Part shown: piece after piece, positions 1 to 64,000 of the stretch | How the letters are laid out: every line of letters begins with the position of its first letter | Numbering within the stretch: the first letter of the stretch is position 1 | Assembly (NCBI GenBank): GCA_903831455.1 | Contig: CAIKXV010000201.1 | Span: 1 to 64,000 of the forward strand | DNA length: 64,000 nucleotides | Reading direction: 5' to 3' | Source of the DNA: an uncultured Pseudomonadota bacterium | Lineage (GTDB): Bacteria > Pseudomonadota > Gammaproteobacteria > Burkholderiales > CAIKXV01 | Translations under genes and position numbers: made by a program | The notes under the pieces: generated by a model | The model's input: only the letters and a program-made list of their open reading frames with translations | The model's database searches: none | Told to the model about the DNA's origin: nothing

Positions 1-3000
1 GCGCTGGCCGAGGCGGTGCCATCGGAGACCTGCGTGGTCAGCGTGCGCGCGGCGGTGTTGTGCAGGGCGGTGGTGTAGGTGATGTTGCCGGCGGTGGTGA
101 AGAAGGCGTTGAGGGCCGCGGGAGTGCCGTCGAAGGTGCGGGCGGTGGCGGTGCCGGCGACGGTGACGCCGCCACCGGAGGACGCGGCCAGGACGCCGTC
201 GGCGATGGAGAGGGTGACGGTGAGGGTCGCGCTGTCGGCGTCGGCGAACGGCGTGCCGGTGTAGGTGAGGTTGCCGGCCACGTCCTCGGTGACGGTGAAG
301 CCCGCCGGCGCGCTGACCGTGGGCGCTGCAGCTTCCGTTCGGGCAGTCAATCGGTACGCGGCGATCGCGCCCGAGAAGGTGTTCCCATCCGAGAGGTAGA
401 AAGGCCGGCCTACTGCGGCCGAGGGTGTCGAGACCCCGAGGAAGATGCCGCCGACAGCGGACGAACTGTCGACCCGAAGCACATACGGGGTGTCGGACAG
501 CAGCGCAGGGTCGCCCACGTCGAACTCGTACCACCCGGCACCCTGCGCGATCGAGGAAGCCGTCAACGTCGCGGAGGCGTTCGCGGGTGGCGGGCTGGCG
601 TTGGCAAGCGGGGGCGAGTTCCACAGCGGGCGAAGCGACACGGTGATCATGTCCTCGGACGGTGCCGCGCCGTCGATGGAACCCAGCACGATGCCGACCT
701 TGATCCTCGAGCCGGCCGCAATGACGGTCGGTGAATCGATCTGCACGCGTTGTCCCCAGGACTGCCCGCTCTTCAGTTCAAACTGCGTCAGGTCCAGCGA
801 GGACAGTTGGGGGTCGTGCCCGGGCAGCACGGTCTCGTCCGGCGAACTGGCGAGAACGAGGGCTCGTTGCGAGATTGCCGGCGTCCCGTCGGAGACCTCG
901 ATCTCGACCACGCGGGTGGTCAGCGGGGCATTGGGTTCGGCGTTGTCGAAGGTCAGCGAGCGCAGGATCTGCCGGTAGCTTTCGATCGGAGCCTCGCCCA
1001 TCACCTCCAGGGTGCCGGTGGTCGCGTCGAACAGCCAACCGAGGCCGGTACCGGACGAATCGACCGATAGCACGTCGGACTCGCCCCCGGGCCGCTCGAG
1101 GAAACGCGCGGTCAGGCGAACGAGCATCGCACTGTCCACGTCGTCGAGGATCGCGTCGGAGTCGATGATCGAGGCCGGCCCGCCGCCGCGCACCCACTCG
1201 GGCTGGATGTTGCCCGCGGTGGCCTGCGAACTGTCGTCCGGGTCCAGGTCCATCGTCGGCGCGTCGTTGACGGGGGTCACCGTCACCGCAGCGCTGGCCA
1301 CGTCGCTGTTGCCCGAAGCGTCGGTGACGACGACCTTGAGCAGGCGGGTGGTCGCGACCGGGCTCTCGTGCTGTGTCGAGAACTGCAGGTGGCGCAGCAC
1401 GGCGTGGTGGGCTTCATTCGTCGCATCCGGTCCCTGCAGCACGATCTGCAACGGCGAGTCGACCGTGCCCGCACCGGTCACGTTGCCGATCAACAGGCCG
1501 TCGAGGACCGAATCGCGATACCACAGTACGTTGTTGCCGACGACGTCGATGCCGCCCAGCGTTCCCGGGGGGTCGCGACGCAGGCTGAGCAGGTCGCCGC
1601 TCACGCCGCCGGTGGCCAGACCGAAGGTGATGTGGAATGTCTCCGAGGCCAGCGAGTCGAGATCGGTGACGCTCGCAAGCCGGAACTCAATGGGCGCGGC
1701 GCCCTCCACGTGGACAGGGTCGTAGGCGCCCAGATCGAGCGAGGGGCCGTCGCCCAGTGGAGTGACCTGCAGCCGGCGAACGAAGATGTCGCCGACATCG
1801 TTGGCGAGGCTGCGCCAGCTGATCACTGCGCGCCCGTCGCGGAAGGCGACCGAGGGTTCTCGCTGGTCGCCCACCGTTCCCTGGTTGACGATGACCTCGC
1901 CGCTCAGCGGTCGCCCGTCTGGCGCGAACTGGCGCGCGATGATGGCGTGGCCGCTGCCATCCTGCAGGTAGCTCATCCAGCTCAGGACGAACTCGCCCGA
2001 AGCGCCCATGGCCAGCGATGCATCTCCCTGGCTGGAAGCCGTCGTCGTGTTGGCAAGGAAGCTGCTGCCCACCGGGACGCCCTGACTGTCGTAGAGCTGG
2101 ACCTTGAGCTCGGAGCCGAAGGCCGCGCCATTGGTGTCGGTCCAGGCAATCGCGAACCGACCGAAGGCGTCCATGCCTACGCTCGGGAACCCCAGGGCGC
2201 TGGGCACCGCCGCGACCTGGAACGTGGATCCAGCAGCCTGGCCAGTGCGATCGTAGCGAGCGGCGTAGATACCTGCTCCCGTCTCGCTCCAGGCCACGAC
2301 GAAATCGCCGTCGTCATCCATCGCGAGGGCGGGTTCGTACAGTTCGTTCCCGGTCGCGCGGTCGACGCGGATCAGGCCGGTGAGCGGGCTGCCGTCGGCG
2401 TTGAACACGCGCACGTCGAGCCGGGTTTGGTCGACCGAGATGGCGGCCAGCGCATAGCGACCGCTCTCCGGGGCCATCGCGATCGTGAGGCCGTGCTGGT
2501 CCGCGAATCCGGCGACCGCGTTGGCTGGCGAGCCGACCGCGGCGCCGGCGGCGTCGAACCGCTGGACCCAAATGTTCGAGCCAGTCCACGCGACCACGCT
2601 GTTTCCGGCGTTGTCCATCGCCAGCACGGGATACTTTCCCGGCTGGCCGAGCAGCGTGGGGCTGCCCGCGGCTGTTCCGTCGGCCTCGTACCGCTGGATC
2701 CGCGATTCCTCGATATCCTGCTCGAACCACGCGGCGACGAAGCGACCGCTGGCATCGAGCGCCACCGCCGGGCCTGCCCAGTTCGTCAACTGAACGTCAG
2801 CCGCGCTCGCGTGGACCTGCTGATCCGTGCCCTGGGCGATGAGGTCGAGCACGCCCTGCCATTGGGGGACGTCGAGCGTGGTGGTGTCGATCACGCCGGA
2901 CTGGATCTCGAGCGTCCAGTCGCCGCCGGAGCGTGCGTGGCCCGTCGGATCGTCGCTGGCCTTCACGTCGGCACGGGTGAGTCGCGCCAGCTCCGCGACC

Positions 3001-3623
3001 GCGGCGAGGCCGACCTCGCCCTGCGCGAAGTCGCAGCCGTAGATCAGCAGGTCGCCGTCCTGCGCGAGCGATGCCCCGAGGCGCTCGAGCAGTTGGCGGG
3101 TCTGCTCCGAGGGGAACGTGAGGTCCAGCCGGTCCGCGCCCAGTTGCATCGAGCCTGGCGAGGCATGCGCGATCAGGTGCACCGCCTGGATCCCGGATCG
3201 GTCGGCGAGCGCCTCGACCACCTGAAGCAGTCCGGACCGGTCGGCCCCGATCGTGACGACTTCGATGCCCCGTGCACGGGCGGTGTCGAACAGGGCTTCA
3301 GGCGCCTCGACTCCTGCGTCGACAAACAGGATCTGCGCGGCGGCGACTGTCGGTGTATCGGTAGGACCCGAGTCCCGGTCGGGTGTCAGGGCGCGAGGCG
3401 AGTCCATGCGTCCGACATCGATCCGCTCGCCGGGGGCGGGGGTCGACGCGGATGGCGAGGCTGTCGAGCCGGCATCCAGAGCCTCCTCGAACAGGCGCAC
3501 CTGCGCCACCTCTGCGTCCAGCGTTGCCCCCCATGGCGCAGGCATGTCGGTCGAATAGAGGACGCGGGATTCCAGCCACTCGAGCGAAGGGCGGATACGG
3601 GTGGGGGCGGGCCGACGTTTCAC
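1..3623 (-). CDS. Giant surface protein, partial (C-terminus beyond window): LEPR-XLL-like N-terminus, DUF4347 domain, then cadherin/VCBS-type repeats
   Basis: Minus-strand frame read from GTG at 3623 and checked open at both ends (3623 to about 2830, and about 1200 to 3). N-term MKRRPAPTRIRPSLEWLESRVLYSTDMPAP; then ILFVDAGVEAPEALFDTARARGIEVVTIGADRSG...AVHLIAHASPGSMQLG...LLIYGCDFAQGEVG...DVKASDDPTG (DUF4347-like); distal APTVSAPAGFTVTEDVAGNLTYTGTPFADADSATLTVTLS repeats. Absent from the ORF track because it runs off the window. Confidence 0.85.
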   Translation of the reverse strand, partial: MKRRPAPTRIRPSLEWLESRVLYSTDMPAPWGATLDAEVAQVRLFEEALDAGSTASPSASTPAPGERIDVGRMDSPRALTPDRDSGPTDTPTVAAAQILFVDAGVEAPEALFDTARARGIEVVTIGADRSGLLQVVEALADRSGIQAVHLIAHASPGSMQLGADRLDLTFPSEQTRQLLERLGASLAQDGDLLIYGCDFAQGEVGLAAVAELARLTRADVKASDDPTGHARSGGDWTLEIQSGVIDTTTLDVPQWQGVLDLIAQGTDQQVHASAADVQLTNWAGPAVALDASGRFVAAWFEQDIEESRIQRYEADGTAAGSPTLLGQPGKYPVLAMDNAGNSVVAWTGSNIWVQRFDAAGAAVGSPANAVAGFADQHGLTIAMAPESGRYALAAISVDQTRLDVRVFNADGSPLTGLIRVDRATGNELYEPALAMDDDGDFVVAWSETGAGIYAARYDRTGQAAGSTFQVAAVPSALGFPSVGMDAFGRFAIAWTDTNGAAFGSELKVQLYDSQGVPVGSSFLANTTTASSQGDASLAMGASGEFVLSWMSYLQDGSGHAIIARQFAPDGRPLSGEVIVNQGTVGDQREPSVAFRDGRAVISWRSLANDVGDIFVRRLQVTPLGDGPSLDLGAYDPVHVEGAAPIEFRLASVTDLDSLASETFHITFGLATGGVSGDLLSLRRDPPGTLGGIDVVGNNVLWYRDSVLDGLLIGNVTGAGTVDSPLQIVLQGPDATNEAHHAVLRHLQFSTQHESPVATTRLLKVVVTDASGNSDVASAAVTVTPVNDAPTMDLDPDDSSQATAGNIQPEWVRGGGPASIIDSDAILDDVDSAMLVRLTARFLERPGGESDVLSVDSSGTGLGWLFDATTGTLEVMGEAPIESYRQILRSLTFDNAEPNAPLTTRVVEIEVSDGTPAISQRALVLASSPDETVLPGHDPQLSSLDLTQFELKSGQSWGQRVQIDSPTVIAAGSRIKVGIVLGSIDGAAPSEDMITVSLRPLWNSPPLANASPPPANASATLTASSIAQGAGWYEFDVGDPALLSDTPYVLRVDSSSAVGGIFLGVSTPSAAVGRPFYLSDGNTFSGAIAAYRLTARTEAAAPTVSAPAGFTVTEDVAGNLTYTGTPFADADSATLTVTLSIADGVLAASSGGGVTVAGTATARTFDGTPAALNAFFTTAGNITYTTALHNTAARTLTTQVSDGTASAS

Positions 3624-5536
3624 GGCTCGGGTCCTATATCCAGTTCGAGCGACCGCATCCGGTCGCGCACGATCATCGCGCGGCGTACCGCACGCGCCCG
3701 ATGTTCCTCGCGCAACTGGGGGAGTTCGAGCAGGCGATCCGCCGACCAGCCGCGCAGCATGAACGGAAGGCGCGACAGTGCGCGCGCGAGGCCGACGCCC
3801 CAGGTTCGCAGGAACAGCGGCTGGAACCGATGCACCACGCGCTCGCAGGAGCCGGGATCTCCCTGCCGCGCGGCGCGGCCGTAGAGTTGCCGGTCGATGC
3901 GACGCGAACGATTGTGCTGGCAGGCGATCACGTGCAGTCCGCCGCTCGATTCGGCGTGCGGGTGCAACCGGATGTCGGTACCCCGCCCCGCCATGTTGGT
4001 GGTGAGGGTCACCTGCCCGGGTTGTCCGGCAGCCGCGATGCACGCAGCCTCGTCGGCATCCTGCCGTGCATGCAGGACCTGGTGGTCGATGCCGGCGCCG
4101 CGCAAGTGGACCGAAAGCCGTTCGGCATCGATCACGCTGTCCATCGCGACCAGCACCGGACGACCCCTCACCCGCATCTCGCGTATGCGCGCGATCACGA
4201 CCGCGGTCTGCTCCTCGGCGTCGGCGACCAGGCGGGTGGGCATCCGACGCAGGCACGACGGGCGGCGCAGCGGGATCCGGACCACCGGGAGTCCGTACAC
4301 CGATTCGAGCTCGCGCCGCTCCTCGCGGAGCGTACCGCTGGTGCCGGACAGGTGCAGGTACCGGGGGAAGAAGCGCTGGTAGGTGATCTGCGTCGCTGTT
4401 CGCGTCAGCGGCGGCAGGGGGCAGCCTTCCTTGAGGCAGACGAACGCGTGCAGTTCATTCGCCCAGATCCGACCGGGGGCTGCGCGCCCGGTGGCCTCGT
4501 CGATGATCTGCACGGTGCCGCCTCGCACCACGTAGTGGCGATCGCGCTCGTGCAGGTAGATGGCGGCCAGGGCGGTCCGCACGTATTCCTCGCGATGGCG
4601 GGCGGTGCGAAACGGCGTGGAAGCCGCGGGTCGGGCGTTCAGTTGCCGGGTCCCTTCGGCCGTGAGACGAGCGCTCCGCGCGTGCGTATCGAGGATGAAG
4701 TGCTCTTCGGGTTCGAGCGCGGTGGCGGCGTCGAGCGCGGCAGCCAGACGGACCTCGCGATCCGCGGCGGCAACGGGCGTCGACAGGATCAGCGGCATCA
4801 GCGCTTCGTCGAGCAGTACGCTGTCCGCCTCGTCCACGATGGCCATCCAGAGGCCGCGCAGCAGGGTGACTCTGTCGGCGATGGGCCGGGCTAGACGATC
4901 GACGCTCGCGATCAGCGGGGAGAGCGCGCGCGGACGCACGAGCCGATCGCGCAGGTAGTCGAACGCCAGCTCGCGCCCCGGGCAGTACGTGATGTCGCAG
5001 TCGTAGGCCTTCCGACGGAGCGCGGGCGCGCTCGCGCCGGTGACGACGCCGCAAGTCAGGCCGAGATGGTGGTAGAGCGGGGACAGGGTGCTCGCGTCGC
5101 GCTCCGCCAGATAGTCGTTGGCGGTGACCACGTGGACGGGGCGACCGGACAGGGCTCCGCACGCGGCCGCCAGAGCGACCGCCAGTGTCTTGCCCTCGCC
5201 GGTCGCCATCTCGACCAGGCGGCCGTCGAGCAGTGCGCGGGCGGCTTCCCGTTGCCCGGGGTAGGGGGTGATCCCCAGGCTTGCGCGGCACGCGTCGGCC
5301 ACGCGATCCAGCACCGCGTCCTGCGCGGCGCGATCGGCAAGATTGCCCGAGAGTCGCGCGCGAAGTTCGTGCAGCGGAAATGACCGGGCGCTCGCGTCGG
5401 CGTCCGTGCGCGCGGAACGTAAGCCCCGCAGCCAGGCCAGCGAACGGCGCGCTCGGTCAAGCGGACCGTAACGCGCGACCGGATCGCGTTCAGGATAGCT
5501 GCCCAGCAGCAGCGTCGAGGCGGGCAGGGCGTTCAT
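3620..5536 (-). CDS. SecA-like DEAD ATPase, shortened SecA paralogue (~638 aa)
   Basis: MNALPASTLLLG...; MATGEGKTLAVALAA (Walker A), VTANDYLAERD, IVDEADSVLLDEA (DEAD), TTNMAGRGTDIRL, QLYGRAARQGDPGS, all SecA-type motifs. Stop overlaps the GTG of the next gene (GTGA). Confidence 0.9.
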   Translation of the reverse strand: MNALPASTLLLGSYPERDPVARYGPLDRARRSLAWLRGLRSARTDADASARSFPLHELRARLSGNLADRAAQDAVLDRVADACRASLGITPYPGQREAARALLDGRLVEMATGEGKTLAVALAAACGALSGRPVHVVTANDYLAERDASTLSPLYHHLGLTCGVVTGASAPALRRKAYDCDITYCPGRELAFDYLRDRLVRPRALSPLIASVDRLARPIADRVTLLRGLWMAIVDEADSVLLDEALMPLILSTPVAAADREVRLAAALDAATALEPEEHFILDTHARSARLTAEGTRQLNARPAASTPFRTARHREEYVRTALAAIYLHERDRHYVVRGGTVQIIDEATGRAAPGRIWANELHAFVCLKEGCPLPPLTRTATQITYQRFFPRYLHLSGTSGTLREERRELESVYGLPVVRIPLRRPSCLRRMPTRLVADAEEQTAVVIARIREMRVRGRPVLVAMDSVIDAERLSVHLRGAGIDHQVLHARQDADEAACIAAAGQPGQVTLTTNMAGRGTDIRLHPHAESSGGLHVIACQHNRSRRIDRQLYGRAARQGDPGSCERVVHRFQPLFLRTWGVGLARALSRLPFMLRGWSADRLLELPQLREEHRARAVRRAMIVRDRMRSLELDIGPEP

Positions 5537-5598
5537 GGCGCACCTCCGCCAGCCGACGGGCCGGATGACGCGCGTGGAGTGTACGAGCGCGGCATCGT

Positions 5599-7746
5599 TC
5601 AGGTTCCCGACTCGAAGCGCCGCAGGAAGACCTGCCTGAGGGCGCGCAGGCCCTGGGCGGCCAGGGTCGACCAGCCGTGATCGAACCGGACCCAGGCCCG
5701 CCCCTCGACCCGAACAGTCGTCGGGGCGGCGACCCGGACCTCGATGTGGACATACGGGTCGGCTGTGCGCAGGCCGCGTTCGTCGAGCGGGTCGGTCTCC
5801 AGCGAGCCCGCACCACGGGCGCCGAGTGCCGCGGCGGGCAGTTCGCGCACCGCGGCCGGCATGTCGCGCACCATCTCCGCGGGATGTCGACGTATCGGAT
5901 CGTCGGCGAACCTCGCCTCCGCCCCGTACAGGCGGTTGCGAAGCAGTGCTGCCGCCGTCTCGGGCACGGCGGCTCGAAGCTTCAACGGGGACCGATCGAG
6001 GATGTAGCCGATGGCCTCGCCCCGGTGCGCCCATCGCCCAGCGAGGTCGTGGGCCTGGGGCAGCGCGAGGGACCCTGCAACCGTGGCGCGGATCTCCAGC
6101 CGCTCGAGGCGAGTCGCGAGGTCGTCGCGCTCGGTCAGGGCGCGGCGCAGCGCCTCCTCGCCGTCGCTGGCCCTCAGCGGGTCACGGCCGAGCTGGCCGT
6201 AGCGCTCGGCCTCGAGTTCGGCGATCCTGGCGAGCACCCGTTCGTGGCGGGCGCGCAGCGCCGGATCATCGAGCGTGAGGATCAGGTCGCCGGGCACGAC
6301 CGCGCTGCCATCGGCCTGGTGAACCTGCATCACCAGGCCATCGACTTCGGGACGAAGCGTACGTCCCTCGCCGGGCTGGACCACGGCGTGTGCGGTGGTG
6401 TACTCGGGCAGCGGCACGGCGATCAGGAGCGCGGACAGCGCGACCAACCCGGTCGTGGTGCGCCACCGGACTCGCGCATGCCACGGCGTCCCCTGGCTGT
6501 TCCTGAGCAGGTCACGGACCAGTGTCCATGCGGGCACGAGCACGAGCCCGACCAGGCTGCCGACGGCCACGGCCGCCCCGAGCACCGAGGAGAACGATCC
6601 GATCCAGACCGCGATTCCGGCCGCCAGCAGCAGTCGACACAGGAACGCGAGCGGGGCATGGAGTTCCAGCCACGCACGCTCGCCGGAGTTCGCGGCCGGT
6701 AGGTCGGACTCGGACTCCAGGCCTGCAAGCCGATGCCAGCGCTGTCGCCAGAGCCTCTGGCTGCGGCTGCCCAGCTGGGGCAGGTCCAGTGCCTCCGAGA
6801 GGATGTGGTAGCCGTCGAAGCGCAGGAGCGGGTTGGCATTGAACAGGACCGTACCGATGCCCGCGACGAAGAACACCGCGAGCGCGAGGTCGCGCACAAC
6901 GCCGGGCGAGGCTTCGTTCCAGACGAGCAGCGCCAGCGCTGCAAGGGCGAGATCCGAGGCGATTCCCGCGGAGGCGACGACCAGGCGTTCGCCGCGCCGG
7001 GCGAGTGCCGTCGAGTCCGACGCGTCCACGTAGGGAGACGGAACGAGCACGAGCAGCGACACGCCGGCCTCGGGCACGTCCGCGCCGAAGCGGCGCGCCG
7101 CCAGTCCGTGGGCCAGTTCGTGGAGGGCCTTGGCCGGGATGAACACCAGCCACGCGAGGAAGAGCATCCAGGGCGTCCCCATGCGCTGGGCAACCTGCGC
7201 CTGCAGTTCCGCTGTTGCGGGCAGGGCAAGCGCGACGGCGCCCGCGACCAGAAGGATCCACCCCAGCCATCCGACGCGGCTGAACAAGACACGCCCCAAC
7301 GGGGCCATTCGATCCAGGAGCGGCGTGGGCGATCCCAGGGGTACGCGCAAGGCCAGCGGATTGATTCTCTCGCGCATTCGCCGCGCGGCCTGGCGACCCC
7401 GCCGCCAGGCCCGCGAGGCGAAATCCGGAAGGACGTCCATCGTCACCATGCCCTGCGCCACCAGCTGCCCGAGCAGGTGGACGATCTCATCCTGGGTCGG
7501 CAGATCCTCGCCCGCGACCTCCGCGAGCCGATCCCAGGTCTGCTCGACCGTGCGCGCGCCATCCAACCGGCCGACGAACTGCCAGGCCTGCGGGTTGAGA
7601 CGGCAGCGCTGACCGGAAATCGGATCCGACAGCACATGCCAGATTTCGCCGCGCGTGACCTGGCGGCTGATCTGGATGCTGGAGCGCAGCCGTGGCCTGC
7701 GTTCGGCCACGCGATGCCACACGGGGCTGAAGAGGCTGCTGGTCAT
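5599..7746 (-). CDS. PqqD-like domain / M50-type membrane zinc metalloprotease / biotinyl-lipoyl (HlyD-like) fusion
   Basis: N-term QISRQVTRGEIWHVLSDPISGQRCRLNPQAWQFVGRLDGARTVEQTWDRL (PqqD-like); KALHELAHGLAARRFGADVPEAGVSLLVLVPSPYVDASDS (HExxH, M50); FNANPLLRFDGYHIL; C-term ...VQPGEGRTLRPEVDGLVMQVHQADGSAVVPGDLILTLDD (lipoyl/HlyD). ATGA overlap with the upstream gene. Confidence 0.85.
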   Translation of the reverse strand: MTSSLFSPVWHRVAERRPRLRSSIQISRQVTRGEIWHVLSDPISGQRCRLNPQAWQFVGRLDGARTVEQTWDRLAEVAGEDLPTQDEIVHLLGQLVAQGMVTMDVLPDFASRAWRRGRQAARRMRERINPLALRVPLGSPTPLLDRMAPLGRVLFSRVGWLGWILLVAGAVALALPATAELQAQVAQRMGTPWMLFLAWLVFIPAKALHELAHGLAARRFGADVPEAGVSLLVLVPSPYVDASDSTALARRGERLVVASAGIASDLALAALALLVWNEASPGVVRDLALAVFFVAGIGTVLFNANPLLRFDGYHILSEALDLPQLGSRSQRLWRQRWHRLAGLESESDLPAANSGERAWLELHAPLAFLCRLLLAAGIAVWIGSFSSVLGAAVAVGSLVGLVLVPAWTLVRDLLRNSQGTPWHARVRWRTTTGLVALSALLIAVPLPEYTTAHAVVQPGEGRTLRPEVDGLVMQVHQADGSAVVPGDLILTLDDPALRARHERVLARIAELEAERYGQLGRDPLRASDGEEALRRALTERDDLATRLERLEIRATVAGSLALPQAHDLAGRWAHRGEAIGYILDRSPLKLRAAVPETAAALLRNRLYGAEARFADDPIRRHPAEMVRDMPAAVRELPAAALGARGAGSLETDPLDERGLRTADPYVHIEVRVAAPTTVRVEGRAWVRFDHGWSTLAAQGLRALRQVFLRRFESGT

Positions 7747-9221
7747 GGGAACCACGTGCCGGCTGACCACAGTCGGAGGCGTATCCAGTCGATGAGCCAG
7801 CGCCCCCAGGCGATCGCAAGCGCGCTGCGCCCGGCGTCGAATCGCACCTGACCCTGGAGGCCCGGCCGCATGCTGGCCTGTGCGCCGTCGGCGGGGGCCG
7901 CCTCGACCTCGTAGAAGGTGCGGCCGTCGCGACTGGTGGCGACGGGCGAGCGCCTTTGCACGGTGACGGCGAAGCGCTGCGAGGGCAACGCCGTGAGCAC
8001 CAGGGTGCCCTGTGCGTCGCCCGGGAGGCGCCCGATGTCGCGCTCGTCGATCTCGGCGATGACCCGATGGCGTCCCTCCGGAGCTACGGTCAGCAGGACC
8101 TCGCCGCGCCTGACCGGCGCCCCGAGCGACTGCGAGAGGTCGCCGCGGATGAGGACGCCGTCGAACGGCGCCACGAGCCGGCTGCGCGCGATCTGCGCCT
8201 CGACCCGGTCGAGGTCGGCTCGTGCCTCGGCGGCTCGGGCGAAGGCGGTCGCGTACTGGGCCCGATCGCCGCGCACCAGCGCGTTGCGGTAGGCGTTCTC
8301 GTGCTGGCTCAGCAGCGCGGTCCAGCGATCGCGCTCGAGTTCGAGATCCTCGCGCGCCATCTCCGCGAGCACCTGGCCTGCGCGGATGGTGTCGCCTGGC
8401 CGGGCGTGGACGGCACCGAGGAAGCCATCGACCGGCGAGACCAGGGTGCGCTGCAGTTCGCCTTCGATCCGGGCCGGTGCGCCCACGCGGTCGGAAACCG
8501 GCAACACGGCGATGGCGAGGACCACCGCCGCGACCAGCCATCGGGTACGCTGCCGCGCACGTCGGTCCTCTGGCGCGCGCTTCCATTGCAACCACGCCCG
8601 CTCGATCGTTCCCGCCTCCGCGATCTGGCGCAAGGCCAGCACGGGCGCGAGGGACGCGAGGATGTCGGGCGCCAATCCCAGGCCATGTGGGTCGGGGTGC
8701 GACAGGGCGTGCTCGAAGGTCACGGCACCCAGCGCCCGCTCGCCGTCGATGAGCGGCACGGTCGTGAGGCGGGTCTGCGAGAGGCGCGCGTACTGGGCAT
8801 GCAACATGCGTATGCGGGGCGACTCGGCCTCCTCGCCAGGCCAGCGGATCACGGCCGCCTGGTCGATGGACTCGTCCATCGCCTGTTCGAGGGCATTGAC
8901 TCGCGAGGCGCCCGCCTGGAGTTCGGGCTCGGCCGAGCCGGCGATCAGGCGAACCGTGCGCCCCCTGCGTAGCCCGATGGACACTCGCTCTGCCCCATAC
9001 GTCCGCGCGAGTTCGGAGGCGATCGCGGCTGCGCCGAGCGCAAGGTCGGGCTGGCCGTGGAACAGGGCTTGCAGGTGCAGCGCGAGTTCGAGCGGGTTGA
9101 TCGAGCGCGCGGCCTCTTCCGGTACCGGCGCGGCTACCGAGGATCCGGGGGAACGGCCGTCCGCGCGTTCGGACCTGTCATCGATCGATCGAGCGGCATC
9201 GGGACGGGTTTGATCGGTCAT
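7743..9221 (-). CDS. GAF-domain-containing HlyD-type periplasmic adaptor
   Basis: N-terminal GAF-like segment, TM WLVAAVVLAIAVLPV, then ARIEGELQRTLVSPVDGFLGAVHARPGDTIRAGQVLAEM and RSRLVAPFDGVLIRGDLSQSLGAPVRRGEVLLTVAP (HlyD/lipoyl). Confidence 0.85.
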   Translation of the reverse strand: MTDQTRPDAARSIDDRSERADGRSPGSSVAAPVPEEAARSINPLELALHLQALFHGQPDLALGAAAIASELARTYGAERVSIGLRRGRTVRLIAGSAEPELQAGASRVNALEQAMDESIDQAAVIRWPGEEAESPRIRMLHAQYARLSQTRLTTVPLIDGERALGAVTFEHALSHPDPHGLGLAPDILASLAPVLALRQIAEAGTIERAWLQWKRAPEDRRARQRTRWLVAAVVLAIAVLPVSDRVGAPARIEGELQRTLVSPVDGFLGAVHARPGDTIRAGQVLAEMAREDLELERDRWTALLSQHENAYRNALVRGDRAQYATAFARAAEARADLDRVEAQIARSRLVAPFDGVLIRGDLSQSLGAPVRRGEVLLTVAPEGRHRVIAEIDERDIGRLPGDAQGTLVLTALPSQRFAVTVQRRSPVATSRDGRTFYEVEAAPADGAQASMRPGLQGQVRFDAGRSALAIAWGRWLIDWIRLRLWSAGTWFP

Positions 9222-9568
9222 GGAGGGCTATTTGACAGGCCAGGCTCGCGACCCGGGAGACGTTCGGATGAAACGCTGGTGTGCGGATGGTCGGCAGAAT
9301 GTCACGGGGGCGACACACTGGCCGGTCGGGCCGGGCGTCCCCGGCGAGCGTGGCTGGCCACCGCCTTTTATCGGCAAAACTGTGTAATTCTTCCGCTTGC
9401 TAGATGCCAAAACAAGGAAATATGCGGCACCCGCGATCCGCGAGCAGGCGTCTGGTCGCCGATTCGGCGGGCAGACGCGACGTAACCCCGCCGTCCCCGG
9501 GTTTGTCGTCCGCGGTGCCGGGCCCGTCCGGACACCCGGGCCAGACCGCTGCGGCGGGCGGAGTACCC

Positions 9569-10558
9569 ATGAAGGCACGTTTCGTACACAGTATGGCAGC
9601 CGCGCTGCTGACGGTCGCCACCGCGCCGGTCACGGCGCAGTCGGATTTCGAGTGCATCATCCAGCCGCGCCAGGTGCTGGAGATCCGCAGCCCGATCGAA
9701 GGGTTGATCCAGCGCGTGCACGTCGATCGGGGCCAGTCGGTCAGGCGCGGGCAGGTGCTCGCGACCATCGACGATTCGGTCGAGCGCGTGGCCGCCGAAG
9801 GGGCGCGGCATCGCGCAGCCATGACCGGTGCGCTCCAGGCCGCCGAGTCGAGGGTGCTGGCCAGCACCCGCAAGCTCGCGCGCGTCGAGGAGCTGGTGGC
9901 GAGCAAGTTCCTGTCCGCGCAGGCGCTGGACGACGCCCAGAACGAGCGTCGGCTGGCCGAGGCCGAACTGCAGGAGGCGCGCGACGGGCGGCGGCTGGCC
10001 GAGATCGAGTTCAACCGGCAGAACGCGATCATTCGCCTTAAGACGGTGCGCAGTCCGGTCAACGGCGTCGTGGTGGAGCGGCTGCTCAACACGGGTGAAC
10101 TGGCCGAGGCCGGCGTCGGGCGCAGGCCGATCCTGAGGGTGGCCGAAATCGACGTGCTGCATGTCGAGGTGCTTCTGCCAGCCGATGCGTGGAGCCAGGT
10201 GAAGCCGGGTGCGGCCGCGCAGGTCCAGCCCGCCACGGGCGGGCCATCGCGTGCCGCGACCGTGGCGGTCGTCGACCGATTGCTCGATGCAGGCAGCGGG
10301 ACGTTCGGGCTGCGCCTGGAGTTGCCCAATCCCGGCCACGAGATTCCCGCAGGCGCCCGCTGCCGTGTTCGGATCGAGGGTGTCGCGCTTGCTCCGCGTC
10401 GTGCTGCGTCCGGCAGCGCGTCCGGGGCGCCCGCTGCCGGCGCGATGTCCCAGCCGGGCGCGGCCGGGACTTCGACGACCGCGCCGACGGGGACGTCCCC
10501 CCAGGGGTCATCCGTGGCGCCGCGCCCGGGCAGCGCAGTCCGACCGACGGGATCCTGA
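9569..10558 (+). CDS. HlyD/RND-type periplasmic adaptor (membrane fusion protein)
   Basis: Signal peptide MKARFVHSMAAALLTVATAPVTAQ; IRSPIEGLIQRVHVDRGQSVRRGQVLATID; coiled-coil; VRSPVNGVVVERLLNTGELAEAG. Confidence 0.85.
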   Translation: MKARFVHSMAAALLTVATAPVTAQSDFECIIQPRQVLEIRSPIEGLIQRVHVDRGQSVRRGQVLATIDDSVERVAAEGARHRAAMTGALQAAESRVLASTRKLARVEELVASKFLSAQALDDAQNERRLAEAELQEARDGRRLAEIEFNRQNAIIRLKTVRSPVNGVVVERLLNTGELAEAGVGRRPILRVAEIDVLHVEVLLPADAWSQVKPGAAAQVQPATGGPSRAATVAVVDRLLDAGSGTFGLRLELPNPGHEIPAGARCRVRIEGVALAPRRAASGSASGAPAAGAMSQPGAAGTSTTAPTGTSPQGSSVAPRPGSAVRPTGS

Positions 10559-10576
10559 GCCTCGGGCGGGGCGCCT

Positions 10577-11431
10577 TCAGCGCTCGGGGTGCCGCGCCAT
10601 GAAGTCGAGGAAGACCTCCGCGATGCGCGGCTCGGCCGCGCGCCATTCGGCGGGATCCCACTCCGCGAGCAGTTGATCGTCGGGCCTGCGGCTGACGACA
10701 TCCTCGTGCAGGGTCGCGCTCGGCAGCAGGCCGGCCATCTTGCGCGCGGTGACGGGCGTATGGATGCGGTCGTTGCCCGCGATGAGGCATGCCGGCATGG
10801 CAAGCGCGCGCAACTGGTCTTCGGTGGCGCCCACCACCGGCAGGCGTGCCGCTGCGAGGAAATTCGTCCGCCAGGTCTCCATGACGGCCACGAACTGCAC
10901 CGGGTCCATCGCCATCAGCCGCGAGCGGTTCGAGGGTCTGGCCTCGATGCACGCGGCGAAGTGTTCGGAGGCGCAGATGGCAGCCATGCCACCGTCGCGG
11001 GCGAGGTCGATGTACTGCCCGTAGTACTGGCGGGCAAGCTTTTCGGCTGCGTGCTGTCCGCCGGTGACGCGCCACAGCAGCAGGCCTTGCACCGCTTCGG
11101 GGTGACGCATCGCGAACAGGATGGCCAGCCGCGCACCCGCCGACGAACCGCCGACGAACAGCCGGCGGGCGCCCAGCGCAGCTGCCAGCGCATGAAGGTC
11201 GTCGGCCCACAGCTCGTGTTCCGAGCCGCTGGGCTCGATGCCGACCTCGGAGGCGCCGCAGTTGCGTCGATCGTGCAGCAGCACCCGATATCCGGCCTCG
11301 GCGAGGCGCGAGGAGATCGGTACCAGCTCGCCATAGGGCCTGCGACTGCCCGGGGTCAGGGCAACCCAGGGTCCGCGGTCGCCGATGACGGTGTATTCGA
11401 GGGTGATGCCGCGGACATTCGTTTCGGCCAT
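10577..11431 (-). CDS. Alpha/beta hydrolase
   Basis: MAETNVRGITLEYTVIGDRGPWVALTPGSRRPYGE...LLHDRRNCGASE...LFVGGSSAGARLAI (GxSxG-type nucleophile elbow). Confidence 0.85.
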   Translation of the reverse strand: MAETNVRGITLEYTVIGDRGPWVALTPGSRRPYGELVPISSRLAEAGYRVLLHDRRNCGASEVGIEPSGSEHELWADDLHALAAALGARRLFVGGSSAGARLAILFAMRHPEAVQGLLLWRVTGGQHAAEKLARQYYGQYIDLARDGGMAAICASEHFAACIEARPSNRSRLMAMDPVQFVAVMETWRTNFLAAARLPVVGATEDQLRALAMPACLIAGNDRIHTPVTARKMAGLLPSATLHEDVVSRRPDDQLLAEWDPAEWRAAEPRIAEVFLDFMARHPER

Positions 11432-11730
11432 GAGGCGCGCTCCAGTGAACGGCGGAGGGGGCCGTCGACCGAGCGGCGCGGCCGGGCGGCGGAGTTTGAC
11501 GCTGACGGGCGCGGGCTTGCGTCGGCACGCCGGCAAGGCTGGGCAGGCATCGCCTCCGCGCGCGTCGGGCCGATCTTCCCGCAGGTCGGCCGACGGCGCG
11601 CGGCGCCGTGCCGTCATCGGTGCAATGGTAAGGGGTGCCGGTCGGACGCGGCAAACGCCGGCATCGACGGACGAGTCCGTGCAGACCCTGCGCGGTTGCC
11701 CCCGGTGCCGCCCTGGGCGAGGATGGGGGC

Positions 11731-12816
11731 ATGAACGTCGTTCGAGCCATGGGACGCTGGCACGCCCTGATCCCGGCTGCGGCCGTCGTGCTGCTGCTGT
11801 CGAGCCCCTCGGGTACCGTCGGGCCTGCGGGACTGTCGCTCTGGGCGCTTGCGCTCGTGGGCGGTGTCGTGGCCTCGGTCCACCACGCGGAGACCATCGC
11901 GCACCGGGTCGGCGAGCCGTTCGGCACGCTGGTGCTGGCGCTTTCCATTACCGTGATCGAGGTCGCGCTGATCCTGTCGGTGATGCTCTCGGGCACGGAG
12001 GCTGCGGCGACGATCACGCGCGACACGATCTACGCGACGGTGATGATCGTCTGCAACGGGGTGGTCGGCCTCTGCCTGCTGCTGGGAGGCTTGCGGCACC
12101 GTGAGCAGAACTTCCGCATCGAAGGCACGGGCTCCGGCCTGGCCGCGCTCACCGCGTTGTGCGGTCTCGTGCTCGTGATGCCGGGGTTCACCACCTCGGC
12201 GCCCGGCGTGCGCTACAGCGATGCGCAGACCGTGTTCGTTGCGATGGCCTCGCTTGCGTTGTGGCTGGTGTTCGTGTTCATCCAGACCGTGCGCCACCGT
12301 GACTACTTCCTCCCGGCGGTGGCCTCCGGCGACGAGACCGTCCACGCGCCCCCGCCGAGCGCCGCGGCTGCGGGAGCCAGTTTCGTCCTGCTGATCCTGT
12401 CGCTGGTGGCGGTGGTCGGGTTCGCCAAGCGGCTGTCGCCGAGCATCGCCGAGGCAGTGGAGGGCGCGGGAGCGCCGCGGGCCGTGGTCGGCATCGTGAT
12501 CGCGATGATCGTGCTGCTGCCCGAGACCGCGGCCGCGCTGAGGGCTGCACGAGCCGACCGGTTGCAGACCAGCATGAACCTGGCCTTCGGCTCGGCCATG
12601 GCCAGCATCGGGTTGACGATTCCCGCGGTGGCCTTCGCGGTCGTGCTGCTCGGACTGCCTCTGGACCTGGGGGTCGACGGCAAGGGCATGGTGATGCTCG
12701 CGCTGACCTTCCTGGTCGGCGCGATCACGCTGGGGTCGGGGCGCACCAACATGATGCAGGGGGCGGTGCACCTGGTGCTGTTCGGAGCCTTCCTTTTCCT
12801 GACGCTCGTCCCCTGA
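11731..12816 (+). CDS. chaA: Calcium/proton antiporter family (ChaA-like)
   Basis: Multi-TM; VHHAETIAHRVGEPFGTLVLALSITVIEVALILSVM typical of ChaA/CAX. Confidence 0.8.
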   Translation: MNVVRAMGRWHALIPAAAVVLLLSSPSGTVGPAGLSLWALALVGGVVASVHHAETIAHRVGEPFGTLVLALSITVIEVALILSVMLSGTEAAATITRDTIYATVMIVCNGVVGLCLLLGGLRHREQNFRIEGTGSGLAALTALCGLVLVMPGFTTSAPGVRYSDAQTVFVAMASLALWLVFVFIQTVRHRDYFLPAVASGDETVHAPPPSAAAAGASFVLLILSLVAVVGFAKRLSPSIAEAVEGAGAPRAVVGIVIAMIVLLPETAAALRAARADRLQTSMNLAFGSAMASIGLTIPAVAFAVVLLGLPLDLGVDGKGMVMLALTFLVGAITLGSGRTNMMQGAVHLVLFGAFLFLTLVP

Positions 12817-12846
12817 CCGGGCCGATTCGGCCTCAGGTCGTGTCGG

Positions 12847-13647
12847 TCAGTCGCAGCGGGCGGACATCCCCCCGTCCACGACCAGCTCCGTCCCGGTGAT
12901 GAAGCGCGCCTCATCGCTCGCGAGGAACAGCACCGCGGCGGCCGTGTCCCTGCCATCGCCCATGAAGCCCAGCGGTATGCGTTTCTGGCGCTGTGCGAGC
13001 AGGGCGCCCACGTCGCCGCCGGCGCGCTGGGTGGCGAGGCGCGCCTCGACCATGGGCGTGTGCATCTGGCCGGGCACGACGGTATTGACGCGGATTCCGC
13101 GGCTCGCGTACTGGACGGCCACGACCCGCGAGAGCTGGATCACCCCCGCCTTGGTGGCGGCGTAGGCCACTTGCGCCGCCCCGGTCCAGCGCAGTCCCGA
13201 GGTGGAGGCCATGTTGACGATCGCGCCGCTCGCCTGGCGCTCCATCACCGGCAGCACATGCTTGCAGCCCAGGAACACGCTCTTCAGGTTCGCATCGACC
13301 TGGCTGTTCCAGACGTCCTCGCTCATCTCGACCGGCCCGCCGGCCGCGGAGCCCCCGACGTTGTTCACCAGCACGTCGATTCGCCCGAACCGATCGAGGC
13401 AGGCGGCCACCGTGGCCGCGACGGCTTCGCTTCGGGTGACGTCGGCTGCATGCGCCACGATGGACCCCGACACGTCGCCCGCGCGCTCGAGCGTCTCCTC
13501 GACGCGCGCGAGGTCGCGGTCGACCGCGAACACGCGGGCCCCTTCCCGGGCGAGCCGCACCGCGATCGACCGCCCGTTCCCCCAGCCGGGACCGACGCAT
13601 CCCGCACCGGTGACGATGGCGACTTTCCCTTCGAATCGAGCTGTCAT
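12847..13647 (-). CDS. SDR family oxidoreductase
   Basis: MTARFEGKVAIVTGAGCVGPGWGNGRSIAVRLAREGARVFAVDRD...NNVGG...YAATKAG...ITGTELVVDGGMSARCD. Confidence 0.9.
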   Translation of the reverse strand: MTARFEGKVAIVTGAGCVGPGWGNGRSIAVRLAREGARVFAVDRDLARVEETLERAGDVSGSIVAHAADVTRSEAVAATVAACLDRFGRIDVLVNNVGGSAAGGPVEMSEDVWNSQVDANLKSVFLGCKHVLPVMERQASGAIVNMASTSGLRWTGAAQVAYAATKAGVIQLSRVVAVQYASRGIRVNTVVPGQMHTPMVEARLATQRAGGDVGALLAQRQKRIPLGFMGDGRDTAAAVLFLASDEARFITGTELVVDGGMSARCD

Positions 13648-13835
13648 GGAGTCCTCCGCCTGCTCGCGCAGCATTCATCGCGAACCCCGCGTGGAGTCCG
13701 GCCTGCCGCGAGCATAGCGAAGCGCGCGCGGGCGTGCCCGCCCGTGCCGGTTCCGGCCCCGGGGTGGAGGGCGTAATATGACGGACAGGGTGAGGGGAGC
13801 CCGACACCAGATTCCCCCACCACCAAGGGGGCTAC

Positions 13836-14636
13836 ATGCAGACGTCAACCAGCGAGAGGCTCGCCGCCCACCTGCGCGCGGTGATCGAGCGCACGGCAGT
13901 GGATGCGAACCCGTTCTCTCACCAGGTGCTGAGCGGGCCATGGCCGGAGGACCTCTACCCGCGGCTGCTCGCCGCGCTGCCGACGAACGACTACTACCGG
14001 CCGCTGCATCACAGCGACGCGCGGCTGCCGGACGGCACGAGCGCGCGCCTGCAGTTTCCGCTGATCGACGCGAACATCGACCGGCTTCCCCCGCCCCAGC
14101 GCGACCTGTGGCGCGAGGTCATCCGCGCGCTGCACTCCCCGGCGGTGATCGAGGCCTACCGCGAACGGTTCGCGCCCGACCTCGAGCGTTTGCGCGGGGT
14201 GCCGGCCGGTTCGATCCGCCTGCGGCCCTACACGACGCTGTTCCGGGATATCGGGGGCTACCGGATCTCGATCCATCCCGACTCCCCGCGCAAGGCGATC
14301 ACGACCCAGTTCTATCTTCCCGCCGACGACTCCCAGCGCCATCTGGGCACACGCTTCCATTCGCGCGCGGCGGATGGCAGCTACTCGCTCGAGCGCACGA
14401 TGGTCTTCGCGCCCAACACCGGGTACGCGTTCGCCGTGACCCCTCACAGCCATCACAGCGTGGCCACGCTCGAGCCCGGTGATCGGCCTCGCGACAGCCT
14501 GATGATCATCATCAACTACGACCGCGGCGTGCTGGTCGAGGGCGTGAAGTCCGCACAGAAGCAGGTACGCGCCTGGGTCGATCGGCTCCGCGGCAACCGG
14601 ACGGCCGAAGCGGGGGAAGGTCGGTACGAGAGTTGA
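13836..14636 (+). CDS. 2OG-Fe(II) oxygenase-like protein
   Basis: ISIHPDSPRKAITTQFYLPADD...HSHHSVATLEPGDRPRDSLMIIINYDRG; HxD...H pattern. Confidence 0.65.
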   Translation: MQTSTSERLAAHLRAVIERTAVDANPFSHQVLSGPWPEDLYPRLLAALPTNDYYRPLHHSDARLPDGTSARLQFPLIDANIDRLPPPQRDLWREVIRALHSPAVIEAYRERFAPDLERLRGVPAGSIRLRPYTTLFRDIGGYRISIHPDSPRKAITTQFYLPADDSQRHLGTRFHSRAADGSYSLERTMVFAPNTGYAFAVTPHSHHSVATLEPGDRPRDSLMIIINYDRGVLVEGVKSAQKQVRAWVDRLRGNRTAEAGEGRYES

Positions 14637-14706
14637 CAGACGGGCGCGCGAGGCCGCAGCCTTGCGCGAATGTTCGAGACCGGCGCAGACCGGACGCGGA
14701 GGAGCG

Positions 14707-15681
14707 ATGAAGAGGGCCACCCTGTCGTGGCTGCTGGTCGGGGCCATGGGTAGCCCTTGCGCAACGGTGTCCGCGCAGGGTTGGCCGCTGAAACCGGTGC
14801 GTATGGTCACCGGTTCGCAAGCGGGCGGTGGCACCGATGTCACCGCCCGGGCCTTGCAGCAGGCGATCGCCCCTGTGCTCGGCGTGCCGGTCATCGTGGA
14901 GAACCGCCCCGGCAGTGCCGGCATGCTGGCCAACGAATACGTGGCGCGCCAGCCGGCCGACGGCCACGTGGTCGTGGTGCAGCCCGGTTCGTTCGTGACC
15001 GTGAGCCCGCTGCTCAACGCGTCCCCCGCCTGGGACACGTTGCGTCACCTCGCGCCGGTCATCCAGATCAGCGCCTACGACTTCGCGCTGGTGGTGCACC
15101 CCTCGGTGCCTGCGCGCAGCGCGACCCAGCTAATCGCGCTGGCCCGGGCGCGACCCGGGCAGATCAGCTTCGCGTCCTCCGGGGTCGGCAGCAATTTCCA
15201 CCTCGCTGGCGAGATGCTCAAGCTGGAAGCGGGGATCGACCTCCTGCACGTGGCCTATCGCGGCAGCCCTCCGGCGGTCATCGATCTGGTCGCCGGACGG
15301 GTCGACATGATGTTCGTCCACATCCCGACCGTGCGCGCGCACGTCGATGCGGGTCGGCTTCGCGCCATCGCCACGACCGGCGCCGCGCGAAGCGCGTTGC
15401 TGCCGGCCACGCCCACGATCGCCGAGGCGGGCCTGAAGCGCTACGAGATCGCCGGCATCGAGGGCGTGCTCGCGCCGGCGGGCACGCCGCGCGAGGCCAT
15501 CGCCCGCCTCAATACCGTGATCGGGTCCGCCCTGGGTGGATCCGACCTGCGCGCCTCGTGGGCCGCGCGCGGGATCGAGTTCACGCCCAATACACCCGAA
15601 CAGTTCGCCGCGAGAGTCAGGGGCGACTACGACCGTACGGCCGCGCTGATACGCGCCGCCGACATCAGGCCCGAGCGCTGA
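14707..15681 (+). CDS. Bug-family tripartite tricarboxylate transporter substrate-binding protein
   Basis: Signal peptide; QGWPLKPVRMVTGSQAGGGTDVTARALQQAIAPVLGVPVIVENRPGSAGMLANEYVARQPADG. Confidence 0.9.
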   Translation: MKRATLSWLLVGAMGSPCATVSAQGWPLKPVRMVTGSQAGGGTDVTARALQQAIAPVLGVPVIVENRPGSAGMLANEYVARQPADGHVVVVQPGSFVTVSPLLNASPAWDTLRHLAPVIQISAYDFALVVHPSVPARSATQLIALARARPGQISFASSGVGSNFHLAGEMLKLEAGIDLLHVAYRGSPPAVIDLVAGRVDMMFVHIPTVRAHVDAGRLRAIATTGAARSALLPATPTIAEAGLKRYEIAGIEGVLAPAGTPREAIARLNTVIGSALGGSDLRASWAARGIEFTPNTPEQFAARVRGDYDRTAALIRAADIRPER

Positions 15682-15715
15682 GCGCGCGAGGGCGCATCGA
15701 CCGCAGGAGGATGGC

Positions 15716-17389
15716 ATGAGCACAGCGCAGCAGCAGATGTCGCAGCCGAAGGACTATCGGCTGATCGTCGAGAAGGACGTGAGGATCCCGATGCGGGACG
15801 GCTCAACGCTGCTGGCGGACGTCTTTCGCCCGGAGGGGGCGCCAGGCGAGCGCTTCCCGGTGATCATGAACCTCGGTCCCTACCAGAAGGACAAGGTGTG
15901 GCTGCCTCCGGAGGACCTCGAGGAGGAAGGCAACGAATACATGAACTGGGAGACGGCCAATCCGATGTGGTGGTGTCCCAGGGGCTATGCGCTGCTGAGG
16001 GTCGACACCCGCGGAACCGGCAAATCGCCCGGAAAGTGCGAGCCCAGTTCCTACCAGGAGGCGCTCGACTCGTACGATTGCGTCGAGTGGATCGCCCGGC
16101 GCGAGTGGTGCAACGGTAGCGTGGGCACCCTCGGCATCTCCTACCATGCCGCCTTCCAGTGGCGACTCGCCAACCTGCAGCCACCGTCGCTCAAGGCCAT
16201 CATGCCGTGGGAGGGGCGCGCCGACCAGTACCGTGACCAGGCCTACCACGGCGGCATCTTCGCGATGGGCTTCATCGGGCAGTGGGCGATCAGCACCATG
16301 GCTCATCACCTGCTGGGGCGGCCGCGCAGCTACAACCCGGACTCGTTCAACACCAGCCTGCTGTACGACTACATGCGCAAGGACCTCGATTCCGAGGAAT
16401 GGCGCAAGAACAGCGCGCAGTGGGAGAAGATCAAGGTACCGCTCTACAGCGTCGGGAACTGGGGTGGCTTCGCGATGCACCTGCGCGGAAACACCGAGGG
16501 GTACATGTGCGCGGCCTCCGAGCACAAGAAGCTGCGCATCCACACCGGCAGCCACTTCCATCCGTTCCATGCCGAGGAGGCCCGGATCGACCAGTTGCGC
16601 TGGTTCGACTACTGGCTGAAGGGCATCGACACCGGCGTCATGGACGAGCCGCCGGTGAAGCTCGAGATCCGCACCGGCGGCAGTCGCAAGCCCTACGCGT
16701 TCCGCTACGAGAACGAGTGGCCGCTGGCCCGTACCCGCTGGACGAAGATGCATCTGCGCATCGATGCCGCGACCCCGACGGGTCGCGACGGGGTCGAAGG
16801 TGCGCTGGTTCCGGATGCTCCCGCCCGGGAGGGACAGGTCGAGTACTCGTCCGGGCCGGGGCACTATCGGCCCGTGTCGGGACGCTCGGGGGCGAGTTTC
16901 GTGACCGCGCCGCTGGAGGAGGACGTGGAGGTGACCGGTCCGATCGTGCTCAACCTCTGGGTATCGAGCTCGTCCGAGGACATGGACATCTACGCGACGC
17001 TGCGCAACATCGATCCGCAGGGGCGGGACGTCGAGGAGGTCGGGCAGCGGGGCGAGCCGGTGGCCTGCGTCACCAAGGGCTGGCTCAGGGCCTCGCACCG
17101 CAAGCTCGATGCCGAGCGGACGCTGCCTTATCGTCCCTATCACGCGCACGACGAGCGCCAGTGGCTGGAGCCGGACCAGGTCGTGGAGTGCCAGGTCGAG
17201 ATCTGGCCGACCAGCATGGTGTTCGCCAAGGGCCACCGGATCCGGCTAGACATCACGCCGCGCGACGGCCACGCCAGCGGGCACTTCACTCACTACAGCG
17301 CCGATTACAACGCCGGAGCCACCAACCGCATCCACTCCGGCGGCGCCCGGCTGTCCTGGTTGATGCTGCCGATCATCCCGTCGAAGTAG
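15716..17389 (+). CDS. CocE/NonD family (X-Pro dipeptidyl-peptidase-like) hydrolase
   Basis: KDVRIPMRDGSTLLADVFRPEG...LRVDTRGTGKSPG...GTLGISYHAAFQWRLA; C-terminal jelly-roll WLRASHRKLD...GHRIRLDITPRD. Confidence 0.9.
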   Translation: MSTAQQQMSQPKDYRLIVEKDVRIPMRDGSTLLADVFRPEGAPGERFPVIMNLGPYQKDKVWLPPEDLEEEGNEYMNWETANPMWWCPRGYALLRVDTRGTGKSPGKCEPSSYQEALDSYDCVEWIARREWCNGSVGTLGISYHAAFQWRLANLQPPSLKAIMPWEGRADQYRDQAYHGGIFAMGFIGQWAISTMAHHLLGRPRSYNPDSFNTSLLYDYMRKDLDSEEWRKNSAQWEKIKVPLYSVGNWGGFAMHLRGNTEGYMCAASEHKKLRIHTGSHFHPFHAEEARIDQLRWFDYWLKGIDTGVMDEPPVKLEIRTGGSRKPYAFRYENEWPLARTRWTKMHLRIDAATPTGRDGVEGALVPDAPAREGQVEYSSGPGHYRPVSGRSGASFVTAPLEEDVEVTGPIVLNLWVSSSSEDMDIYATLRNIDPQGRDVEEVGQRGEPVACVTKGWLRASHRKLDAERTLPYRPYHAHDERQWLEPDQVVECQVEIWPTSMVFAKGHRIRLDITPRDGHASGHFTHYSADYNAGATNRIHSGGARLSWLMLPIIPSK

Positions 17390-17410
17390 GGCAAGCCGTC
17401 GGCGGGGGTC

Positions 17411-18163
17411 TCACGCGACGAACCGGGCGTAGATGTCGCCCGAGTTCGCCGCGTGCGGCAGCGAATCCAGCCAGTCGGCGATCGCCTGTTCCGATACCCA
17501 GGACCCGAAGACGAGCGTCTGCGTCTCGCCCAGCGCGGCGTTGTAGACGCAGGGCCCGAGCTCGCGAAGGCGCGCGAGGCAGGCCCGGGCCACGTCCCGC
17601 TGGATCGTGGTGAATTCGAAGGACAGCGCCGGCACGGTCTGTGACAGTCCCCGCAACACCTGCGCCTCGTGCCCCTCGACGTCGATCTTCACGAAGGCGG
17701 GGCGACCATGGTGCCGGATGAGTTCGTCGAGCGTGGTCGAACGCACCCGCAGGCGATCGTCCCATCGCTGCCCCTCCCAGCCCTGCGCGCCGCGTGCGGC
17801 CGCGATGAATTCGGACGAGAGCGTGGCCACGGTGGGATTGGCGCTGTTCAGGTGCAGATCCGCCTCGCCGGAATGCTCGCCCGCGACCGCCGCGACCAGA
17901 TGGAGTCGCGAGCCAGGCCCGAGCGTCAGACGCAGCGCGCGCATCAGCAGCGGTTGCGGCTCCAGGGCGACGACGCGGCAGCCGAGACGGAGCAGGGAGG
18001 CGGTACGGTCGCCCACATGTGCGCCGATGTCGAACGCGACGTCGCCCGGTGCGACGAACTGCCGGTGCAGCGCGTCCATCCGGCGACGCCGGGCGGGGTT
18101 GGCCAGCCGATAGATCCACAGCGAGCGCAGCAGCCCGCCCAGCCGCCTGAGCGCGCCCGGCAT
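17411..18163 (-). CDS. FkbM family methyltransferase
   Basis: VAPGDVAFDIGAHVGDRTASLLRLGCRVVALEPQP...TTLDELIRHHGRPAFVKIDVEGHEAQVLRGL. Confidence 0.9.
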   Translation of the reverse strand: MPGALRRLGGLLRSLWIYRLANPARRRRMDALHRQFVAPGDVAFDIGAHVGDRTASLLRLGCRVVALEPQPLLMRALRLTLGPGSRLHLVAAVAGEHSGEADLHLNSANPTVATLSSEFIAAARGAQGWEGQRWDDRLRVRSTTLDELIRHHGRPAFVKIDVEGHEAQVLRGLSQTVPALSFEFTTIQRDVARACLARLRELGPCVYNAALGETQTLVFGSWVSEQAIADWLDSLPHAANSGDIYARFVA

Positions 18164-18165
18164 CT

Positions 18166-20004
18166 TCAGGCCTGGCGGGTTGCCGGTGTCGGTTCTCCGG
18201 CGTGCCAGCGGGCTTCGAGGGCGGGGAGCCCGAGGCGCAGCAGTTCAGGCGCCGGTGTCGTCTCGTCCGGGGTCGCCGCCACGCCGGCGCGCGCCATCCA
18301 GCGACCGAGAGCGGGCGAGGCGGTGAGCATGGCGAACGGTACGCAGGCGAGCAGGGGCACGGCGACCGGCAGGCACAGATGGACGAGCCCCGGCATCGTG
18401 TACGCGAACCACGACAGCATCACCGCCCCGGCCAGCGTCGGCACCCAGAGCCTGCGCGTGGCCGCGCCCAGGGGTACCTGGTGGTCGTCGCGTACGGCGG
18501 TGGTCCAGCCGATCGCGCGACCCAGCGCGAGTCCGCCCAGGAAGACCGTATGCGCGACCGCCATGATGGGCGCGAGCACGGTGGAGAACACCGTCTCGAG
18601 CGCCACGGCCGGCAGGAAGCGGGCGAGTCCGCCGAACTCGCGACGGGCGCGGGCGTCCAGGATCGTGGCGACCACGCTGGCGATCTTCGGCGCGAACACC
18701 ATGGTCAGGATGATGGCCAGCAGCCATCCGCCCGCCTCGGGGCGGAACGCGGGACCGGTGGCGTCGACCAGCCTGTCGCGCAGGGCCATCGCCGCGATCA
18801 TCAGCATCCACGCAGGCGACCCGATGAACATCAGGATCGCGAGCACCAGCTGGAAGCGGCTGACGGGGCGAAGGCCGGGCAGCCCGAGCAGGCGCCAGTA
18901 CTGCATGTTGCCCTGGCACCAGCGCAGGTCGCGACGGATGAACTCGAGCAGCGTCGGCGGATTCTCCTCCCACGAGCCGTCCTCGACCGGGATCACGCGT
19001 ACCGCGAATCCCGCCCGGCGCATGAGTACCGCTTCGACCTGGTCGTGACTGAGGATCCAGCCCGACAGGGGGCCGGTACCCGGGAGCCTGGGCAGGTGGC
19101 AGTGTTCGATGAACGGCGCGAGGCGGATGATCGCGTTGTGGCCCCAGTAGGGTCCGCAGTCCCCTTGCCACCAGGCGCTGCCCAGGGTGTATGAACGCAT
19201 GCCCAGCCGCATGCCGAACTGGAATACCCGGGCGAACGGGCTCGCACTCGGCAGCCCGACGACCAGGGTCTGCGCGATGCCGAGCGTCGGATCGGCCTGC
19301 ATCACGCGAACCAGATGGGCGACGGTCTCCGCGCTCATCACGCTATCTGCGTCGAGCACGACGGCAAAGTCGTGGTCGCGGCCCCAGCGCTCGCAGAAGT
19401 CGCGGATGTTCCCCGCCTTGAACCCGGGGTTCTCGGTCCGGCGTCGGTAGACCAGGCGCGGACCCTCGGCGTGCCGGGCGCGCAGCGCCTCGACCACGCG
19501 CTCCTCCTCGTGGCCGATCTCGTCCCGGTTGGTGTCGCTCAGCAGGTATACGGACACGCGATCGCGGGGCATGCAGGCGGTGAGCCCGGCCATCAGCACA
19601 TCGAGGTTGCGGGCCACGCGGTGCGGATCCTCGTTGCGGGTGCAGACGAGGATCGCGGTGCGGGCGCCGACCGGGGTTGAGCGGGCGCCATGCGCCAGCG
19701 CGGGCATCACATGGCGCGCCGGATCACCCGGGCGGAGCATCAGCAGCAGGCCGATCGCCGCATTCCAGAACCCGACCGCCGACCATGGCAGCGTGATGAC
19801 GAAGGCGGCCAGGATCACGGTATCGACCGCATCGAGTCCGTCGCCGCCAAGCGCGTAGGCCATGAATGCCCCGAGCGCGACGACGGTGGCGCAGACCAGA
19901 GCGGCGAAGAAGGTCCTGCGCGCGCGCATCGCTGCCGCCGATGGATAGGCCTCGAGGCCGTCGTGCAGCGCCGCCGGATGGGGGAGGGGACTGTTCGATT
20001 CCAC
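18166..20004 (-). CDS. mdoH: Glucan biosynthesis glucosyltransferase H (OpgH/MdoH-like)
   Basis: ARTAILVCTRNEDPHRVARNLDVL...VYLLSDTNRDEI...AVVLDADSVMSAETV...WILSHDQVEAVLMRRAG...LEFIRRDLRWCQGNMQYWRLL. Confidence 0.9.
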   Translation of the reverse strand: MESNSPLPHPAALHDGLEAYPSAAAMRARRTFFAALVCATVVALGAFMAYALGGDGLDAVDTVILAAFVITLPWSAVGFWNAAIGLLLMLRPGDPARHVMPALAHGARSTPVGARTAILVCTRNEDPHRVARNLDVLMAGLTACMPRDRVSVYLLSDTNRDEIGHEEERVVEALRARHAEGPRLVYRRRTENPGFKAGNIRDFCERWGRDHDFAVVLDADSVMSAETVAHLVRVMQADPTLGIAQTLVVGLPSASPFARVFQFGMRLGMRSYTLGSAWWQGDCGPYWGHNAIIRLAPFIEHCHLPRLPGTGPLSGWILSHDQVEAVLMRRAGFAVRVIPVEDGSWEENPPTLLEFIRRDLRWCQGNMQYWRLLGLPGLRPVSRFQLVLAILMFIGSPAWMLMIAAMALRDRLVDATGPAFRPEAGGWLLAIILTMVFAPKIASVVATILDARARREFGGLARFLPAVALETVFSTVLAPIMAVAHTVFLGGLALGRAIGWTTAVRDDHQVPLGAATRRLWVPTLAGAVMLSWFAYTMPGLVHLCLPVAVPLLACVPFAMLTASPALGRWMARAGVAATPDETTPAPELLRLGLPALEARWHAGEPTPATRQA

Positions 20005-20073
20005 GGTGGGCGAGGCCTTCGGGAGACGGTCGGGTTGAACGGGCGCGGTAGGATACGGGCGGAGCGAACGCGG

Positions 20074-21114
20074 ATGAAAACCATCAGCAGTGTTGAACAG
20101 CCGTTAGTTGCGCGGGCGCTCTGGCACCTGGGTGCGGGTGTGTCCGCGATCCGTCAGGAACAGCTTCGTGCACCGGGTGCCGGCGAGGTGCTGGTGCGAG
20201 CGACCCACACCGCGTTGAGCCGCGGAACGGAGCGCCTCGTGTGGGGCGGACGAGTGCCGGTCTCCGAGGCCGAGGCCATGCGAGCCCCCCATCAGGCGGG
20301 CGAGTTCACGTTTCCCGTGAAGTACGGTTACTGCGCCGTCGGGGAGGTGGTCGACGGTGAAGCGGGCTGGATCGGCCAGCGGGTCTTCGCGCTGCATCCT
20401 CACCAGGACCTGTTCGTGCTGCCCACGTCCGCGGTGGCCCGGGTGCCCGCGGACGTTCCGTCCTCGCGCGCCGTGCTGGCCGCGAACGTGGAGACCGCCC
20501 TCAACGCGCTGTGGGATGGTGCGGCGGCACCGGGCATGCGGATCGCGGTCGTGGGAGCTGGTACGGTCGGCAGCCTGATCGCGTGGCTCGCGGGGCGGCT
20601 GCCCGGATGCGAGGTGACGCTGGTCGACATCGCACCCCGGCGGGCCTGCGTTGCTGCGTCGCTCGGCGTGGGCTGGGCTCTGCCGCACGAGGCACCTGCG
20701 GACTGTGATCTGGTGTTCCACGCCAGCGCCACTGCCGCGGGCCTGAACACGGCCATCGGATGTGCAGGCGACGAGGCACGGGTGGTCGAAGCCAGCTGGT
20801 ACGGCAACGAGCGCGTCGAACTCGGGCTGGGTGCCGCCTTCCACTCGCGGCGGCTCACGCTCATGAGCAGCCAGGTGGGTCGAGTGGCGCCGGCGATGCG
20901 CAGCCGCTGGACGCACGCACGCCGGCTGGCCAAGGCCCTGTCGCTGCTCGCCGATCCGCTGCCCGACGTGCTGCTTGCACCGCCGGTCGCGTTCGAGCAA
21001 CTGCCGCAGTGCTTCGCCTCGCTGCTCGACGGACGGGATTGCGCGCCGTGTCCGATCGTGGCCTACCCTCCGGCAGCCGACCTTCGGGGCGCGCCACCGG
21101 TCCCGATGTCCTGA
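20074..21114 (+). CDS. Zinc-binding alcohol dehydrogenase-like (MDR superfamily)
   Basis: APGAGEVLVRATHTALSRGTERLVWGGRVP...KYGYCAVGEVVDG...MRIAVVGAGTVGSLIAWLAGRLPGCEVTLVDI. Confidence 0.85.
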   Translation: MKTISSVEQPLVARALWHLGAGVSAIRQEQLRAPGAGEVLVRATHTALSRGTERLVWGGRVPVSEAEAMRAPHQAGEFTFPVKYGYCAVGEVVDGEAGWIGQRVFALHPHQDLFVLPTSAVARVPADVPSSRAVLAANVETALNALWDGAAAPGMRIAVVGAGTVGSLIAWLAGRLPGCEVTLVDIAPRRACVAASLGVGWALPHEAPADCDLVFHASATAAGLNTAIGCAGDEARVVEASWYGNERVELGLGAAFHSRRLTLMSSQVGRVAPAMRSRWTHARRLAKALSLLADPLPDVLLAPPVAFEQLPQCFASLLDGRDCAPCPIVAYPPAADLRGAPPVPMS

Positions 21115-21130
21115 CCCTGGAGAAGCCCGC

Positions 21131-21532
21131 ATGTACGCCGTCGAAGTCCGTGACCACGTGATGATCGCCCACAGCTTTCGCGGGGAGGTCTTCGGACCGG
21201 CGCAGCGGCTGCACGGAGCGACCTTCGTCTTCGACGCGGCGTTCCACAGCCGCACGCTGGACGGGAACGGCCTGGTGGTCGACATCGGCTGTGCCTCGCG
21301 CATCCTGCGCGAGGTGCTCTCGCCGCTCGACTATCGCAATCTCGACGACCTCCCGCAGTTCGCGGGGCGAAACACGACCACCGAGTTCCTCGCTGCATGG
21401 GTGCATGGCGAAATCGCGTTGCGCTGCTCCGGGGGCGAACTCGGTCGGCCCGCCGGCGAAGTGGTGGCCTTGAGGGTGTCGGTGTCGGAGTCCCACGTGG
21501 CGCGTGCCTGGTACGAGGCACCGCTTGTCTGA
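21131..21532 (+). CDS. 6-pyruvoyl-tetrahydropterin synthase / QueD-like protein with altered active site
   Basis: MYAVEVRDHVMIAHSFRGEVFGPAQRLHGATFVFDAAFHSRTLDGNGLVVDIGCASRILREVLSPLDYRNLDDLPQFAGRNTTTEFLAAWV: PTPS fold signature. Confidence 0.85.
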   Translation: MYAVEVRDHVMIAHSFRGEVFGPAQRLHGATFVFDAAFHSRTLDGNGLVVDIGCASRILREVLSPLDYRNLDDLPQFAGRNTTTEFLAAWVHGEIALRCSGGELGRPAGEVVALRVSVSESHVARAWYEAPLV

Positions 21533-22589
21533 TCGGCGCGTCGTGTTCGCGATCCCGGGGGATCTCGACACGCCCAGCGGCGGCTACGCCTACGCGCGTC
21601 GGATGTTCGACGAACTCCCCGCGCAGGGCTGGACGGTCTCGCACCTTCCACTGGGCCCGGGTTTCCCGTCCGCGTCCGAACCGGTGGTGCACGACGCCTA
21701 TCGGGCGCTGGCGACGGTTCCGCCCGGCGCGGTTGCGCTGGTCGACGGACTCGCGCTGGGCGTGTTGCCGGAGGCCGGTCGCTTCCTGGGCGAGCGCTCG
21801 CCCCTGGTGGCCCTGGTCCATCATCCGCTCGCGCTGGAGTCGGGCGTGCCGGCCGGGCGTGCGAACGAACTGAGGCAGAGCGAACGGGCCGCGCTCGCCG
21901 GCGCGGCGAGGGTGGTCGCCACCAGCCGGACGACCGCAGCGACGCTGGTGTCGGAATACGGGGTACCCGCCGAGCGACTGGCGGTGGCGGTGCCCGGCAC
22001 CGATCCGGCCCCCTTCGCGGCCGGATCGGACTCGCCCACGGCGCACCTGCTCAGCGTCGGCTCTCTGGTGCCGCGCAAGGGCCACGACGTGCTGCTGAGC
22101 GCGTTGGCCGAGTGCCGGCACGAGCGCTGGCAACTCACCATCGTCGGCGACGATACGCGGGACGCCGCGACCGCGGCGGCGCTGCGTGCGCTCGCCCGCG
22201 CGCACGGCCTGGAAAATCGGGTCACGTTCACCGGCGCAGTCGATTCCAGTCGACTCGAGGCGCTCTACGCGGGCGCGGACCTGTTCGTGCTCGCCTCGCG
22301 CCACGAGGGCTTCGGGATGGCCGGCACCGAAGCGGTGGCCCGCGGGCTGGCGGTGGTATCGACCACGGCCGGCGCGATCCCCGAGTCGTTGCCCGCGGAC
22401 GCGGCCTGCCTGGTGGCACCGGACGACGTGCCCGCGCTGCGCGATGTCCTGACCTCGCTGCTGTCCGACCGGCAACGGTTGCGTGCGTTGTCCGGGCATG
22501 CGCGTGCCGCCTCGGCTCGCCTCGCGCGGTGGTCGCATACCGCGAGTGCGCTGGGTGGGGCGCTCGAACTCGCGCTGGAGCGTCGATGA
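21504..22589 (+). CDS. Glycosyltransferase family 4
   Basis: VVFAIPGDLDTPSGGYAYARRMFDEL...LLSVGSLVPRKGHDVLLSAL...VLASRHEGFGMAGTEAVARGLAVVSTTAGAIPE. Start could also be TTG at 21525. Confidence 0.88.
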   Translation: MPGTRHRLSDRRVVFAIPGDLDTPSGGYAYARRMFDELPAQGWTVSHLPLGPGFPSASEPVVHDAYRALATVPPGAVALVDGLALGVLPEAGRFLGERSPLVALVHHPLALESGVPAGRANELRQSERAALAGAARVVATSRTTAATLVSEYGVPAERLAVAVPGTDPAPFAAGSDSPTAHLLSVGSLVPRKGHDVLLSALAECRHERWQLTIVGDDTRDAATAAALRALARAHGLENRVTFTGAVDSSRLEALYAGADLFVLASRHEGFGMAGTEAVARGLAVVSTTAGAIPESLPADAACLVAPDDVPALRDVLTSLLSDRQRLRALSGHARAASARLARWSHTASALGGALELALERR

Positions 22590-23410
22590 GCGACTTCTCC
22601 CATGACTGGCTCGCCTTGCGCGAACCCGCCGATCGCCTTGCCCGCGATCCGGGCCTGCTCGACGCAGCGGTGGAGTACCTGCGCGCCGGCCGCGAGCCGG
22701 CGGTGACCGATCTGGGGTGCGGTACCGGATCGACCCTGCGAACCATGGCCTCGCGATTGCCTGCGACCCAGCGCTGGCGTCTCGTCGATCATTCGCCTGC
22801 GCTGCTCGATCGGGCGCTCGAGAGCCTGCCGCCCGAAGCGGGACGCGATCGGGTCGAGGCGGTGGTCGCGGATCTCGATCGCGACCTCGAGCGCGTGCTG
22901 GCCGAGCCGGCTGCGCTCGTCACGCTCTCGGCGTTCCTCGACCTCGTATCGCTCGCGTGGATCGACCGATTGGCCAGGGAGGCGGCCCGGCTGCGCGCGG
23001 GCGTCTATGCGGCCCTGAACTACGACGGACGATCCGGCTGCGAGCCGTTCGACGCACTCGATCCGCAGGTCCTCGAGGCCTTCAACGCCCACCAGCGCCG
23101 GGACAAGGGATTGGGCTCCGCACTCGGGCCGAGAGCGGCGGAGGTGGCGGCCGAAAGCCTTCGCTCGGCCGGGTTCGAGGTGCAGGTCGCGCGGGCAGAC
23201 TGGCGGGTCGACCCGGACATGGCCGAACTGCAGCGCCAGCTGCTCGCGGGCTGGGTGGCTGCGGTCGCGGAGACCGGGCGCGTGGATGCGCGGGCTCTTG
23301 CGGGCTGGCACGAGCGCCGCCTCGGGCAGATCGAGCGCAAGACCCTGCGGCTCGTCGTCGGCCACCTCGACGTGCTGGCGTTGCCTGCAGCCCACGCCGC
23401 ATCGCGCTGA
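22586..23410 (+). CDS. Class I SAM-dependent methyltransferase
   Basis: AVTDLGCGTGSTLRTMASRLPATQRWRLVDHSPALLDRA; ATGA overlap with the glycosyltransferase. Confidence 0.85.
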   Translation: MSDFSHDWLALREPADRLARDPGLLDAAVEYLRAGREPAVTDLGCGTGSTLRTMASRLPATQRWRLVDHSPALLDRALESLPPEAGRDRVEAVVADLDRDLERVLAEPAALVTLSAFLDLVSLAWIDRLAREAARLRAGVYAALNYDGRSGCEPFDALDPQVLEAFNAHQRRDKGLGSALGPRAAEVAAESLRSAGFEVQVARADWRVDPDMAELQRQLLAGWVAAVAETGRVDARALAGWHERRLGQIERKTLRLVVGHLDVLALPAAHAASR

Positions 23411-23476
23411 CGAGTCTGTTCCCGTCGGCGTCCGGCCGCGTTGGGCGGGCGAGGGCGCGGCCGCCGTGTTCGACGA

Positions 23477-24256
23477 TCAGGAGCCCCCTGCCCGGGCGTC
23501 CTTCGGGTCGAGCAGGTCGATGTCGAACAGCAGGTCGGCACCCAGCGGGTAGTGACGCACGCGCGGTCGCAGCGCTTGCCCCAGCGTGTCGATCGCGGGC
23601 AGGTTCACGCCGATCGGGCCCGATCCGATCAGCATCGGCGCGACGGCGAGGTGGAGCCGGTCGAGACAGCCCTGGGCGAGGAACGTCGACACGGTATGCG
23701 CTCCGCCCTCGATCAGCAATCGTTGCCAGCCCCGGGCGTGCAGGGCCGCGACGATGTCGCGAGGGGCGATGCGACCCTCCGCGTCGGACGGCAGCGCGAT
23801 CGTCGTGATACGCGCCGACGCCGCGGCCCCCGCCCTGCGATCGACGATCATCGCGCACGGAACGCCATCGTCGGCGAAGAGCCGCGCTGCCGCAGGGAGG
23901 CGTCGGTTGGGGTCGATGACGACGCGCGCGGGCGAGCGCCCGACGATACCGCGAACGGTCAGCCGGGGATCATCGGCGAGCGCGGTGCCGACGCCCACGA
24001 CGACCGCATCGGCCAGCGCCCGAAGACGATGGAGGTGCCGGATCGCCTCCGGCCCGTTCACGTAGTGCGAATGGCCGCTGGGTGTCGCGATGCGTCCGTC
24101 GAGTGACTGACCCAACTGCGCCACCGTCCATTGCGCGCCGTCCACCAAGGGGGCGAACAGGTCTCGCCAGGGCATCGGGACCGGCGCCGATCGATCGCCC
24201 TGGCGCACGGCCAGTATCGTCGACCATGTCGAATCCGTCAGTGTGCTTGCCGACAT
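23477..24256 (-). CDS. RibD C-terminal-type pyrimidine reductase (RibD family)
   Basis: VAQLGQSLDGRIATPSGHSHYVNGPEAIRHLHRLRALADAVVVGVGTALADDPRLTVR...LLIEGGAHTVSTFL. Confidence 0.9.
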   Translation of the reverse strand: MSASTLTDSTWSTILAVRQGDRSAPVPMPWRDLFAPLVDGAQWTVAQLGQSLDGRIATPSGHSHYVNGPEAIRHLHRLRALADAVVVGVGTALADDPRLTVRGIVGRSPARVVIDPNRRLPAAARLFADDGVPCAMIVDRRAGAAASARITTIALPSDAEGRIAPRDIVAALHARGWQRLLIEGGAHTVSTFLAQGCLDRLHLAVAPMLIGSGPIGVNLPAIDTLGQALRPRVRHYPLGADLLFDIDLLDPKDARAGGS

Positions 24257-24313
24257 GCTCGGTCATCGGCCAGCCGCAGGCTGGACTGGCGATCGAATCG
24301 GGACACCCGGACG

Positions 24314-25561
24314 ATGCGCGCATACGATCCCCACCGTCAACCTTTCCTGTCGTGCGCGGACGACGCCGCGCTGACGCCGCATCACGATGGCGGTTTCCGA
24401 ATGATGAGTGCGCAGCCCGACAACCCCGCGACAGCCATACCTCGCCCGCACCGGCCAGCGCTCTTCGAGCGCGACGCGCGGGCCGAAGTCTCGCGGGCCA
24501 TCGGCGAGTTCACCGGCACGCGGCCCGTGCTGATCGCCCGCGGCGAGGGCGAGGCATGGCTTGCCTGCCCGGTCGACGGTCTCGATGCACCCCGCTTCGA
24601 GCAGTTGCGTTGCCTCGCGGCCGGTGGTCTGCGCCTCGCGCTGTCGGCCACCCGCGCGGCCACCCTTGCGGAGCGCTGCTCGGGGGCGCTGCAACTGGCC
24701 GTCGGCCCCGACCTGTGCTGGTCCGAGGTCGTCGCGCTCGCCTCCGAGATCGAGGCGAACGCCCGCGACGTGGTCGAGCGCGAGGGCCATGCGGCGACGG
24801 CTGCGGTCGAACTGGCGAAGCTCGCGCGCCTGCTGCCGGCCGTCCTGTTGCTCCCTGCCCAGGCCGTAGGCTCCGATGGCGTCGCGCGCCTGCTCTCGGT
24901 GGGTGCAGACGACATCCTGCAGTTCCGGGCCGACCGCGCCCGCTCCCTGCAGGTGTCGGGGCGGGCCCGTATCCCGTTGCCGGGCGCGCCGTCCTGCGAG
25001 TTCATCGTGTTCCGGGACGACATGGGCTCGGAGTGGACAGCCATCCGGGTCGGCGATCCCTCCCACGCGGGACATGTTCCGGTGCGGATGCATTCGGCCT
25101 GCCTGACCGGCGACGCGTTCGGCTCCCTGCGCTGCGATTGCGGCGATCAGTTGCGCATGGCGCTGGCCACCATCCAGCGCCGGGGTGGCGGCTACCTGTT
25201 CTACCTCGACCAGGAGGGGTGCGGTATCGGCCTGTCCAACAAGATGCGCGCCTATCGCCTGCAGGACGAGGGGCTGGACACGATCGATGCGAACACCACG
25301 CTCGGTTTCGAGCGCGACGAGCGCGACTACACCGTCGCATCGCGGATGCTCCGGATGCTCGACATCCGATCGGTCGCGCTGCTCACGAACAACCCCGCGA
25401 AGCTCGACGCGCTCGAAGCGGCAGGCATCGCGGTCGCGGAGCGCGTGCCACTGCTCGCGCCGATCGGCGGCAACAACCGCCGCTACCTCGAGGCCAAACG
25501 CCAGCGCGCGGGGCACCTGATCGAGGGACTCGCCCCGGGGAACGTGCGCCCGGCGGCCTGA
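24314..25561 (+). CDS. ribA: GTP cyclohydrolase II-like (RibA) with degenerate N-terminal domain
   Basis: PVRMHSACLTGDAFGSLRCDCGDQLRMALATIQRRGGGYLFYLDQEGCGIGLSNKMRAYRLQDEGLDTIDANTTLGFERDERDYTVASRMLRMLDIRSVALLTNNPAKLDAL. Alternative start 24401. Confidence 0.88.
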   Translation: MRAYDPHRQPFLSCADDAALTPHHDGGFRMMSAQPDNPATAIPRPHRPALFERDARAEVSRAIGEFTGTRPVLIARGEGEAWLACPVDGLDAPRFEQLRCLAAGGLRLALSATRAATLAERCSGALQLAVGPDLCWSEVVALASEIEANARDVVEREGHAATAAVELAKLARLLPAVLLLPAQAVGSDGVARLLSVGADDILQFRADRARSLQVSGRARIPLPGAPSCEFIVFRDDMGSEWTAIRVGDPSHAGHVPVRMHSACLTGDAFGSLRCDCGDQLRMALATIQRRGGGYLFYLDQEGCGIGLSNKMRAYRLQDEGLDTIDANTTLGFERDERDYTVASRMLRMLDIRSVALLTNNPAKLDALEAAGIAVAERVPLLAPIGGNNRRYLEAKRQRAGHLIEGLAPGNVRPAA

Positions 25562-25587
25562 TCGCGCGCGCGGTCGCGATCGAGGAC

Positions 25588-26409
25588 TCAGCCCTCGTCG
25601 CTTGCGGACGGACCTGCGCGCAGCGCACCTACCGGGTAGGCCGAGAACTCGGCAAGCAGGCGCGCGATGCGCGGCGCCGCGACTTCGATCATCCGGCGAC
25701 CGGCCTCGGCGGTGGCCAACGTGGCGTCTCCACAGGCGCCCGACGGGTGCAGGTCCTGGGTCGACCACGCAAGGGAGACCCGGCCGTGGAACCGCAGTTC
25801 GCGGGCCTGCGTCTCGAGGTCGATGGAGGCGGGTCGAAACGCGGCGATCCGATCCTCGCGAACCGATGCGGGCGCGAGGTGCCGCATGAGCGAGGTTTCC
25901 GCCGCACCGGCGTGGATGCCGTGCCGCCATTCCTCTTCCGGGAACAGGCCCTCGGGCTCCCCGAATGCGTAGGTGCTGGCCACGACGACCAGCATCGAGA
26001 GGCGGCTGCGGAGGTCCTGGGCAACGACCCGCGCGAGGGCGGCCTGGCCACCGTGCGAGTTGAAGATGACCAGCTTGCGAACGCCAGCCGCGTGCACGGA
26101 TCGGGCGAGTTCGGTCCACACGGCCGCCAGCGTCGAGGCGGACAGCGACAGCGTTCCGGGAAAGGCTGCGTGCTCGGCGCTCGTTCCCACCGGTTGCATC
26201 GGCAGGACCAGTACCGGCACATGCTCGGGCAGGCGATCCAGCGCGGCCTCCAGCAGCCCGCTGTTGATGCGCGCGTCGACATCGAGCGGCAGGTGGGGGC
26301 CATGCTGTTCGATTGCCGCGACCGGAAGCACCGCGACGGTGGCCTCGCGGTCGAGTCCGGCGAAGTCGGTCCAGGTGAGATCCTGCCAGCGGCGGACGGG
26401 TAGGGACAT
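25588..26409 (-). CDS. Creatininase family protein
   Basis: AVLPVAAIEQHGPHLPLDVDARINSGLLEAAL...VIFNSHGGQAALARVVAQDL...HAGAAETSLMRHLAP. Confidence 0.9.
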   Translation of the reverse strand: MSLPVRRWQDLTWTDFAGLDREATVAVLPVAAIEQHGPHLPLDVDARINSGLLEAALDRLPEHVPVLVLPMQPVGTSAEHAAFPGTLSLSASTLAAVWTELARSVHAAGVRKLVIFNSHGGQAALARVVAQDLRSRLSMLVVVASTYAFGEPEGLFPEEEWRHGIHAGAAETSLMRHLAPASVREDRIAAFRPASIDLETQARELRFHGRVSLAWSTQDLHPSGACGDATLATAEAGRRMIEVAAPRIARLLAEFSAYPVGALRAGPSASDEG

Positions 26410-26697
26410 TGCGGACTCCGGGGTCGTCAGGCGCGTGTCGGAACCGGCGGGCGCGTGCCGCGACAAACGCGGGGACGCGGCCGGACGCGCGCACTATCGC
26501 ACAGCATCGACCGGCGCGAGGTGGGTCCGGACGCTGGCGTGCGCCTGCATCCTGGCGAGTGCGCGTGCTCCACGACCATCGATGCGCGAGTGCAGGAGTC
26601 GGCGTTTCGCGAGGACGGCGCGGGGGGCTTTTGGTACAGTGCACCGATCCCTGTCGGGTACCCGCGCCGTGTCGACACGGCCCTCCGGAAGCGAGCC

Positions 26698-29600
26698 ATG
26701 GCCCAGCGAATCACACGCCGCACGAATGAGATCGGTGCCGAAGGCGAGCCCGTCCTGCGCACCGATGCGAGCCCCGGGACGGCAGCCCCGATTGCGTCGC
26801 TGGCGGGTGCATCAAGGCTCGCCGGTTCGCGGAAAGCGGCATCGCCGTTGCGCGGGGTCGGGATCGACGAGGCCGATCCGTCCGCGCCGGCAGCGAGTTC
26901 CGATGCCGGCGGACGACCGGCTGCCGAGTCCGCCCCCGACCTGTCGATCGCGTCGATCGTCGAGACTGCGGTCGACCGCGCGCAGGGGGCGTCCGCGCCG
27001 CTCGCGAACGTCGACGCCCCGTTCATCGTCGCGCAGACGTCCGGTCCCGGCGGATCGGTGTTCGATGCGGGGATGCCGCCGCGGGCACCGGCTCCGGCCG
27101 CCGGGACTGCGGCGGCAGCAGCCGCGGGCGGCGGCGCCTCGCTGGGCACGGTGCTGATCGCCGCGGTGGCTCTGGGAGCGGCTGCGGGCGGCGGGGGGGG
27201 CGGGGGTGGATCGTCCGGCGCGGCGCCGGCGGACACGACGCCGCCGGCGGCGCCGGTCGTCAATACCGTTGCCGGGGATGATCGGGTCAACGCGCTGGAG
27301 AAAGCGAACGGGATCACCATCACCGGCACCGCCGAGGCGGGTTCCACGGTCTCGGTCACGCTCGGCACGTCGACCCGGACGGCCGTCGCGTCCACCGGAG
27401 GCGCATGGTCGGTCGACTTCGCCGCGGCCCAGATTCCCGCGGATGGCGCGGTGTCCGTGCTGGCGACCGCGCGAGATGGCGCAGGAAACGTCAGCGCTCA
27501 GACCTCCCGTGCGATCGTGATCGATACCGCACCGCCCGTGCTTCAGTCCGTCCAGATCCAGGCGGCGCCCGGGGCCCTGCTGCTGACCTACAGCGAGCCG
27601 ATCGATTCCACCAGCCTGCCGGCAGGGTCGGCCTTCTCGGTCCTGGTCGACGGGGTCGGGCGCGGCGTCACGGCGGTCAGCGCGGCCGGTGCCGTCGTGA
27701 CGCTCGCTGTGGTGGGCGACATCGCGGCCGGTGCGGTCGTCGAGCTGGCCTATACCGACCCGACAGGCGGCAACGACGGACTGGCCATCCAGGACCTCTC
27801 GGGCAACGACGCTGCGTCGGTCAGTCTGTCGAGTGGGCTGGTATCGGACGGCTACCTGCGTGGAGCCGACGTCTATCGGGATACCGATGCCGATGCGCTG
27901 GCCGATGCCGGCGAACGGGTGGCGGTCTCCAATCGCGCAGGCCAGTTCTTCGAAGCCAGTGGCGGCACGGGCGCCTGGCTGGCCCGGGAGGGGGTCAATG
28001 CCGACACGGGTGTCGTGAACACGATGGAACTTGCGGCGCCCGCGAACGCGACCGTGATCAACCCGCTCACCACGATCGCGCAGGCGATGCGCTCGCTGCC
28101 CGATGGACCCACCGACGCGTCACAGGCGGCCGCACTGCTGGTCGCCGCGCTTGGACTGGAGCCGGGCGATCGAGGGCTCTATGGCACGGATATCGTCGCC
28201 GCGGCCGGCGAGGCCCAGCGCCTCGCCCTGCAACTGGCGGCACTCGATGCCCAGGGTGGGGGGGCGGCACTGGTGGCACTCGTCGCGGCGGACCTGCTGC
28301 AGGCCGGTACCGTCCGGCAGGCGGTGGCGCCGGAGGACTCGTTCTTCCTCTCGCGCGTGCTGGCAGCGCTGCCCCTGTCCCAGGCCAGCGTCGTCGCTGA
28401 CGCGGTGACACGGATAGGGCTTGCAGCCTCGATCCCGGAGGCCACCCTTGCGCAGGGCCGGGCCCTGGACGACATCGCGCCCGCGGCCCCGACCGGCGTG
28501 ACGGGGCCCGTCGCCACCCAGGACACGACGCCGACCCTCACCTTCGCCATCGATGCGACCTCGCTCGGCGGCGCGGCCGCGGTCGCCGGCGATCGGTTGA
28601 CCGTGTTCACGGTCGCGGGGACCGCACCGCCCATCCCGATCGCGAGCCACGTGCTGACCGTAGCGGAGGTGGCCGCGGGCGAGGTCGCGATCACGTTGCC
28701 GGCGCTCGCCGACGGGGCCTATACCCTCCAGGCACGCGTGTCCGATCGCGTCGGCCTCGAAAGCGGGCTGTCTGCGCCGCGGGCGCTTCGCGTCGATACC
28801 CAGTCGCCGCTCGCGCCCGTCGTGCTTCCGGTCGCCGGGGACGACATCATCGGAACCGCGGACGTGGCGACCGCGGCCATCAGTGGCGGGAGCGAGCCGG
28901 GCGCCACGATCACGATCTCGTTCTCCGGCGTGCAGCGTACCGCGACGGCCTCGAGCACCGGCTCGTGGAGCCATTCGCTCACCTCGGCCGACCTGGCGAT
29001 CATGGGTCAGGGCAGCGAAACGATCGCTGTCGTGGCGACCGATGCCGCGGGCAACGTATCCGGATCGACCACGCGCGAGATCGACGTCGACACGGTGGCG
29101 CCTTCGGCGACCGTGGTCATCGGACAGGTGGTGAACGATCTCGGGATCGCCGTGGCGAATGGTCAGTCGACGCCCGACAACACGCTCGAACTGCGAGGGA
29201 CGGTGTCGGGCACGCTGGGCGCCGGCGAGCAGGTCTCGATCTTCGAGAGCGGGGTGCTGCTCGGCACGACCAGCGCCTTCGGAGGAGCGTGGTCGTTCCA
29301 GACCCCATCGCTTGCAAACAACCGCTTCAACGAATTCACCGCGCGCGTGGTCGATGCCGCCGGAAACAGTGGCGCGCCCAGCGCAGCCTATCGGGTCGAC
29401 GTGGCCGCTCCCGTGCCGTTCACGCAGGCGCTCATCGGAACGCCGCCGGGCGTTGTCGCCATTGGCCAACCGACGGTGAACGGGACGGTCACCCAGCCTC
29501 TCGCGCCCGGGGAAAGCGTGTGGTTGTATGACGCCGGCGCGCGGACTGCGGATGCGGTGACGTTCACCGACGAGACCAACTGGACGTACACGCTTCCCGA

Positions 29601-31374
29601 TCTCGGGGAAGGAGTACGCCGGCTGCGCGCGGTGGTGGAGGACTCGACCGGCAACCAGGGGGTACCCAGCGCCGAGACCGTGCTGACGATCGATACCACG
29701 GCTCCGACCGCGCCGGTGATCGACGTCGTGGCCGACAACAACCAGATCAGTGCCGCCGAGCGCGAGGCGGGCGTAACCGTACGCGGCAGCGCGGAGCCCG
29801 GTAGCGAGGTGACGATCCTCCTGGCGGCCCTCTCGGCCCAGATCACGACTGCGGCCAACGGCCAGTGGTCGGTCGTGTTCTCGTCGGGCGATATCCCGGC
29901 CAGCCCGGCGTCGAACGTGACGCTGACGGCGACCGCCCGCGACGCTGCGGGTAACGTCTCGGCGCAGGGAGTCCGAACGGTGCAGGTGGATACCGTGGCG
30001 CCTTCGGTCGTGCTGTCGCCGGCAGGGGGGGGTGACAGCACGCTGTCGACCGCAGACCTGGTCGCCGGAGCCGACTTCAGCGCGACCGCGGCAGGCGCCG
30101 CGGGGGTCCTCCTCCAGATCGACCTGTCGGGGCGCAGCATCCTGCGCGCGATGACCTCGGCCGGCGGCAACGCGTGGCAGTACTCGCTTGTCGAGGCGGA
30201 TCTCGCCGCAGTCGGCCAGGGTACGGCAACCGTGCGTGCCCGCGCCTACGACGCGGTCGGCAACATCGGCACGGAATCGGTGCAGAGCGTGACGTTCGAC
30301 TCCCTGGGGCCGGAACTGTCTCCGTTCTCGCTGTCGGCGGGCTTCGACTCCGGCGTGGCGGGAGACGGTCGCTCCACCGCGCCGCGGCCGCAGGTGGGTT
30401 TCGTCGCGGAGGCAGGTGCCACCGTGGCCTTCGATCCCGGCACCGGCGTGTTCGGAGCCGCGTTCGCCGCCACCGGGGCAGTCCAGTCCGCGCAGGGGAC
30501 GGCCGATCTTCCCGCCGCAGGCGCCTACACGCTGCGCCTGCGTGCAACCGATGCGGCCGGCAACACCAGCGAACGAGTCGCGACGTATGTCTTCGACGTG
30601 GGTGCGCCCGAGATCGCCCATGCGCAGCGCGCGGGCGCGGGGGTGACGCTGACCGCCAGCGAGGCCCTGCAGCCCGGCTCGGTCGATCCGACCACGTTCG
30701 CGGTGACAGTCGACGGGGCCGGGGTTGCCAGCCCGGCCAGCGTGCAGGCCGACGGGCGGTCGCTGTCGGTGACGCTGGTCTCGGTACCCGGCGCCGCCCA
30801 GAGCGTGTCGCTCGCGTACACGCCGGGCGCAGGCGGATTTGCCGATGCCTCTGCAAATGCGGCGACGGCGTTCCTGGCCCTGGTCGGGACCGTGGGCGCC
30901 GATGCCCTCACGGGCTCCGCAGTCGACGAACTGCTGGTCGGCGGAGCAGGGGCCGACACCCTGGTCGGTGGCGGCGGCAACGATACCTTCTCGTTCGCCC
31001 TGGCCGAGGCGACCGCGATCGGCGAGGGCAGCGGGGCGCCCGGAAGCGTGCAGTGGAACGTCGGTCCGCTCGATCGGATACTCGACGCCGGTGCAGGCGA
31101 TCGCCTGCGACTCGATGCGCTGCTCGACACGCCCGGCGGGCTGTCGCTGGCGCCAGCGGGCACGACCAGCCTCGCCGATGCAGGCATCATCGCGGTGCGC
31201 GGCGTCCACGATCCCGTCGGGGGCACGTTCACCGAATCGTCATCCGGTTCGGCCACACTGGTCGCGTGGGATGCAGATCCCGACTCGGGCAGCGTGGTCG
31301 CCGCAGGTATCGTGATCGATGGGGTGGTGTCGTTCACCCCGGGCGTGGTGCCCGGTCTGTTGCTGATCGTCTGA
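26698..31374 (+). CDS. Large Ig-like-repeat/RTX adhesin, predicted type I secretion substrate (~1558 aa)
   Basis: Repeats such as APVVNTVAGDDRVNALEKANGITITGTAEAGSTVSVTL / APVIDVVADNNQISAAEREAGVTVRGSAEPGSEVTIL; Gly-rich N-terminal segment; C-terminal GADALTGSAVDELLVGGAGADTLVGGGGNDTFSFALAEA (RTX nonapeptides, T1SS target region). Confidence 0.88.
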   Translation: MAQRITRRTNEIGAEGEPVLRTDASPGTAAPIASLAGASRLAGSRKAASPLRGVGIDEADPSAPAASSDAGGRPAAESAPDLSIASIVETAVDRAQGASAPLANVDAPFIVAQTSGPGGSVFDAGMPPRAPAPAAGTAAAAAAGGGASLGTVLIAAVALGAAAGGGGGGGGSSGAAPADTTPPAAPVVNTVAGDDRVNALEKANGITITGTAEAGSTVSVTLGTSTRTAVASTGGAWSVDFAAAQIPADGAVSVLATARDGAGNVSAQTSRAIVIDTAPPVLQSVQIQAAPGALLLTYSEPIDSTSLPAGSAFSVLVDGVGRGVTAVSAAGAVVTLAVVGDIAAGAVVELAYTDPTGGNDGLAIQDLSGNDAASVSLSSGLVSDGYLRGADVYRDTDADALADAGERVAVSNRAGQFFEASGGTGAWLAREGVNADTGVVNTMELAAPANATVINPLTTIAQAMRSLPDGPTDASQAAALLVAALGLEPGDRGLYGTDIVAAAGEAQRLALQLAALDAQGGGAALVALVAADLLQAGTVRQAVAPEDSFFLSRVLAALPLSQASVVADAVTRIGLAASIPEATLAQGRALDDIAPAAPTGVTGPVATQDTTPTLTFAIDATSLGGAAAVAGDRLTVFTVAGTAPPIPIASHVLTVAEVAAGEVAITLPALADGAYTLQARVSDRVGLESGLSAPRALRVDTQSPLAPVVLPVAGDDIIGTADVATAAISGGSEPGATITISFSGVQRTATASSTGSWSHSLTSADLAIMGQGSETIAVVATDAAGNVSGSTTREIDVDTVAPSATVVIGQVVNDLGIAVANGQSTPDNTLELRGTVSGTLGAGEQVSIFESGVLLGTTSAFGGAWSFQTPSLANNRFNEFTARVVDAAGNSGAPSAAYRVDVAAPVPFTQALIGTPPGVVAIGQPTVNGTVTQPLAPGESVWLYDAGARTADAVTFTDETNWTYTLPDLGEGVRRLRAVVEDSTGNQGVPSAETVLTIDTTAPTAPVIDVVADNNQISAAEREAGVTVRGSAEPGSEVTILLAALSAQITTAANGQWSVVFSSGDIPASPASNVTLTATARDAAGNVSAQGVRTVQVDTVAPSVVLSPAGGGDSTLSTADLVAGADFSATAAGAAGVLLQIDLSGRSILRAMTSAGGNAWQYSLVEADLAAVGQGTATVRARAYDAVGNIGTESVQSVTFDSLGPELSPFSLSAGFDSGVAGDGRSTAPRPQVGFVAEAGATVAFDPGTGVFGAAFAATGAVQSAQGTADLPAAGAYTLRLRATDAAGNTSERVATYVFDVGAPEIAHAQRAGAGVTLTASEALQPGSVDPTTFAVTVDGAGVASPASVQADGRSLSVTLVSVPGAAQSVSLAYTPGAGGFADASANAATAFLALVGTVGADALTGSAVDELLVGGAGADTLVGGGGNDTFSFALAEATAIGEGSGAPGSVQWNVGPLDRILDAGAGDRLRLDALLDTPGGLSLAPAGTTSLADAGIIAVRGVHDPVGGTFTESSSGSATLVAWDADPDSGSVVAAGIVIDGVVSFTPGVVPGLLLIV

Positions 31375-31484
31375 GGCCTTTTCGCCCACGTTCCGGGAAA
31401 CGCATGCCGTCGATGGGATCCTGCGATGTTCCGGAACGCGACCGATGGCGCGAGGGGGCTGCGCCGGAGCATTCCGCGCGGCGT

Positions 31485-32720
31485 ATGACTGCCATGCGCG
31501 CGCTGTTGCTGATGGCCTCCGCGCTTGCCCTGTTCGCGGTCGCGCCGGCGCGATCCGAGGACGATCTCACCCGCCTGCTTGCGCAGGCGATGGCGACCCA
31601 CCCGATCGTCGAGGGCCGACGCGCTGCGCTCGAGGCCTCGCGCGCCGACCGCGAGGGCGCGGAGTGGCAGCGGTTTCCGACGCCCTCCCTCGAGGCCACG
31701 ACCCGGGATTCGGGCACCTCCGCCAGCCTGCTCGCGCTCGAGCAGCCGGTGTGGACGGGCGGTCGGATCACCTCCGGGGTACGCGCGGCGGGCTTTCGCG
31801 AGGACGCCGCGCGCTCGGCGGTGGTCGAATCGCAGGAGACGATCGCCCTTCGGGTGATCAACGCGTACAGCGAACTGCTCCGTCAGCAGCAACGCCTGGT
31901 CCATGCCGAGGCTTCGGTGGGCGAGCACGACCGTCTGCTCGCGATGATCACGCGGCGGGTCGAGCAGGAGGTGAGCCCGCCGGCCGATCGTGAATTCGCG
32001 CTCGCGCGGCTGGCGCAGGCGCGCATCGAGCTGTCGCTTGCCCGTCAGGGCGTTCAGGCGGCGGGCTCCCAGCTCTCGCAACTGGTGGGCCAGCCGGTCC
32101 GGCAGGTCGCCGATCCCGCCCCCGGCGCGCGTCCGCTGCCGTCTTCGCTCGATGCCGCCGTTGCCCGTGCGATCGAGCGTTCCCCCGCGCTCGAGCGGCT
32201 CGATCGCGCTTCGCTCGCAGCGGTCGAGGATGTCAATACCCGGCGCTCGGTGCTGCAGCCGCAGCTCGCGCTGAGGCTCGAGAAGCAGTTCGGTACCCTC
32301 GCCGACAATCGCGCGCTCGTGGTGCTGCGCGCGCAGCCGGGTGCCGGCCTGTCGGCGGCCTCGTCGGTGGCCTCGGCGCAGCGCCGGGTGGATGAAGCCC
32401 GTCTCGCCCGCGAGGAGGCGGTACGCGGGCTGCGCGAGCAGGTGGAGACCGCCTGGGTGCAGTACGCGGCGGCCGAGGAGCGGGTAGGGGGATCGAGGCA
32501 GTCGGTCGAGATGTCCCGCCTCGTTTCCGAGTCCTACGCGCGCCAGTACGTCGCGGGCCGCAAGACGTGGATCGACGTGCTCAACGCCGTGCGCGAGGCG
32601 ACCCAGTCGCAGTTCGCGCTCGCCGATGCGCTCGCTCAGTCGCGGGCCGCTGGCCTGACCCTCTGGCTGCTCACGGGATCCCCCGAGTCCGGGCGGCCGG
32701 GAGGGGGGACGCGGCCATGA
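31485..32720 (+). CDS. TolC-family outer membrane protein
   Basis: Signal peptide MTAMRALLLMASALALFAVAPARSE; LEATTRDSGTSASLLALEQPVWTGGRITSGVRAA; coiled-coil TolC repeat; C-term SYARQYVAGRKTWIDVLNAVREATQSQFALADA. Confidence 0.88.
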   Translation: MTAMRALLLMASALALFAVAPARSEDDLTRLLAQAMATHPIVEGRRAALEASRADREGAEWQRFPTPSLEATTRDSGTSASLLALEQPVWTGGRITSGVRAAGFREDAARSAVVESQETIALRVINAYSELLRQQQRLVHAEASVGEHDRLLAMITRRVEQEVSPPADREFALARLAQARIELSLARQGVQAAGSQLSQLVGQPVRQVADPAPGARPLPSSLDAAVARAIERSPALERLDRASLAAVEDVNTRRSVLQPQLALRLEKQFGTLADNRALVVLRAQPGAGLSAASSVASAQRRVDEARLAREEAVRGLREQVETAWVQYAAAEERVGGSRQSVEMSRLVSESYARQYVAGRKTWIDVLNAVREATQSQFALADALAQSRAAGLTLWLLTGSPESGRPGGGTRP

Positions 32721-34804
32721 TCGGCCTGCTGCATGAGGCGGCCCGCGTCAGCGGGCAGCGTATCGCGCGAGCGCGCCGCGATGCGGCGTCGAAGGCTGCC
32801 GGTGCCATCGACCCCCGCGCCCCGGCCGCGGGGTTTTCGCATGCGTGGCGCGTGGCCGGGCTGAGCGGCGAGCCTCGAGCGGTGCAGAAGCCCTCGGTGG
32901 CCGATCTGCCGATGGTGTGCTGGCGAACGGATGGCGAAGCCTGCCTGCTGCTCGCGCCTGCGCCCGACGGGCGGGTGTCGGGGAGGACGCTCTCCGGGGC
33001 GGCGGTCCAGGTCGCGCTGGACGAGGCCGGGGCCGCCTTCATTCGCCTCGCGGGATCGGGCGACGCCGAGCACGCGCCGCGCGCGCTCTCGCGGGCAACG
33101 CGCGCGGTATGGGCGCGCCGATGGACGATGCTGGAGGCGATCCTCGCCACCGCGGTGGTGAGCCTGCTCGGCCTGGGGGTCTCGCTCTATTCGATGCAGG
33201 TCTACGACCGGGTCATCCCGAACCAGGGCTATCAATCGCTCTGGGTGCTCACCATCGGGGTCGCCGCGGCGCTCCTGCTCGAATGGATCCTCAAGCAGGT
33301 GCGCGCGTGGATCGTCGACCATGCGGGCGCGGACATCGACAACGAGCTGGCCCGCTGGCTGTTCGACCGGTTGCAGCACACCCGGCTCGATGCCCGCCCG
33401 ACCACCATCGGATCGCTGGCGGCCCAGGTGAAGGGACTGGAGACGGTGCGCGCGATGCTCACCTCGACCACGGTCTATGCGATGGCCGACGTGCCCTTCG
33501 CGCTGCTGTTCGTGGCGGTGATCGCGGCGCTCGCGGGGCCGCTCGTCTGGATACCGCTGATCGTGCTGCCGCTGGCACTGGTCGCAGGCATTGCCTTCCA
33601 GAGCGCGATCGCCCGGGAAGCGCGCCGCATGACCGCGGGCACCTACCGCAAGAACGGATTGCTCGTGGAGACGCTCGAGGGCGCGGAGTCCCTGCGCGCG
33701 GCGAACGGCGAGTGGCAGCTCTCGGCGCGCTGGCAGGCGCTGGTGGAGGAGGTCTCGGCCGCCGACCTGCGCATCCGGCACTGGACCGCTTGGTCGCAGA
33801 ACCTCGTCGCGCTGCTCCAGCAGGGCGGCTACGTGGCCATGGTCGCGTTCGGCGCGTTCATGATCGTGGAGAACACGCTCACGATGGGGGCACTGCTCGC
33901 GGTGACCATCATCGCCAACCGGGCGCTGGCGCCCATCGCGCAACTGCCCTCCATCATGGTGCAGTGGGCGCATGCGCGAGCGGCGCTGGAGGGCATCGAT
34001 CAGATCGTCGTGCTCCCCAACGACCTCGACCGCGAGCGCGCGCGGGTGGCACCCGAGGCGCTGGTGCCGGAACTTCGGGTGGAGTCGGCCGTGTTCTCGT
34101 ACGGACCGCGCCGCGCCGTGCTCGACGTGCCCGCACTGGTGATCGCGCCCGGCGAAAAGGTCGGCTTGCTGGGGGCGATCGGCTCGGGCAAGAGTTCGCT
34201 CATCAGGATCCTCTCCGGTCTCCATCGTCCCACGAGCGGGCGGGTGCTCCTGGGCGGCATCGACCTCGCCGCGCTGCACCCGGCGATCGCCCGCGAGACC
34301 ATCGGCTACCTTCCCCAGGATCCGCGGCTGATCAGTGGCACCCTGCGCGACAACCTGCTGCTCGGGCTCCCCGACCCGGGAGACGAGCGGCTGCTCGAAG
34401 CGGCGAGGGCGACCGGGCTCTTCGACCTGATTGGCCGTCACCCGCAGGGACTCGCCCTCGAGATCTCCGAAGGTGGGCGAGGCGTCTCCGGGGGGCAGCG
34501 ACAGCTGATCGCGCTCACGCGCCTGCTGCTCGGCGAGCCGCGGGTATGGCTGCTGGACGAACCCACCGCGTCGATGGACAGCGAGGCGGAGGCGCGCGTG
34601 ATCCAGCTCATGCGCGATCGGGTCCGGAGTGACCAGACCCTCGTGGTGGCCACCCACAAGACCGCATTCCTGCCGCTGCTCACCCGGATCGTCGTCGTGC
34701 GCGATGGGCGGGTCGTGCTCGATGGGCCGCGCGACGGCGTGCTGGCGGCCTTGCAGGGACGCACCGGGGGCGCGGCAGGTCCCGCCGCGGGGGAGGCGCG
34801 ATGA
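32717..34804 (+). CDS. Type I secretion ABC transporter, LapB-like (degenerate C39 domain, permease and ATPase)
   Basis: N-term ADLPMVCWRTDGEACLLLAPAPDGRVSG (C39-like, no catalytic Cys at the N-terminus); LYSMQVYDRVIPNQGYQSLWVL; GAIGSGKSSLIRILSGL, SGGQRQLIALTRLLL, VWLLDEPTASMD. ATGA overlap with tolC. Confidence 0.92.
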   Translation: MIGLLHEAARVSGQRIARARRDAASKAAGAIDPRAPAAGFSHAWRVAGLSGEPRAVQKPSVADLPMVCWRTDGEACLLLAPAPDGRVSGRTLSGAAVQVALDEAGAAFIRLAGSGDAEHAPRALSRATRAVWARRWTMLEAILATAVVSLLGLGVSLYSMQVYDRVIPNQGYQSLWVLTIGVAAALLLEWILKQVRAWIVDHAGADIDNELARWLFDRLQHTRLDARPTTIGSLAAQVKGLETVRAMLTSTTVYAMADVPFALLFVAVIAALAGPLVWIPLIVLPLALVAGIAFQSAIAREARRMTAGTYRKNGLLVETLEGAESLRAANGEWQLSARWQALVEEVSAADLRIRHWTAWSQNLVALLQQGGYVAMVAFGAFMIVENTLTMGALLAVTIIANRALAPIAQLPSIMVQWAHARAALEGIDQIVVLPNDLDRERARVAPEALVPELRVESAVFSYGPRRAVLDVPALVIAPGEKVGLLGAIGSGKSSLIRILSGLHRPTSGRVLLGGIDLAALHPAIARETIGYLPQDPRLISGTLRDNLLLGLPDPGDERLLEAARATGLFDLIGRHPQGLALEISEGGRGVSGGQRQLIALTRLLLGEPRVWLLDEPTASMDSEAEARVIQLMRDRVRSDQTLVVATHKTAFLPLLTRIVVVRDGRVVLDGPRDGVLAALQGRTGGAAGPAAGEAR

Positions 34805-35976
34805 TCCGATCCCGGCGTCCCCGCGAGGCGGGTCGTGCCGTCGTCCATCTGCTGCTGTGGACATCGATCGCGGCGGTCATCGGATTCGTGCTCTGGGCAC
34901 AGTGGGCCAGGCTCGACCAGATCACGCGGGCCAGCGGGCAGGTCATCACCTACTCGCGCAACCAGGTGATCCAGGCTCCCCCGGCCGGGGGCGTGGTGGA
35001 GGCCATCCTCGTTCGCGAGGGCAGTACCGTCGAGCGCGGCCAGGTGCTGGTCCGCTTCGAGCGGCCGAAGCTGCAGGCGAGTGTCGACGAGGTGGCTTCG
35101 CGGGCAGCGGCCTTGCGTGCGGCCATCGCGCGCCTGGAGGCGGAGGTGTTCGGGCGCGGGGGGCCGACATTCCCCGCCGAACTCGCCGCCTGGCCCCAGT
35201 TCCGGGAGAACCAGCTCGCCCTCTTCCAGCGGCGGCGGCAACTGCTCGCCGAGGAGCTGGGGTCCCTTGACCGTCTGCGTGAGCTCGCGCAGCAGGAGCT
35301 CGATCTCAATCTCCCGCTGCTGGCCAGCGGGGACGTGAGCCGGGCCGAGATCCTCCGGCTGCAGCGCCAGGTCGCGGATCTGGCGGGCCAGATCGTGAAC
35401 CGGCGCAACCGATTCATGCAGGACAGCCAGGCGGAACTCGGCAAGGCGCAGGAGGACCTCGCGGGGGTGATGCAGATGATCGCGCAACGGCGCGAGGAAC
35501 TCGACCTCACCGAGGTCCGGGCGCCAATGGACGGCGTAGTGCGCAACGTGCGCGTGACCACGCGCGGTGCCGTGGCGCGCCCCGGCGACGAACTGATGCA
35601 GATCGTGCCCGCCGGGGAGGACCTCATCGTCGAGGCCAAGGTTCGTCCGGCGGACATCGGATTCCTGCGGCGTGGGCTGCCGGCGACGGTCAAGCTCGAT
35701 GCCTTCGACTACGCGGTGTACGGTTCGCTCGCGGGCGAGACGGTCTTCATCAGCGCCGATACGCTGACCGAGCAGGTCGGCGGACAGGAGGTTCCGTACT
35801 ACCGCGTGCACGTGCGCACGCGCGAGGCGGCGTTGCGCTCGCCCCGGGGCGGGCTCATCGAACTGCAGCCCGGCATGACCGCGACGGTGGAAATCCGCAC
35901 CGGCGAGCGAACGGTATGGCGTTATCTCACCCGACCGATCACCCGCACGCTCGACGAGTCGCTGCGCGAGCGGTAA
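34801..35976 (+). CDS. Type I secretion HlyD-family adaptor
   Basis: ITRASGQVITYSRNQVIQAPPAGGVVEAILVREGSTVERGQVLVRFE...VRAPMDGVVRNVRVTTRGAVARPGDELMQIVP. ATGA overlap with the ABC gene. Confidence 0.92.
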   Translation: MIRSRRPREAGRAVVHLLLWTSIAAVIGFVLWAQWARLDQITRASGQVITYSRNQVIQAPPAGGVVEAILVREGSTVERGQVLVRFERPKLQASVDEVASRAAALRAAIARLEAEVFGRGGPTFPAELAAWPQFRENQLALFQRRRQLLAEELGSLDRLRELAQQELDLNLPLLASGDVSRAEILRLQRQVADLAGQIVNRRNRFMQDSQAELGKAQEDLAGVMQMIAQRREELDLTEVRAPMDGVVRNVRVTTRGAVARPGDELMQIVPAGEDLIVEAKVRPADIGFLRRGLPATVKLDAFDYAVYGSLAGETVFISADTLTEQVGGQEVPYYRVHVRTREAALRSPRGGLIELQPGMTATVEIRTGERTVWRYLTRPITRTLDESLRER

Positions 35977-36094
35977 TGCACGCCATTCGAAGGCGCGTGG
36001 CGAGCGCGGCCTGCGGATGCGCAGGCACGTCCACCACCTGCGGACATCGGCCCGCAGCGCCCGGTCGAAACCGCCCGACGGGCGTGGCTGGCCG

Positions 36095-36517
36095 TCAGCG
36101 CCGGGTGACCTGCCCGTCGCGCACCGACACGCGGTCGCCAGGCCGGACTGACGGGCGCTCCGTCACGGTGAGCATCCGGTCGATCCCGTCCTCGAAGCGG
36201 ATGGTGAGATCCCAGACGAGCGTCTGACCTGCCCGCGAGCCCACCTGGCTGCCGACCATCGAGCCTCCGACGGCCCCGGCCGTGGCGGCGACGGTCTGGC
36301 CGAAGCCGCCGCCGAACTGGCCTCCGATCACCGATCCGAGCACGGCACCGCCAATGGCGCCAACGACACTGCCCGCCTGGCTGGCCTGGGTACGCTCGGC
36401 GATTCCGAGCACGGTGCCCTCGCCGCTGATCGATGGCGCGGACCCGACGCTCGCGCATCCGGCGACCAGCAGGACCGACAGCAGGGCGAGGAGACGTCCG
36501 ATCGCGTGGGTCATCAT
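36095..36517 (-). CDS. Glycine-zipper outer-membrane lipoprotein (SlyB/17-kDa-antigen-like)
   Basis: Lipobox LLVAGCAS; GSVVGAIGGAVLGSVIGGQFGGGFGQTVAATAGAVGGSMVGSQVG. Confidence 0.85.
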   Translation of the reverse strand: MMTHAIGRLLALLSVLLVAGCASVGSAPSISGEGTVLGIAERTQASQAGSVVGAIGGAVLGSVIGGQFGGGFGQTVAATAGAVGGSMVGSQVGSRAGQTLVWDLTIRFEDGIDRMLTVTERPSVRPGDRVSVRDGQVTRR

Positions 36518-36521
36518 CGGG

Positions 36522-37406
36522 TCACTCCGGGGTCGTGTTGAGGTAGTACATCGCCGCGAGCAGCGGGCCGGGTGCGCCCAGCACGCCGAACCATGCGTTG
36601 TAGACCTCGACGATGGCCGGCGAGCGGTAGATGCGCGAGAGCGCCCGGTTGACCGCGAGCCTGAACACCGGGTCGCGGCGCATCATCAGCGCATAGGGCT
36701 CCATCGAGGCGTCCTCGTCGACCAGCACGAAATCGACGCCCCCCTTGAGCTTGCGCAGCAGGCCGAGGAGGATCACGCGGTCGTTGGCGTAGGCATCGAC
36801 CTTGCCCGACTCGACCGCGGACAGCCCCTCGAGTTCGTTTCGAACGACGACGATCTCGACGTTGACGGACCGGTCCTTGAAGGCCTGCCGCATGACGTCC
36901 CCGGTGGTGCTGCCCGCGGTGACCGCGACCCTGCGACCCGCCAGGTCCGACAGACGCTTGACCGCGCGATCCGCCCGCGCCAGCACCCCCGCGCCATCGA
37001 CGAAGATCAGGTTGGAGAAGTCCACGCGCTCCTGCCTCGACAGGGTAGCGCTGGTCGTGCCGCATTCGAGGTCGACCTTTCCGGCGCTGACCATGTCGAT
37101 CCGGTTGGCCGACGTGACCGGAACCCACTGCACCCGCAGCCCGGGCAGCTTGTGGGCTTCGCGCAGGTGCCCGACTACCCGCTCGCACAACTCGACCGAG
37201 TAGCCCACCGGACGTCCTTCCTGGCCGACGAAGGAGAAGGGCGCCGAATCCGTGCGATGCCCGAGCAGGATGACCCCGCTGTCGCGGATGCGGGCGAGGG
37301 TTCCGCCCGGTTCGGCGGCGAGCGCGGGCAACGCCGAAAGCGCGGCCAGGAGGGCGAGCGCCGAGCGCAGAAGGCGCGAGCGCGAAGGGGTGGGCATCGT
37401 GGACAT
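36522..37406 (-). CDS. Amino-acid ABC transporter substrate-binding protein (GltI-like)
   Basis: Signal peptide; GTLARIRDSGVILLGHRTDSAPFSFVGQEGRPVGYSVELCERV...DLECGTTSATLSRQERVDFSN. Confidence 0.88.
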   Translation of the reverse strand: MSTMPTPSRSRLLRSALALLAALSALPALAAEPGGTLARIRDSGVILLGHRTDSAPFSFVGQEGRPVGYSVELCERVVGHLREAHKLPGLRVQWVPVTSANRIDMVSAGKVDLECGTTSATLSRQERVDFSNLIFVDGAGVLARADRAVKRLSDLAGRRVAVTAGSTTGDVMRQAFKDRSVNVEIVVVRNELEGLSAVESGKVDAYANDRVILLGLLRKLKGGVDFVLVDEDASMEPYALMMRRDPVFRLAVNRALSRIYRSPAIVEVYNAWFGVLGAPGPLLAAMYYLNTTPE

Positions 37407-37509
37407 CAGGCACTCCGGTGAGGCCGGCACTCTTACCGGCGAAGAAGCAGGCATTCTACGCTTCGCTCGTGGCACGCGATCGCTTTCGATCCGGCTTGCG
37501 GAGGCGGAC

Positions 37510-39057
37510 ATGAGGGAACCCCGGCGCGGCGTATCGTTCCTGCTCTCGGCGGTGCTGTCGAGGCGCCGGCGACGACGCTCGTCCGCGCCGGTGGTGCGAC
37601 CTGCGTCCACGCGAATCGAACCCGCAGGCGACACGCTGTTCGGCCGCCTTGCCCGGTCCGCCGGCCTCGAGCCCCCGGCCAGCGCGGTCCATCCGCTGGA
37701 CGATCCGCAGGCGGCATTCGCCGCGCGGATGCTGACCGCGCGGGCCGCCCAGCGCTCGCTCGACGTGCAGGTCTACCTCTGGCATGACGATCCGACCGGA
37801 AGGCTGCTGCTCGAGGAGGCGCGGAGCGCAGCCGAGCGTGGGGTGCGGGTGCGCCTGCTCATCGACGACAACGGGGGGCCGGCGCTCGACCCGCTGCTCG
37901 CGATGCTCGATGCGTTGCCCGGGCTGGAGGTGCGGCTGTTCAACCCGACGGTCAGTCGCGGATGGTGGCGCTGGCTCGCATGGATTCGCGAGTTCTCGCG
38001 CCTGCACCGGCGCATGCACAACAAGGCGTGGATCGTCGACGGGTGCCTTGCGATCGTCGGGGGGCGCAACATCGGCGATGCGTATTTCGCATCGGATGCG
38101 CGGATGAGTTTCGCCGACCTCGACCTGCTGGCACTCGGGAGGGTCGCCGAGGAGGTCGGCGAGAGCTTCGATCGCTACTGGAATGCGCCGCACGCCTGGC
38201 CGGCGGCGGCGCTGCTCGGTGGCGTGGAGGCGATGAGCGCCGAGGCGTTCGCCGGCCTGCTGGCCGCCGACCGGCGCGAGCCGCTCGTGCACGAGCGCGC
38301 GCAGGCCGCGCTGCGCTCGATGCTGTTGCACGACCTCTCGCTGGGCGTGCTCGAGTGGGAGCGCGTACCCGTTCGGTTGCTGGTCGACGATCCGTCCAAG
38401 GTCGTGGTGCCGGCCGGGGGCGCGGGGCGCGGGCTTCTCGAACCGCTGCTCGGTGCGTTCGGCAACCCGGAGCACCGGCTCGACCTGGTGTCGCCGTACT
38501 TCGTTCCCGGTCGCGATGGCGTGCAGGTGCTGGCGGCGCTGGTGGCTCGGGGTGTGCGCGTGCGGGTTCTGACGAATTCGCTGGCGGCGACCGACGTGCC
38601 TGCAGTGCATGCGGGATACGCCCGGTGGAGAACGCAGCTGCTGCGCGCCGGCGTGGAGCTCTACGAACTGCGGCCCGACGCTCGACGACGCAGGCGGCGG
38701 TCGCGCCGGGTGCGTCTGCTCGATCGAAAGGCGCCACCCGCCAGCCTGCACGCGAAGACCTTCGCGGTCGACGGGCAGCGGATTTTCGTCGGTTCGTTCA
38801 ACCTCGATCCCCGGTCGGCGGCACTCAACACCGAGATGGGTCTCGTCGTCGACAGCGCGGTGCTGGCCGGTCGCCTCGGCAGCGCGCTGGACGTGATCCA
38901 CCCCCATGTCGCCTGGAAGGTCATGCTGGATCCGGACGGTCGTCCCCGATGGCACGGGGAGGGCCAGTGGAGTTCGCTGCGCGAGCCGGGTGCAGGTTTC
39001 TCCCGGCGGCTGATCGTGGGCCTGATGGCGTGGCTCAGGATCGACTGGCTGCTGTGA
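37510..39057 (+). CDS. Phospholipase D / cardiolipin synthase-like protein
   Basis: Two HKD motifs: RRMHNKAWIVDGCLAIVGGRNIGDAYF and SLHAKTFAVDGQRIFVGSFNLDPRSAALNTEMG. Confidence 0.9.
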   Translation: MREPRRGVSFLLSAVLSRRRRRRSSAPVVRPASTRIEPAGDTLFGRLARSAGLEPPASAVHPLDDPQAAFAARMLTARAAQRSLDVQVYLWHDDPTGRLLLEEARSAAERGVRVRLLIDDNGGPALDPLLAMLDALPGLEVRLFNPTVSRGWWRWLAWIREFSRLHRRMHNKAWIVDGCLAIVGGRNIGDAYFASDARMSFADLDLLALGRVAEEVGESFDRYWNAPHAWPAAALLGGVEAMSAEAFAGLLAADRREPLVHERAQAALRSMLLHDLSLGVLEWERVPVRLLVDDPSKVVVPAGGAGRGLLEPLLGAFGNPEHRLDLVSPYFVPGRDGVQVLAALVARGVRVRVLTNSLAATDVPAVHAGYARWRTQLLRAGVELYELRPDARRRRRRSRRVRLLDRKAPPASLHAKTFAVDGQRIFVGSFNLDPRSAALNTEMGLVVDSAVLAGRLGSALDVIHPHVAWKVMLDPDGRPRWHGEGQWSSLREPGAGFSRRLIVGLMAWLRIDWLL

Positions 39058-39093
39058 TCCGGGTGCAAGGAAGCGCCGACAGCGAACAGGTCG

Positions 39094-40368
39094 TCAGTGC
39101 CCGGCCCACGCCCAGATGTCGAGCGTCGTCGTGCAGCCGGGCACCGGGTGCGACGGAGACTGAACCGCGCAATAGGGGATGCTGCGCAGACCGGTCGCCG
39201 CGTTCCAGACGCCGAGTCGGTCGTGGAAGCCCTCCAGCGAGGTGGAGAAGTGCAGGGCGCGTGTGATCGAGTCCGCGCCGACGCCGGCCGCCTCGCAGAT
39301 TCGCATCGCGTGCCCGATCAGCACGTTCATCTCCGCCCGCGCGACCAGTCCCATGCGTCTGCCTGCGTCGACCGCACCGATCGAGGCGTCTGCGCCGGCC
39401 CGGTCGCAGGCCATCAGACCGGACGCGAACACGAGTCCGGCAGCCTGCACCGCATGGGCTCCGAACGTGGCCTCGGGCGGAATATCGACCTCGATGACCC
39501 GTTTGCCGGGCAGGGCGGAGTCGCGAAGCGCGACCAGGTTGACCTCGAGACTCCCGTCGACCAACCCGAAGTCGCACGCCTGGACGATCGTGAGGGCGAC
39601 CTGTCTCGCGCCGAAGCGGTCGTTCCAGACCTCCAGGAAGTGCGGCAGGTCCTCGGCGTGGCGGAGGTAGGCCTGCGCCTTCAGCGCCCCGCGCGCCGAA
39701 GCACCTGCGGCGACCAGAGCCGGCATGAGCCGTTGATCGATCACGTACTCGGCCTGCTTGCGGGCCTCGTGTCCGCCCCACAGGCTGTGCGCTGGCACGT
39801 GGGCGCGCGGATCGGGCCCATCGGGTCCGCGGGCCATCTGGCCGGCAACGAATACGAGATCACCGCTGACCGTGGCCGGCACGAAGCCGGACCAGCTGGG
39901 CGCGGTGACCGTCGGCGGGTCGACGCGCCGGGGGTCCAGGCCATGCCCCGGGAGGGTGGCGAGGACGTTCGCGCAGATGTCGGCCCCGTCGGGCAGCAGT
40001 GCGGACATGATGACCGAGGTGCTGGGCGGGATGTAGTCGCCGAACGCCGCGCGGCGCGCGCGGTGATAGGGGTCGACTGCCTTCCACGTCGGGTAGTACT
40101 GATCGAGACGGACCGTATTCGCGAAGGACGTGCCCGCCTGCTCGAGCATTGCCTTCAGGCGATCGGCCACGGCGTCGCCTTCCCGGCGATGACGCGGCAG
40201 GCCGTGCGAGGGCAGAGCGCGGTCGCCCGCGAATGCCGCCGAGGAAGACAGTCCGGGGCCGATCGCCTCGATGCCGTTGGCGAAGATCCAGGGGCCGCCC
40301 TGTACGCAAGCCGCATGGGAGAGCTCGCTGCAGGGCAGCGGAGTGGTGGCGATCAGGGAAACGGGCAC
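39094..40368 (-). CDS. RidA family protein with three tandem RidA-like segments
   Basis: WIFANGIEAIGPG...LEQAGTSFANTVRLDQYYP; LVFVAGQMARGP...ALVAAGASARGALKAQAYLRH; LVFASGLMACDR...ICEAAGVGADSITRALHFST. Confidence 0.75.
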   Translation of the reverse strand: MPVSLIATTPLPCSELSHAACVQGGPWIFANGIEAIGPGLSSSAAFAGDRALPSHGLPRHRREGDAVADRLKAMLEQAGTSFANTVRLDQYYPTWKAVDPYHRARRAAFGDYIPPSTSVIMSALLPDGADICANVLATLPGHGLDPRRVDPPTVTAPSWSGFVPATVSGDLVFVAGQMARGPDGPDPRAHVPAHSLWGGHEARKQAEYVIDQRLMPALVAAGASARGALKAQAYLRHAEDLPHFLEVWNDRFGARQVALTIVQACDFGLVDGSLEVNLVALRDSALPGKRVIEVDIPPEATFGAHAVQAAGLVFASGLMACDRAGADASIGAVDAGRRMGLVARAEMNVLIGHAMRICEAAGVGADSITRALHFSTSLEGFHDRLGVWNAATGLRSIPYCAVQSPSHPVPGCTTTLDIWAWAGH

Positions 40369-40398
40369 GGCATGTCCTCGGGCGTCAGTGGATCGGGA

Positions 40399-41367
40399 TC
40401 AGTGGGTATCCAGGCGGATACCCGCCTCGCGGATCACGCGAGACCAGCGCGTGGTCTCGTCGCGGAGGAATGCAGCGAAGTCGAACCCCTCCGGGGGTAC
40501 CTCCGCCCCGAGCGCGGCAAGCCGGTCACGGACCTCGGGCAGCGCGACGGCGCGGGACAGATCGGCGCGCAGGCGCTGCAGGACGGATGCGGGTACGCCG
40601 GCAGGCGCCGCGGCGCCGTAGAACCCGAGCGACTGGAATCCGACGACGCCGCTTTCGGCCACCGTGGCCAGCTCGGGCCAGTTCGCGAGGCGTCTTTCGC
40701 TGCCGATCGCAAGGAGATTGATCTTTCCGGCCTTTGCCAGGGGCGAGGCGGAGGGCAGGTTCACGAACAGGTAATCGACCCGGCCGGCCATCAATTCGTT
40801 GAGCGCTGCGCCGCTTCCGTTGAACGGCACGTGGGTGCCCCGCAGGCCCGCGAGCTGGTTGAACTGCTCGGCGGACAGGTGCGGACCGGACCCGATACCG
40901 ACCGAGGCGTAGTTCACTGCGTCGCCCCGTCCCCTTGCCCAGGCGACCAGTTCGCGGACGCTGTGCGCCGGGACCCGCGGGGAACTGACCAGAACATTCG
41001 GTGCCGTCCCGATCAGGCCGATGGGGACCAGATCGCTCACCTTGTACTGCGCGCGGGCATGAAGACCCGGCAGCAGCACGAACGGCGCGCTGATGAACGC
41101 AAGGGTATGGCCGTCGGGCATCGCGCGGGCGGCGAGTCCGTAGGCAAGCATTCCCCCCGCGCCCGGGCGGGGATCGACGACCAGCGGTTGTCCCAACAGC
41201 TCCGACCAGCGTGTGCTCACGGTTCGGGCGATCGTGTCGGACACGCCACCGGCCGGGAAGTCGACGATCCAGCGGATCGGTTTCTGGGGCCACGAAGACT
41301 GGGCGCTGGCGGCACCGGTGGCCAGCACGGCGCAAAGCATGATCGGTACAGCCCGAATCCCACACAT
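40399..41367 (-). CDS. Bug-family substrate-binding protein
   Basis: Signal peptide MCGIRAVPIMLCAVLATGAASAQ; SSWPQKPIRWIVDFPAGGVSDTIARTVSTRWSELLGQPLVVDPRPGAGGMLAYG. Confidence 0.9.
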   Translation of the reverse strand: MCGIRAVPIMLCAVLATGAASAQSSWPQKPIRWIVDFPAGGVSDTIARTVSTRWSELLGQPLVVDPRPGAGGMLAYGLAARAMPDGHTLAFISAPFVLLPGLHARAQYKVSDLVPIGLIGTAPNVLVSSPRVPAHSVRELVAWARGRGDAVNYASVGIGSGPHLSAEQFNQLAGLRGTHVPFNGSGAALNELMAGRVDYLFVNLPSASPLAKAGKINLLAIGSERRLANWPELATVAESGVVGFQSLGFYGAAAPAGVPASVLQRLRADLSRAVALPEVRDRLAALGAEVPPEGFDFAAFLRDETTRWSRVIREAGIRLDTH

Positions 41368-41728
41368 GCGGAGGCTCCCAGGCACGAGTGACTGCGCGAC
41401 ACCGGGATCGCCGCGCGGAGCACACGAGGGTCGTCGTGCGGCTCGCGCACGAATCACACGAGCCACGTCCTCGTTTATGCTAGGTTGTCGCCTGCCAGTC
41501 AATAGCATCCGGGCGCCCGATCGGTCCGGACGCGTGACAGCCGCGAGGGCCGGGCCGACGGGAGTCCGTGCAGCAGCCAGAGGCCTTCGCGGGGTCGGGA
41601 GTTGGCCGGGTCGACCGCGTTGCGCGGCCCCCGGCAAGCCTCGCGCATGGCGCACAACCCGGCGGGATCCGAGCCCACGTGGCGCTGCGTTCGACGCTGC
41701 GTGCCGGTCGCGGCGACAGGAGGAGACG

Positions 41729-42706
41729 ATGGACAAGCCGTTGAAGCTGCGCGGGTTGTATCCCGCGCCCTCGGTGCCTTTCGGTGCCGACCACGCGATC
41801 CTGGAGCCTGAATTCGCGCGTCATCTCGCGGCGATGGGAACGATCGCGGGTCTGGGCGGAGTGGCGGTCAACGGCCACCAGGGCGAGATGCTGGCCCTCT
41901 CGCGCCGCGAACAGGTGCGACTGGTGGCCCTGGCGCGCGATGCGCTGCCACCGGACAAACATGTGATATCGGGCGTACTGGGCTCGGCGATCGAGGACTC
42001 GGTCGAGCAGTTGCGCGAACTGCGCGCGGCCGGTGCCGATGCCGCACTGGTCCTGCCCCCGTTCGACTACATGCCGCGTCGGATACTGGCCCGCTCCCGA
42101 GACGCGGTCGTGGGGTACTTCAAGGCACTGTCCGAGCGGGTCGATCTGCCGCTGGTCATCTTCCAGTACCCGCACGCGACCGGCTCATGGTACGACACCG
42201 AGACCATGGATCGACTCGCCGACATCCCTTCGGTGGTTGGCGTCAAGCACGCGATCCGGCACCTCGAACTGTACGCGGAGCAGTGGGCCGTGCTGCGCGG
42301 GCGGATTTCGGTACTTGCCGCCCGCGATGCGCCCGGCCTGCTCGCGAAGATGCTCGTGGGGGCGGACGGCTCCTGCATCGGCATCAGCAACATCGCGCCC
42401 GCCCTGTGGGCACGGTTCACGTCGCAATGCCTCGAAGGGCAATTCGAACCCGCTCGAGACCTGTTCATGCGCCACCTGTTGCCGCTGGTGTCCCACGTCT
42501 GGAGCGAGCGCGTGCCGCGCAGGGTTTCCTACAGCGCGACCACCAAGGAGGCGCTGGTGCAGCTCGGGGTATTCAGCAGCGCGCGAGTGAGGCCGCCCGA
42601 ACTCGATGCCAACCTCGCCGAGCGCGAGCGCGTGACCGAGGGCTTGCGCAGGGCCGGGCTGCTCCCGGTGGGCCAGTCGTTCGACGGATGGGGGCGCGGA
42701 TCGTGA
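41729..42706 (+). CDS. Dihydrodipicolinate synthase/N-acetylneuraminate lyase family aldolase
   Basis: LKLRGLYPAPSVPFGADHAILEPEFARHLAAMGTIAGLGGVAVNGHQGEMLALSRREQVRLV...FQYPHATGSWYD...VVGVKHAIRHLE. Confidence 0.9.
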   Translation: MDKPLKLRGLYPAPSVPFGADHAILEPEFARHLAAMGTIAGLGGVAVNGHQGEMLALSRREQVRLVALARDALPPDKHVISGVLGSAIEDSVEQLRELRAAGADAALVLPPFDYMPRRILARSRDAVVGYFKALSERVDLPLVIFQYPHATGSWYDTETMDRLADIPSVVGVKHAIRHLELYAEQWAVLRGRISVLAARDAPGLLAKMLVGADGSCIGISNIAPALWARFTSQCLEGQFEPARDLFMRHLLPLVSHVWSERVPRRVSYSATTKEALVQLGVFSSARVRPPELDANLAERERVTEGLRRAGLLPVGQSFDGWGRGS

Positions 42707-43725
42707 GCGAGCGCAAGGCAGCCGCCTCGCGCGGCGCGAAGCGGGGAGTGCAGGCGGCACTTGCGGTCCTGCTGCTGGCGGCCGCGACCTGCAACGCCCA
42801 GGCGTCGTGGCCCTCTCGACCGGTGCGCGTGATCGTCCCGATCGCGGCCGGCGGCGTCACCGACGTGATCGTCCGTCATGCCGCGCAGGCCCTCGCGCCG
42901 CGCATCGGCCAGCCGCTCGTGGTCGACAACCGTACCGGGGCCAACGGGATGATCGGGGCCGAGGCCTGTGCCCGTGCCGCTCCCGACGGGCAGACGCTGT
43001 GCGTGCTCAACACCGGCGTGATCTCGGTGAATCCGGTCGTGTACGAGCGCCACCCGTTCGATCCGGCGCGTGCATTCATTCCCGTGGTCAATCTGTACAC
43101 GCTGACCGGAGCGGTGGTGGTGCCCGCTGCAAGCCCGTTCCGGACCGTGCAGGACCTTCGCGCCGCGGCCGTGGGTCGGACTCGCGCGCTCAACTTCGGC
43201 ACGATCGGGCCGGGATCGTATCCGGACATGTTCCTCGGGTGGCTGAACGCGTACTGGAACAGCGAGATCGTCGGAGTACCGTATGCAGGAGGCGGTCCGG
43301 TGGCCATCGCGCTGCTTGCCGGTGAAGCCCACGTCTCCGCCGCGGCGCTCGGGAACTTCATCGGCCAGATCAAGGGGGGGCAATTGCGTGCGCTTGCCGT
43401 ATCGGGCAGTTCGCGCTCGCGGCTTGTCCCGGACGTACCGACCTATGGCGAATCGGGACTGGGCGATTTCCGTGGCCACCTGTGGTGGGGCCTGTTCGCA
43501 CCCGCCGGGCTGGAGCGTGCGCTGGTGTCCCGGCTGAATCGGGAATTCGGAACCCTGTTTCGGGAGCCCGCCTTCGTCACCTTCCTGGAGTCGCAGGCGG
43601 CCGAGCCATCGGTGGGTACGCAGGAGGCCTTCGCGCAGTTCGTGCGGGCCGACGCGGAGTGGACGGCTGGATTGCTGCGCTCGCTGCGCGCCGCGCGCGG
43701 CGCCGGTCCTGCTGAGCGGCGCTGA
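42703..43725 (+). CDS. Bug-family substrate-binding protein
   Basis: Signal sequence; ASWPSRPVRVIVPIAAGGVTDVIVRHAAQALAPRIGQPLVVDNRTGANGMIGAEACARAAPDG. GTG start overlapping the upstream stop (GTGA), or ATG 42688. Confidence 0.88.
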   Translation: MSERKAAASRGAKRGVQAALAVLLLAAATCNAQASWPSRPVRVIVPIAAGGVTDVIVRHAAQALAPRIGQPLVVDNRTGANGMIGAEACARAAPDGQTLCVLNTGVISVNPVVYERHPFDPARAFIPVVNLYTLTGAVVVPAASPFRTVQDLRAAAVGRTRALNFGTIGPGSYPDMFLGWLNAYWNSEIVGVPYAGGGPVAIALLAGEAHVSAAALGNFIGQIKGGQLRALAVSGSSRSRLVPDVPTYGESGLGDFRGHLWWGLFAPAGLERALVSRLNREFGTLFREPAFVTFLESQAAEPSVGTQEAFAQFVRADAEWTAGLLRSLRAARGAGPAERR

Positions 43726-43805
43726 GGGGCAGGCGGGCGACCGCGCCGTCTGCGGGTGTAGGATCGGGGGTTCGCGTCCGCTCCGGACACACCCACGGGG
43801 GACCC

Positions 43806-44780
43806 ATGCGCCCACTGCTCCTTGCTCTCCTGCTGGCCGGCTCGGTCGGTGCCTCCACCGCGCTGGCCCAGTCGGCGGCGGGTCGCTATCCCGTCAAGCC
43901 CATCCGGATGATCGTCGGCTACGCGCCCGGGGGCGGCACCGACATCATGGGCCGGTTGATGGCGCAGCAGATCAGCGACGCGCTCGGGCAGCCGGTGATC
44001 GTCGAGAACCGTCCCGGCGCGGCGCAGAACGTGGCGGCCGAATTCGTCGCGCGCCAGCCAGCGGACGGCTATACGCTGTTCATGAGCTCGGCCGCCCACG
44101 GCATCAACGTGAGCCTCTACGCGAAGATCAACTACGACCCCGTCCGCGACTTCACGCCGATTTCGATATTCGCGACGAGTCCGAACCTGCTGCTCGTCCA
44201 CCCGTCCTTTCCCGCGAAGACGGTGAAGGACTTCATCGCCGTGGCGCGGCGCACCAAGGGCGGGCTGAATTATTCGTCCTCGGGCGTGGGCAGTTCGCAG
44301 CACCTGTCCGGCGAGATGCTCAAGGTCATGCTGGCCAGCCCGATGACGCATGTTCCGTACAAGGGCAGTGCGCCGTCCCTTGCGGGACTGGCCAGTGGCG
44401 AGGTCGACTTCGCGTTCAACAACATTCCCTCCGCGCAACCGTTGATCAATGCCGGGCGGATCAGGGCGATCGGCATCACCAGCGCGAAGCGCTCGCCGCT
44501 GCTGCCGGACCTGCCCACGATGGTCGAAGGCGGGCTACCCGGATTCGTGACCGAGACCTGGTATGGATTCCTGGCACCCGCAGGCCTCGCTCGCGAAATC
44601 GTCACGCAGCTGAACGAGGTCGCGGTGCGAGCGGTGCAGCGACCCGATATCCGCGAGCGGTTTGCCCAGATGGGGGCCGATCCGATCGCGGAGCCACCGG
44701 AATTCTTCGCTCGCTACCTCGCCGCCGAAATCGCCCGCTGGGCCAGGGTGATCCGGGAGTCGAAGGCCCGCGCTGAATGA
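43806..44780 (+). CDS. Bug-family substrate-binding protein
   Basis: GRYPVKPIRMIVGYAPGGGTDIMGRLMAQQISDALGQPVIVENRPGAAQNVAAEFVARQPADGYTLFMSS. Confidence 0.92.
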   Translation: MRPLLLALLLAGSVGASTALAQSAAGRYPVKPIRMIVGYAPGGGTDIMGRLMAQQISDALGQPVIVENRPGAAQNVAAEFVARQPADGYTLFMSSAAHGINVSLYAKINYDPVRDFTPISIFATSPNLLLVHPSFPAKTVKDFIAVARRTKGGLNYSSSGVGSSQHLSGEMLKVMLASPMTHVPYKGSAPSLAGLASGEVDFAFNNIPSAQPLINAGRIRAIGITSAKRSPLLPDLPTMVEGGLPGFVTETWYGFLAPAGLAREIVTQLNEVAVRAVQRPDIRERFAQMGADPIAEPPEFFARYLAAEIARWARVIRESKARAE

Positions 44781-44829
44781 GAAGGGCCGGACGGCGGATG
44801 GCAGGGCGGTCCGTGGTTCGCGGTCGTCG

Positions 44830-45999
44830 ATGACCCTCACTGCAGACCAGGTGCGGCGCCGGGCCATCCGGCTGGGGGTGGCGCTCACCTTCTTCAACTT
44901 CACCGGCGCCAACGCGATGCGGGTGCTGCTCACGCTCTACGTGCTGGAGCTGGGCGCCTCGCAATGGGTGGTTGGTGTTCTGGGCGGCCTGCTCTACCTG
45001 TTCCCGCTGCTGCTCTCGTGGCCGATCGGAGCGCTTGCCGATCGCCGTGCTGCGCGTGGAATACTCGTCTTCGCCGGCGCGTGCGCTGCCGTATCCCTGC
45101 TGCTGCTGTACCTGTTTCCCGTACTGCCGATGTTCTACGTGGCAGCGGCGCTGAACGGACTTGCGCTGGCGTTCTATCACGTCACGTTGCAGAACCTGTT
45201 TGGCAACCTGAGCACGGCCGACGACCGGGCGGCGAACTTCGCGAACTTCAGCCTGGCCGGTGCCTCGTCCACCTTCGCCGGGCCCCTGCTGGCCGGGATC
45301 GCGATCGATGCGCTCGGCCACTCCTGGTCGTGCCTCGTGATCGCCGCGGTCTCCCTCGTGGTGCTGGGACTGCTGGCGATCGAGGGACGCTTCCTCCCGC
45401 CCGGGCAGCCTCGCTCGGCCCAGGCTGCATCCGCGCCGCTGCGCATCGACCGGCCGATGGTGGTCATGCTGGTCGTGAGTGGCCTGGTGCAGCTGGGCTG
45501 CGACCTGTTCCAGTTCTACGTCCCGATCCACGGCCATCAGATCGGCCTGTCAGCCTCGGCCATCGGTGCGGTACTGGCCGCCTTCGCGGCTTCATCCTTC
45601 ATCGTGCGCATGTTCCTGGCCCGACTGTCCCGGCGCATTCCTCCCTATCAGCTGATGATCTGGGTGTTCCTGACCGGGGCAGCGGGGCTGGCGATCACGC
45701 CCTTTTCGGACAGCGCGGTGTCGTTCGCGCTGATCGCGTTCGGTTTCGGGCTCGGCATGGGTATCGGCATCCCGCTCACCGTGATGCTGATGTACGAAAG
45801 CTCCGCCAAGGGACGTTCCGGCCAGGCTCTCGGGCTGCGTCTGACCGCGAACAACGCGGTGCGCATGGGAGGGCCGATGGCGTTTGGTGCACTGGGCGGA
45901 GCGATCGGAGTCGCCGGGGGGCTATGGGTGCTCGCGGCACTTATGCTGGCAGGAGCGGCGCTGTCGCGCTGGCACGCGAAGGCGTCGCGGGCGGGCTGA
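44830..45999 (+). CDS. MFS transporter
   Basis: About 12 hydrophobic segments; ELGASQWVVGVLGGLLYLFPLLLSWPIGALADRRAARGIL. Confidence 0.85.
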   Translation: MTLTADQVRRRAIRLGVALTFFNFTGANAMRVLLTLYVLELGASQWVVGVLGGLLYLFPLLLSWPIGALADRRAARGILVFAGACAAVSLLLLYLFPVLPMFYVAAALNGLALAFYHVTLQNLFGNLSTADDRAANFANFSLAGASSTFAGPLLAGIAIDALGHSWSCLVIAAVSLVVLGLLAIEGRFLPPGQPRSAQAASAPLRIDRPMVVMLVVSGLVQLGCDLFQFYVPIHGHQIGLSASAIGAVLAAFAASSFIVRMFLARLSRRIPPYQLMIWVFLTGAAGLAITPFSDSAVSFALIAFGFGLGMGIGIPLTVMLMYESSAKGRSGQALGLRLTANNAVRMGGPMAFGALGGAIGVAGGLWVLAALMLAGAALSRWHAKASRAG

Positions 46000-46033
46000 G
46001 CGCTCTGGCGCCGACCCGACGCAGGGGGGAAGG

Positions 46034-47878
46034 GTGGGGGCAGTAGACGCGATCTGGGTGTCGATCGCCGCGGCGTGCGCCACGCTCGCGGCCATCCACG
46101 CGCACGTCGTGCTCAACCGGCCCTCAGCCACGGCTCATCTGGCGTTCGCAGTCCTGTCGGCGAGCGTGGCCGTGATTGGCCTTCTCGAACTGGACATGCT
46201 GTTGGCGGAGTCCCCCGCCGAGTTCGGGCGCCGGCTGTGGTGGTACCAATGGCCCGTCTGGACCGGTGTCGTCGCGCTGGTGTTCTTCGTGTGGCGTCAT
46301 CTGCGAGCAGGGCGCCGATGGCTGGGCTGGACGGTCATCGTCCTGCGCACCCTCACGGTCGTGGCCAACGCGCTGTCCGATCCCAACGTCAACTATCGCG
46401 AGATCACCGAACTGGTGCCGGCGACGATGTTCGGCGACAGCGTGGTCGTCGCCGTGGGGCGTCCGGGACTCTGGCTGCCGCTCGCACACCTCTCGCTGCT
46501 GGCCCTGATCGCCTTCGTGGCCGACGCCACGCTCACGCTTTGGCGCGAGCGTCGGCGCGACTCCTCGCTGCTGCTGGCCGCTTGTCTGCTGATGTTCGTG
46601 GTGACGGCGACCGGGGTCGTGGTCGTGTCCTTCTGGGGACTGGTCCGGATCCCGCCGCTGGTCACGCTGCTGTTCGTGCCCATCGTTCTGGCGATGGGCG
46701 CGGAACTCAGCCGTGAGCTCGTGCGAGCGGCTGCGGTGAGCGCCGAACTCGTCATCAAGGACGGGGAGCTTCGTGAATCCCGGCGCCGGCTGGAACTCGC
46801 CGCCGACGCCGCGAATGCCGGACTGTGGGGCATCGAGCGGGCGACCGGATCGCTCTGGGCCACTCCCCGGGCAATCCACATGCTGGGGCTTGAACCATCG
46901 GGCCCCCATCGGATAGAGGACGTGCTGCAGGCCGTTCATCAGGACGACCGAGACCGGATGCGCGCGGCGCTGGGCGAGGCGAACCAGGACGGCACGCTGC
47001 ACACGCTCGAATATCGCGTACCCGGTCCGGACGGATCGGTGCGCTGGTTCGTGTACTCGGGCTCGGCGAGCGATTCCCGCGCGGGGGGCTTCGACGGGAT
47101 CACCGGAGTGAGCCTGGACATCACCCAGAGAAGGAAGTCCGAGGCCGACGCGCTGCTCTACCGTTCGGAAATGGAGCGGCTGTCGCGCCTCGCGACGCTC
47201 AACGAACTGTCCGGCGCGCTCGCGCACGAAATCAACCAGCCGCTGGCGACCATCATGAGCAATGCCGAGGCGGCACAAGGCATGCTGGAGCGGTCGAGGC
47301 CTGACCTCGACGAGTTGCGCGCGATGCTGCACGACATCGTCATCGCCGACGAGCGCGCGGGCGCGGTGATCCAGCGCATGCGCGCCTTGCTGGGGCGGCG
47401 TGGACTGGACCCGATGGTGATCGAGTGCGCGGCGCTGCTTCGAGGGGTGTTGAGCTTCATGCGGACCGAGCTGATCAGCCGGTCGGTGCAGGTGCACCTT
47501 GATGTCCCGGACAGCGCCCTGAAGGTCGAGGTCGACCGGGTGGCGATGGAGCAGGTGCTGATCAATCTGCTCAGCAACGCGTGCGAGGCGATGGCGGATC
47601 TCGAACCGGAAGAGCGCCGGATCGTGCTGTCCGCGTGCGAGGAGCAGGGGCGGGTGAGGATCCGCGTGGAGGACCATGGCCGTGGGCTGCCCGTTCCCCC
47701 GGAACAGGTGTTCCAGTCTTTCTACACCACGAAGCGGGAAGGGCTCGGGCTCGGCCTGGCGATCTCACGCTCGATCGTCCAGTCGCATGGGGGACGCCTG
47801 ATCGCGCGCAACCGGGATGGCGGCGGCGCAGGCTTTATCATTGATCTCCCGTCGATGCGCCCGGAGTCAGGCAGATGA
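46034..47878 (+). CDS. Membrane-bound PAS-containing sensor histidine kinase
   Basis: Multi-TM N-terminus; PAS segment; ALAHEINQPLATIMSNAEAAQGML (H-box); INLLSNACEAM; VEDHGRGLPVPPEQVFQSFYTTKREGLGLGLAISRSIV. GTG start. Confidence 0.9.
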   Translation: MGAVDAIWVSIAAACATLAAIHAHVVLNRPSATAHLAFAVLSASVAVIGLLELDMLLAESPAEFGRRLWWYQWPVWTGVVALVFFVWRHLRAGRRWLGWTVIVLRTLTVVANALSDPNVNYREITELVPATMFGDSVVVAVGRPGLWLPLAHLSLLALIAFVADATLTLWRERRRDSSLLLAACLLMFVVTATGVVVVSFWGLVRIPPLVTLLFVPIVLAMGAELSRELVRAAAVSAELVIKDGELRESRRRLELAADAANAGLWGIERATGSLWATPRAIHMLGLEPSGPHRIEDVLQAVHQDDRDRMRAALGEANQDGTLHTLEYRVPGPDGSVRWFVYSGSASDSRAGGFDGITGVSLDITQRRKSEADALLYRSEMERLSRLATLNELSGALAHEINQPLATIMSNAEAAQGMLERSRPDLDELRAMLHDIVIADERAGAVIQRMRALLGRRGLDPMVIECAALLRGVLSFMRTELISRSVQVHLDVPDSALKVEVDRVAMEQVLINLLSNACEAMADLEPEERRIVLSACEEQGRVRIRVEDHGRGLPVPPEQVFQSFYTTKREGLGLGLAISRSIVQSHGGRLIARNRDGGGAGFIIDLPSMRPESGR

Positions 47879-48501
47879 TCACCGTGCATGTGGTGGATGA
47901 CGAGCCCGAACTGCGCCGGGCGCTCGCGCGCGTGCTCGAGTCCGGCGGCTACCGGGTGCGCGCGTGCGCGAGCGCCGACGAGTTTCTCGACGGGCTTCAG
48001 GAGACGATGTCCGGCTGCGTGCTGCTCGATGTGGCCATGCCGGGCATCGATGGCCTCGCCCTGCAGGAGAAGCTGCGGGTCGTCGCACCGCACCTTCCGA
48101 TCGTGTTCCTGACCGGCCGTGGTGACATCGCCATGAGCGTGAGGGCGATGAAGTCCGGTGCGGTGGATTTCCTCACCAAGCCGGTTCGTCGCGCGGACCT
48201 CCTGCGCGCGGTGCGTACGGCCGTCGAGCGCGCCGAGCAGTCACGCCTGGAGCACGAGCGGATCGAATCGGCGAGGGCGAAGGCGACACGACTTACCCCT
48301 CGCGAACGCGAGGTGATGCAGCATGTGCTCGCGGGACGCCTGAACAAGATCATCGCGGACCGACTCGGCACGGCAGAGGGAACGGTGAAGGTCCACCGCG
48401 CTCGTCTGATGGAAAAGCTCGGGCTGGATTCCGTTCCCGACCTCGTGCGCTTCGCGGAACTTGCGGGTATCAGTCCGGCGGCGGATCGGGACGACGAGTA
48501 G
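47875..48501 (+). CDS. FixJ-type response regulator (receiver + LuxR HTH)
   Basis: VHVVDDEPELRRALARVLE...VLLDVAMPGIDGLALQ...KSGAVDFLTKPV...LTPREREVMQHVLAGRLNKIIADRLGTAEGTVKVHRARLMEKLGL. ATGA overlap with the kinase. Confidence 0.92.
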   Translation: MITVHVVDDEPELRRALARVLESGGYRVRACASADEFLDGLQETMSGCVLLDVAMPGIDGLALQEKLRVVAPHLPIVFLTGRGDIAMSVRAMKSGAVDFLTKPVRRADLLRAVRTAVERAEQSRLEHERIESARAKATRLTPREREVMQHVLAGRLNKIIADRLGTAEGTVKVHRARLMEKLGLDSVPDLVRFAELAGISPAADRDDE

Positions 48502-48840
48502 CCCGGTCGCCGGGCAGTCGCGGACTAAACGACCGTTTACCCCGTGGGGGGCGGTCGTACCGGCGTCAGTTCCAACGGGAGGTGGGAGGCTCGCGCCCAC
48601 TCCATCGTCGCGCCCGGCCGCAGGCCAGGGCGTCGATGCGCGACGACGATCCCCCAGCCCGGACCGCGTGCGTCCCAGCGGCCTGTCCGGAGCCAGGGAG
48701 ACGCCTGCAACGGCCAACGGCGCCTGATCCCGAAGCGATCCTGCGGATCGCGTCAACCTTGGTGCAATGGGCTGCATCGATACGGGCTCGTAAGCTCCGT
48801 GCTCGAGTCGTCAGGCGCCCATTGCGCCGGAGGAGAGGAA

Positions 48841-50403
48841 ATGACCCGGTTGATTCGCGGTGCAGTTGCGTTGTTGATGGCCTCGCTGCTGTCGGGAATG
48901 GCGAGCGTTGCCCTCGCTCAGCCGACGGGAAGATCCGAGGCTCCGCGCCGGCCCAACATCCTCGTCATCATGGGCGACGACATCGGGCAGTTCAACATCA
49001 GCGCCTTCAACCTGGGCATGATGGGCTACCGCACTCCGAACATCGACAGCATCGCGCGCCAGGGCGCGCTGTTCACCGACTGGTACGGGCAGCAGAGCTG
49101 CACGGCCGGGCGGGCTGCGTTCGTGACGGGGCAGTCCCCGATCCGCACCGGCCTGACCAAGGTCGGTCTCCCGGGGACTCCCGAAGGCATGCGTCCGGAG
49201 GATCCCACCATCGCCACGCTCCTGCGGGCACGGGGATACATGACCGGCCAGTTCGGCAAGAACCATCTCGGCGACCGCGACGAGATGCTGCCGACCCGCC
49301 ACGGCTTCGACGAATTCTTCGGCAACCTCTACCACCTCAATGCGGAGGAAGAGCCCGAGAACGTCGACTATCCGCGCAATCCGGAGTTCCGCAAGCGGTT
49401 CGGTCCTCGTGGCGTCATCCACTCCTTCGCCGACGGTCGAGTCACCGACACCGGTCCGCTCACGCGCAAGCGGATGGAGACGATCGACGACGAGGTGATG
49501 ACGAAGACCCTCGACTTCATGGATCGCGCCCGCAAGGCGGACCGGCCGTTCTTCGTGTGGTGGAACTCGACCCGGATGCACATCTTCACCCGCCTCAAGC
49601 CCGAGTCGCAGGGTCGTACGGGACTGGGCATCTACGCCGACGGCATGGTGGAGCACGATCGGCATGTCGGCCAGTTGCTGGCCAAGCTGAAGGAACTGGG
49701 CGTGGACGACAACACCATCGTCGTCTACACCACCGACAACGGTGCCGAGGTCTTCACCTGGCCCGACGGCGGTACCACCATGTTCCGCGGCGAGAAGAAC
49801 ACGAACTGGGAGGGCGGCTACCGGGTTCCGGCGATGATGCGCTGGCCCGGGGTGATCCAGCCGGGCACCGTGATCAACGACATCGCTGCCCACGAAGATC
49901 TGATGCCGACGCTGCTGGCTGCGGCCGGCGATTCGACCGCCCGCGAGGATCTCCTGAAGGGACGGCGCGTCGGCGACCGCACCTACCGCGTGCACCTCGA
50001 CGGCCATGACCTTGGGCCTGCGCTGCGCGGCAAGGCTCCGTGGCCGCGGCGGGACTTCATCTACTGGACCGACGACGGAAGCGTGGCCGCGCTGCGCTAC
50101 GACAACTGGAAGGTGACGTTCCTCAGGCAGAACGCACACGGCCTTCATGTCTGGCAGGCGCCCTTCGAGCAGTTGCGTGCCCCGATCCTGACCAACCTGC
50201 GGATGGACCCTTTCGAGCTCGCCCATGACATCGGGGCGGAGTACCAGCGCTGGTACCTCGATCGGATGTTCATGATCGCCCCGGCAATCGACCACGTCGC
50301 CCGCTGGCTCCAGAGCTTCAAGCAGTTTCCCCCGAGGCAGAAGCCCGGCAGCTTCAACCTCGACCGGGTGATGGAGATGGTGACGCGACCCGCTCGCAAC
50401 TGA
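48841..50403 (+). CDS. Arylsulfatase-family sulfatase (CTAGR active-site motif)
   Basis: Signal peptide; RPNILVIMGDDIGQFNISAFN...WYGQQSCTAGRAAFVTGQSPIRTGL...GKNHLGDRDEMLPTRHGFDEFFGNLYHLNAEEEPEN. Confidence 0.9.
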   Translation: MTRLIRGAVALLMASLLSGMASVALAQPTGRSEAPRRPNILVIMGDDIGQFNISAFNLGMMGYRTPNIDSIARQGALFTDWYGQQSCTAGRAAFVTGQSPIRTGLTKVGLPGTPEGMRPEDPTIATLLRARGYMTGQFGKNHLGDRDEMLPTRHGFDEFFGNLYHLNAEEEPENVDYPRNPEFRKRFGPRGVIHSFADGRVTDTGPLTRKRMETIDDEVMTKTLDFMDRARKADRPFFVWWNSTRMHIFTRLKPESQGRTGLGIYADGMVEHDRHVGQLLAKLKELGVDDNTIVVYTTDNGAEVFTWPDGGTTMFRGEKNTNWEGGYRVPAMMRWPGVIQPGTVINDIAAHEDLMPTLLAAAGDSTAREDLLKGRRVGDRTYRVHLDGHDLGPALRGKAPWPRRDFIYWTDDGSVAALRYDNWKVTFLRQNAHGLHVWQAPFEQLRAPILTNLRMDPFELAHDIGAEYQRWYLDRMFMIAPAIDHVARWLQSFKQFPPRQKPGSFNLDRVMEMVTRPARN

Positions 50404-50425
50404 GCGCCGAGAGCCCGATCGACCG

Positions 50426-50449
50426 GACGGCAGCGCTTGCGCTGCCGTC
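50426..50449 (+). terminator. Candidate hairpin terminator after the sulfatase gene
   Basis: GACGGCAGCGC-TT-GCGCTGCCGTC, perfect 11-bp inverted repeat 23 bp past the stop; no long T-tract. Confidence 0.5.
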
Positions 50450-50493
50450 TGTCATTCCGGGCGCCGCACCCGGCGCGCGTTTGCAGGATACCC

Positions 50494-51498
50494 ATGGATA
50501 CGGCCGATCTGTCCCGCCGAGCGCTGCTTGCCTTCGTCTCCACGCTGCTTGCGAGCGGCTGTGCGGGCGGCATGCCAGCGTCGCGCTCGGATCCTCTGCC
50601 CTCCTGGAGCGAGGGCCCCGCACGTGATCGCATCATGGCCTTCGTCCGCGAGGTCACCGACCCGTCTTCGGCCGCGTATGTGCCCATGGGCGAGAGGCTC
50701 GCGGTCTTCGACAACGACGGCACCTTGTGGTGCGAGCAGCCGATCTACGTCCAGGCCGCGTTCATCGCCGACCGCATTCGCGAGCAGGCCTCGAGCCACC
50801 CCGAATGGAGTACGCGAGAGCCGTTTCGCGCGGTGCTGGCCGGGGACCGGGCCGCTCTCGCCGCAGGGGGCGAGCGGACGCTGATGGAACTGGTGATGGC
50901 CACGCATGCCGGGATGACGGTCGAGGGCTTCTCCGGGATCGCGGCGCGATGGATCGCAGAGGCCCGTCATCCACGATTCGGCCGTCGATATACCGAACTG
51001 GTCTACTCGCCGATGATCGAACTCATGCGCTGGCTGCGCGGTCTCGGGTTCGGGACGGCGATCGTGACCGGAGGAGGCGTCGAGTTCGTGCGTACCTTCT
51101 CGCTGCCGGTCTACGGCGTTGCCCGGGAACACGTCGTCGGATCCTCGATCCGCACCCGATACCAGGCCGATGCGCCGGGCCCGCGACTCATGCGCGAGGC
51201 GGAGATCGATTTCATCGACGACAAGGCGGGCAAGCCCGTCGGTATCCATCGTCAGTTCGGCATGAAGCCGATCGCGGCCTTCGGCAATTCGGACGGCGAC
51301 TACGAGATGCTCGAGTGGACCACCTCGGGCACCGGGGCTCGGCTCGGCATGATCGTCCACCACGACGACGCCGAGCGTGAGTACGCGTACGATCGTCGCT
51401 CGGCGGTGGGACGACTCGACCGCGCCCTCGATGACGCCGCATCGCGAGGGTGGCTGGTGGCCAGCATGCGTCGCGACTGGCGACGGGTCTTCGCTTGA
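50494..51498 (+). CDS. HAD-family phosphatase, predicted lipoprotein/exported
   Basis: LLASGCAGG lipobox-like; RLAVFDNDGTLWCEQPIYVQ (HAD motif I); AFGNSDGDYEML. Confidence 0.85.
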   Translation: MDTADLSRRALLAFVSTLLASGCAGGMPASRSDPLPSWSEGPARDRIMAFVREVTDPSSAAYVPMGERLAVFDNDGTLWCEQPIYVQAAFIADRIREQASSHPEWSTREPFRAVLAGDRAALAAGGERTLMELVMATHAGMTVEGFSGIAARWIAEARHPRFGRRYTELVYSPMIELMRWLRGLGFGTAIVTGGGVEFVRTFSLPVYGVAREHVVGSSIRTRYQADAPGPRLMREAEIDFIDDKAGKPVGIHRQFGMKPIAAFGNSDGDYEMLEWTTSGTGARLGMIVHHDDAEREYAYDRRSAVGRLDRALDDAASRGWLVASMRRDWRRVFA

Positions 51499-53915
51499 AG
51501 CGGCGGCGCAAGCGGGGGGACGGGGCGGCGCCGCCCGGCGCTCCCACGGGGGATGCGCCCGCCCGCCCGTCGGCGTCGGCATCGCCCCGGCCAGCGCTCG
51601 CGCGCCCCCGCGTTCGCAGCCTCGCGGTCGCCCTTGGGGCCGGCGTGGTCATCGCCTGCCTGGTCCTGCTTGCGCGCTGGCCGGGAAGCCCTGTCCCGGC
51701 AGCGGCGCCGGACTACGTCGGCAGCACCCGCTGTGCCGGTTGCCATGCCTCGCAGCATTCGGCCTGGCAAGGCTCTCACCACGCGCGCGCGATGCAGCAT
51801 GCGACTGCCGGGACCGTTCTGGGCGACTTCGGTGATGCCGTCCATGTCCACGACGGCGTGCGTTCCCGGTTCTACAAGCAGGATGGACGGTACCGGGTGC
51901 AGACCGACGGGCCGGACGGAAAGCCGGCGGATTACGAGATTCTCTACACCTTCGGGGTCTACCCGCTCCAGCAGTACCTGGTGGAGATCGAGTCCGGGCG
52001 CCTGCAGGCGCTCTCGGTGGGCTGGGACTCCCGCCCCCGCGAACAGGGCGGGCAGCGGTGGTTTCGCCAGTATCCCGGGGAGAAGATCGACCATCGGGAC
52101 GAACTGCACTGGACGCGCGCCAGCCAGAACTGGAACGCGATGTGCGCGGATTGCCACTCGACCGACGTTCGCCGCGGTTACCACCCTGACGATCATCGCT
52201 ACGACACCCGCTACCGGGAAGTCTCGGTCGGATGCGAGTCCTGCCATGGGCCCGCCGCTCGCCACGTGGAGTGGGCGAAGGGCGGCAGCCGATCCGACCC
52301 TTCGAAGGGGCTGGCGCTGCAATTGAACGAGCGCAAGGGGGCGGGTTGGGCGATCGACCCTTCGACCGGCACGGCCCGGCGCAGCGGGCCGATGCGAGAG
52401 AGGCCGGAACTGGAGGTCTGCGCGGCCTGCCATTCGCGCCGCGCGCAGTTTGCCGAGGGCTGGCATGCGGGGAGGGCCTTCATGGATCATTACCTGCCAG
52501 CGACGCTGACGCATGGACTGTACTTTCCGGACGGACAGCAGCGTGACGAGGTGTTTACCTGGGGGTCGTGGGTCCAGAGCCGGATGCATCGGGCCGGCGT
52601 GACCTGCAGCGACTGCCACGATCCGCACACGCAGGCCCTGCGTGCGCCGGGCAATGCGGTCTGCGCGCAGTGTCACGAGTCGTCCCGATTCGACTCGCCC
52701 CGCCACCATCGCCATGCGCAGCAGTCGAGCGGAGCGCAGTGCGTCGAATGCCACATGCCGGCAACGAAGTACATGGTCGTGGACCCCCGACGGGATCACG
52801 GCATGCGAATCCCGCGCCCGGATCTCTCCCTCAGCCTCGGCACGCCGAACGCGTGCACGCAGTGCCATCAGGATCGAACGGCGCAGTGGGCGGTGGAGGC
52901 CCTGCGCAGCTGGGGAGCGGACTCGCGCCTTGGCCGGCCGCATTTCGGCACCGTGCTGCAGGCTGCCCGTCGGGGCGAGCCCGGCTCGGCTGCGAGCCTG
53001 ATCGGACTGGTGACCGATCGAGATCAGCCCGGCATCGTGCGCGCGACGGCGTTGGGCCTGCTCGCGCGGTACCCGGGCACGTCAGCGGTCGACGCCGCCC
53101 GCAGGGCGCTGGCGGATGTCGATCCTCTCGTCCGACATGCCGCCGTGGGATCGCTTGCCCAACTCGCTGCCGATCAGGTCGGTCTGGGTACATCTCCGAG
53201 CTTCGATGACCCTGTCCTGGCGGTTCGACTGGAGGCCGCGCGCGCGTTGATCGCCCAGGGACCGCTGGCTCGCTCCCCCGACTCCACCCCGGTCGATCGC
53301 GCGTTGCGCGAGTTCGAGCGGGTGCAGCGCGCGAACGCCGATCGACCGGAGTCGCTCCTGGGACTGGGCAACCTGCTCGCCGCGAGAGGTCGGCTCGACG
53401 ATGCACAGTCGGTTTTCAGGTCCGCGATCGCGCTCGATCGGGGCTTCGTCCCGGCGTACGTGAATCTTGCGGAACTGATGCGTGCCCGATCGACCGAACA
53501 GGACGTCCAGGCACTGTTGAGATCAGGCCTGAGGGAGGCGCCGCGGGCTGCGGCGCTCAGATCGGCGCTTGGCCTGTCGCTGGTGCGGGAAGGTCGGCAC
53601 GCGCTGGCGGTGCAGGAGCTGTCGGCTGCGTACGCCCTGGCCTCCTCGGAGCCGCGACATGCCTACGTGTATGCCATGGCACTGAAGGAACGGGGGCGCG
53701 TACCCGAAGCGCTTCGCGTTCTGGAGGACAGCGTGGAGCAGAACGGAGATCGCGAACTGCGGCTGGCAATCGCCAGTCTTCGCATGCAGCGTGGCGAGGT
53801 CGACGCGGCCCGGCGGTCGCTGGCTGCGCTGGCCGCGACCAACCCGGAGGATCCCGCGCTGTCCCGCCTGCGGCCAACGAGGCCGATGCCGACGCCGACG
53901 CAGGATGCGCGTTGA
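51495..53915 (+). CDS. Octaheme c-type cytochrome with HEAT-like and TPR C-terminal region
   Basis: Eight CxxCH motifs (CAGCH, CADCH, CESCH, CAACH, CSDCH, CAQCH, CVECH, CTQCH), then HEAT-like and TPR segments (ESLLGLGNLLAARGRLDDAQSVFRSAIALDRGFVPAYVNLAELMRAR). Start uncertain (TTG 51495 or ATG 51450). Confidence 0.85.
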   Translation: MKRRRKRGDGAAPPGAPTGDAPARPSASASPRPALARPRVRSLAVALGAGVVIACLVLLARWPGSPVPAAAPDYVGSTRCAGCHASQHSAWQGSHHARAMQHATAGTVLGDFGDAVHVHDGVRSRFYKQDGRYRVQTDGPDGKPADYEILYTFGVYPLQQYLVEIESGRLQALSVGWDSRPREQGGQRWFRQYPGEKIDHRDELHWTRASQNWNAMCADCHSTDVRRGYHPDDHRYDTRYREVSVGCESCHGPAARHVEWAKGGSRSDPSKGLALQLNERKGAGWAIDPSTGTARRSGPMRERPELEVCAACHSRRAQFAEGWHAGRAFMDHYLPATLTHGLYFPDGQQRDEVFTWGSWVQSRMHRAGVTCSDCHDPHTQALRAPGNAVCAQCHESSRFDSPRHHRHAQQSSGAQCVECHMPATKYMVVDPRRDHGMRIPRPDLSLSLGTPNACTQCHQDRTAQWAVEALRSWGADSRLGRPHFGTVLQAARRGEPGSAASLIGLVTDRDQPGIVRATALGLLARYPGTSAVDAARRALADVDPLVRHAAVGSLAQLAADQVGLGTSPSFDDPVLAVRLEAARALIAQGPLARSPDSTPVDRALREFERVQRANADRPESLLGLGNLLAARGRLDDAQSVFRSAIALDRGFVPAYVNLAELMRARSTEQDVQALLRSGLREAPRAAALRSALGLSLVREGRHALAVQELSAAYALASSEPRHAYVYAMALKERGRVPEALRVLEDSVEQNGDRELRLAIASLRMQRGEVDAARRSLAALAATNPEDPALSRLRPTRPMPTPTQDAR

Positions 53916-53973
53916 CCGCGCGGGCGCACCGGTCGGGTATCGAGCGATCCGCATCCACGCCAGGAGATCGACC

Positions 53974-55503
53974 ATGATGCAGTTCGACAAGTCGGGCAGG
54001 AGCGCGTCGGTTGCGCGCACGGCGGCGACGTTGATTCGTCGCCTGGCAGGAGTCTGGCTGCTTGCGGTCTGCGCATCCATGGTCTCGGGGTGTGCAACAC
54101 GGCCGGTCAACCCGCCCCTCGCCCAGGCCGATGCGAGGGTGGGTTACCGGTTCGAGACGCGGCGAGTGGCGCTTCGCAACCCCGAGAACCTCGTGGTCCT
54201 CGCGTTCTCGGGCGGCGGCACCCGGGCAGCCGCTTTTTCGTACGGGGTGCTCGAGTACCTGCGCAACACCACGGTGACGAACCGGGACGGGGCTCCCGTC
54301 CGGCTGCTCGACGAGGTGGCGGTGATCACAGGGGTTTCGGGCGGCAGTTTCACCGCGCTCGCCTATGGGCTGCACGGCGAGCGTCTTTTCGACCTGTACG
54401 AGGATCGGTTTCTCAAGCGCAACGTCCAGGGCGTGCTCGCCTCGCGTGCCCTGAACCCGACCTACTGGCCGCGCCTGCTGTCGAGCGGCTGGGATCGGTC
54501 CGAGCTCGCGGCCGAGCTGTACGACGAGATCCTCTTTCAAGGCGCCACGTTCGGAGACCTGCTCGATCGCCGGGGTCCGCTGATCCTCGCCTCGGCGACG
54601 GATCTGTCCTCGGGCGCGCGGTTCGTCTTCCACCAGCACACCTTCGACCTGATCTGTTCGGATCTCTCGCGGGTCAGGCTCTCGCGCGCTGCAGCGGCCT
54701 CGTCGGCCGTCCCCGTGCTGCTGTCGCCGGTTACCCTCGACAACTACGGCGGAACCTGCAATCGACGCCGCCCGGACTGGGTCGAGCGATTCATCGGGCA
54801 GGCCGACCCGCCCCGACCGGCCGCTCGCGCGATCCGCGCGCTTCGCGCGCAGGAGGCGTACGGTGACGGCGCTGCGCGGCCGTTCCTCCATCTGGTCGAT
54901 GGTGGGGTGTCGGACAACCTCGGCATGCGCGGCGTGCTCGATGTCCTCGAACTGATGGAGGCGCTCCAGTCGCAGGACGGAGACCCGCTGCTCGACCAGG
55001 TTCGTCGCATCGTGGTGATCGTGGTCAACTCGCTGTCGGTCCCGCCCAACGACTGGGACCAGCGCGCGCGTGCCCCGGGTGCGATCGACGTGCTGCTTCG
55101 GTCGGCCGGAGTGCCGATCGACCATCACTCGTACGAGGCGGTCGAACTGCTCAAGGACACGGCAGCGCGCTGGCGCACCTTGCGCCGGCTTGCGGCGCAG
55201 GACGCATCGATGCTGCAATCGACCGAAGGACTGGCGTACTCGTCGCGCGTGCCGCAGGCGGACCTCTACGCGATCGACGTGTCGTTTCCGGCGCTGGAGG
55301 ATTATGCGGAGTTCGCCTACCTCAACAGCCTGCCGACGTCCTTCACGTTGCCGCCCGAGGCCGTGGATCGCCTGCGAGCCGCGGCGGGCCGCATCCTGCA
55401 AGCGTCGCCGGAATTCCAGCGGCTGCTGAAGGACACCGGTGCGCGAATCGCACCCGGGGAATCGCCGGGTCCAGGCGCGGCATCACGGCTCGATGCGAAG
55501 TGA
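53974..55503 (+). CDS. Patatin-like phospholipase lipoprotein
   Basis: Lipobox MVSGCAT; VLAFSGGGTRAAAFSYGVL, ITGVSGGSFTAL (GxSxG), LVDGGVSDNLG (DGG). Confidence 0.9.
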   Translation: MMQFDKSGRSASVARTAATLIRRLAGVWLLAVCASMVSGCATRPVNPPLAQADARVGYRFETRRVALRNPENLVVLAFSGGGTRAAAFSYGVLEYLRNTTVTNRDGAPVRLLDEVAVITGVSGGSFTALAYGLHGERLFDLYEDRFLKRNVQGVLASRALNPTYWPRLLSSGWDRSELAAELYDEILFQGATFGDLLDRRGPLILASATDLSSGARFVFHQHTFDLICSDLSRVRLSRAAAASSAVPVLLSPVTLDNYGGTCNRRRPDWVERFIGQADPPRPAARAIRALRAQEAYGDGAARPFLHLVDGGVSDNLGMRGVLDVLELMEALQSQDGDPLLDQVRRIVVIVVNSLSVPPNDWDQRARAPGAIDVLLRSAGVPIDHHSYEAVELLKDTAARWRTLRRLAAQDASMLQSTEGLAYSSRVPQADLYAIDVSFPALEDYAEFAYLNSLPTSFTLPPEAVDRLRAAAGRILQASPEFQRLLKDTGARIAPGESPGPGAASRLDAK

Positions 55504-55568
55504 CGTATGCTGGTCGCGGCAGCCGCGGATCCGCGACGGGTCTGCCTGCAACCCGTGGAGAACCTGCG

Positions 55569-55790
55569 ATGAACCGGACGCCCGATCCTACCCCCACCTC
55601 TGCTCAGTGGCGCAGCCGAGCGGTCTACGCGACCTACGGGCTGTCGGCACTGGTGGGGCTGGTGGCCGGTTTCCAGTTCGGCGCGAGGGCAGGGGGCCTT
55701 GTGATCGGAGTGGTGGCCTCGATCAACGCGGCGGTGTTCCTGGCCCTGATCTGCGGAGGGCTGGCCGAACGAATGCTGCCGCGACGCTGA
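55569..55790 (+). CDS. Small membrane protein, unknown function
   Basis: 73 aa, two hydrophobic helices: VYATYGLSALVGLVAGFQFGARAGGLVIGVVASINAAVFLALICGGLAERML. Confidence 0.55.
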   Translation: MNRTPDPTPTSAQWRSRAVYATYGLSALVGLVAGFQFGARAGGLVIGVVASINAAVFLALICGGLAERMLPRR

Positions 55791-55822
55791 GCGCCACGGC
55801 GGCTCGTGCTGGAGAGAGGCTC

Positions 55823-55915
55823 TCAGCGGCGACGGTTGCGCTCGCTGAACGTGTTCAGCAGCCAGAAGGCGACGACGACGACCCACGCCAGCAGCAGCAG
55901 TTGCCAGATTTCCAT
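55823..55915 (-). CDS. 30-aa single-TM small protein downstream of pucC
   Basis: MEIWQLLLLAWVVVVAFWLLNTFSERNRRR; ATG with GGGGA-like upstream sequence; basic C-terminal tail. Confidence 0.45.
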   Translation of the reverse strand: MEIWQLLLLAWVVVVAFWLLNTFSERNRRR

Positions 55916-55982
55916 GACGGTCCCCAGGGTTTGTGGTTGGTGGAGGTGCGCCAGCGGGCGCGCGGAGAGTTGAACGCCGGAT

Positions 55983-57416
55983 TCAGCGGCTACCCGCCTC
56001 GACCGGCGGATGCAGCAGCCTCGAACCGGTCGCGGCATTCGCCAGGGGAAGCATGACGAGCAGGGTAACCACCAGCAGCGCCATCTCGGCGCAGTAGACG
56101 ACGAGATACCCGGTGGCGGCGTCCAGCCCGGTCGCACCCGGCGCGATGCCCGCAATCGCGTTCACGACGTCGCGGAGAATACCCCCGAGGACCACGCCGA
56201 GACCGGCTGCCGTGGCCTGCACAGCCCCCCAGGCGCCCAGCGCAAGGCCGGTATGCTCCGGCGGGGCGTGTTGCATGGTGGCCGTCAGCGTGCCGTGGCC
56301 GAACAGCCCGCCGCCGACGCCCACCAGCAGCACGCCCAGCGCGAACAGCGGCAGGTTCCCTGCAGGCGCGGCCAGCGAGATGGCCATGAATGCAGGTATG
56401 CCGACCGCGGCTCCCGCGATGGCCATGCGAAACGCATCGGTCCCGCGGGAGAGAATCACCGAGGCGAACGCGAAGCCTGCAAGGCCACCCAGGGCGAGGG
56501 TCGCGGTCAGCAGGGTGGTCGATCCGATCGACATCGACAGCACCTGGCCCCCGTAGGGCTCCAGCAGGACATCCTGCATGCCGAAGGCCAGCGTGCCGAG
56601 CCCGATCGCGAGCAGGCGGCGCCGCGCGTTGGGGCCGCCGGCGTATACGCGCCATGCATCGATGAAGCCGGGGGCAGGCTCGTGCGCCGCGCGCCGGCGC
56701 CCCGGACGGCGCGTCTCCTGTTTCCAGAGGGCCAGCCCGTTGAGCACGAGCGTCGCGACGGCCGACCCCTGGATGACCTGCACGAGGCGACCGGGCGAGA
56801 AGTCGGACAGCAGCCAGCCGAACAGCACGGCCGAGCCCATCGAACCCAGAAGCAGCATCACGTACATGAGTCCGACGACGCGCGGCTGCGAGCGGGGAGC
56901 CACCAGATCGGTGGCGAGCGCCAGTCCGGCCGTCTGGGTGGTGTGTACCCCTGCGCCCACGAGCAGGAAGGCGAGCCCTGCAGCCAGCTGCCCGATCCAG
57001 GTGGGCCACTGATCCGACTGGCCCGCGCCGGACAGGACGAGCAGCGCGAAGGGCATGATCGCCAGCCCGCCGAACTGGATCAGCGTTCCCATCCACATGA
57101 AAGGGACGCGACGCCACCCCAGCGCCGATCGGTGGTGATCGGAACGGAATCCCACGAGCGCCCGCATCGGCGCGTAGAGCACCGGCAGCGAGACCATGAT
57201 CGCGACCAGCGCGGCGGGTACGCCCAGCTCGACGATCATCACGCGGTTCAGCGTGCCGACGAGCAGCACCAGCGCCATGCCGACGGCGACCTGGAACAGG
57301 GACAGGCGCAGCAGGCGCGCGAGCGGCAGGTCGGCGCTGGCTGCGTCCGCGAACGGCAGAAAGCGCGGTCCCAGGCGCGCCCACGCGCGTCCAAGGGGGC
57401 CTGCAGTTCGGCTCAT
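55983..57416 (-). CDS. pucC: PucC-family light-harvesting assembly transporter
   Basis: LLRLSLFQVAVGMALVLLVGTLNRVMIVELGVPAALVAIMVSLPVLYAPMRALVGFRSDHHRSALGWRRVPFMWMGTLIQFGGLAIMPFALLVL. Confidence 0.93.
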   Translation of the reverse strand: MSRTAGPLGRAWARLGPRFLPFADAASADLPLARLLRLSLFQVAVGMALVLLVGTLNRVMIVELGVPAALVAIMVSLPVLYAPMRALVGFRSDHHRSALGWRRVPFMWMGTLIQFGGLAIMPFALLVLSGAGQSDQWPTWIGQLAAGLAFLLVGAGVHTTQTAGLALATDLVAPRSQPRVVGLMYVMLLLGSMGSAVLFGWLLSDFSPGRLVQVIQGSAVATLVLNGLALWKQETRRPGRRRAAHEPAPGFIDAWRVYAGGPNARRRLLAIGLGTLAFGMQDVLLEPYGGQVLSMSIGSTTLLTATLALGGLAGFAFASVILSRGTDAFRMAIAGAAVGIPAFMAISLAAPAGNLPLFALGVLLVGVGGGLFGHGTLTATMQHAPPEHTGLALGAWGAVQATAAGLGVVLGGILRDVVNAIAGIAPGATGLDAATGYLVVYCAEMALLVVTLLVMLPLANAATGSRLLHPPVEAGSR

Positions 57417-57498
57417 TGCATTCTCCGCGGTCGGACCCGGCTCGCGCAGGACCCTCGGTCGGTGGAGAGATACGTGCCGCTCGGGTGGGGCGGGATGC

Positions 57499-57525
57499 GG
57501 TCCCGGACCGCCGAGGTCCGGGACC
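57499..57525 (-). promoter_or_regulatory. pucA-pucC intercistronic hairpin
   Basis: GGTCCCGGAC-(7 nt)-GTCCGGGACC, perfect 10-bp stem between pucA stop and pucC start. Confidence 0.7.
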
Positions 57526-57571
57526 GCCGGAGCGGGGCGCAAGGCCTCACCCCGTGTTCCTCATGCGGACA

Positions 57572-57775
57572 CTACTTCTTCGCCGCGGGCGGCGCGGCTG
57601 CGGCCTGCGCAGAGGCCTGCGCGGTCGCGGTCTTGCCGTTGAGGAAGGTCTTCACCCACGTGGTGTTCGTGAGCAGCGCGACGTGCACCGCGAACGAACC
57701 GATGGCCACCGCGCTCAGGAAGAGCGGGATGCCGACCGAAGGCTTCACCACGAGCCAGATTTTTCCGTAGATCAT
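57572..57775 (-). CDS. pucA: Light-harvesting LH2/LH3 alpha subunit
   Basis: MIYGKIWLVVKPSVGIPLFLSAVAIGSFAVHVALLTNTTWVKTFLNGKTATAQASAQAAAAPPAAKK: GKIW start, His31, TTW38-40. Confidence 0.93.
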   Translation of the reverse strand: MIYGKIWLVVKPSVGIPLFLSAVAIGSFAVHVALLTNTTWVKTFLNGKTATAQASAQAAAAPPAAKK

Positions 57776-57790
57776 GTCGAGCTCCTCGGT

Positions 57791-57946
57791 TTACTTGAGC
57801 CAGGGCGAATAGATGTAGGCGAGCAGGTGAGCGAGCGCCGCGATCATCCCGAAGATCTGCGTGCCCTGGATCAGGTGGCGGTGCAGTTCCTCGGATTCGG
57901 CCTCGGTCAGGCCTGTCGGCCACACCTTGTCTTTCGCGTCTTCCAT
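57791..57946 (-). CDS. pucB: Light-harvesting LH2/LH3 beta subunit
   Basis: MEDAKDKVWPTGLTEAESEELHRHLIQGTQIFGMIAALAHLLAYIYSPWLK: conserved LH-beta signature. Confidence 0.93.
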   Translation of the reverse strand: MEDAKDKVWPTGLTEAESEELHRHLIQGTQIFGMIAALAHLLAYIYSPWLK

Positions 57947-58057
57947 GGTGGGTACTCCTAGTGAGACGTGAGTCTTCGTGCGTAACCCGCACGCGGGCTG
58001 CCGGTTCCCCGTCGGTGCGACTGCCCCGACGCCCCCCCGGCGTACCGGTGTTGCGGT

Positions 58058-58075
58058 TGTCATTTTAAAATGACA
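58058..58075. promoter_or_regulatory. PpsR/CrtJ-type operator 1
   Basis: TGTCATTTTAAAATGACA: TGT-N12-ACA, perfect palindrome, upstream of pucB in an AT-rich island. Confidence 0.75.
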
Positions 58076-58083
58076 CAAATTAA

Positions 58084-59713
<1,630 letters not shown>

Positions 59714-59780
59714 CGGCGCTGCGGACGGAGCGTGGGCCGGGACGCTCGCGCGCGGTCGACGATCCTCCGGCCACCGTGAC

Positions 59781-59803
59781 CCCGACCGGCGAGCCCGGTC
59801 GGG
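59781..59803 (+). terminator. Candidate hairpin after the LD-carboxypeptidase gene
   Basis: CCCGACCG-gcgagcc-CGGTCGGG, 8-bp perfect stem. Confidence 0.35.
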
Positions 59804-59919
59804 CCCGGACGCCCCCCGGGTCAACGCGACGGGCTCGGATCGCCGCGTCGCAGCGTAGCGGTAGACGGGCGGGTGGATGCACTGTCCCGGTCCGCGGCGA
59901 GGGCGTTGCCTGATCGGCG

Positions 59920-59946
59920 CATGCTGCGCCGATGTTGCGCAGCATG
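59920..59946. promoter_or_regulatory. Inverted repeat upstream of fabG-like gene
   Basis: CATGCTGCGC-cgatgtt-GCGCAGCATG, perfect 10-bp arms. Confidence 0.5.
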
Positions 59947-60160
59947 AGTGATGGATCGACCGAAATCCCCAAGCGTCAGTATTGTCGCCCAGGCAGCGGT
60001 TGTGCAACGCAAAACTGTGGCTTACAGTATGAGGGCGACGCTTCGGGCGCCGGACCACTCGCGCTGAAGGGGGCTTTGCGGGGGCGCTGGATGCTCCCGG
60101 GTGCTGCGCAGCACCACGCGGTGACGGCGAACGGTTTCCGAACTACACACTGGGGGTATC

Positions 60161-60901
60161 GTGCGACTCAAGGACAAGGTGGCCATCGTGACGGGCGCGG
60201 CCCGAGGCATCGGGCAGGCGACTGCGTTCAAGTTCGCGCGCGAGGGCGCGAAGGTCGTGGTGTGCGACCTCACCCCCGAACTGATCGGGGAGACCGTCAA
60301 GTCGATCCGGGACGCCGGGGGCGATGCGATCGGCTCGATCGTGGATGTCCGGGATATCGCCACCCTTCGCCAGATGGTCGATGAGGCGGTCGCGAACTGG
60401 GGGCGGATCGACGTGCTCGTCAACAACGCGGGCATCGTGAAGGACGCGCAACTGAAGAACATGACCGAGGAGCAATTCGATCTGGTCGTCGAGATCAACC
60501 TCAAGGGCGTCTACAACTGCACGCGCGCGGTGGTCGATACCATGCTCGCCCAGCAGTCGGGCGTGATCCTCAGCACCTCGTCGGTCGTGGGCCTCTACGG
60601 CAACTTCGGCCAGACCAACTACGCGGCCACCAAGGGCGCGGTGATCAGCATGACCAAGACCTGGGCGAAGGAACTGGGTCGCAAGGGCATCCGCGCGAAC
60701 GCGGTCTGCCCCGGATTCATCGGGACGACCATCCTCAACTCCATGCCCGAGCGCGTGCTTCGCGCGATGGAGGAAAGGGTGCCCCTGGGCCGGCTGGGGC
60801 GCCCCGAGGAGATCGCCGATGCGTTCGCCTTCCTCGCGTCCGACGAGGCCAGCTACATCAACGGGGCCATCCTCGAGGTCGGGGGCGGCGTCACCCTCTG
60901 A
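60161..60901 (+). CDS. fabG: 3-oxoacyl-ACP / acetoacetyl-CoA reductase-like SDR (FabG family)
   Basis: MRLKDKVAIVTGAARGIGQATAFKFAREGAKVVVCDL...NNAG...NYAATKGAVISMTKTWAKELGRKGIRANAVCPGFI...SYINGAILEVGGGVTL. Confidence 0.9.
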   Translation: MRLKDKVAIVTGAARGIGQATAFKFAREGAKVVVCDLTPELIGETVKSIRDAGGDAIGSIVDVRDIATLRQMVDEAVANWGRIDVLVNNAGIVKDAQLKNMTEEQFDLVVEINLKGVYNCTRAVVDTMLAQQSGVILSTSSVVGLYGNFGQTNYAATKGAVISMTKTWAKELGRKGIRANAVCPGFIGTTILNSMPERVLRAMEERVPLGRLGRPEEIADAFAFLASDEASYINGAILEVGGGVTL

Positions 60902-61991
60902 GCAGCGCGGCGCCGGGCCACAGCGGCTCGCTCGCGCGCTCGTATTGCGGAGCGCTTGGCAGGCGGTCGCCCAGTTCCAGAGCCGCCTGCCACGGCCACC
61001 GAGGGTTGAACAGCAGGGCTCGCGCGATCGCGACCTGGTCGGCGTGGCCTTCGGAGAGGATCTCCTCGGCCTGCCGGGCGCGAACGATCATGCCGACCGC
61101 GCAGGTCGGCATCCCGGTCGCCTTCCTCACGGCCTGCGCCAGCGGCACCTGGTAGCCGGGCGAGACCGGTATGCGTGCTCGCGTCGACACGCCGCCACTC
61201 GAGACGGTGACGTAGTCGCAGCCCAGTTCCTTCAGCGCACCGGCGAAGGCGATCGCGTCCTGCACGTCCCAACCGCCATCCACCCAGTCCGATCCGTGGA
61301 TGCGCACGCCCATCGGCCGTTCGGAGGGCCACTGCTCGCGCATGGCGGCGAACACCTCCAGCGGAAAGCGCATCCGGGCGTCGCGGCTGCCGCCCCAGGC
61401 ATCCCGACGCTGGTTCGACAGCGGCGAGAGGAAGGTCGAGAGCAGGTAGCCGTGCGCCGCGTGCACCTCGATCAGGTCGATGCCCAGCCGCGCAGCCCTG
61501 CGGGTGGCGCCGACAAAGGCATCGCGTACGGCAGCCAGGTCGTCGGCCGACGCCTCGCGCGGGGTGGGCCATCCCTCCCCGAAGGGCAGCGCGGAGGGCG
61601 CCAGCGTGGGCCACGGATCCTCTCCGGATCCCAGCGCGGCGCGCCCTTGCCAGGGGCGTGCGCTGGAGGCCTTGCGCCCTGCGTGCCCCAGCTGCAAGCC
61701 GATGGGCGTGGCCGAGTGCGCGCGCAGGAAGCGCAGCACGCGGTCGAGCGCCTGCTCGTTGGCGTCGTCGTAGAGCCCGCAGCAGCCGTGGGTGATCCGG
61801 CCGTCTCGGGTGACGTGGGTGGCCTCGATCACGAGCAGGCCGGCCCCCGAGAGGGCGAGAGTGCCCAGGTGCATCAGGTGCCAGTCGCTCATGCACCCGT
61901 CGTTTGCACTGTACTGGCACATCGGGGAGATCTGGATGCGGTTGGGCAGCTCCAGTCCACGGAGGCTGAGCGGGGAGAACAGCAGCGACAT
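60891..61991 (-). CDS. NADH:flavin oxidoreductase / Old Yellow Enzyme family (YqjM-like)
   Basis: MSLLFSPLSLRGLELPNRIQISPMCQYSANDGCMSDWHLMHLGTLALSGAGLLVIEATHV...GIDLIEVHAAHGYLLSTFLSPLSNQRRDAWGGS. Confidence 0.93.
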   Translation of the reverse strand: MSLLFSPLSLRGLELPNRIQISPMCQYSANDGCMSDWHLMHLGTLALSGAGLLVIEATHVTRDGRITHGCCGLYDDANEQALDRVLRFLRAHSATPIGLQLGHAGRKASSARPWQGRAALGSGEDPWPTLAPSALPFGEGWPTPREASADDLAAVRDAFVGATRRAARLGIDLIEVHAAHGYLLSTFLSPLSNQRRDAWGGSRDARMRFPLEVFAAMREQWPSERPMGVRIHGSDWVDGGWDVQDAIAFAGALKELGCDYVTVSSGGVSTRARIPVSPGYQVPLAQAVRKATGMPTCAVGMIVRARQAEEILSEGHADQVAIARALLFNPRWPWQAALELGDRLPSAPQYERASEPLWPGAALLRG

Positions 61992-62020
61992 TCGGGTTTC
62001 CTCCGAAGCGGATGGACGGG

Positions 62021-63409
62021 TCAGTGGATCGGGGTGAAGTAACCCAGCAGCCACCACCAGAGCCAGTTCAGCGGCCAGAGCAGCATGATGGTCATCAGCG
62101 CCTGCCACAGGAAGATGCGCGCGGCATCGCGTGTCGAAACCCCGGCGGCATACATGCCCACGACGACCGGTGGCACCTGGTAGGGCAGCAGCACGGTCGA
62201 GAAGCCGATCGCGAAGGTCATCAGAACGGTCTTCATCGACCATCCGGTCGCCTGCGCGAGCTCGGCGGCCATCGAGGCGAGGACTGCAGGTTGGCCCGGG
62301 CTGGTGGCGACCATGGCCGTGCCGGTCGACAGCAACGAGAGCACCTGGAAATTCCAGAAGTCCGCACCGGGCGCGAGCCCCAGTATCGCCGGCAGGTCCG
62401 CGAACAGCGTCGTGCCGAGCCGCGTGGCCTCGATCAGCGCGCCCACGCCGAGCACCGCACCGATGTAGAAGAAGCTCGCCAGACGCACGCGCTCGTTGAA
62501 GGTGTGGATGTCGAGCAGCCCCACGCGCGGCAGCAGGCAGACGAGCCCGGCGCCCAGTCCGACCCAGCCGGGCCGGATATGGTGCAGGAAGTCGGTCGCC
62601 CACAATCCGAGCGCGCTGGACAGGATCACCGCCATTCGCCACTCCGCGGGCGACAGGGGGGGAAGAGGTGCTGCAGGCGCGGAGGACGGCTGCACGCGTG
62701 CCGGGAACAGCCAGTACAGCAGCGCGATGGTCAGCGTCGCCTTGGCGACGGCCTGTATGGGGAAGTGCAAGCGGAGGTATTCAAGGTAGAGGATCTGTAC
62801 CCCATGCATGCCCTCTGCGGTTCCCGCCAGGACCAGGTTGGGAATGTTGGCCGGCAGGATGGTCGCCCCGACCTGGAAACTGCTGGTGAGCATCGCCAGC
62901 ATGATCCCGAGGAAGCCGCGACTCCCGGGAGGCAGCCCCAGGCGCTCGCAGAACGCAAGCAGGATGGGGATGAGCAGCAGGATGCGCGCGATCGTCGCCG
63001 GCATCAGGAAGCAGAGAATGCTGCTCACCAGCGTGACGCCGGCCAGGGCAGCGAGGTAGCTGTGGCTGAAGGGGCCGAGCAGGCGGGAGGCGAGGCGCAA
63101 ACCTAGCCCGGAGATGCGTACGGCCTCTGCGAGGATCAGCCCCCCGAAGACGAGCCACAGCGTGCTGGTGGTGAACCCCGAGAAGACGACGGTGGAGGGC
63201 ACCACCGCGGTCAGGGCGGCGAGCAGCAGGAACAGCATCGCCACCAGGTATTCCGGCAGCGCACTGCTCGCCCAGAGCCCGACGGCGAACAGCACCAGGG
63301 CGCCGGCCTTGAACGTGAGCGCCTGAGCGGGATCGGCGACCGGCCACAGGTACAGCATGGCGGAGGCCAGTACGACCAGGCCGCCAATGAGCCGGGAGAT
63401 CTGACGCAT
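62021..63409 (-). CDS. SLC13/DASS family anion:sodium symporter
   Basis: Multi-TM; STVVFSGFTTSTLWLVFGGLILAEAVRISGLGLRLASRLLG; VGATILPANIPNLVLAG; ATSPGQPAVL. Confidence 0.88.
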   Translation of the reverse strand: MRQISRLIGGLVVLASAMLYLWPVADPAQALTFKAGALVLFAVGLWASSALPEYLVAMLFLLLAALTAVVPSTVVFSGFTTSTLWLVFGGLILAEAVRISGLGLRLASRLLGPFSHSYLAALAGVTLVSSILCFLMPATIARILLLIPILLAFCERLGLPPGSRGFLGIMLAMLTSSFQVGATILPANIPNLVLAGTAEGMHGVQILYLEYLRLHFPIQAVAKATLTIALLYWLFPARVQPSSAPAAPLPPLSPAEWRMAVILSSALGLWATDFLHHIRPGWVGLGAGLVCLLPRVGLLDIHTFNERVRLASFFYIGAVLGVGALIEATRLGTTLFADLPAILGLAPGADFWNFQVLSLLSTGTAMVATSPGQPAVLASMAAELAQATGWSMKTVLMTFAIGFSTVLLPYQVPPVVVGMYAAGVSTRDAARIFLWQALMTIMLLWPLNWLWWWLLGYFTPIH

Positions 63410-63591
63410 GGAAACGGGCCTGCGGGGCGCGTGCAGCGAGCGTGACGGGTGGGTCGAGGCTACCCGGCCCGACGCATGGGGGCAAGCGAACGAGCGCACC
63501 GGCCCCGTCGCCGCGGCATGCCCCGGGGCCAGCTTGCGCCGGCCGTATAATCCGGGCACTCCGCCCGGAGGGCGGCTCCCGGAGAGTCTCG

Positions 63592-64000
63592 ATGAGTACC
63601 CCGCTGCTGAACGGCGTCCTTGCGCCGGTGATCACCCCGTTCAAGCCCGATCTTTCGCCCGATGTCGAACGATACGTCCGTCATTGTCGCTGGCTGCTCG
63701 CCAACGGCTGCAGCGGGCTGGCGATCTTCGGCACCAACAGCGAAGCGAATTCGCTGTCGATGGACGAGCGGAAGACGCTGCTCGACGCACTGCTCGAGGC
63801 GGGGGTTCCGGCGGCGAAGCTCATGCCGGGCACCGGCTGCTGCTCGCTCACCGACTCCGTCGCGCTCACCCGCTTCGCGGTCGAGCGCGGCTGCGGAGGG
63901 GCGCTGATGCTGCCGCCGTTCTTCTACAAGGGCGTGAGCGACGAAGGCCTGTACCGCAATTTCGCCGAGATCGCGCAGCGCGTGGGCGATGCCCGACTGA
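63592..64000 (+). CDS. Dihydrodipicolinate synthase family aldolase (partial, runs off window)
   Basis: MSTPLLNGVLAPVITPFKPDLSPDVERYVRHCRWLLANGCSGLAIFGTNSEANSLSMDERKTLLDALLEAGVPAAKLMPGTGCCSLTDSVALTRFA. Confidence 0.9.
   Translation, partial: MSTPLLNGVLAPVITPFKPDLSPDVERYVRHCRWLLANGCSGLAIFGTNSEANSLSMDERKTLLDALLEAGVPAAKLMPGTGCCSLTDSVALTRFAVERGCGGALMLPPFFYKGVSDEGLYRNFAEIAQRVGDARL

Follow-up and report, generated by a model that had tools for sequence, protein, structure and literature searches.

A recurring and apparently undescribed proteobacterial gene block that joins a truncated SecA, a PqqD-M50-HlyD membrane protein and LEPR-XLL-tagged giant proteins

The stretch of DNA analysed here (hereafter the window; 64,000 nucleotides, from base 1 of contig C201) opens with the following genes and features, given in window coordinates:

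7743..9221, minus strand: GAF-HlyD adaptor, 492 aa, with a GAF domain at residues 65-178, a predicted transmembrane helix at residues 226-244 and an HlyD barrel-sandwich/hairpin C-terminal of this helix
5599..7746, minus strand: PqqD-M50-HlyD protein, 715 aa, with a winged PqqD-like domain at residues 37-101, a multi-transmembrane M50 part and a C-terminal adaptor half
3620..5536, minus strand: mini-SecA, 638 aa, comprising NBD1-PPXD-NBD2 and the start of the HSD long helix
3..3623, minus strand: giant DUF4347 protein, N-terminal 1,207 aa, running off the contig start
3546..3575, minus strand: LEPR-XLL-type motif LESRVLYSTD, residues 17-26 of the giant, behind a basic leader
2877..3332, minus strand: DUF4347 domain of the giant (Pfam match)
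9569..10558, plus strand: HlyD2, a divergent HlyD/RND-type periplasmic adaptor, 329 aa (domain search)

All junctions reported in the initial annotation proved exact to the base: the GAF-HlyD and M50 genes overlap by ATGA (7743-7746), 62 bp separate the M50 gene from mini-SecA (ATG at 5536, stop at 3620), mini-SecA and the giant gene overlap by GTGA (the start codon of the giant being the GTG at 3623), and HlyD2 starts at 9569 with a signal-peptide-like stretch. Its calls of HlyD, M50, SecA and DUF4347 domains likewise held up in Pfam, which recovered the HlyD domains of the adaptors, Peptidase_M50 (3e-7), SecA_DEAD (PF07517, 7e-73), PF21090 (4e-36) and SecA_PP_bind (PF01043, 2e-18) in mini-SecA, and DUF4347 (PF14252, 148-151 bits, 3e-43; gathering score 24.6) in the giant, a member of this family of which only 1,207 aa are visible at the contig start. 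The PqqD match of the window M50 protein (6e-4) and the GAF match of the window GAF-HlyD (1e-3) were weak, the latter being clear in the orthologue from a relative (5e-13), and the part called 'lipoyl' turned out to be the barrel-sandwich of an HlyD adaptor and no lipoylation domain. No TolC is in view within the window, and the host genome encodes one ordinary SecA beside the mini-SecA.

The mini-SecA aligned with housekeeping SecA through NBD1, PPXD and NBD2 and ended about 30 residues into the first HSD helix, without the two-helix finger, the helical wing and the zinc tail. It retains the Walker, DEAD and GRGTD/GRxxRQG motifs and the substrate clamp (SecA motifs were present in 59-65 of 66 mini-SecA members), and a PPXD block of the form [VI]DExTGRxxxxRxWxxxLHxxxxxKEG is conserved among its kind. 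Against TIGR00963 it reached 408 bits (cut-off 800), and it stayed under every SecA/SecA2 equivalog cut-off; its AlphaFold model (pLDDT 82) retrieved SecA structures first in Foldseek, including SecA-N68 and SecY-bound SecA (7.6e-46 to B. subtilis SecA), with the best superpositions on SecY-bound conformations (TMq 0.79-0.81). We regard it as a clear SecA homologue which shares with SecA2 an association with special substrates, and which differs from SecA and SecA2 in forming a single clade apart from the housekeeping proteins (26 in our tree) and in stopping at the HSD. The NBD1-PPXD-NBD2 content is shared with SecA-N68, an artificial E. coli truncation (PDB 5k9t), from which mini-SecA differs in being natural, in carrying some 30 residues of the HSD helix, in its N-terminus and in being encoded in an operon. 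SecA-N68 is reported not to translocate alone and to keep tight SecYEG binding, constitutive ATPase activity and signal-peptide binding, the translocation by SecA needing the helical scaffold/two-helix-finger half (PMC5603524).

This resemblance, the conserved PPXD block and the fit to SecY-bound conformations all speak for the main rival to the reading that we prefer below, a Sec-coupled role in which mini-SecA would dock on SecYEG through its preprotein cross-linking domain and work with housekeeping SecA (as SecA2 does with SecA1), the tagged giants would pass the ordinary Sec channel, and the M50, HlyD and TolC components would act only after inner-membrane passage. We hold such a role possible, if somewhat unlikely: the giants have no hydrophobic signal peptide, HlyD/TolC parts are usually paired with a one-step pump, and mini-SecA tracks the M50 protein in both position and descent.

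The window M50 protein carries the zinc motifs HELAH and NANPLLRFD and has multiple transmembrane segments, as expected of an M50 site-2 protease. Both HExxH and NxNP...D were intact in all 73 type-A M50 proteins (the two types are defined below), and HExxH was intact in 23 of 23 type-B proteins. In its model a winged domain at the N-terminus is followed by membrane helices and by a C-terminal half that resembles MacA/MexA; no phage homologues were found. A PqqD-like domain and/or an HExxH membrane protease is shared with the daptide/YydH PqqD-M50 proteases (NF041824, NF058609), from which the protein differs by its C-terminal HlyD half, its block without tailoring enzymes and its scores below the cut-offs. 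The match to NF041824 (daptide_HExxH; 139.9 bits) could suggest a RiPP-like peptide maturation locus with a daptide-type protease and PqqD, to which the giant would be a mere neighbour. We find this scarcely credible, since the equivalog cut-off is 300 bits, tailoring enzymes do not recur and a tagged giant adjoins the block in every locus whose contig reaches far enough to show it.

The core triad (GAF-HlyD, PqqD-M50-HlyD and mini-SecA) is a tight recurring operon, found in the same order in dozens of loci, mostly with gaps below 100 bases and commonly with 4- or 8-base overlaps. Among 60 relatives, in which mini-SecA was told from housekeeping SecA by score (>=390 versus <280 bits) and frame length, we recovered 14 mini-SecA genes, adjoined by M50 and GAF-HlyD genes in 13 of the 13 loci with readable flanks; 13 further loci (12 from Zoogloea, one from Rhizobacter) hold GAF-HlyD, M50, mini-SecA, HlyD2 and the giant in a row where the contig allows. 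The triad was thereby seen in order in 26 loci of Zoogloea and other Burkholderiales. HlyD2-related adaptors belong to the same operon in Zoogloea and in alphaproteobacteria, and the 12 top-scoring named alphaproteobacterial plasmid records all contain both mini-SecA and a type-A M50 gene. The operon was present in the type-A plasmid stretches examined (with TolC and HlyD in Methylosinus), the annotated examples running giant, DUF3467, GAF-HlyD, PqqD-M50-HlyD, mini-SecA and HlyD, followed in Methylosinus by TolC. The small DUF3467 protein lies between giant and GAF-HlyD in many type-A loci (e.g., L160, 11863-12144). TolC genes adjoin type-A blocks in Methylosinus and Thalassospira and also occur within type-B blocks. 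Random neighbourhoods had been set beforehand as the outcome that would speak against a joint system; the association proved non-random, with a triad that recurs and co-evolves.

A profile of the M50 protein found matches in 93 of 399 Pseudomonadota genomes, in a high-scoring tier (type A) and a low-scoring one (type B). In this survey mini-SecA was present in 37 of the 39 readable type-A M50 loci (at 744 bits in locus L110, for instance) and in none of 20 low-tier type-B loci; three further type-B loci (contig C222 of the host genome, Azospirillum and an E. coli plasmid) also lacked it (0/23 in all). The type-B block consists of TolC, HlyD, HlyD and M50 genes, and no mini-SecA was found elsewhere in the 20 genomes searched whole (2 with SecA-less type-A loci, 18 with type-B loci). 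The window block shares its genome with a type-B system on C222 (L008, 2161-17634), made up of a second DUF4347 giant (3,089 aa), TolC, HlyD, HlyD and M50-HlyD, with no SecA. The E. coli IncFIA/FIB plasmid NZ_CP081687.1 (44829-64580; L173/L174) carries a type-B set with an Ig-like giant of 4,459 aa (tag LESRQLFDGA), TolC, HlyD, HlyD and M50-HlyD.

A function of mini-SecA as generic motor of the system is excluded, since it is missing from type B and from three type-A loci. The initial proposal that the SecA-like protein drives export of the giant is accordingly not established: the sister type B and the three type-A loci persist without it, and the protein is devoid of the half with helical scaffold and two-helix finger on which translocation by SecA depends (PMC5603524). 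That systems can manage without mini-SecA, and that its two-helix finger and helical wing are missing, would also suit a protein that is no translocation motor, working instead as an unfoldase or as a regulatory ATPase to hold the giant in solution or to time its synthesis; export would then draw its energy from the proton-motive force or from folding outside the cell driven by calcium. We judge this distinctly unlikely, as the motifs and the clamp that mini-SecA has kept suggest work on polypeptides and its linkage to the M50 gene is strict. For the Sec-coupled role, in turn, it counts that housekeeping SecA is still present where type-B systems lack mini-SecA.

In the M50 tree a fully supported branch separates type B from the rest, and a single gain with two losses (three changes) accounts for the distribution of mini-SecA on this tree. 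The SecA-less type-A M50 proteins (L120, L123 and L162) sit on long end branches (0.86-1.04, versus a median of 0.33), as if they had been freed from their partner or had re-adapted after its loss. The distances of mini-SecA, M50 and GAF-HlyD correlate with one another (Mantel r 0.93-0.96) and, in genomes with two systems, each set keeps its own partners; judged by their sequences, the three proteins are co-evolving as one system.

The remark in the initial annotation that the cluster has no ABC ATPase extends to the recurrent block, beside which no recurrent ABC gene was found in the Pseudomonadota survey. As in the type I secretion systems of giant adhesins (LapBCE, BapA, SiiCDF), a giant repeat adhesin stands beside HlyD adaptors and a TolC-type channel, which occur across the blocks (TolC not being visible in the window); the blocks differ in encoding no ABC exporter with the adaptor, in the N-terminal LEPR tag of the giant, and in the fused PqqD-M50-adaptor membrane protein and the mini-SecA. 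A classical T1SS-like cluster does lie in the window (26404-35976, plus strand), some 17-25 kb from the mini-SecA block, and comprises a Big_13/RTX adhesin-like ORF (1,656 aa stop to stop), an LssB-like ABC exporter (802 aa) and an HlyD. This cluster, and the likeness of the C222 giant to BapA/LapF-type adhesins, could point to export by type I secretion through an ABC pump provided in trans, the block merely processing or anchoring the giant; with no ABC gene recurring beside the blocks, and with the window ABC exporter having a likely substrate and an adaptor of its own, we consider this very improbable.

All readable N-termini of the giants show a basic leader, in which no stretch is strongly hydrophobic (no hydrophobic signal peptide), followed by a LEPR-XLL-type motif, for which two consensus forms emerged: [ILMF]-[ED]-x-R-x-[LMF]-[LYFH]-[SNA]-[AGT] in type A and L-E-x-R-x-[LMVI]-[FL]-D-[AG]-A in type B. 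The fourth residue after the arginine is Ser, Asn or Ala in 33 of 33 type-A tags and Asp in 18 of 18 type-B tags (Fisher 4e-14, and 2e-9 once kin had been roughly collapsed; both values overstate independence, since the surveyed loci are kin). This perfect match of tag type and machinery type, read from the sequences, ties the two together. As the three SecA-less type-A loci still have a type-A tag, the tag follows the M50 type and not mini-SecA, which makes the M50/PqqD protein the candidate tag reader. The LEPR-XLL model NF012209 (LEPR-8K; members score above 17 bits close to the N-terminus of a long protein), which names the tag only, is matched by the type-A giants of relatives (26-33 bits) and misses the window giant despite its LESRVLYSTD. 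In the open-access papers searched we found neither a link of the NF012209 tag to M50, HlyD and mini-SecA nor the distinct type-B tag LEPRxMFD[AG]A, and no open-access paper was found that joins DUF4347, LEPR, M50, HlyD and SecA; the gene block, which recurs in many proteobacteria, is apparently undescribed. At the other end of the giants, an IxW motif (RIQW, RIDW, LIDW and others) lies 4-62 residues from the C-terminus in about half of the type-A giants (those of G065, G073, G123, G162, G214, G339, G356, L064, L065, L067 and L103) and was seen towards this end in none of the type-B giants; as a distinguishing feature of type-A giants it was set aside as too weak.

The giants of SecA-less loci measure 1,699-4,459 aa (n=21) and those of SecA-bearing loci 1,968-15,434 aa (>4,500 in 16 of 23), every giant above about 4,500 residues in the loci measured being accompanied by mini-SecA. 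A perfect split by length is ruled out by the mini-SecA-accompanied giants of Zoogloea (2,064-5,179 aa) and G423 (1,968 aa), and the link to length is therefore one-sided; the distribution nevertheless suggests a role for mini-SecA when the substrate is very long. Two open frames, 15,251 and 15,434 aa in length and both with the tag LEDRILLSAE, stand beside type-A blocks (L124+L225+L226 and L127+L227+L228), and the same genomes (G065 and G073) hold further giants of 14,920 and 11,649 aa.

We reason that the block is probably a dedicated export/processing system for LEPR-XLL-tagged giant surface proteins, in which mini-SecA is, as the best reading of its distribution, an accessory ATPase. The giant would be made with a basic leader and a LEPR-x-L-L-S-[AG]-[DE] tag in place of a Sec signal peptide; the perfect co-variation of tag and machinery types suggests that the PqqD-like/M50 membrane protein is what reads the tag, and the protease site of this protein probably cuts off the leader or sets the substrate free. 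By their architecture, the adaptor half of this protein, GAF-HlyD and HlyD2 may together span the periplasm up to an outer-membrane channel of the TolC type, the M50 protein taking the place that an ABC or RND pump has in known tripartite exporters. Mini-SecA would act as a cytosolic ATPase that clamps and feeds the unfolded polypeptide, and its distribution suggests that the longest substrates require it and that short ones can do without; more speculatively, the GAF domain probably gates the machine through a small ligand. Several points weigh against this explanation: loci without mini-SecA exist, so that ATP drive may not be essential; the independent losses of mini-SecA number only two; the window giant is incomplete and no TolC is in view; the PqqD assignment of the window M50 protein has a weak Pfam score; and mini-SecA also accompanies shorter giants (about 2,000-5,200 aa in Zoogloea and G423), leaving the length link one-sided. 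A SecYEG-independent trans-envelope exporter, in which a SecA-derived motor feeds the tagged and unfolded polypeptide into a channel built around the fusion of intramembrane protease and periplasmic adaptor, and the tag is recognised in PqqD fashion, seems to us rather unlikely.

To our knowledge, the export of proteins of 5,000-15,000 residues without a Sec signal is largely unexplained in bacteria, and the block offers a concrete candidate machine, with a two-flavoured address tag, for such giant export. Current annotation masks the system, its genes being labelled as DEAD/DEAH helicase, prepilin peptidase, HlyD or PqqD proteins; Zoogloea, Ensifer and Methylosinus are genetically approachable hosts. 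What the motor core of SecA does alone is a long-standing question that has so far been approached with the artificial N68 fragment, and a naturally occurring SecA that lacks the scaffold half would reveal it.

What the first reader, a model, noticed from the sequence alone, without database searches (positions are those of the whole stretch)
57572..57775. puc alpha subunit carries Phe44-Leu45: predicted B800-820 (LH3-type) antenna
A gap-free alignment with the remembered Rps. acidophila B850 alpha sequence places His31, T38/T39/W40 in register, and positions 44-45 read F-L (codons at 57646-57641) instead of Y-W. In Rps. acidophila, replacement of Tyr44/Trp45 by Phe/Leu removes H-bonds to the B850 acetyl groups and marks the low-light B800-820 complex. 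This predicts a blue-shifted antenna. The Ala/Pro-rich C-terminal extension is also notable.
Basis: partly seen in the sequence, partly recalled or inferred. Interest (0 to 1): 0.78.

Follow-up and report, generated by a model that had tools for sequence, protein, structure and literature searches.

The report
Blue-shifted LH2 antenna, freshwater betaproteobacterial type
This gene pair encodes a bacterial light-harvesting ring whose main pigment contacts have been lost, so it should absorb shorter-wavelength infrared light; the same change is shared by almost all freshwater relatives examined and is therefore their standard antenna, not a special low-light version.

Summary
The LH2 alpha subunit (57775-57572, minus strand) reads Phe44-Leu45 in gap-free register with Rhodoblastus acidophilus, at the stated codons. 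A blue-shifted antenna is well supported; the "B800-820 (LH3-type), low-light" label only partly. LH3 of strain 7050 keeps one C3-acetyl hydrogen bond through Tyr41. Here position 41 is Val, as in the Rps. palustris PucD complex (B803), while Ser27 is kept, as in the Rhodobacter sphaeroides Y44F/Y45L mutant (B800-826). No YW-type copy was found in the genome, so this is its only peripheral antenna. All 10 readable same-genus sequences and 79 of 81 close relatives carry Val41-Phe44-Leu45 with Ser27, including Polynucleobacter and Rubrivivax-like bacteria. Limnohabitans planktonicus, probably of this type, has in vivo bands at 799 and 813 nm. I predict a lower band between about 805 and 826 nm, most likely near 813. 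A sigma-70-like promoter overlapped by tandem PpsR-type boxes precedes pucB. The match to Rbl. acidophilus is convergent. Spectrum, structure and expression were not measured.

The parts
57572..57775 (-). pucA: LH2 alpha apoprotein, 67 aa; Met1, Ser27, His31, Trp40, Val41, Phe44, Leu45; Ala/Pro-rich tail
57641..57646 (-). codons for Phe44 (TTC) and Leu45 (CTC), replacing the Tyr44/Trp45 (or Tyr45) donors
   Evidence: register
57653..57655 (-). codon for Val41 (GTG), the place of Tyr41 in LH3 of strain 7050 and Val41 in PucD
   Evidence: PMC6988754
57791..57946 (-). pucB: LH2 beta apoprotein, 51 aa, MEDAKDKVWPTGLTEAESEELHRHLIQGTQIFGMIAALAHLLAYIYSPWLK
57857..57859 (-). beta Gln at His0 -10 (CAG), replacing the Arg that hydrogen-bonds the B800 C3-acetyl in Rba. 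sphaeroides
   Evidence: conserved in relatives; role of Arg from PMC8775250
58062..58089 (-). sigma-70-like promoter: TTGACA, 16-nt spacer, TAAAAT (11 of 12)
   Evidence: 1 found, 0.1 expected in shuffles
58058..58075 (-). PpsR/CrtJ-type box, perfect palindrome TGTCATTTTAAAATGACA, over the -10
   Evidence: PpsR gene present on C296
58084..58101 (-). second PpsR/CrtJ-type box TGTTCGATTAGGTTGACA, 26 bp upstream of the first, over the -35
55983..57416 (-). pucC-type assembly factor (PUCC family / MFS); the ATG at 57416 (MSRTAG...) is a likelier start than the 57542 TTG of the listed ORF
   Evidence: PF03209, E=1e-146; start codon read

Best explanation
pucBA at 57946-57572 with the adjacent pucC encodes the organism's only peripheral LH2 antenna. 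It is a constitutively blue-shifted LH2, not one of a low-light/high-light isoform pair. Phe44 and Leu45 cannot hydrogen-bond the C3-acetyl groups of the strongly coupled BChl ring, and Val41 does not supply the substitute bond that Tyr41 gives in LH3 of strain 7050. The ring's band therefore shifts from ~850 nm to somewhere between about 805 and 826 nm, most likely near 813 nm, close to the ~800 nm band. The retained Ser27 (C13-keto bond in Rba. sphaeroides) and beta-Gln(-10) in place of the B800-bonding Arg make this a distinct variant common to freshwater Betaproteobacteria. Transcription probably starts from a promoter overlapped by two PpsR-type boxes, so it is probably repressed by PpsR under oxygen or strong light. 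Shown: sequence, register, clade-wide conservation, single copy in the assembly, boxes, PpsR and AcsF genes. Inferred: loss of bonds, absorption maximum, ring assembly and regulation.
For: Register and residues. One LH2 pair plus one LH1 pair in the own genome; the LH1 pair follows bchXYZ on C10. Same-genus genomes searched give only FL alphas where readable. V41-F44-L45 in 79 of 81 close relatives and S27 in all 81, with Gln at beta -10 wherever it could be read (48 of 48 in the Limnohabitans-type genus). Spectral calibration: no C3 bonds gives B803 in PucD, one bond gives ~825, two give ~850 (PMC9618040); the FL mutant of Rba. sphaeroides, which keeps Ser27, is B800-826; Rfx. antarcticus FF is 819 nm; Limnohabitans planktonicus is 799/813 nm (PMC12654162). 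Val41 replacing Tyr41 means a lost bond in PucD (PMC6988754). Promoter and boxes. PpsR 532.8 bits. AcsF present, BchE and RuBisCO not found.
Against: No spectrum exists for this organism. The three nearest calibrations disagree (803, 813, 826 nm). The L. planktonicus alpha sequence itself was not read; its type is inferred from a genus whose member L112 is titled Limnohabitans. The conserved beta Trp(+9) could give a bond as in Phaeospirillum molischianum, although PucD has the same Trp and a near-identical tail (AHFLAYVYSPWL against AHLLAYIYSPWLK) and no such bond. The genome is in 306 contigs, so a second copy could be missing.
Confidence: 0.75

Rival explanations
1. A true LH3: a B800-820 complex like that of Rbl. 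acidophilus 7050, made mainly at low light.
For: Phe44-Leu45 identical to 1IJD; an 820 nm band lies inside the predicted range.
Against: Val41 instead of Tyr41, so the bond that characterises LH3 is absent. No high-light YW partner gene was found. The tree places it in a different, supported group from 1IJD.
Confidence: 0.08
2. PucD/LH4-like: with no donor at 41, 44 or 45 the coupled ring absorbs at ~800-806 nm and merges with B800 into one peak.
For: Best solved match of the alpha chain is PucD 7ZE3, with V41-F44-M45 and no C3 bonds, B803.
Against: Ser27 is kept here but is Val in PucD. The FL mutant of Rba. sphaeroides, with Ser27, is still at 826 nm. Limnohabitans planktonicus shows two peaks, 799 and 813 nm.
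Confidence: 0.15
3. Near-ordinary energy: another residue (beta Trp+9, or another alpha residue) replaces the lost bonds and the band stays at 835-850 nm.
For: Phs. molischianum and Mch. purpuratum use beta Trp bonds (PMC9618040 Table 1).
Against: PucD has the same beta Trp and tail without such a bond. Limnohabitans planktonicus has no 850 nm band listed.
Confidence: 0.07
4. A second concentric ring around RC-LH1 as in Gemmatimonas phototrophica (LHh, B816) rather than a separate LH2 ring.
For: A review speculates this for Limnohabitans because the Gemmatimonas cluster may come from Betaproteobacteria (PMC12654162); the ~813-816 nm energies are similar.
Against: Both chains match nonameric LH2 structures best (alpha 7ZE3 E=4e-17, beta 7ZDI E=1e-21); no further outer-ring alpha chain (such as 7O0U, seen with a different query) was among the alpha's matches at E<=0.01.
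Confidence: 0.04

Closest known systems
Rps. palustris PucD-LH2 (7ZE3, B800-B803)
   Same: Val41 and Phe44; no donor at 45 (Met there, Leu here); near-identical beta C-terminal tail; best alpha match among solved structures
   Different: Ser27 here against Val27; beta Gln(-10) here against Arg; PucD is one of several copies and is made only at low light, whereas this is the only copy found
Rba. sphaeroides LH2 alpha Y44F/Y45L mutant (B800-826)
   Same: Phe44-Leu45, Ser27 kept, hydrophobic residue at 41 (Leu there, Val here)
   Different: Laboratory mutant of a YY protein; beta Arg(-10) kept
Rbl. acidophilus 7050 LH3 (1IJD, B800-820)
   Same: Phe44-Leu45
   Different: Tyr41 gives a substitute hydrogen bond there; low-light alternative to a YW copy; separate branch of the tree
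Limnohabitans planktonicus LH2 (in vivo 799/813 nm)
   Same: Freshwater betaproteobacterial aerobic phototroph; a genus set that includes a Limnohabitans-titled genome has the same V/I41, F/Y44, Leu45, Ser27 and beta Gln(-10) pattern
   Different: Its own sequence was not read here; Limnohabitans puc genes lie inside the photosynthesis cluster (PMC12654162), whereas here pucBAC is on another contig than PpsR and AcsF
Rhodoferax antarcticus sole LH3 (819 nm)
   Same: Betaproteobacterium whose only puc operon is blue-shifted
   Different: Phe44-Phe45; purple nonsulfur bacterium with RuBisCO

Membership tests
LH2 peripheral antenna (PF00556, alpha/beta pair) | Pfam LHC match over cut-off in both chains | tested here: met
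   44.4 and 36.3 bits, cut-off 23
LH2 peripheral antenna (PF00556, alpha/beta pair) | alpha His31 and beta His0 ligands, LH2-type chains rather than LH1 | tested here: met
   best matches are LH2 structures
LH2 peripheral antenna (PF00556, alpha/beta pair) | pucC assembly gene adjacent | tested here: met
   PUCC E=1e-146 directly downstream
LH3 of Rbl. acidophilus type (B800-820) | Phe44-Leu45 | tested here: met
LH3 of Rbl. acidophilus type (B800-820) | Tyr41 hydrogen-bond donor | tested here: not met
   Val41; Tyr41 in 1IJD
LH3 of Rbl. acidophilus type (B800-820) | Alternative to a YW LH2 copy in the same genome | tested here: not met
   Only one LH2 pair found in the own genome (draft, 97.8% complete)
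LH3 of Rbl. acidophilus type (B800-820) | Absorption near 820 nm, low-light expression | not testable with these tools
   Needs spectra and expression data
PucD/LH4 type | No donor at alpha 41, 44 and 45 | tested here: met
   Val41, Phe44, Leu45
PucD/LH4 type | Single NIR band near 803 nm | not testable with these tools
   Needs a spectrum
Gemmatimonas LHh outer ring | Sequence match to outer-ring alpha chains, closer than to nonameric LH2 | tested here: inconclusive
   All matches of the alpha at E<=0.01 are LH2/LH3 entries; the Gemmatimonas chains were not identified by organism in the output

The most novel reading that the evidence does not exclude
Across a large, ecologically important group of freshwater Betaproteobacteria the sole peripheral antenna is a natural LH2 variant in which the usual C3-acetyl hydrogen-bond donors of both BChl rings are replaced (alpha V41/F44/L45 and beta Arg(-10) to Gln). 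This would give a permanently blue-shifted antenna with two nearly overlapping bands (~799/813 nm) as their standard state, with weakened carotenoid sensing of membrane potential.
Probability: 0.35. Interest if true: 0.55.

Novelty: new variant of a known kind. Interest (0 to 1): 0.38.

Why it matters
Antenna colour in purple bacteria is tuned by a few hydrogen bonds, and several well-studied blue-shifted forms are low-light alternatives. Here one substitution pattern is fixed across many freshwater phototrophs as, where checked, their only LH2. That ties a sequence rule to lake bacteria at large and makes it testable in cultured Polynucleobacter and Limnohabitans. The beta Gln(-10) change offers a natural counterpart to the Rba. 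sphaeroides Arg(-10) mutants.

Tried and rejected
Sharing by descent with Rbl. acidophilus LH3 was rejected: a supported branch (96/81) separates them, even though columns 41/44/45 were left in the tree, which would favour grouping (only 81 columns, so inner forks are weak). A hidden YW copy was not found. NCBIfam's label for the beta chain (LH1 beta, NF040862) was rejected because structure matches and the alpha partner are LH2. Kasalicky 2018 (Limnohabitans spectra) is not held, so its value is cited through the review PMC12654162. The organism of PDB 9LT4 (B800/814) could not be settled. Structure prediction was not run because it carries no pigments and cannot test these bonds. One search's output is wrong (slicing bug in my script) and was replaced. 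The whole-genome count of TGTC-N10-GACA (54 sites) is mostly GC-rich chance-like sites, and one site in the window is about what chance gives (0.72 expected), so the motif alone is not evidence; the evidence is its place and recurrence upstream of pucB.

Full report
What is there. The minus strand of the window carries pucB (57946-57791), pucA (57775-57572) and a PUCC-family gene (likely start 57416, end 55983; PF03209 E=1e-146).

Sole LH2. The whole-genome search with PF00556 gives four chains over cut-off: this pair and one LH1 pair. The LH1 pair follows bchX, bchY and bchZ on contig C10 (names from reading the translations). Among 10 other genomes of the genus, 9 have an alpha match and one (G001, 84% complete) has none. 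G008 has two matches, both FL. Every same-genus sequence readable through position 45 is V41-F44-L45, the window's included. In G006 the frame is interrupted by a TGA and was not read. No YW type appeared. The genome is a draft (306 contigs, 97.8% complete), so absence is not proof.

How widespread. A scan of named genomes returned 532 relatives and kept the best 80, nearly all titled as Betaproteobacteria and many from lake or pond metagenomes. Including the window, 79 of 81 alphas are V41-F44-L45 and two are Y44-L45; all 81 have Ser27. Beta position -10 is Gln in every chain where it could be read. L064 and L067 were missed by the pattern but read GTQ. These 80 were chosen for similarity to the query, so they show conservation within the group, not a frequency among all LH2. 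In a second set, the genus of a Limnohabitans-titled genome, 47 alphas are FL and 3 are YL, all with Ser27 and with Gln at beta -10 in 48 of 48 readable. More distant members of the order vary: FL, FM, FY, YY and YH. All 101 distinct MIY-type alphas pair with beta Gln(-10), including YY and YH types; the six MNQ/MTN-type alphas pair with Arg. So the B800-site change goes with the clade and not with the FL change itself.

What it should do. A table of solved complexes ties the coupled-ring band to C3-acetyl bonds: two bonds ~850 nm, one ~825, none ~803 (PMC9618040). LH3 of strain 7050 has lost two and gained one through Tyr41. This protein has Val41, which in PucD means no bond. By that rule alone it should be near 803 nm. 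Against this, the Rba. sphaeroides FL mutant keeps Ser27 and sits at 826 nm; its residue 41 is Leu (7PBW sequence). Rfx. antarcticus FF is at 819 nm, and Limnohabitans planktonicus is at 799/813 nm. I take 805-826 nm as the range and ~813 nm as the most likely value. This is inference. The beta Arg at -10 contributes about 10 nm to the B800 band and lets the carotenoid sense membrane potential in Rba. sphaeroides (PMC8775250). Gln can still donate a bond, and 799 nm in Limnohabitans suggests little shift if it shares the residue.

Regulation. A sigma-70-like promoter (TTGACA-16-TAAAAT, 11 of 12; 0.1 expected) lies at 58089-58062. Two TGT-N12-ACA boxes, 26 bp apart, cover its -35 and -10 (58101-58084 and 58075-58058). 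That spacing and consensus fit PpsR/CrtJ from general knowledge. At least one such box was found upstream of pucB in 75 of 88 distinct upstream stretches, many with the same 26-bp spacing; about 0.07 per stretch would be expected from the local base composition. These sequences are related, so the count is not 88 independent tests, and one stretch (L057) ran far beyond its intended length and should be ignored. The genome has a PpsR gene (532.8 bits).

Lifestyle. AcsF, the oxygen-dependent cyclase, is present on the same contig as PpsR. BchE and RuBisCO were not found. This fits an aerobic photoheterotroph. A draft assembly limits the weight of the absences.

Origin. In a tree of alpha and beta cores, the Burkholderiales group is separated from Rbl. 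acidophilus 1KZU/1IJD by a supported branch (96/81), and the beta-Gln group is supported (99/96), so the shared Phe-Leu is most simply convergent. With 81 columns most inner forks are unresolved.

Conclusion. The LH3 and low-light label is not established: a defining LH3 contact is absent and no alternative copy exists in the assembly. The better description is the freshwater betaproteobacterial blue-shifted LH2, probably near 799/813 nm.

Noticed in passing
window 57791-57946: NCBIfam NF040862 (LH1 beta, pufB) passes its cut-off on this LH2 beta chain and on a Limnohabitans-type one; automatic annotation would misname these as LH1 beta.
   Followed up: partly
L141 around 8605 (G000:C133:16604-16621): Another AT-rich TGTC-N10-GACA palindrome (TGTCATTAAAAACTGACA) lies between a MerR/B12-binding-like regulator (309 aa) and an amine-oxidase-like gene, as in LitR/CarH light-regulated clusters; names are from reading the translations.
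   Followed up: partly
L018 (G006:C29:2056-2262): In one same-genus genome the pucBA match contains an internal TGA and the beta and alpha starts appear fused; a pseudogene or an assembly error.
   Followed up: no
L025, L032: Two related genomes have Tyr44-His45 (YH) with Ile41 in an otherwise MIYGK/beta-Gln LH2; this combination would be an interesting spectral test.
   Followed up: no
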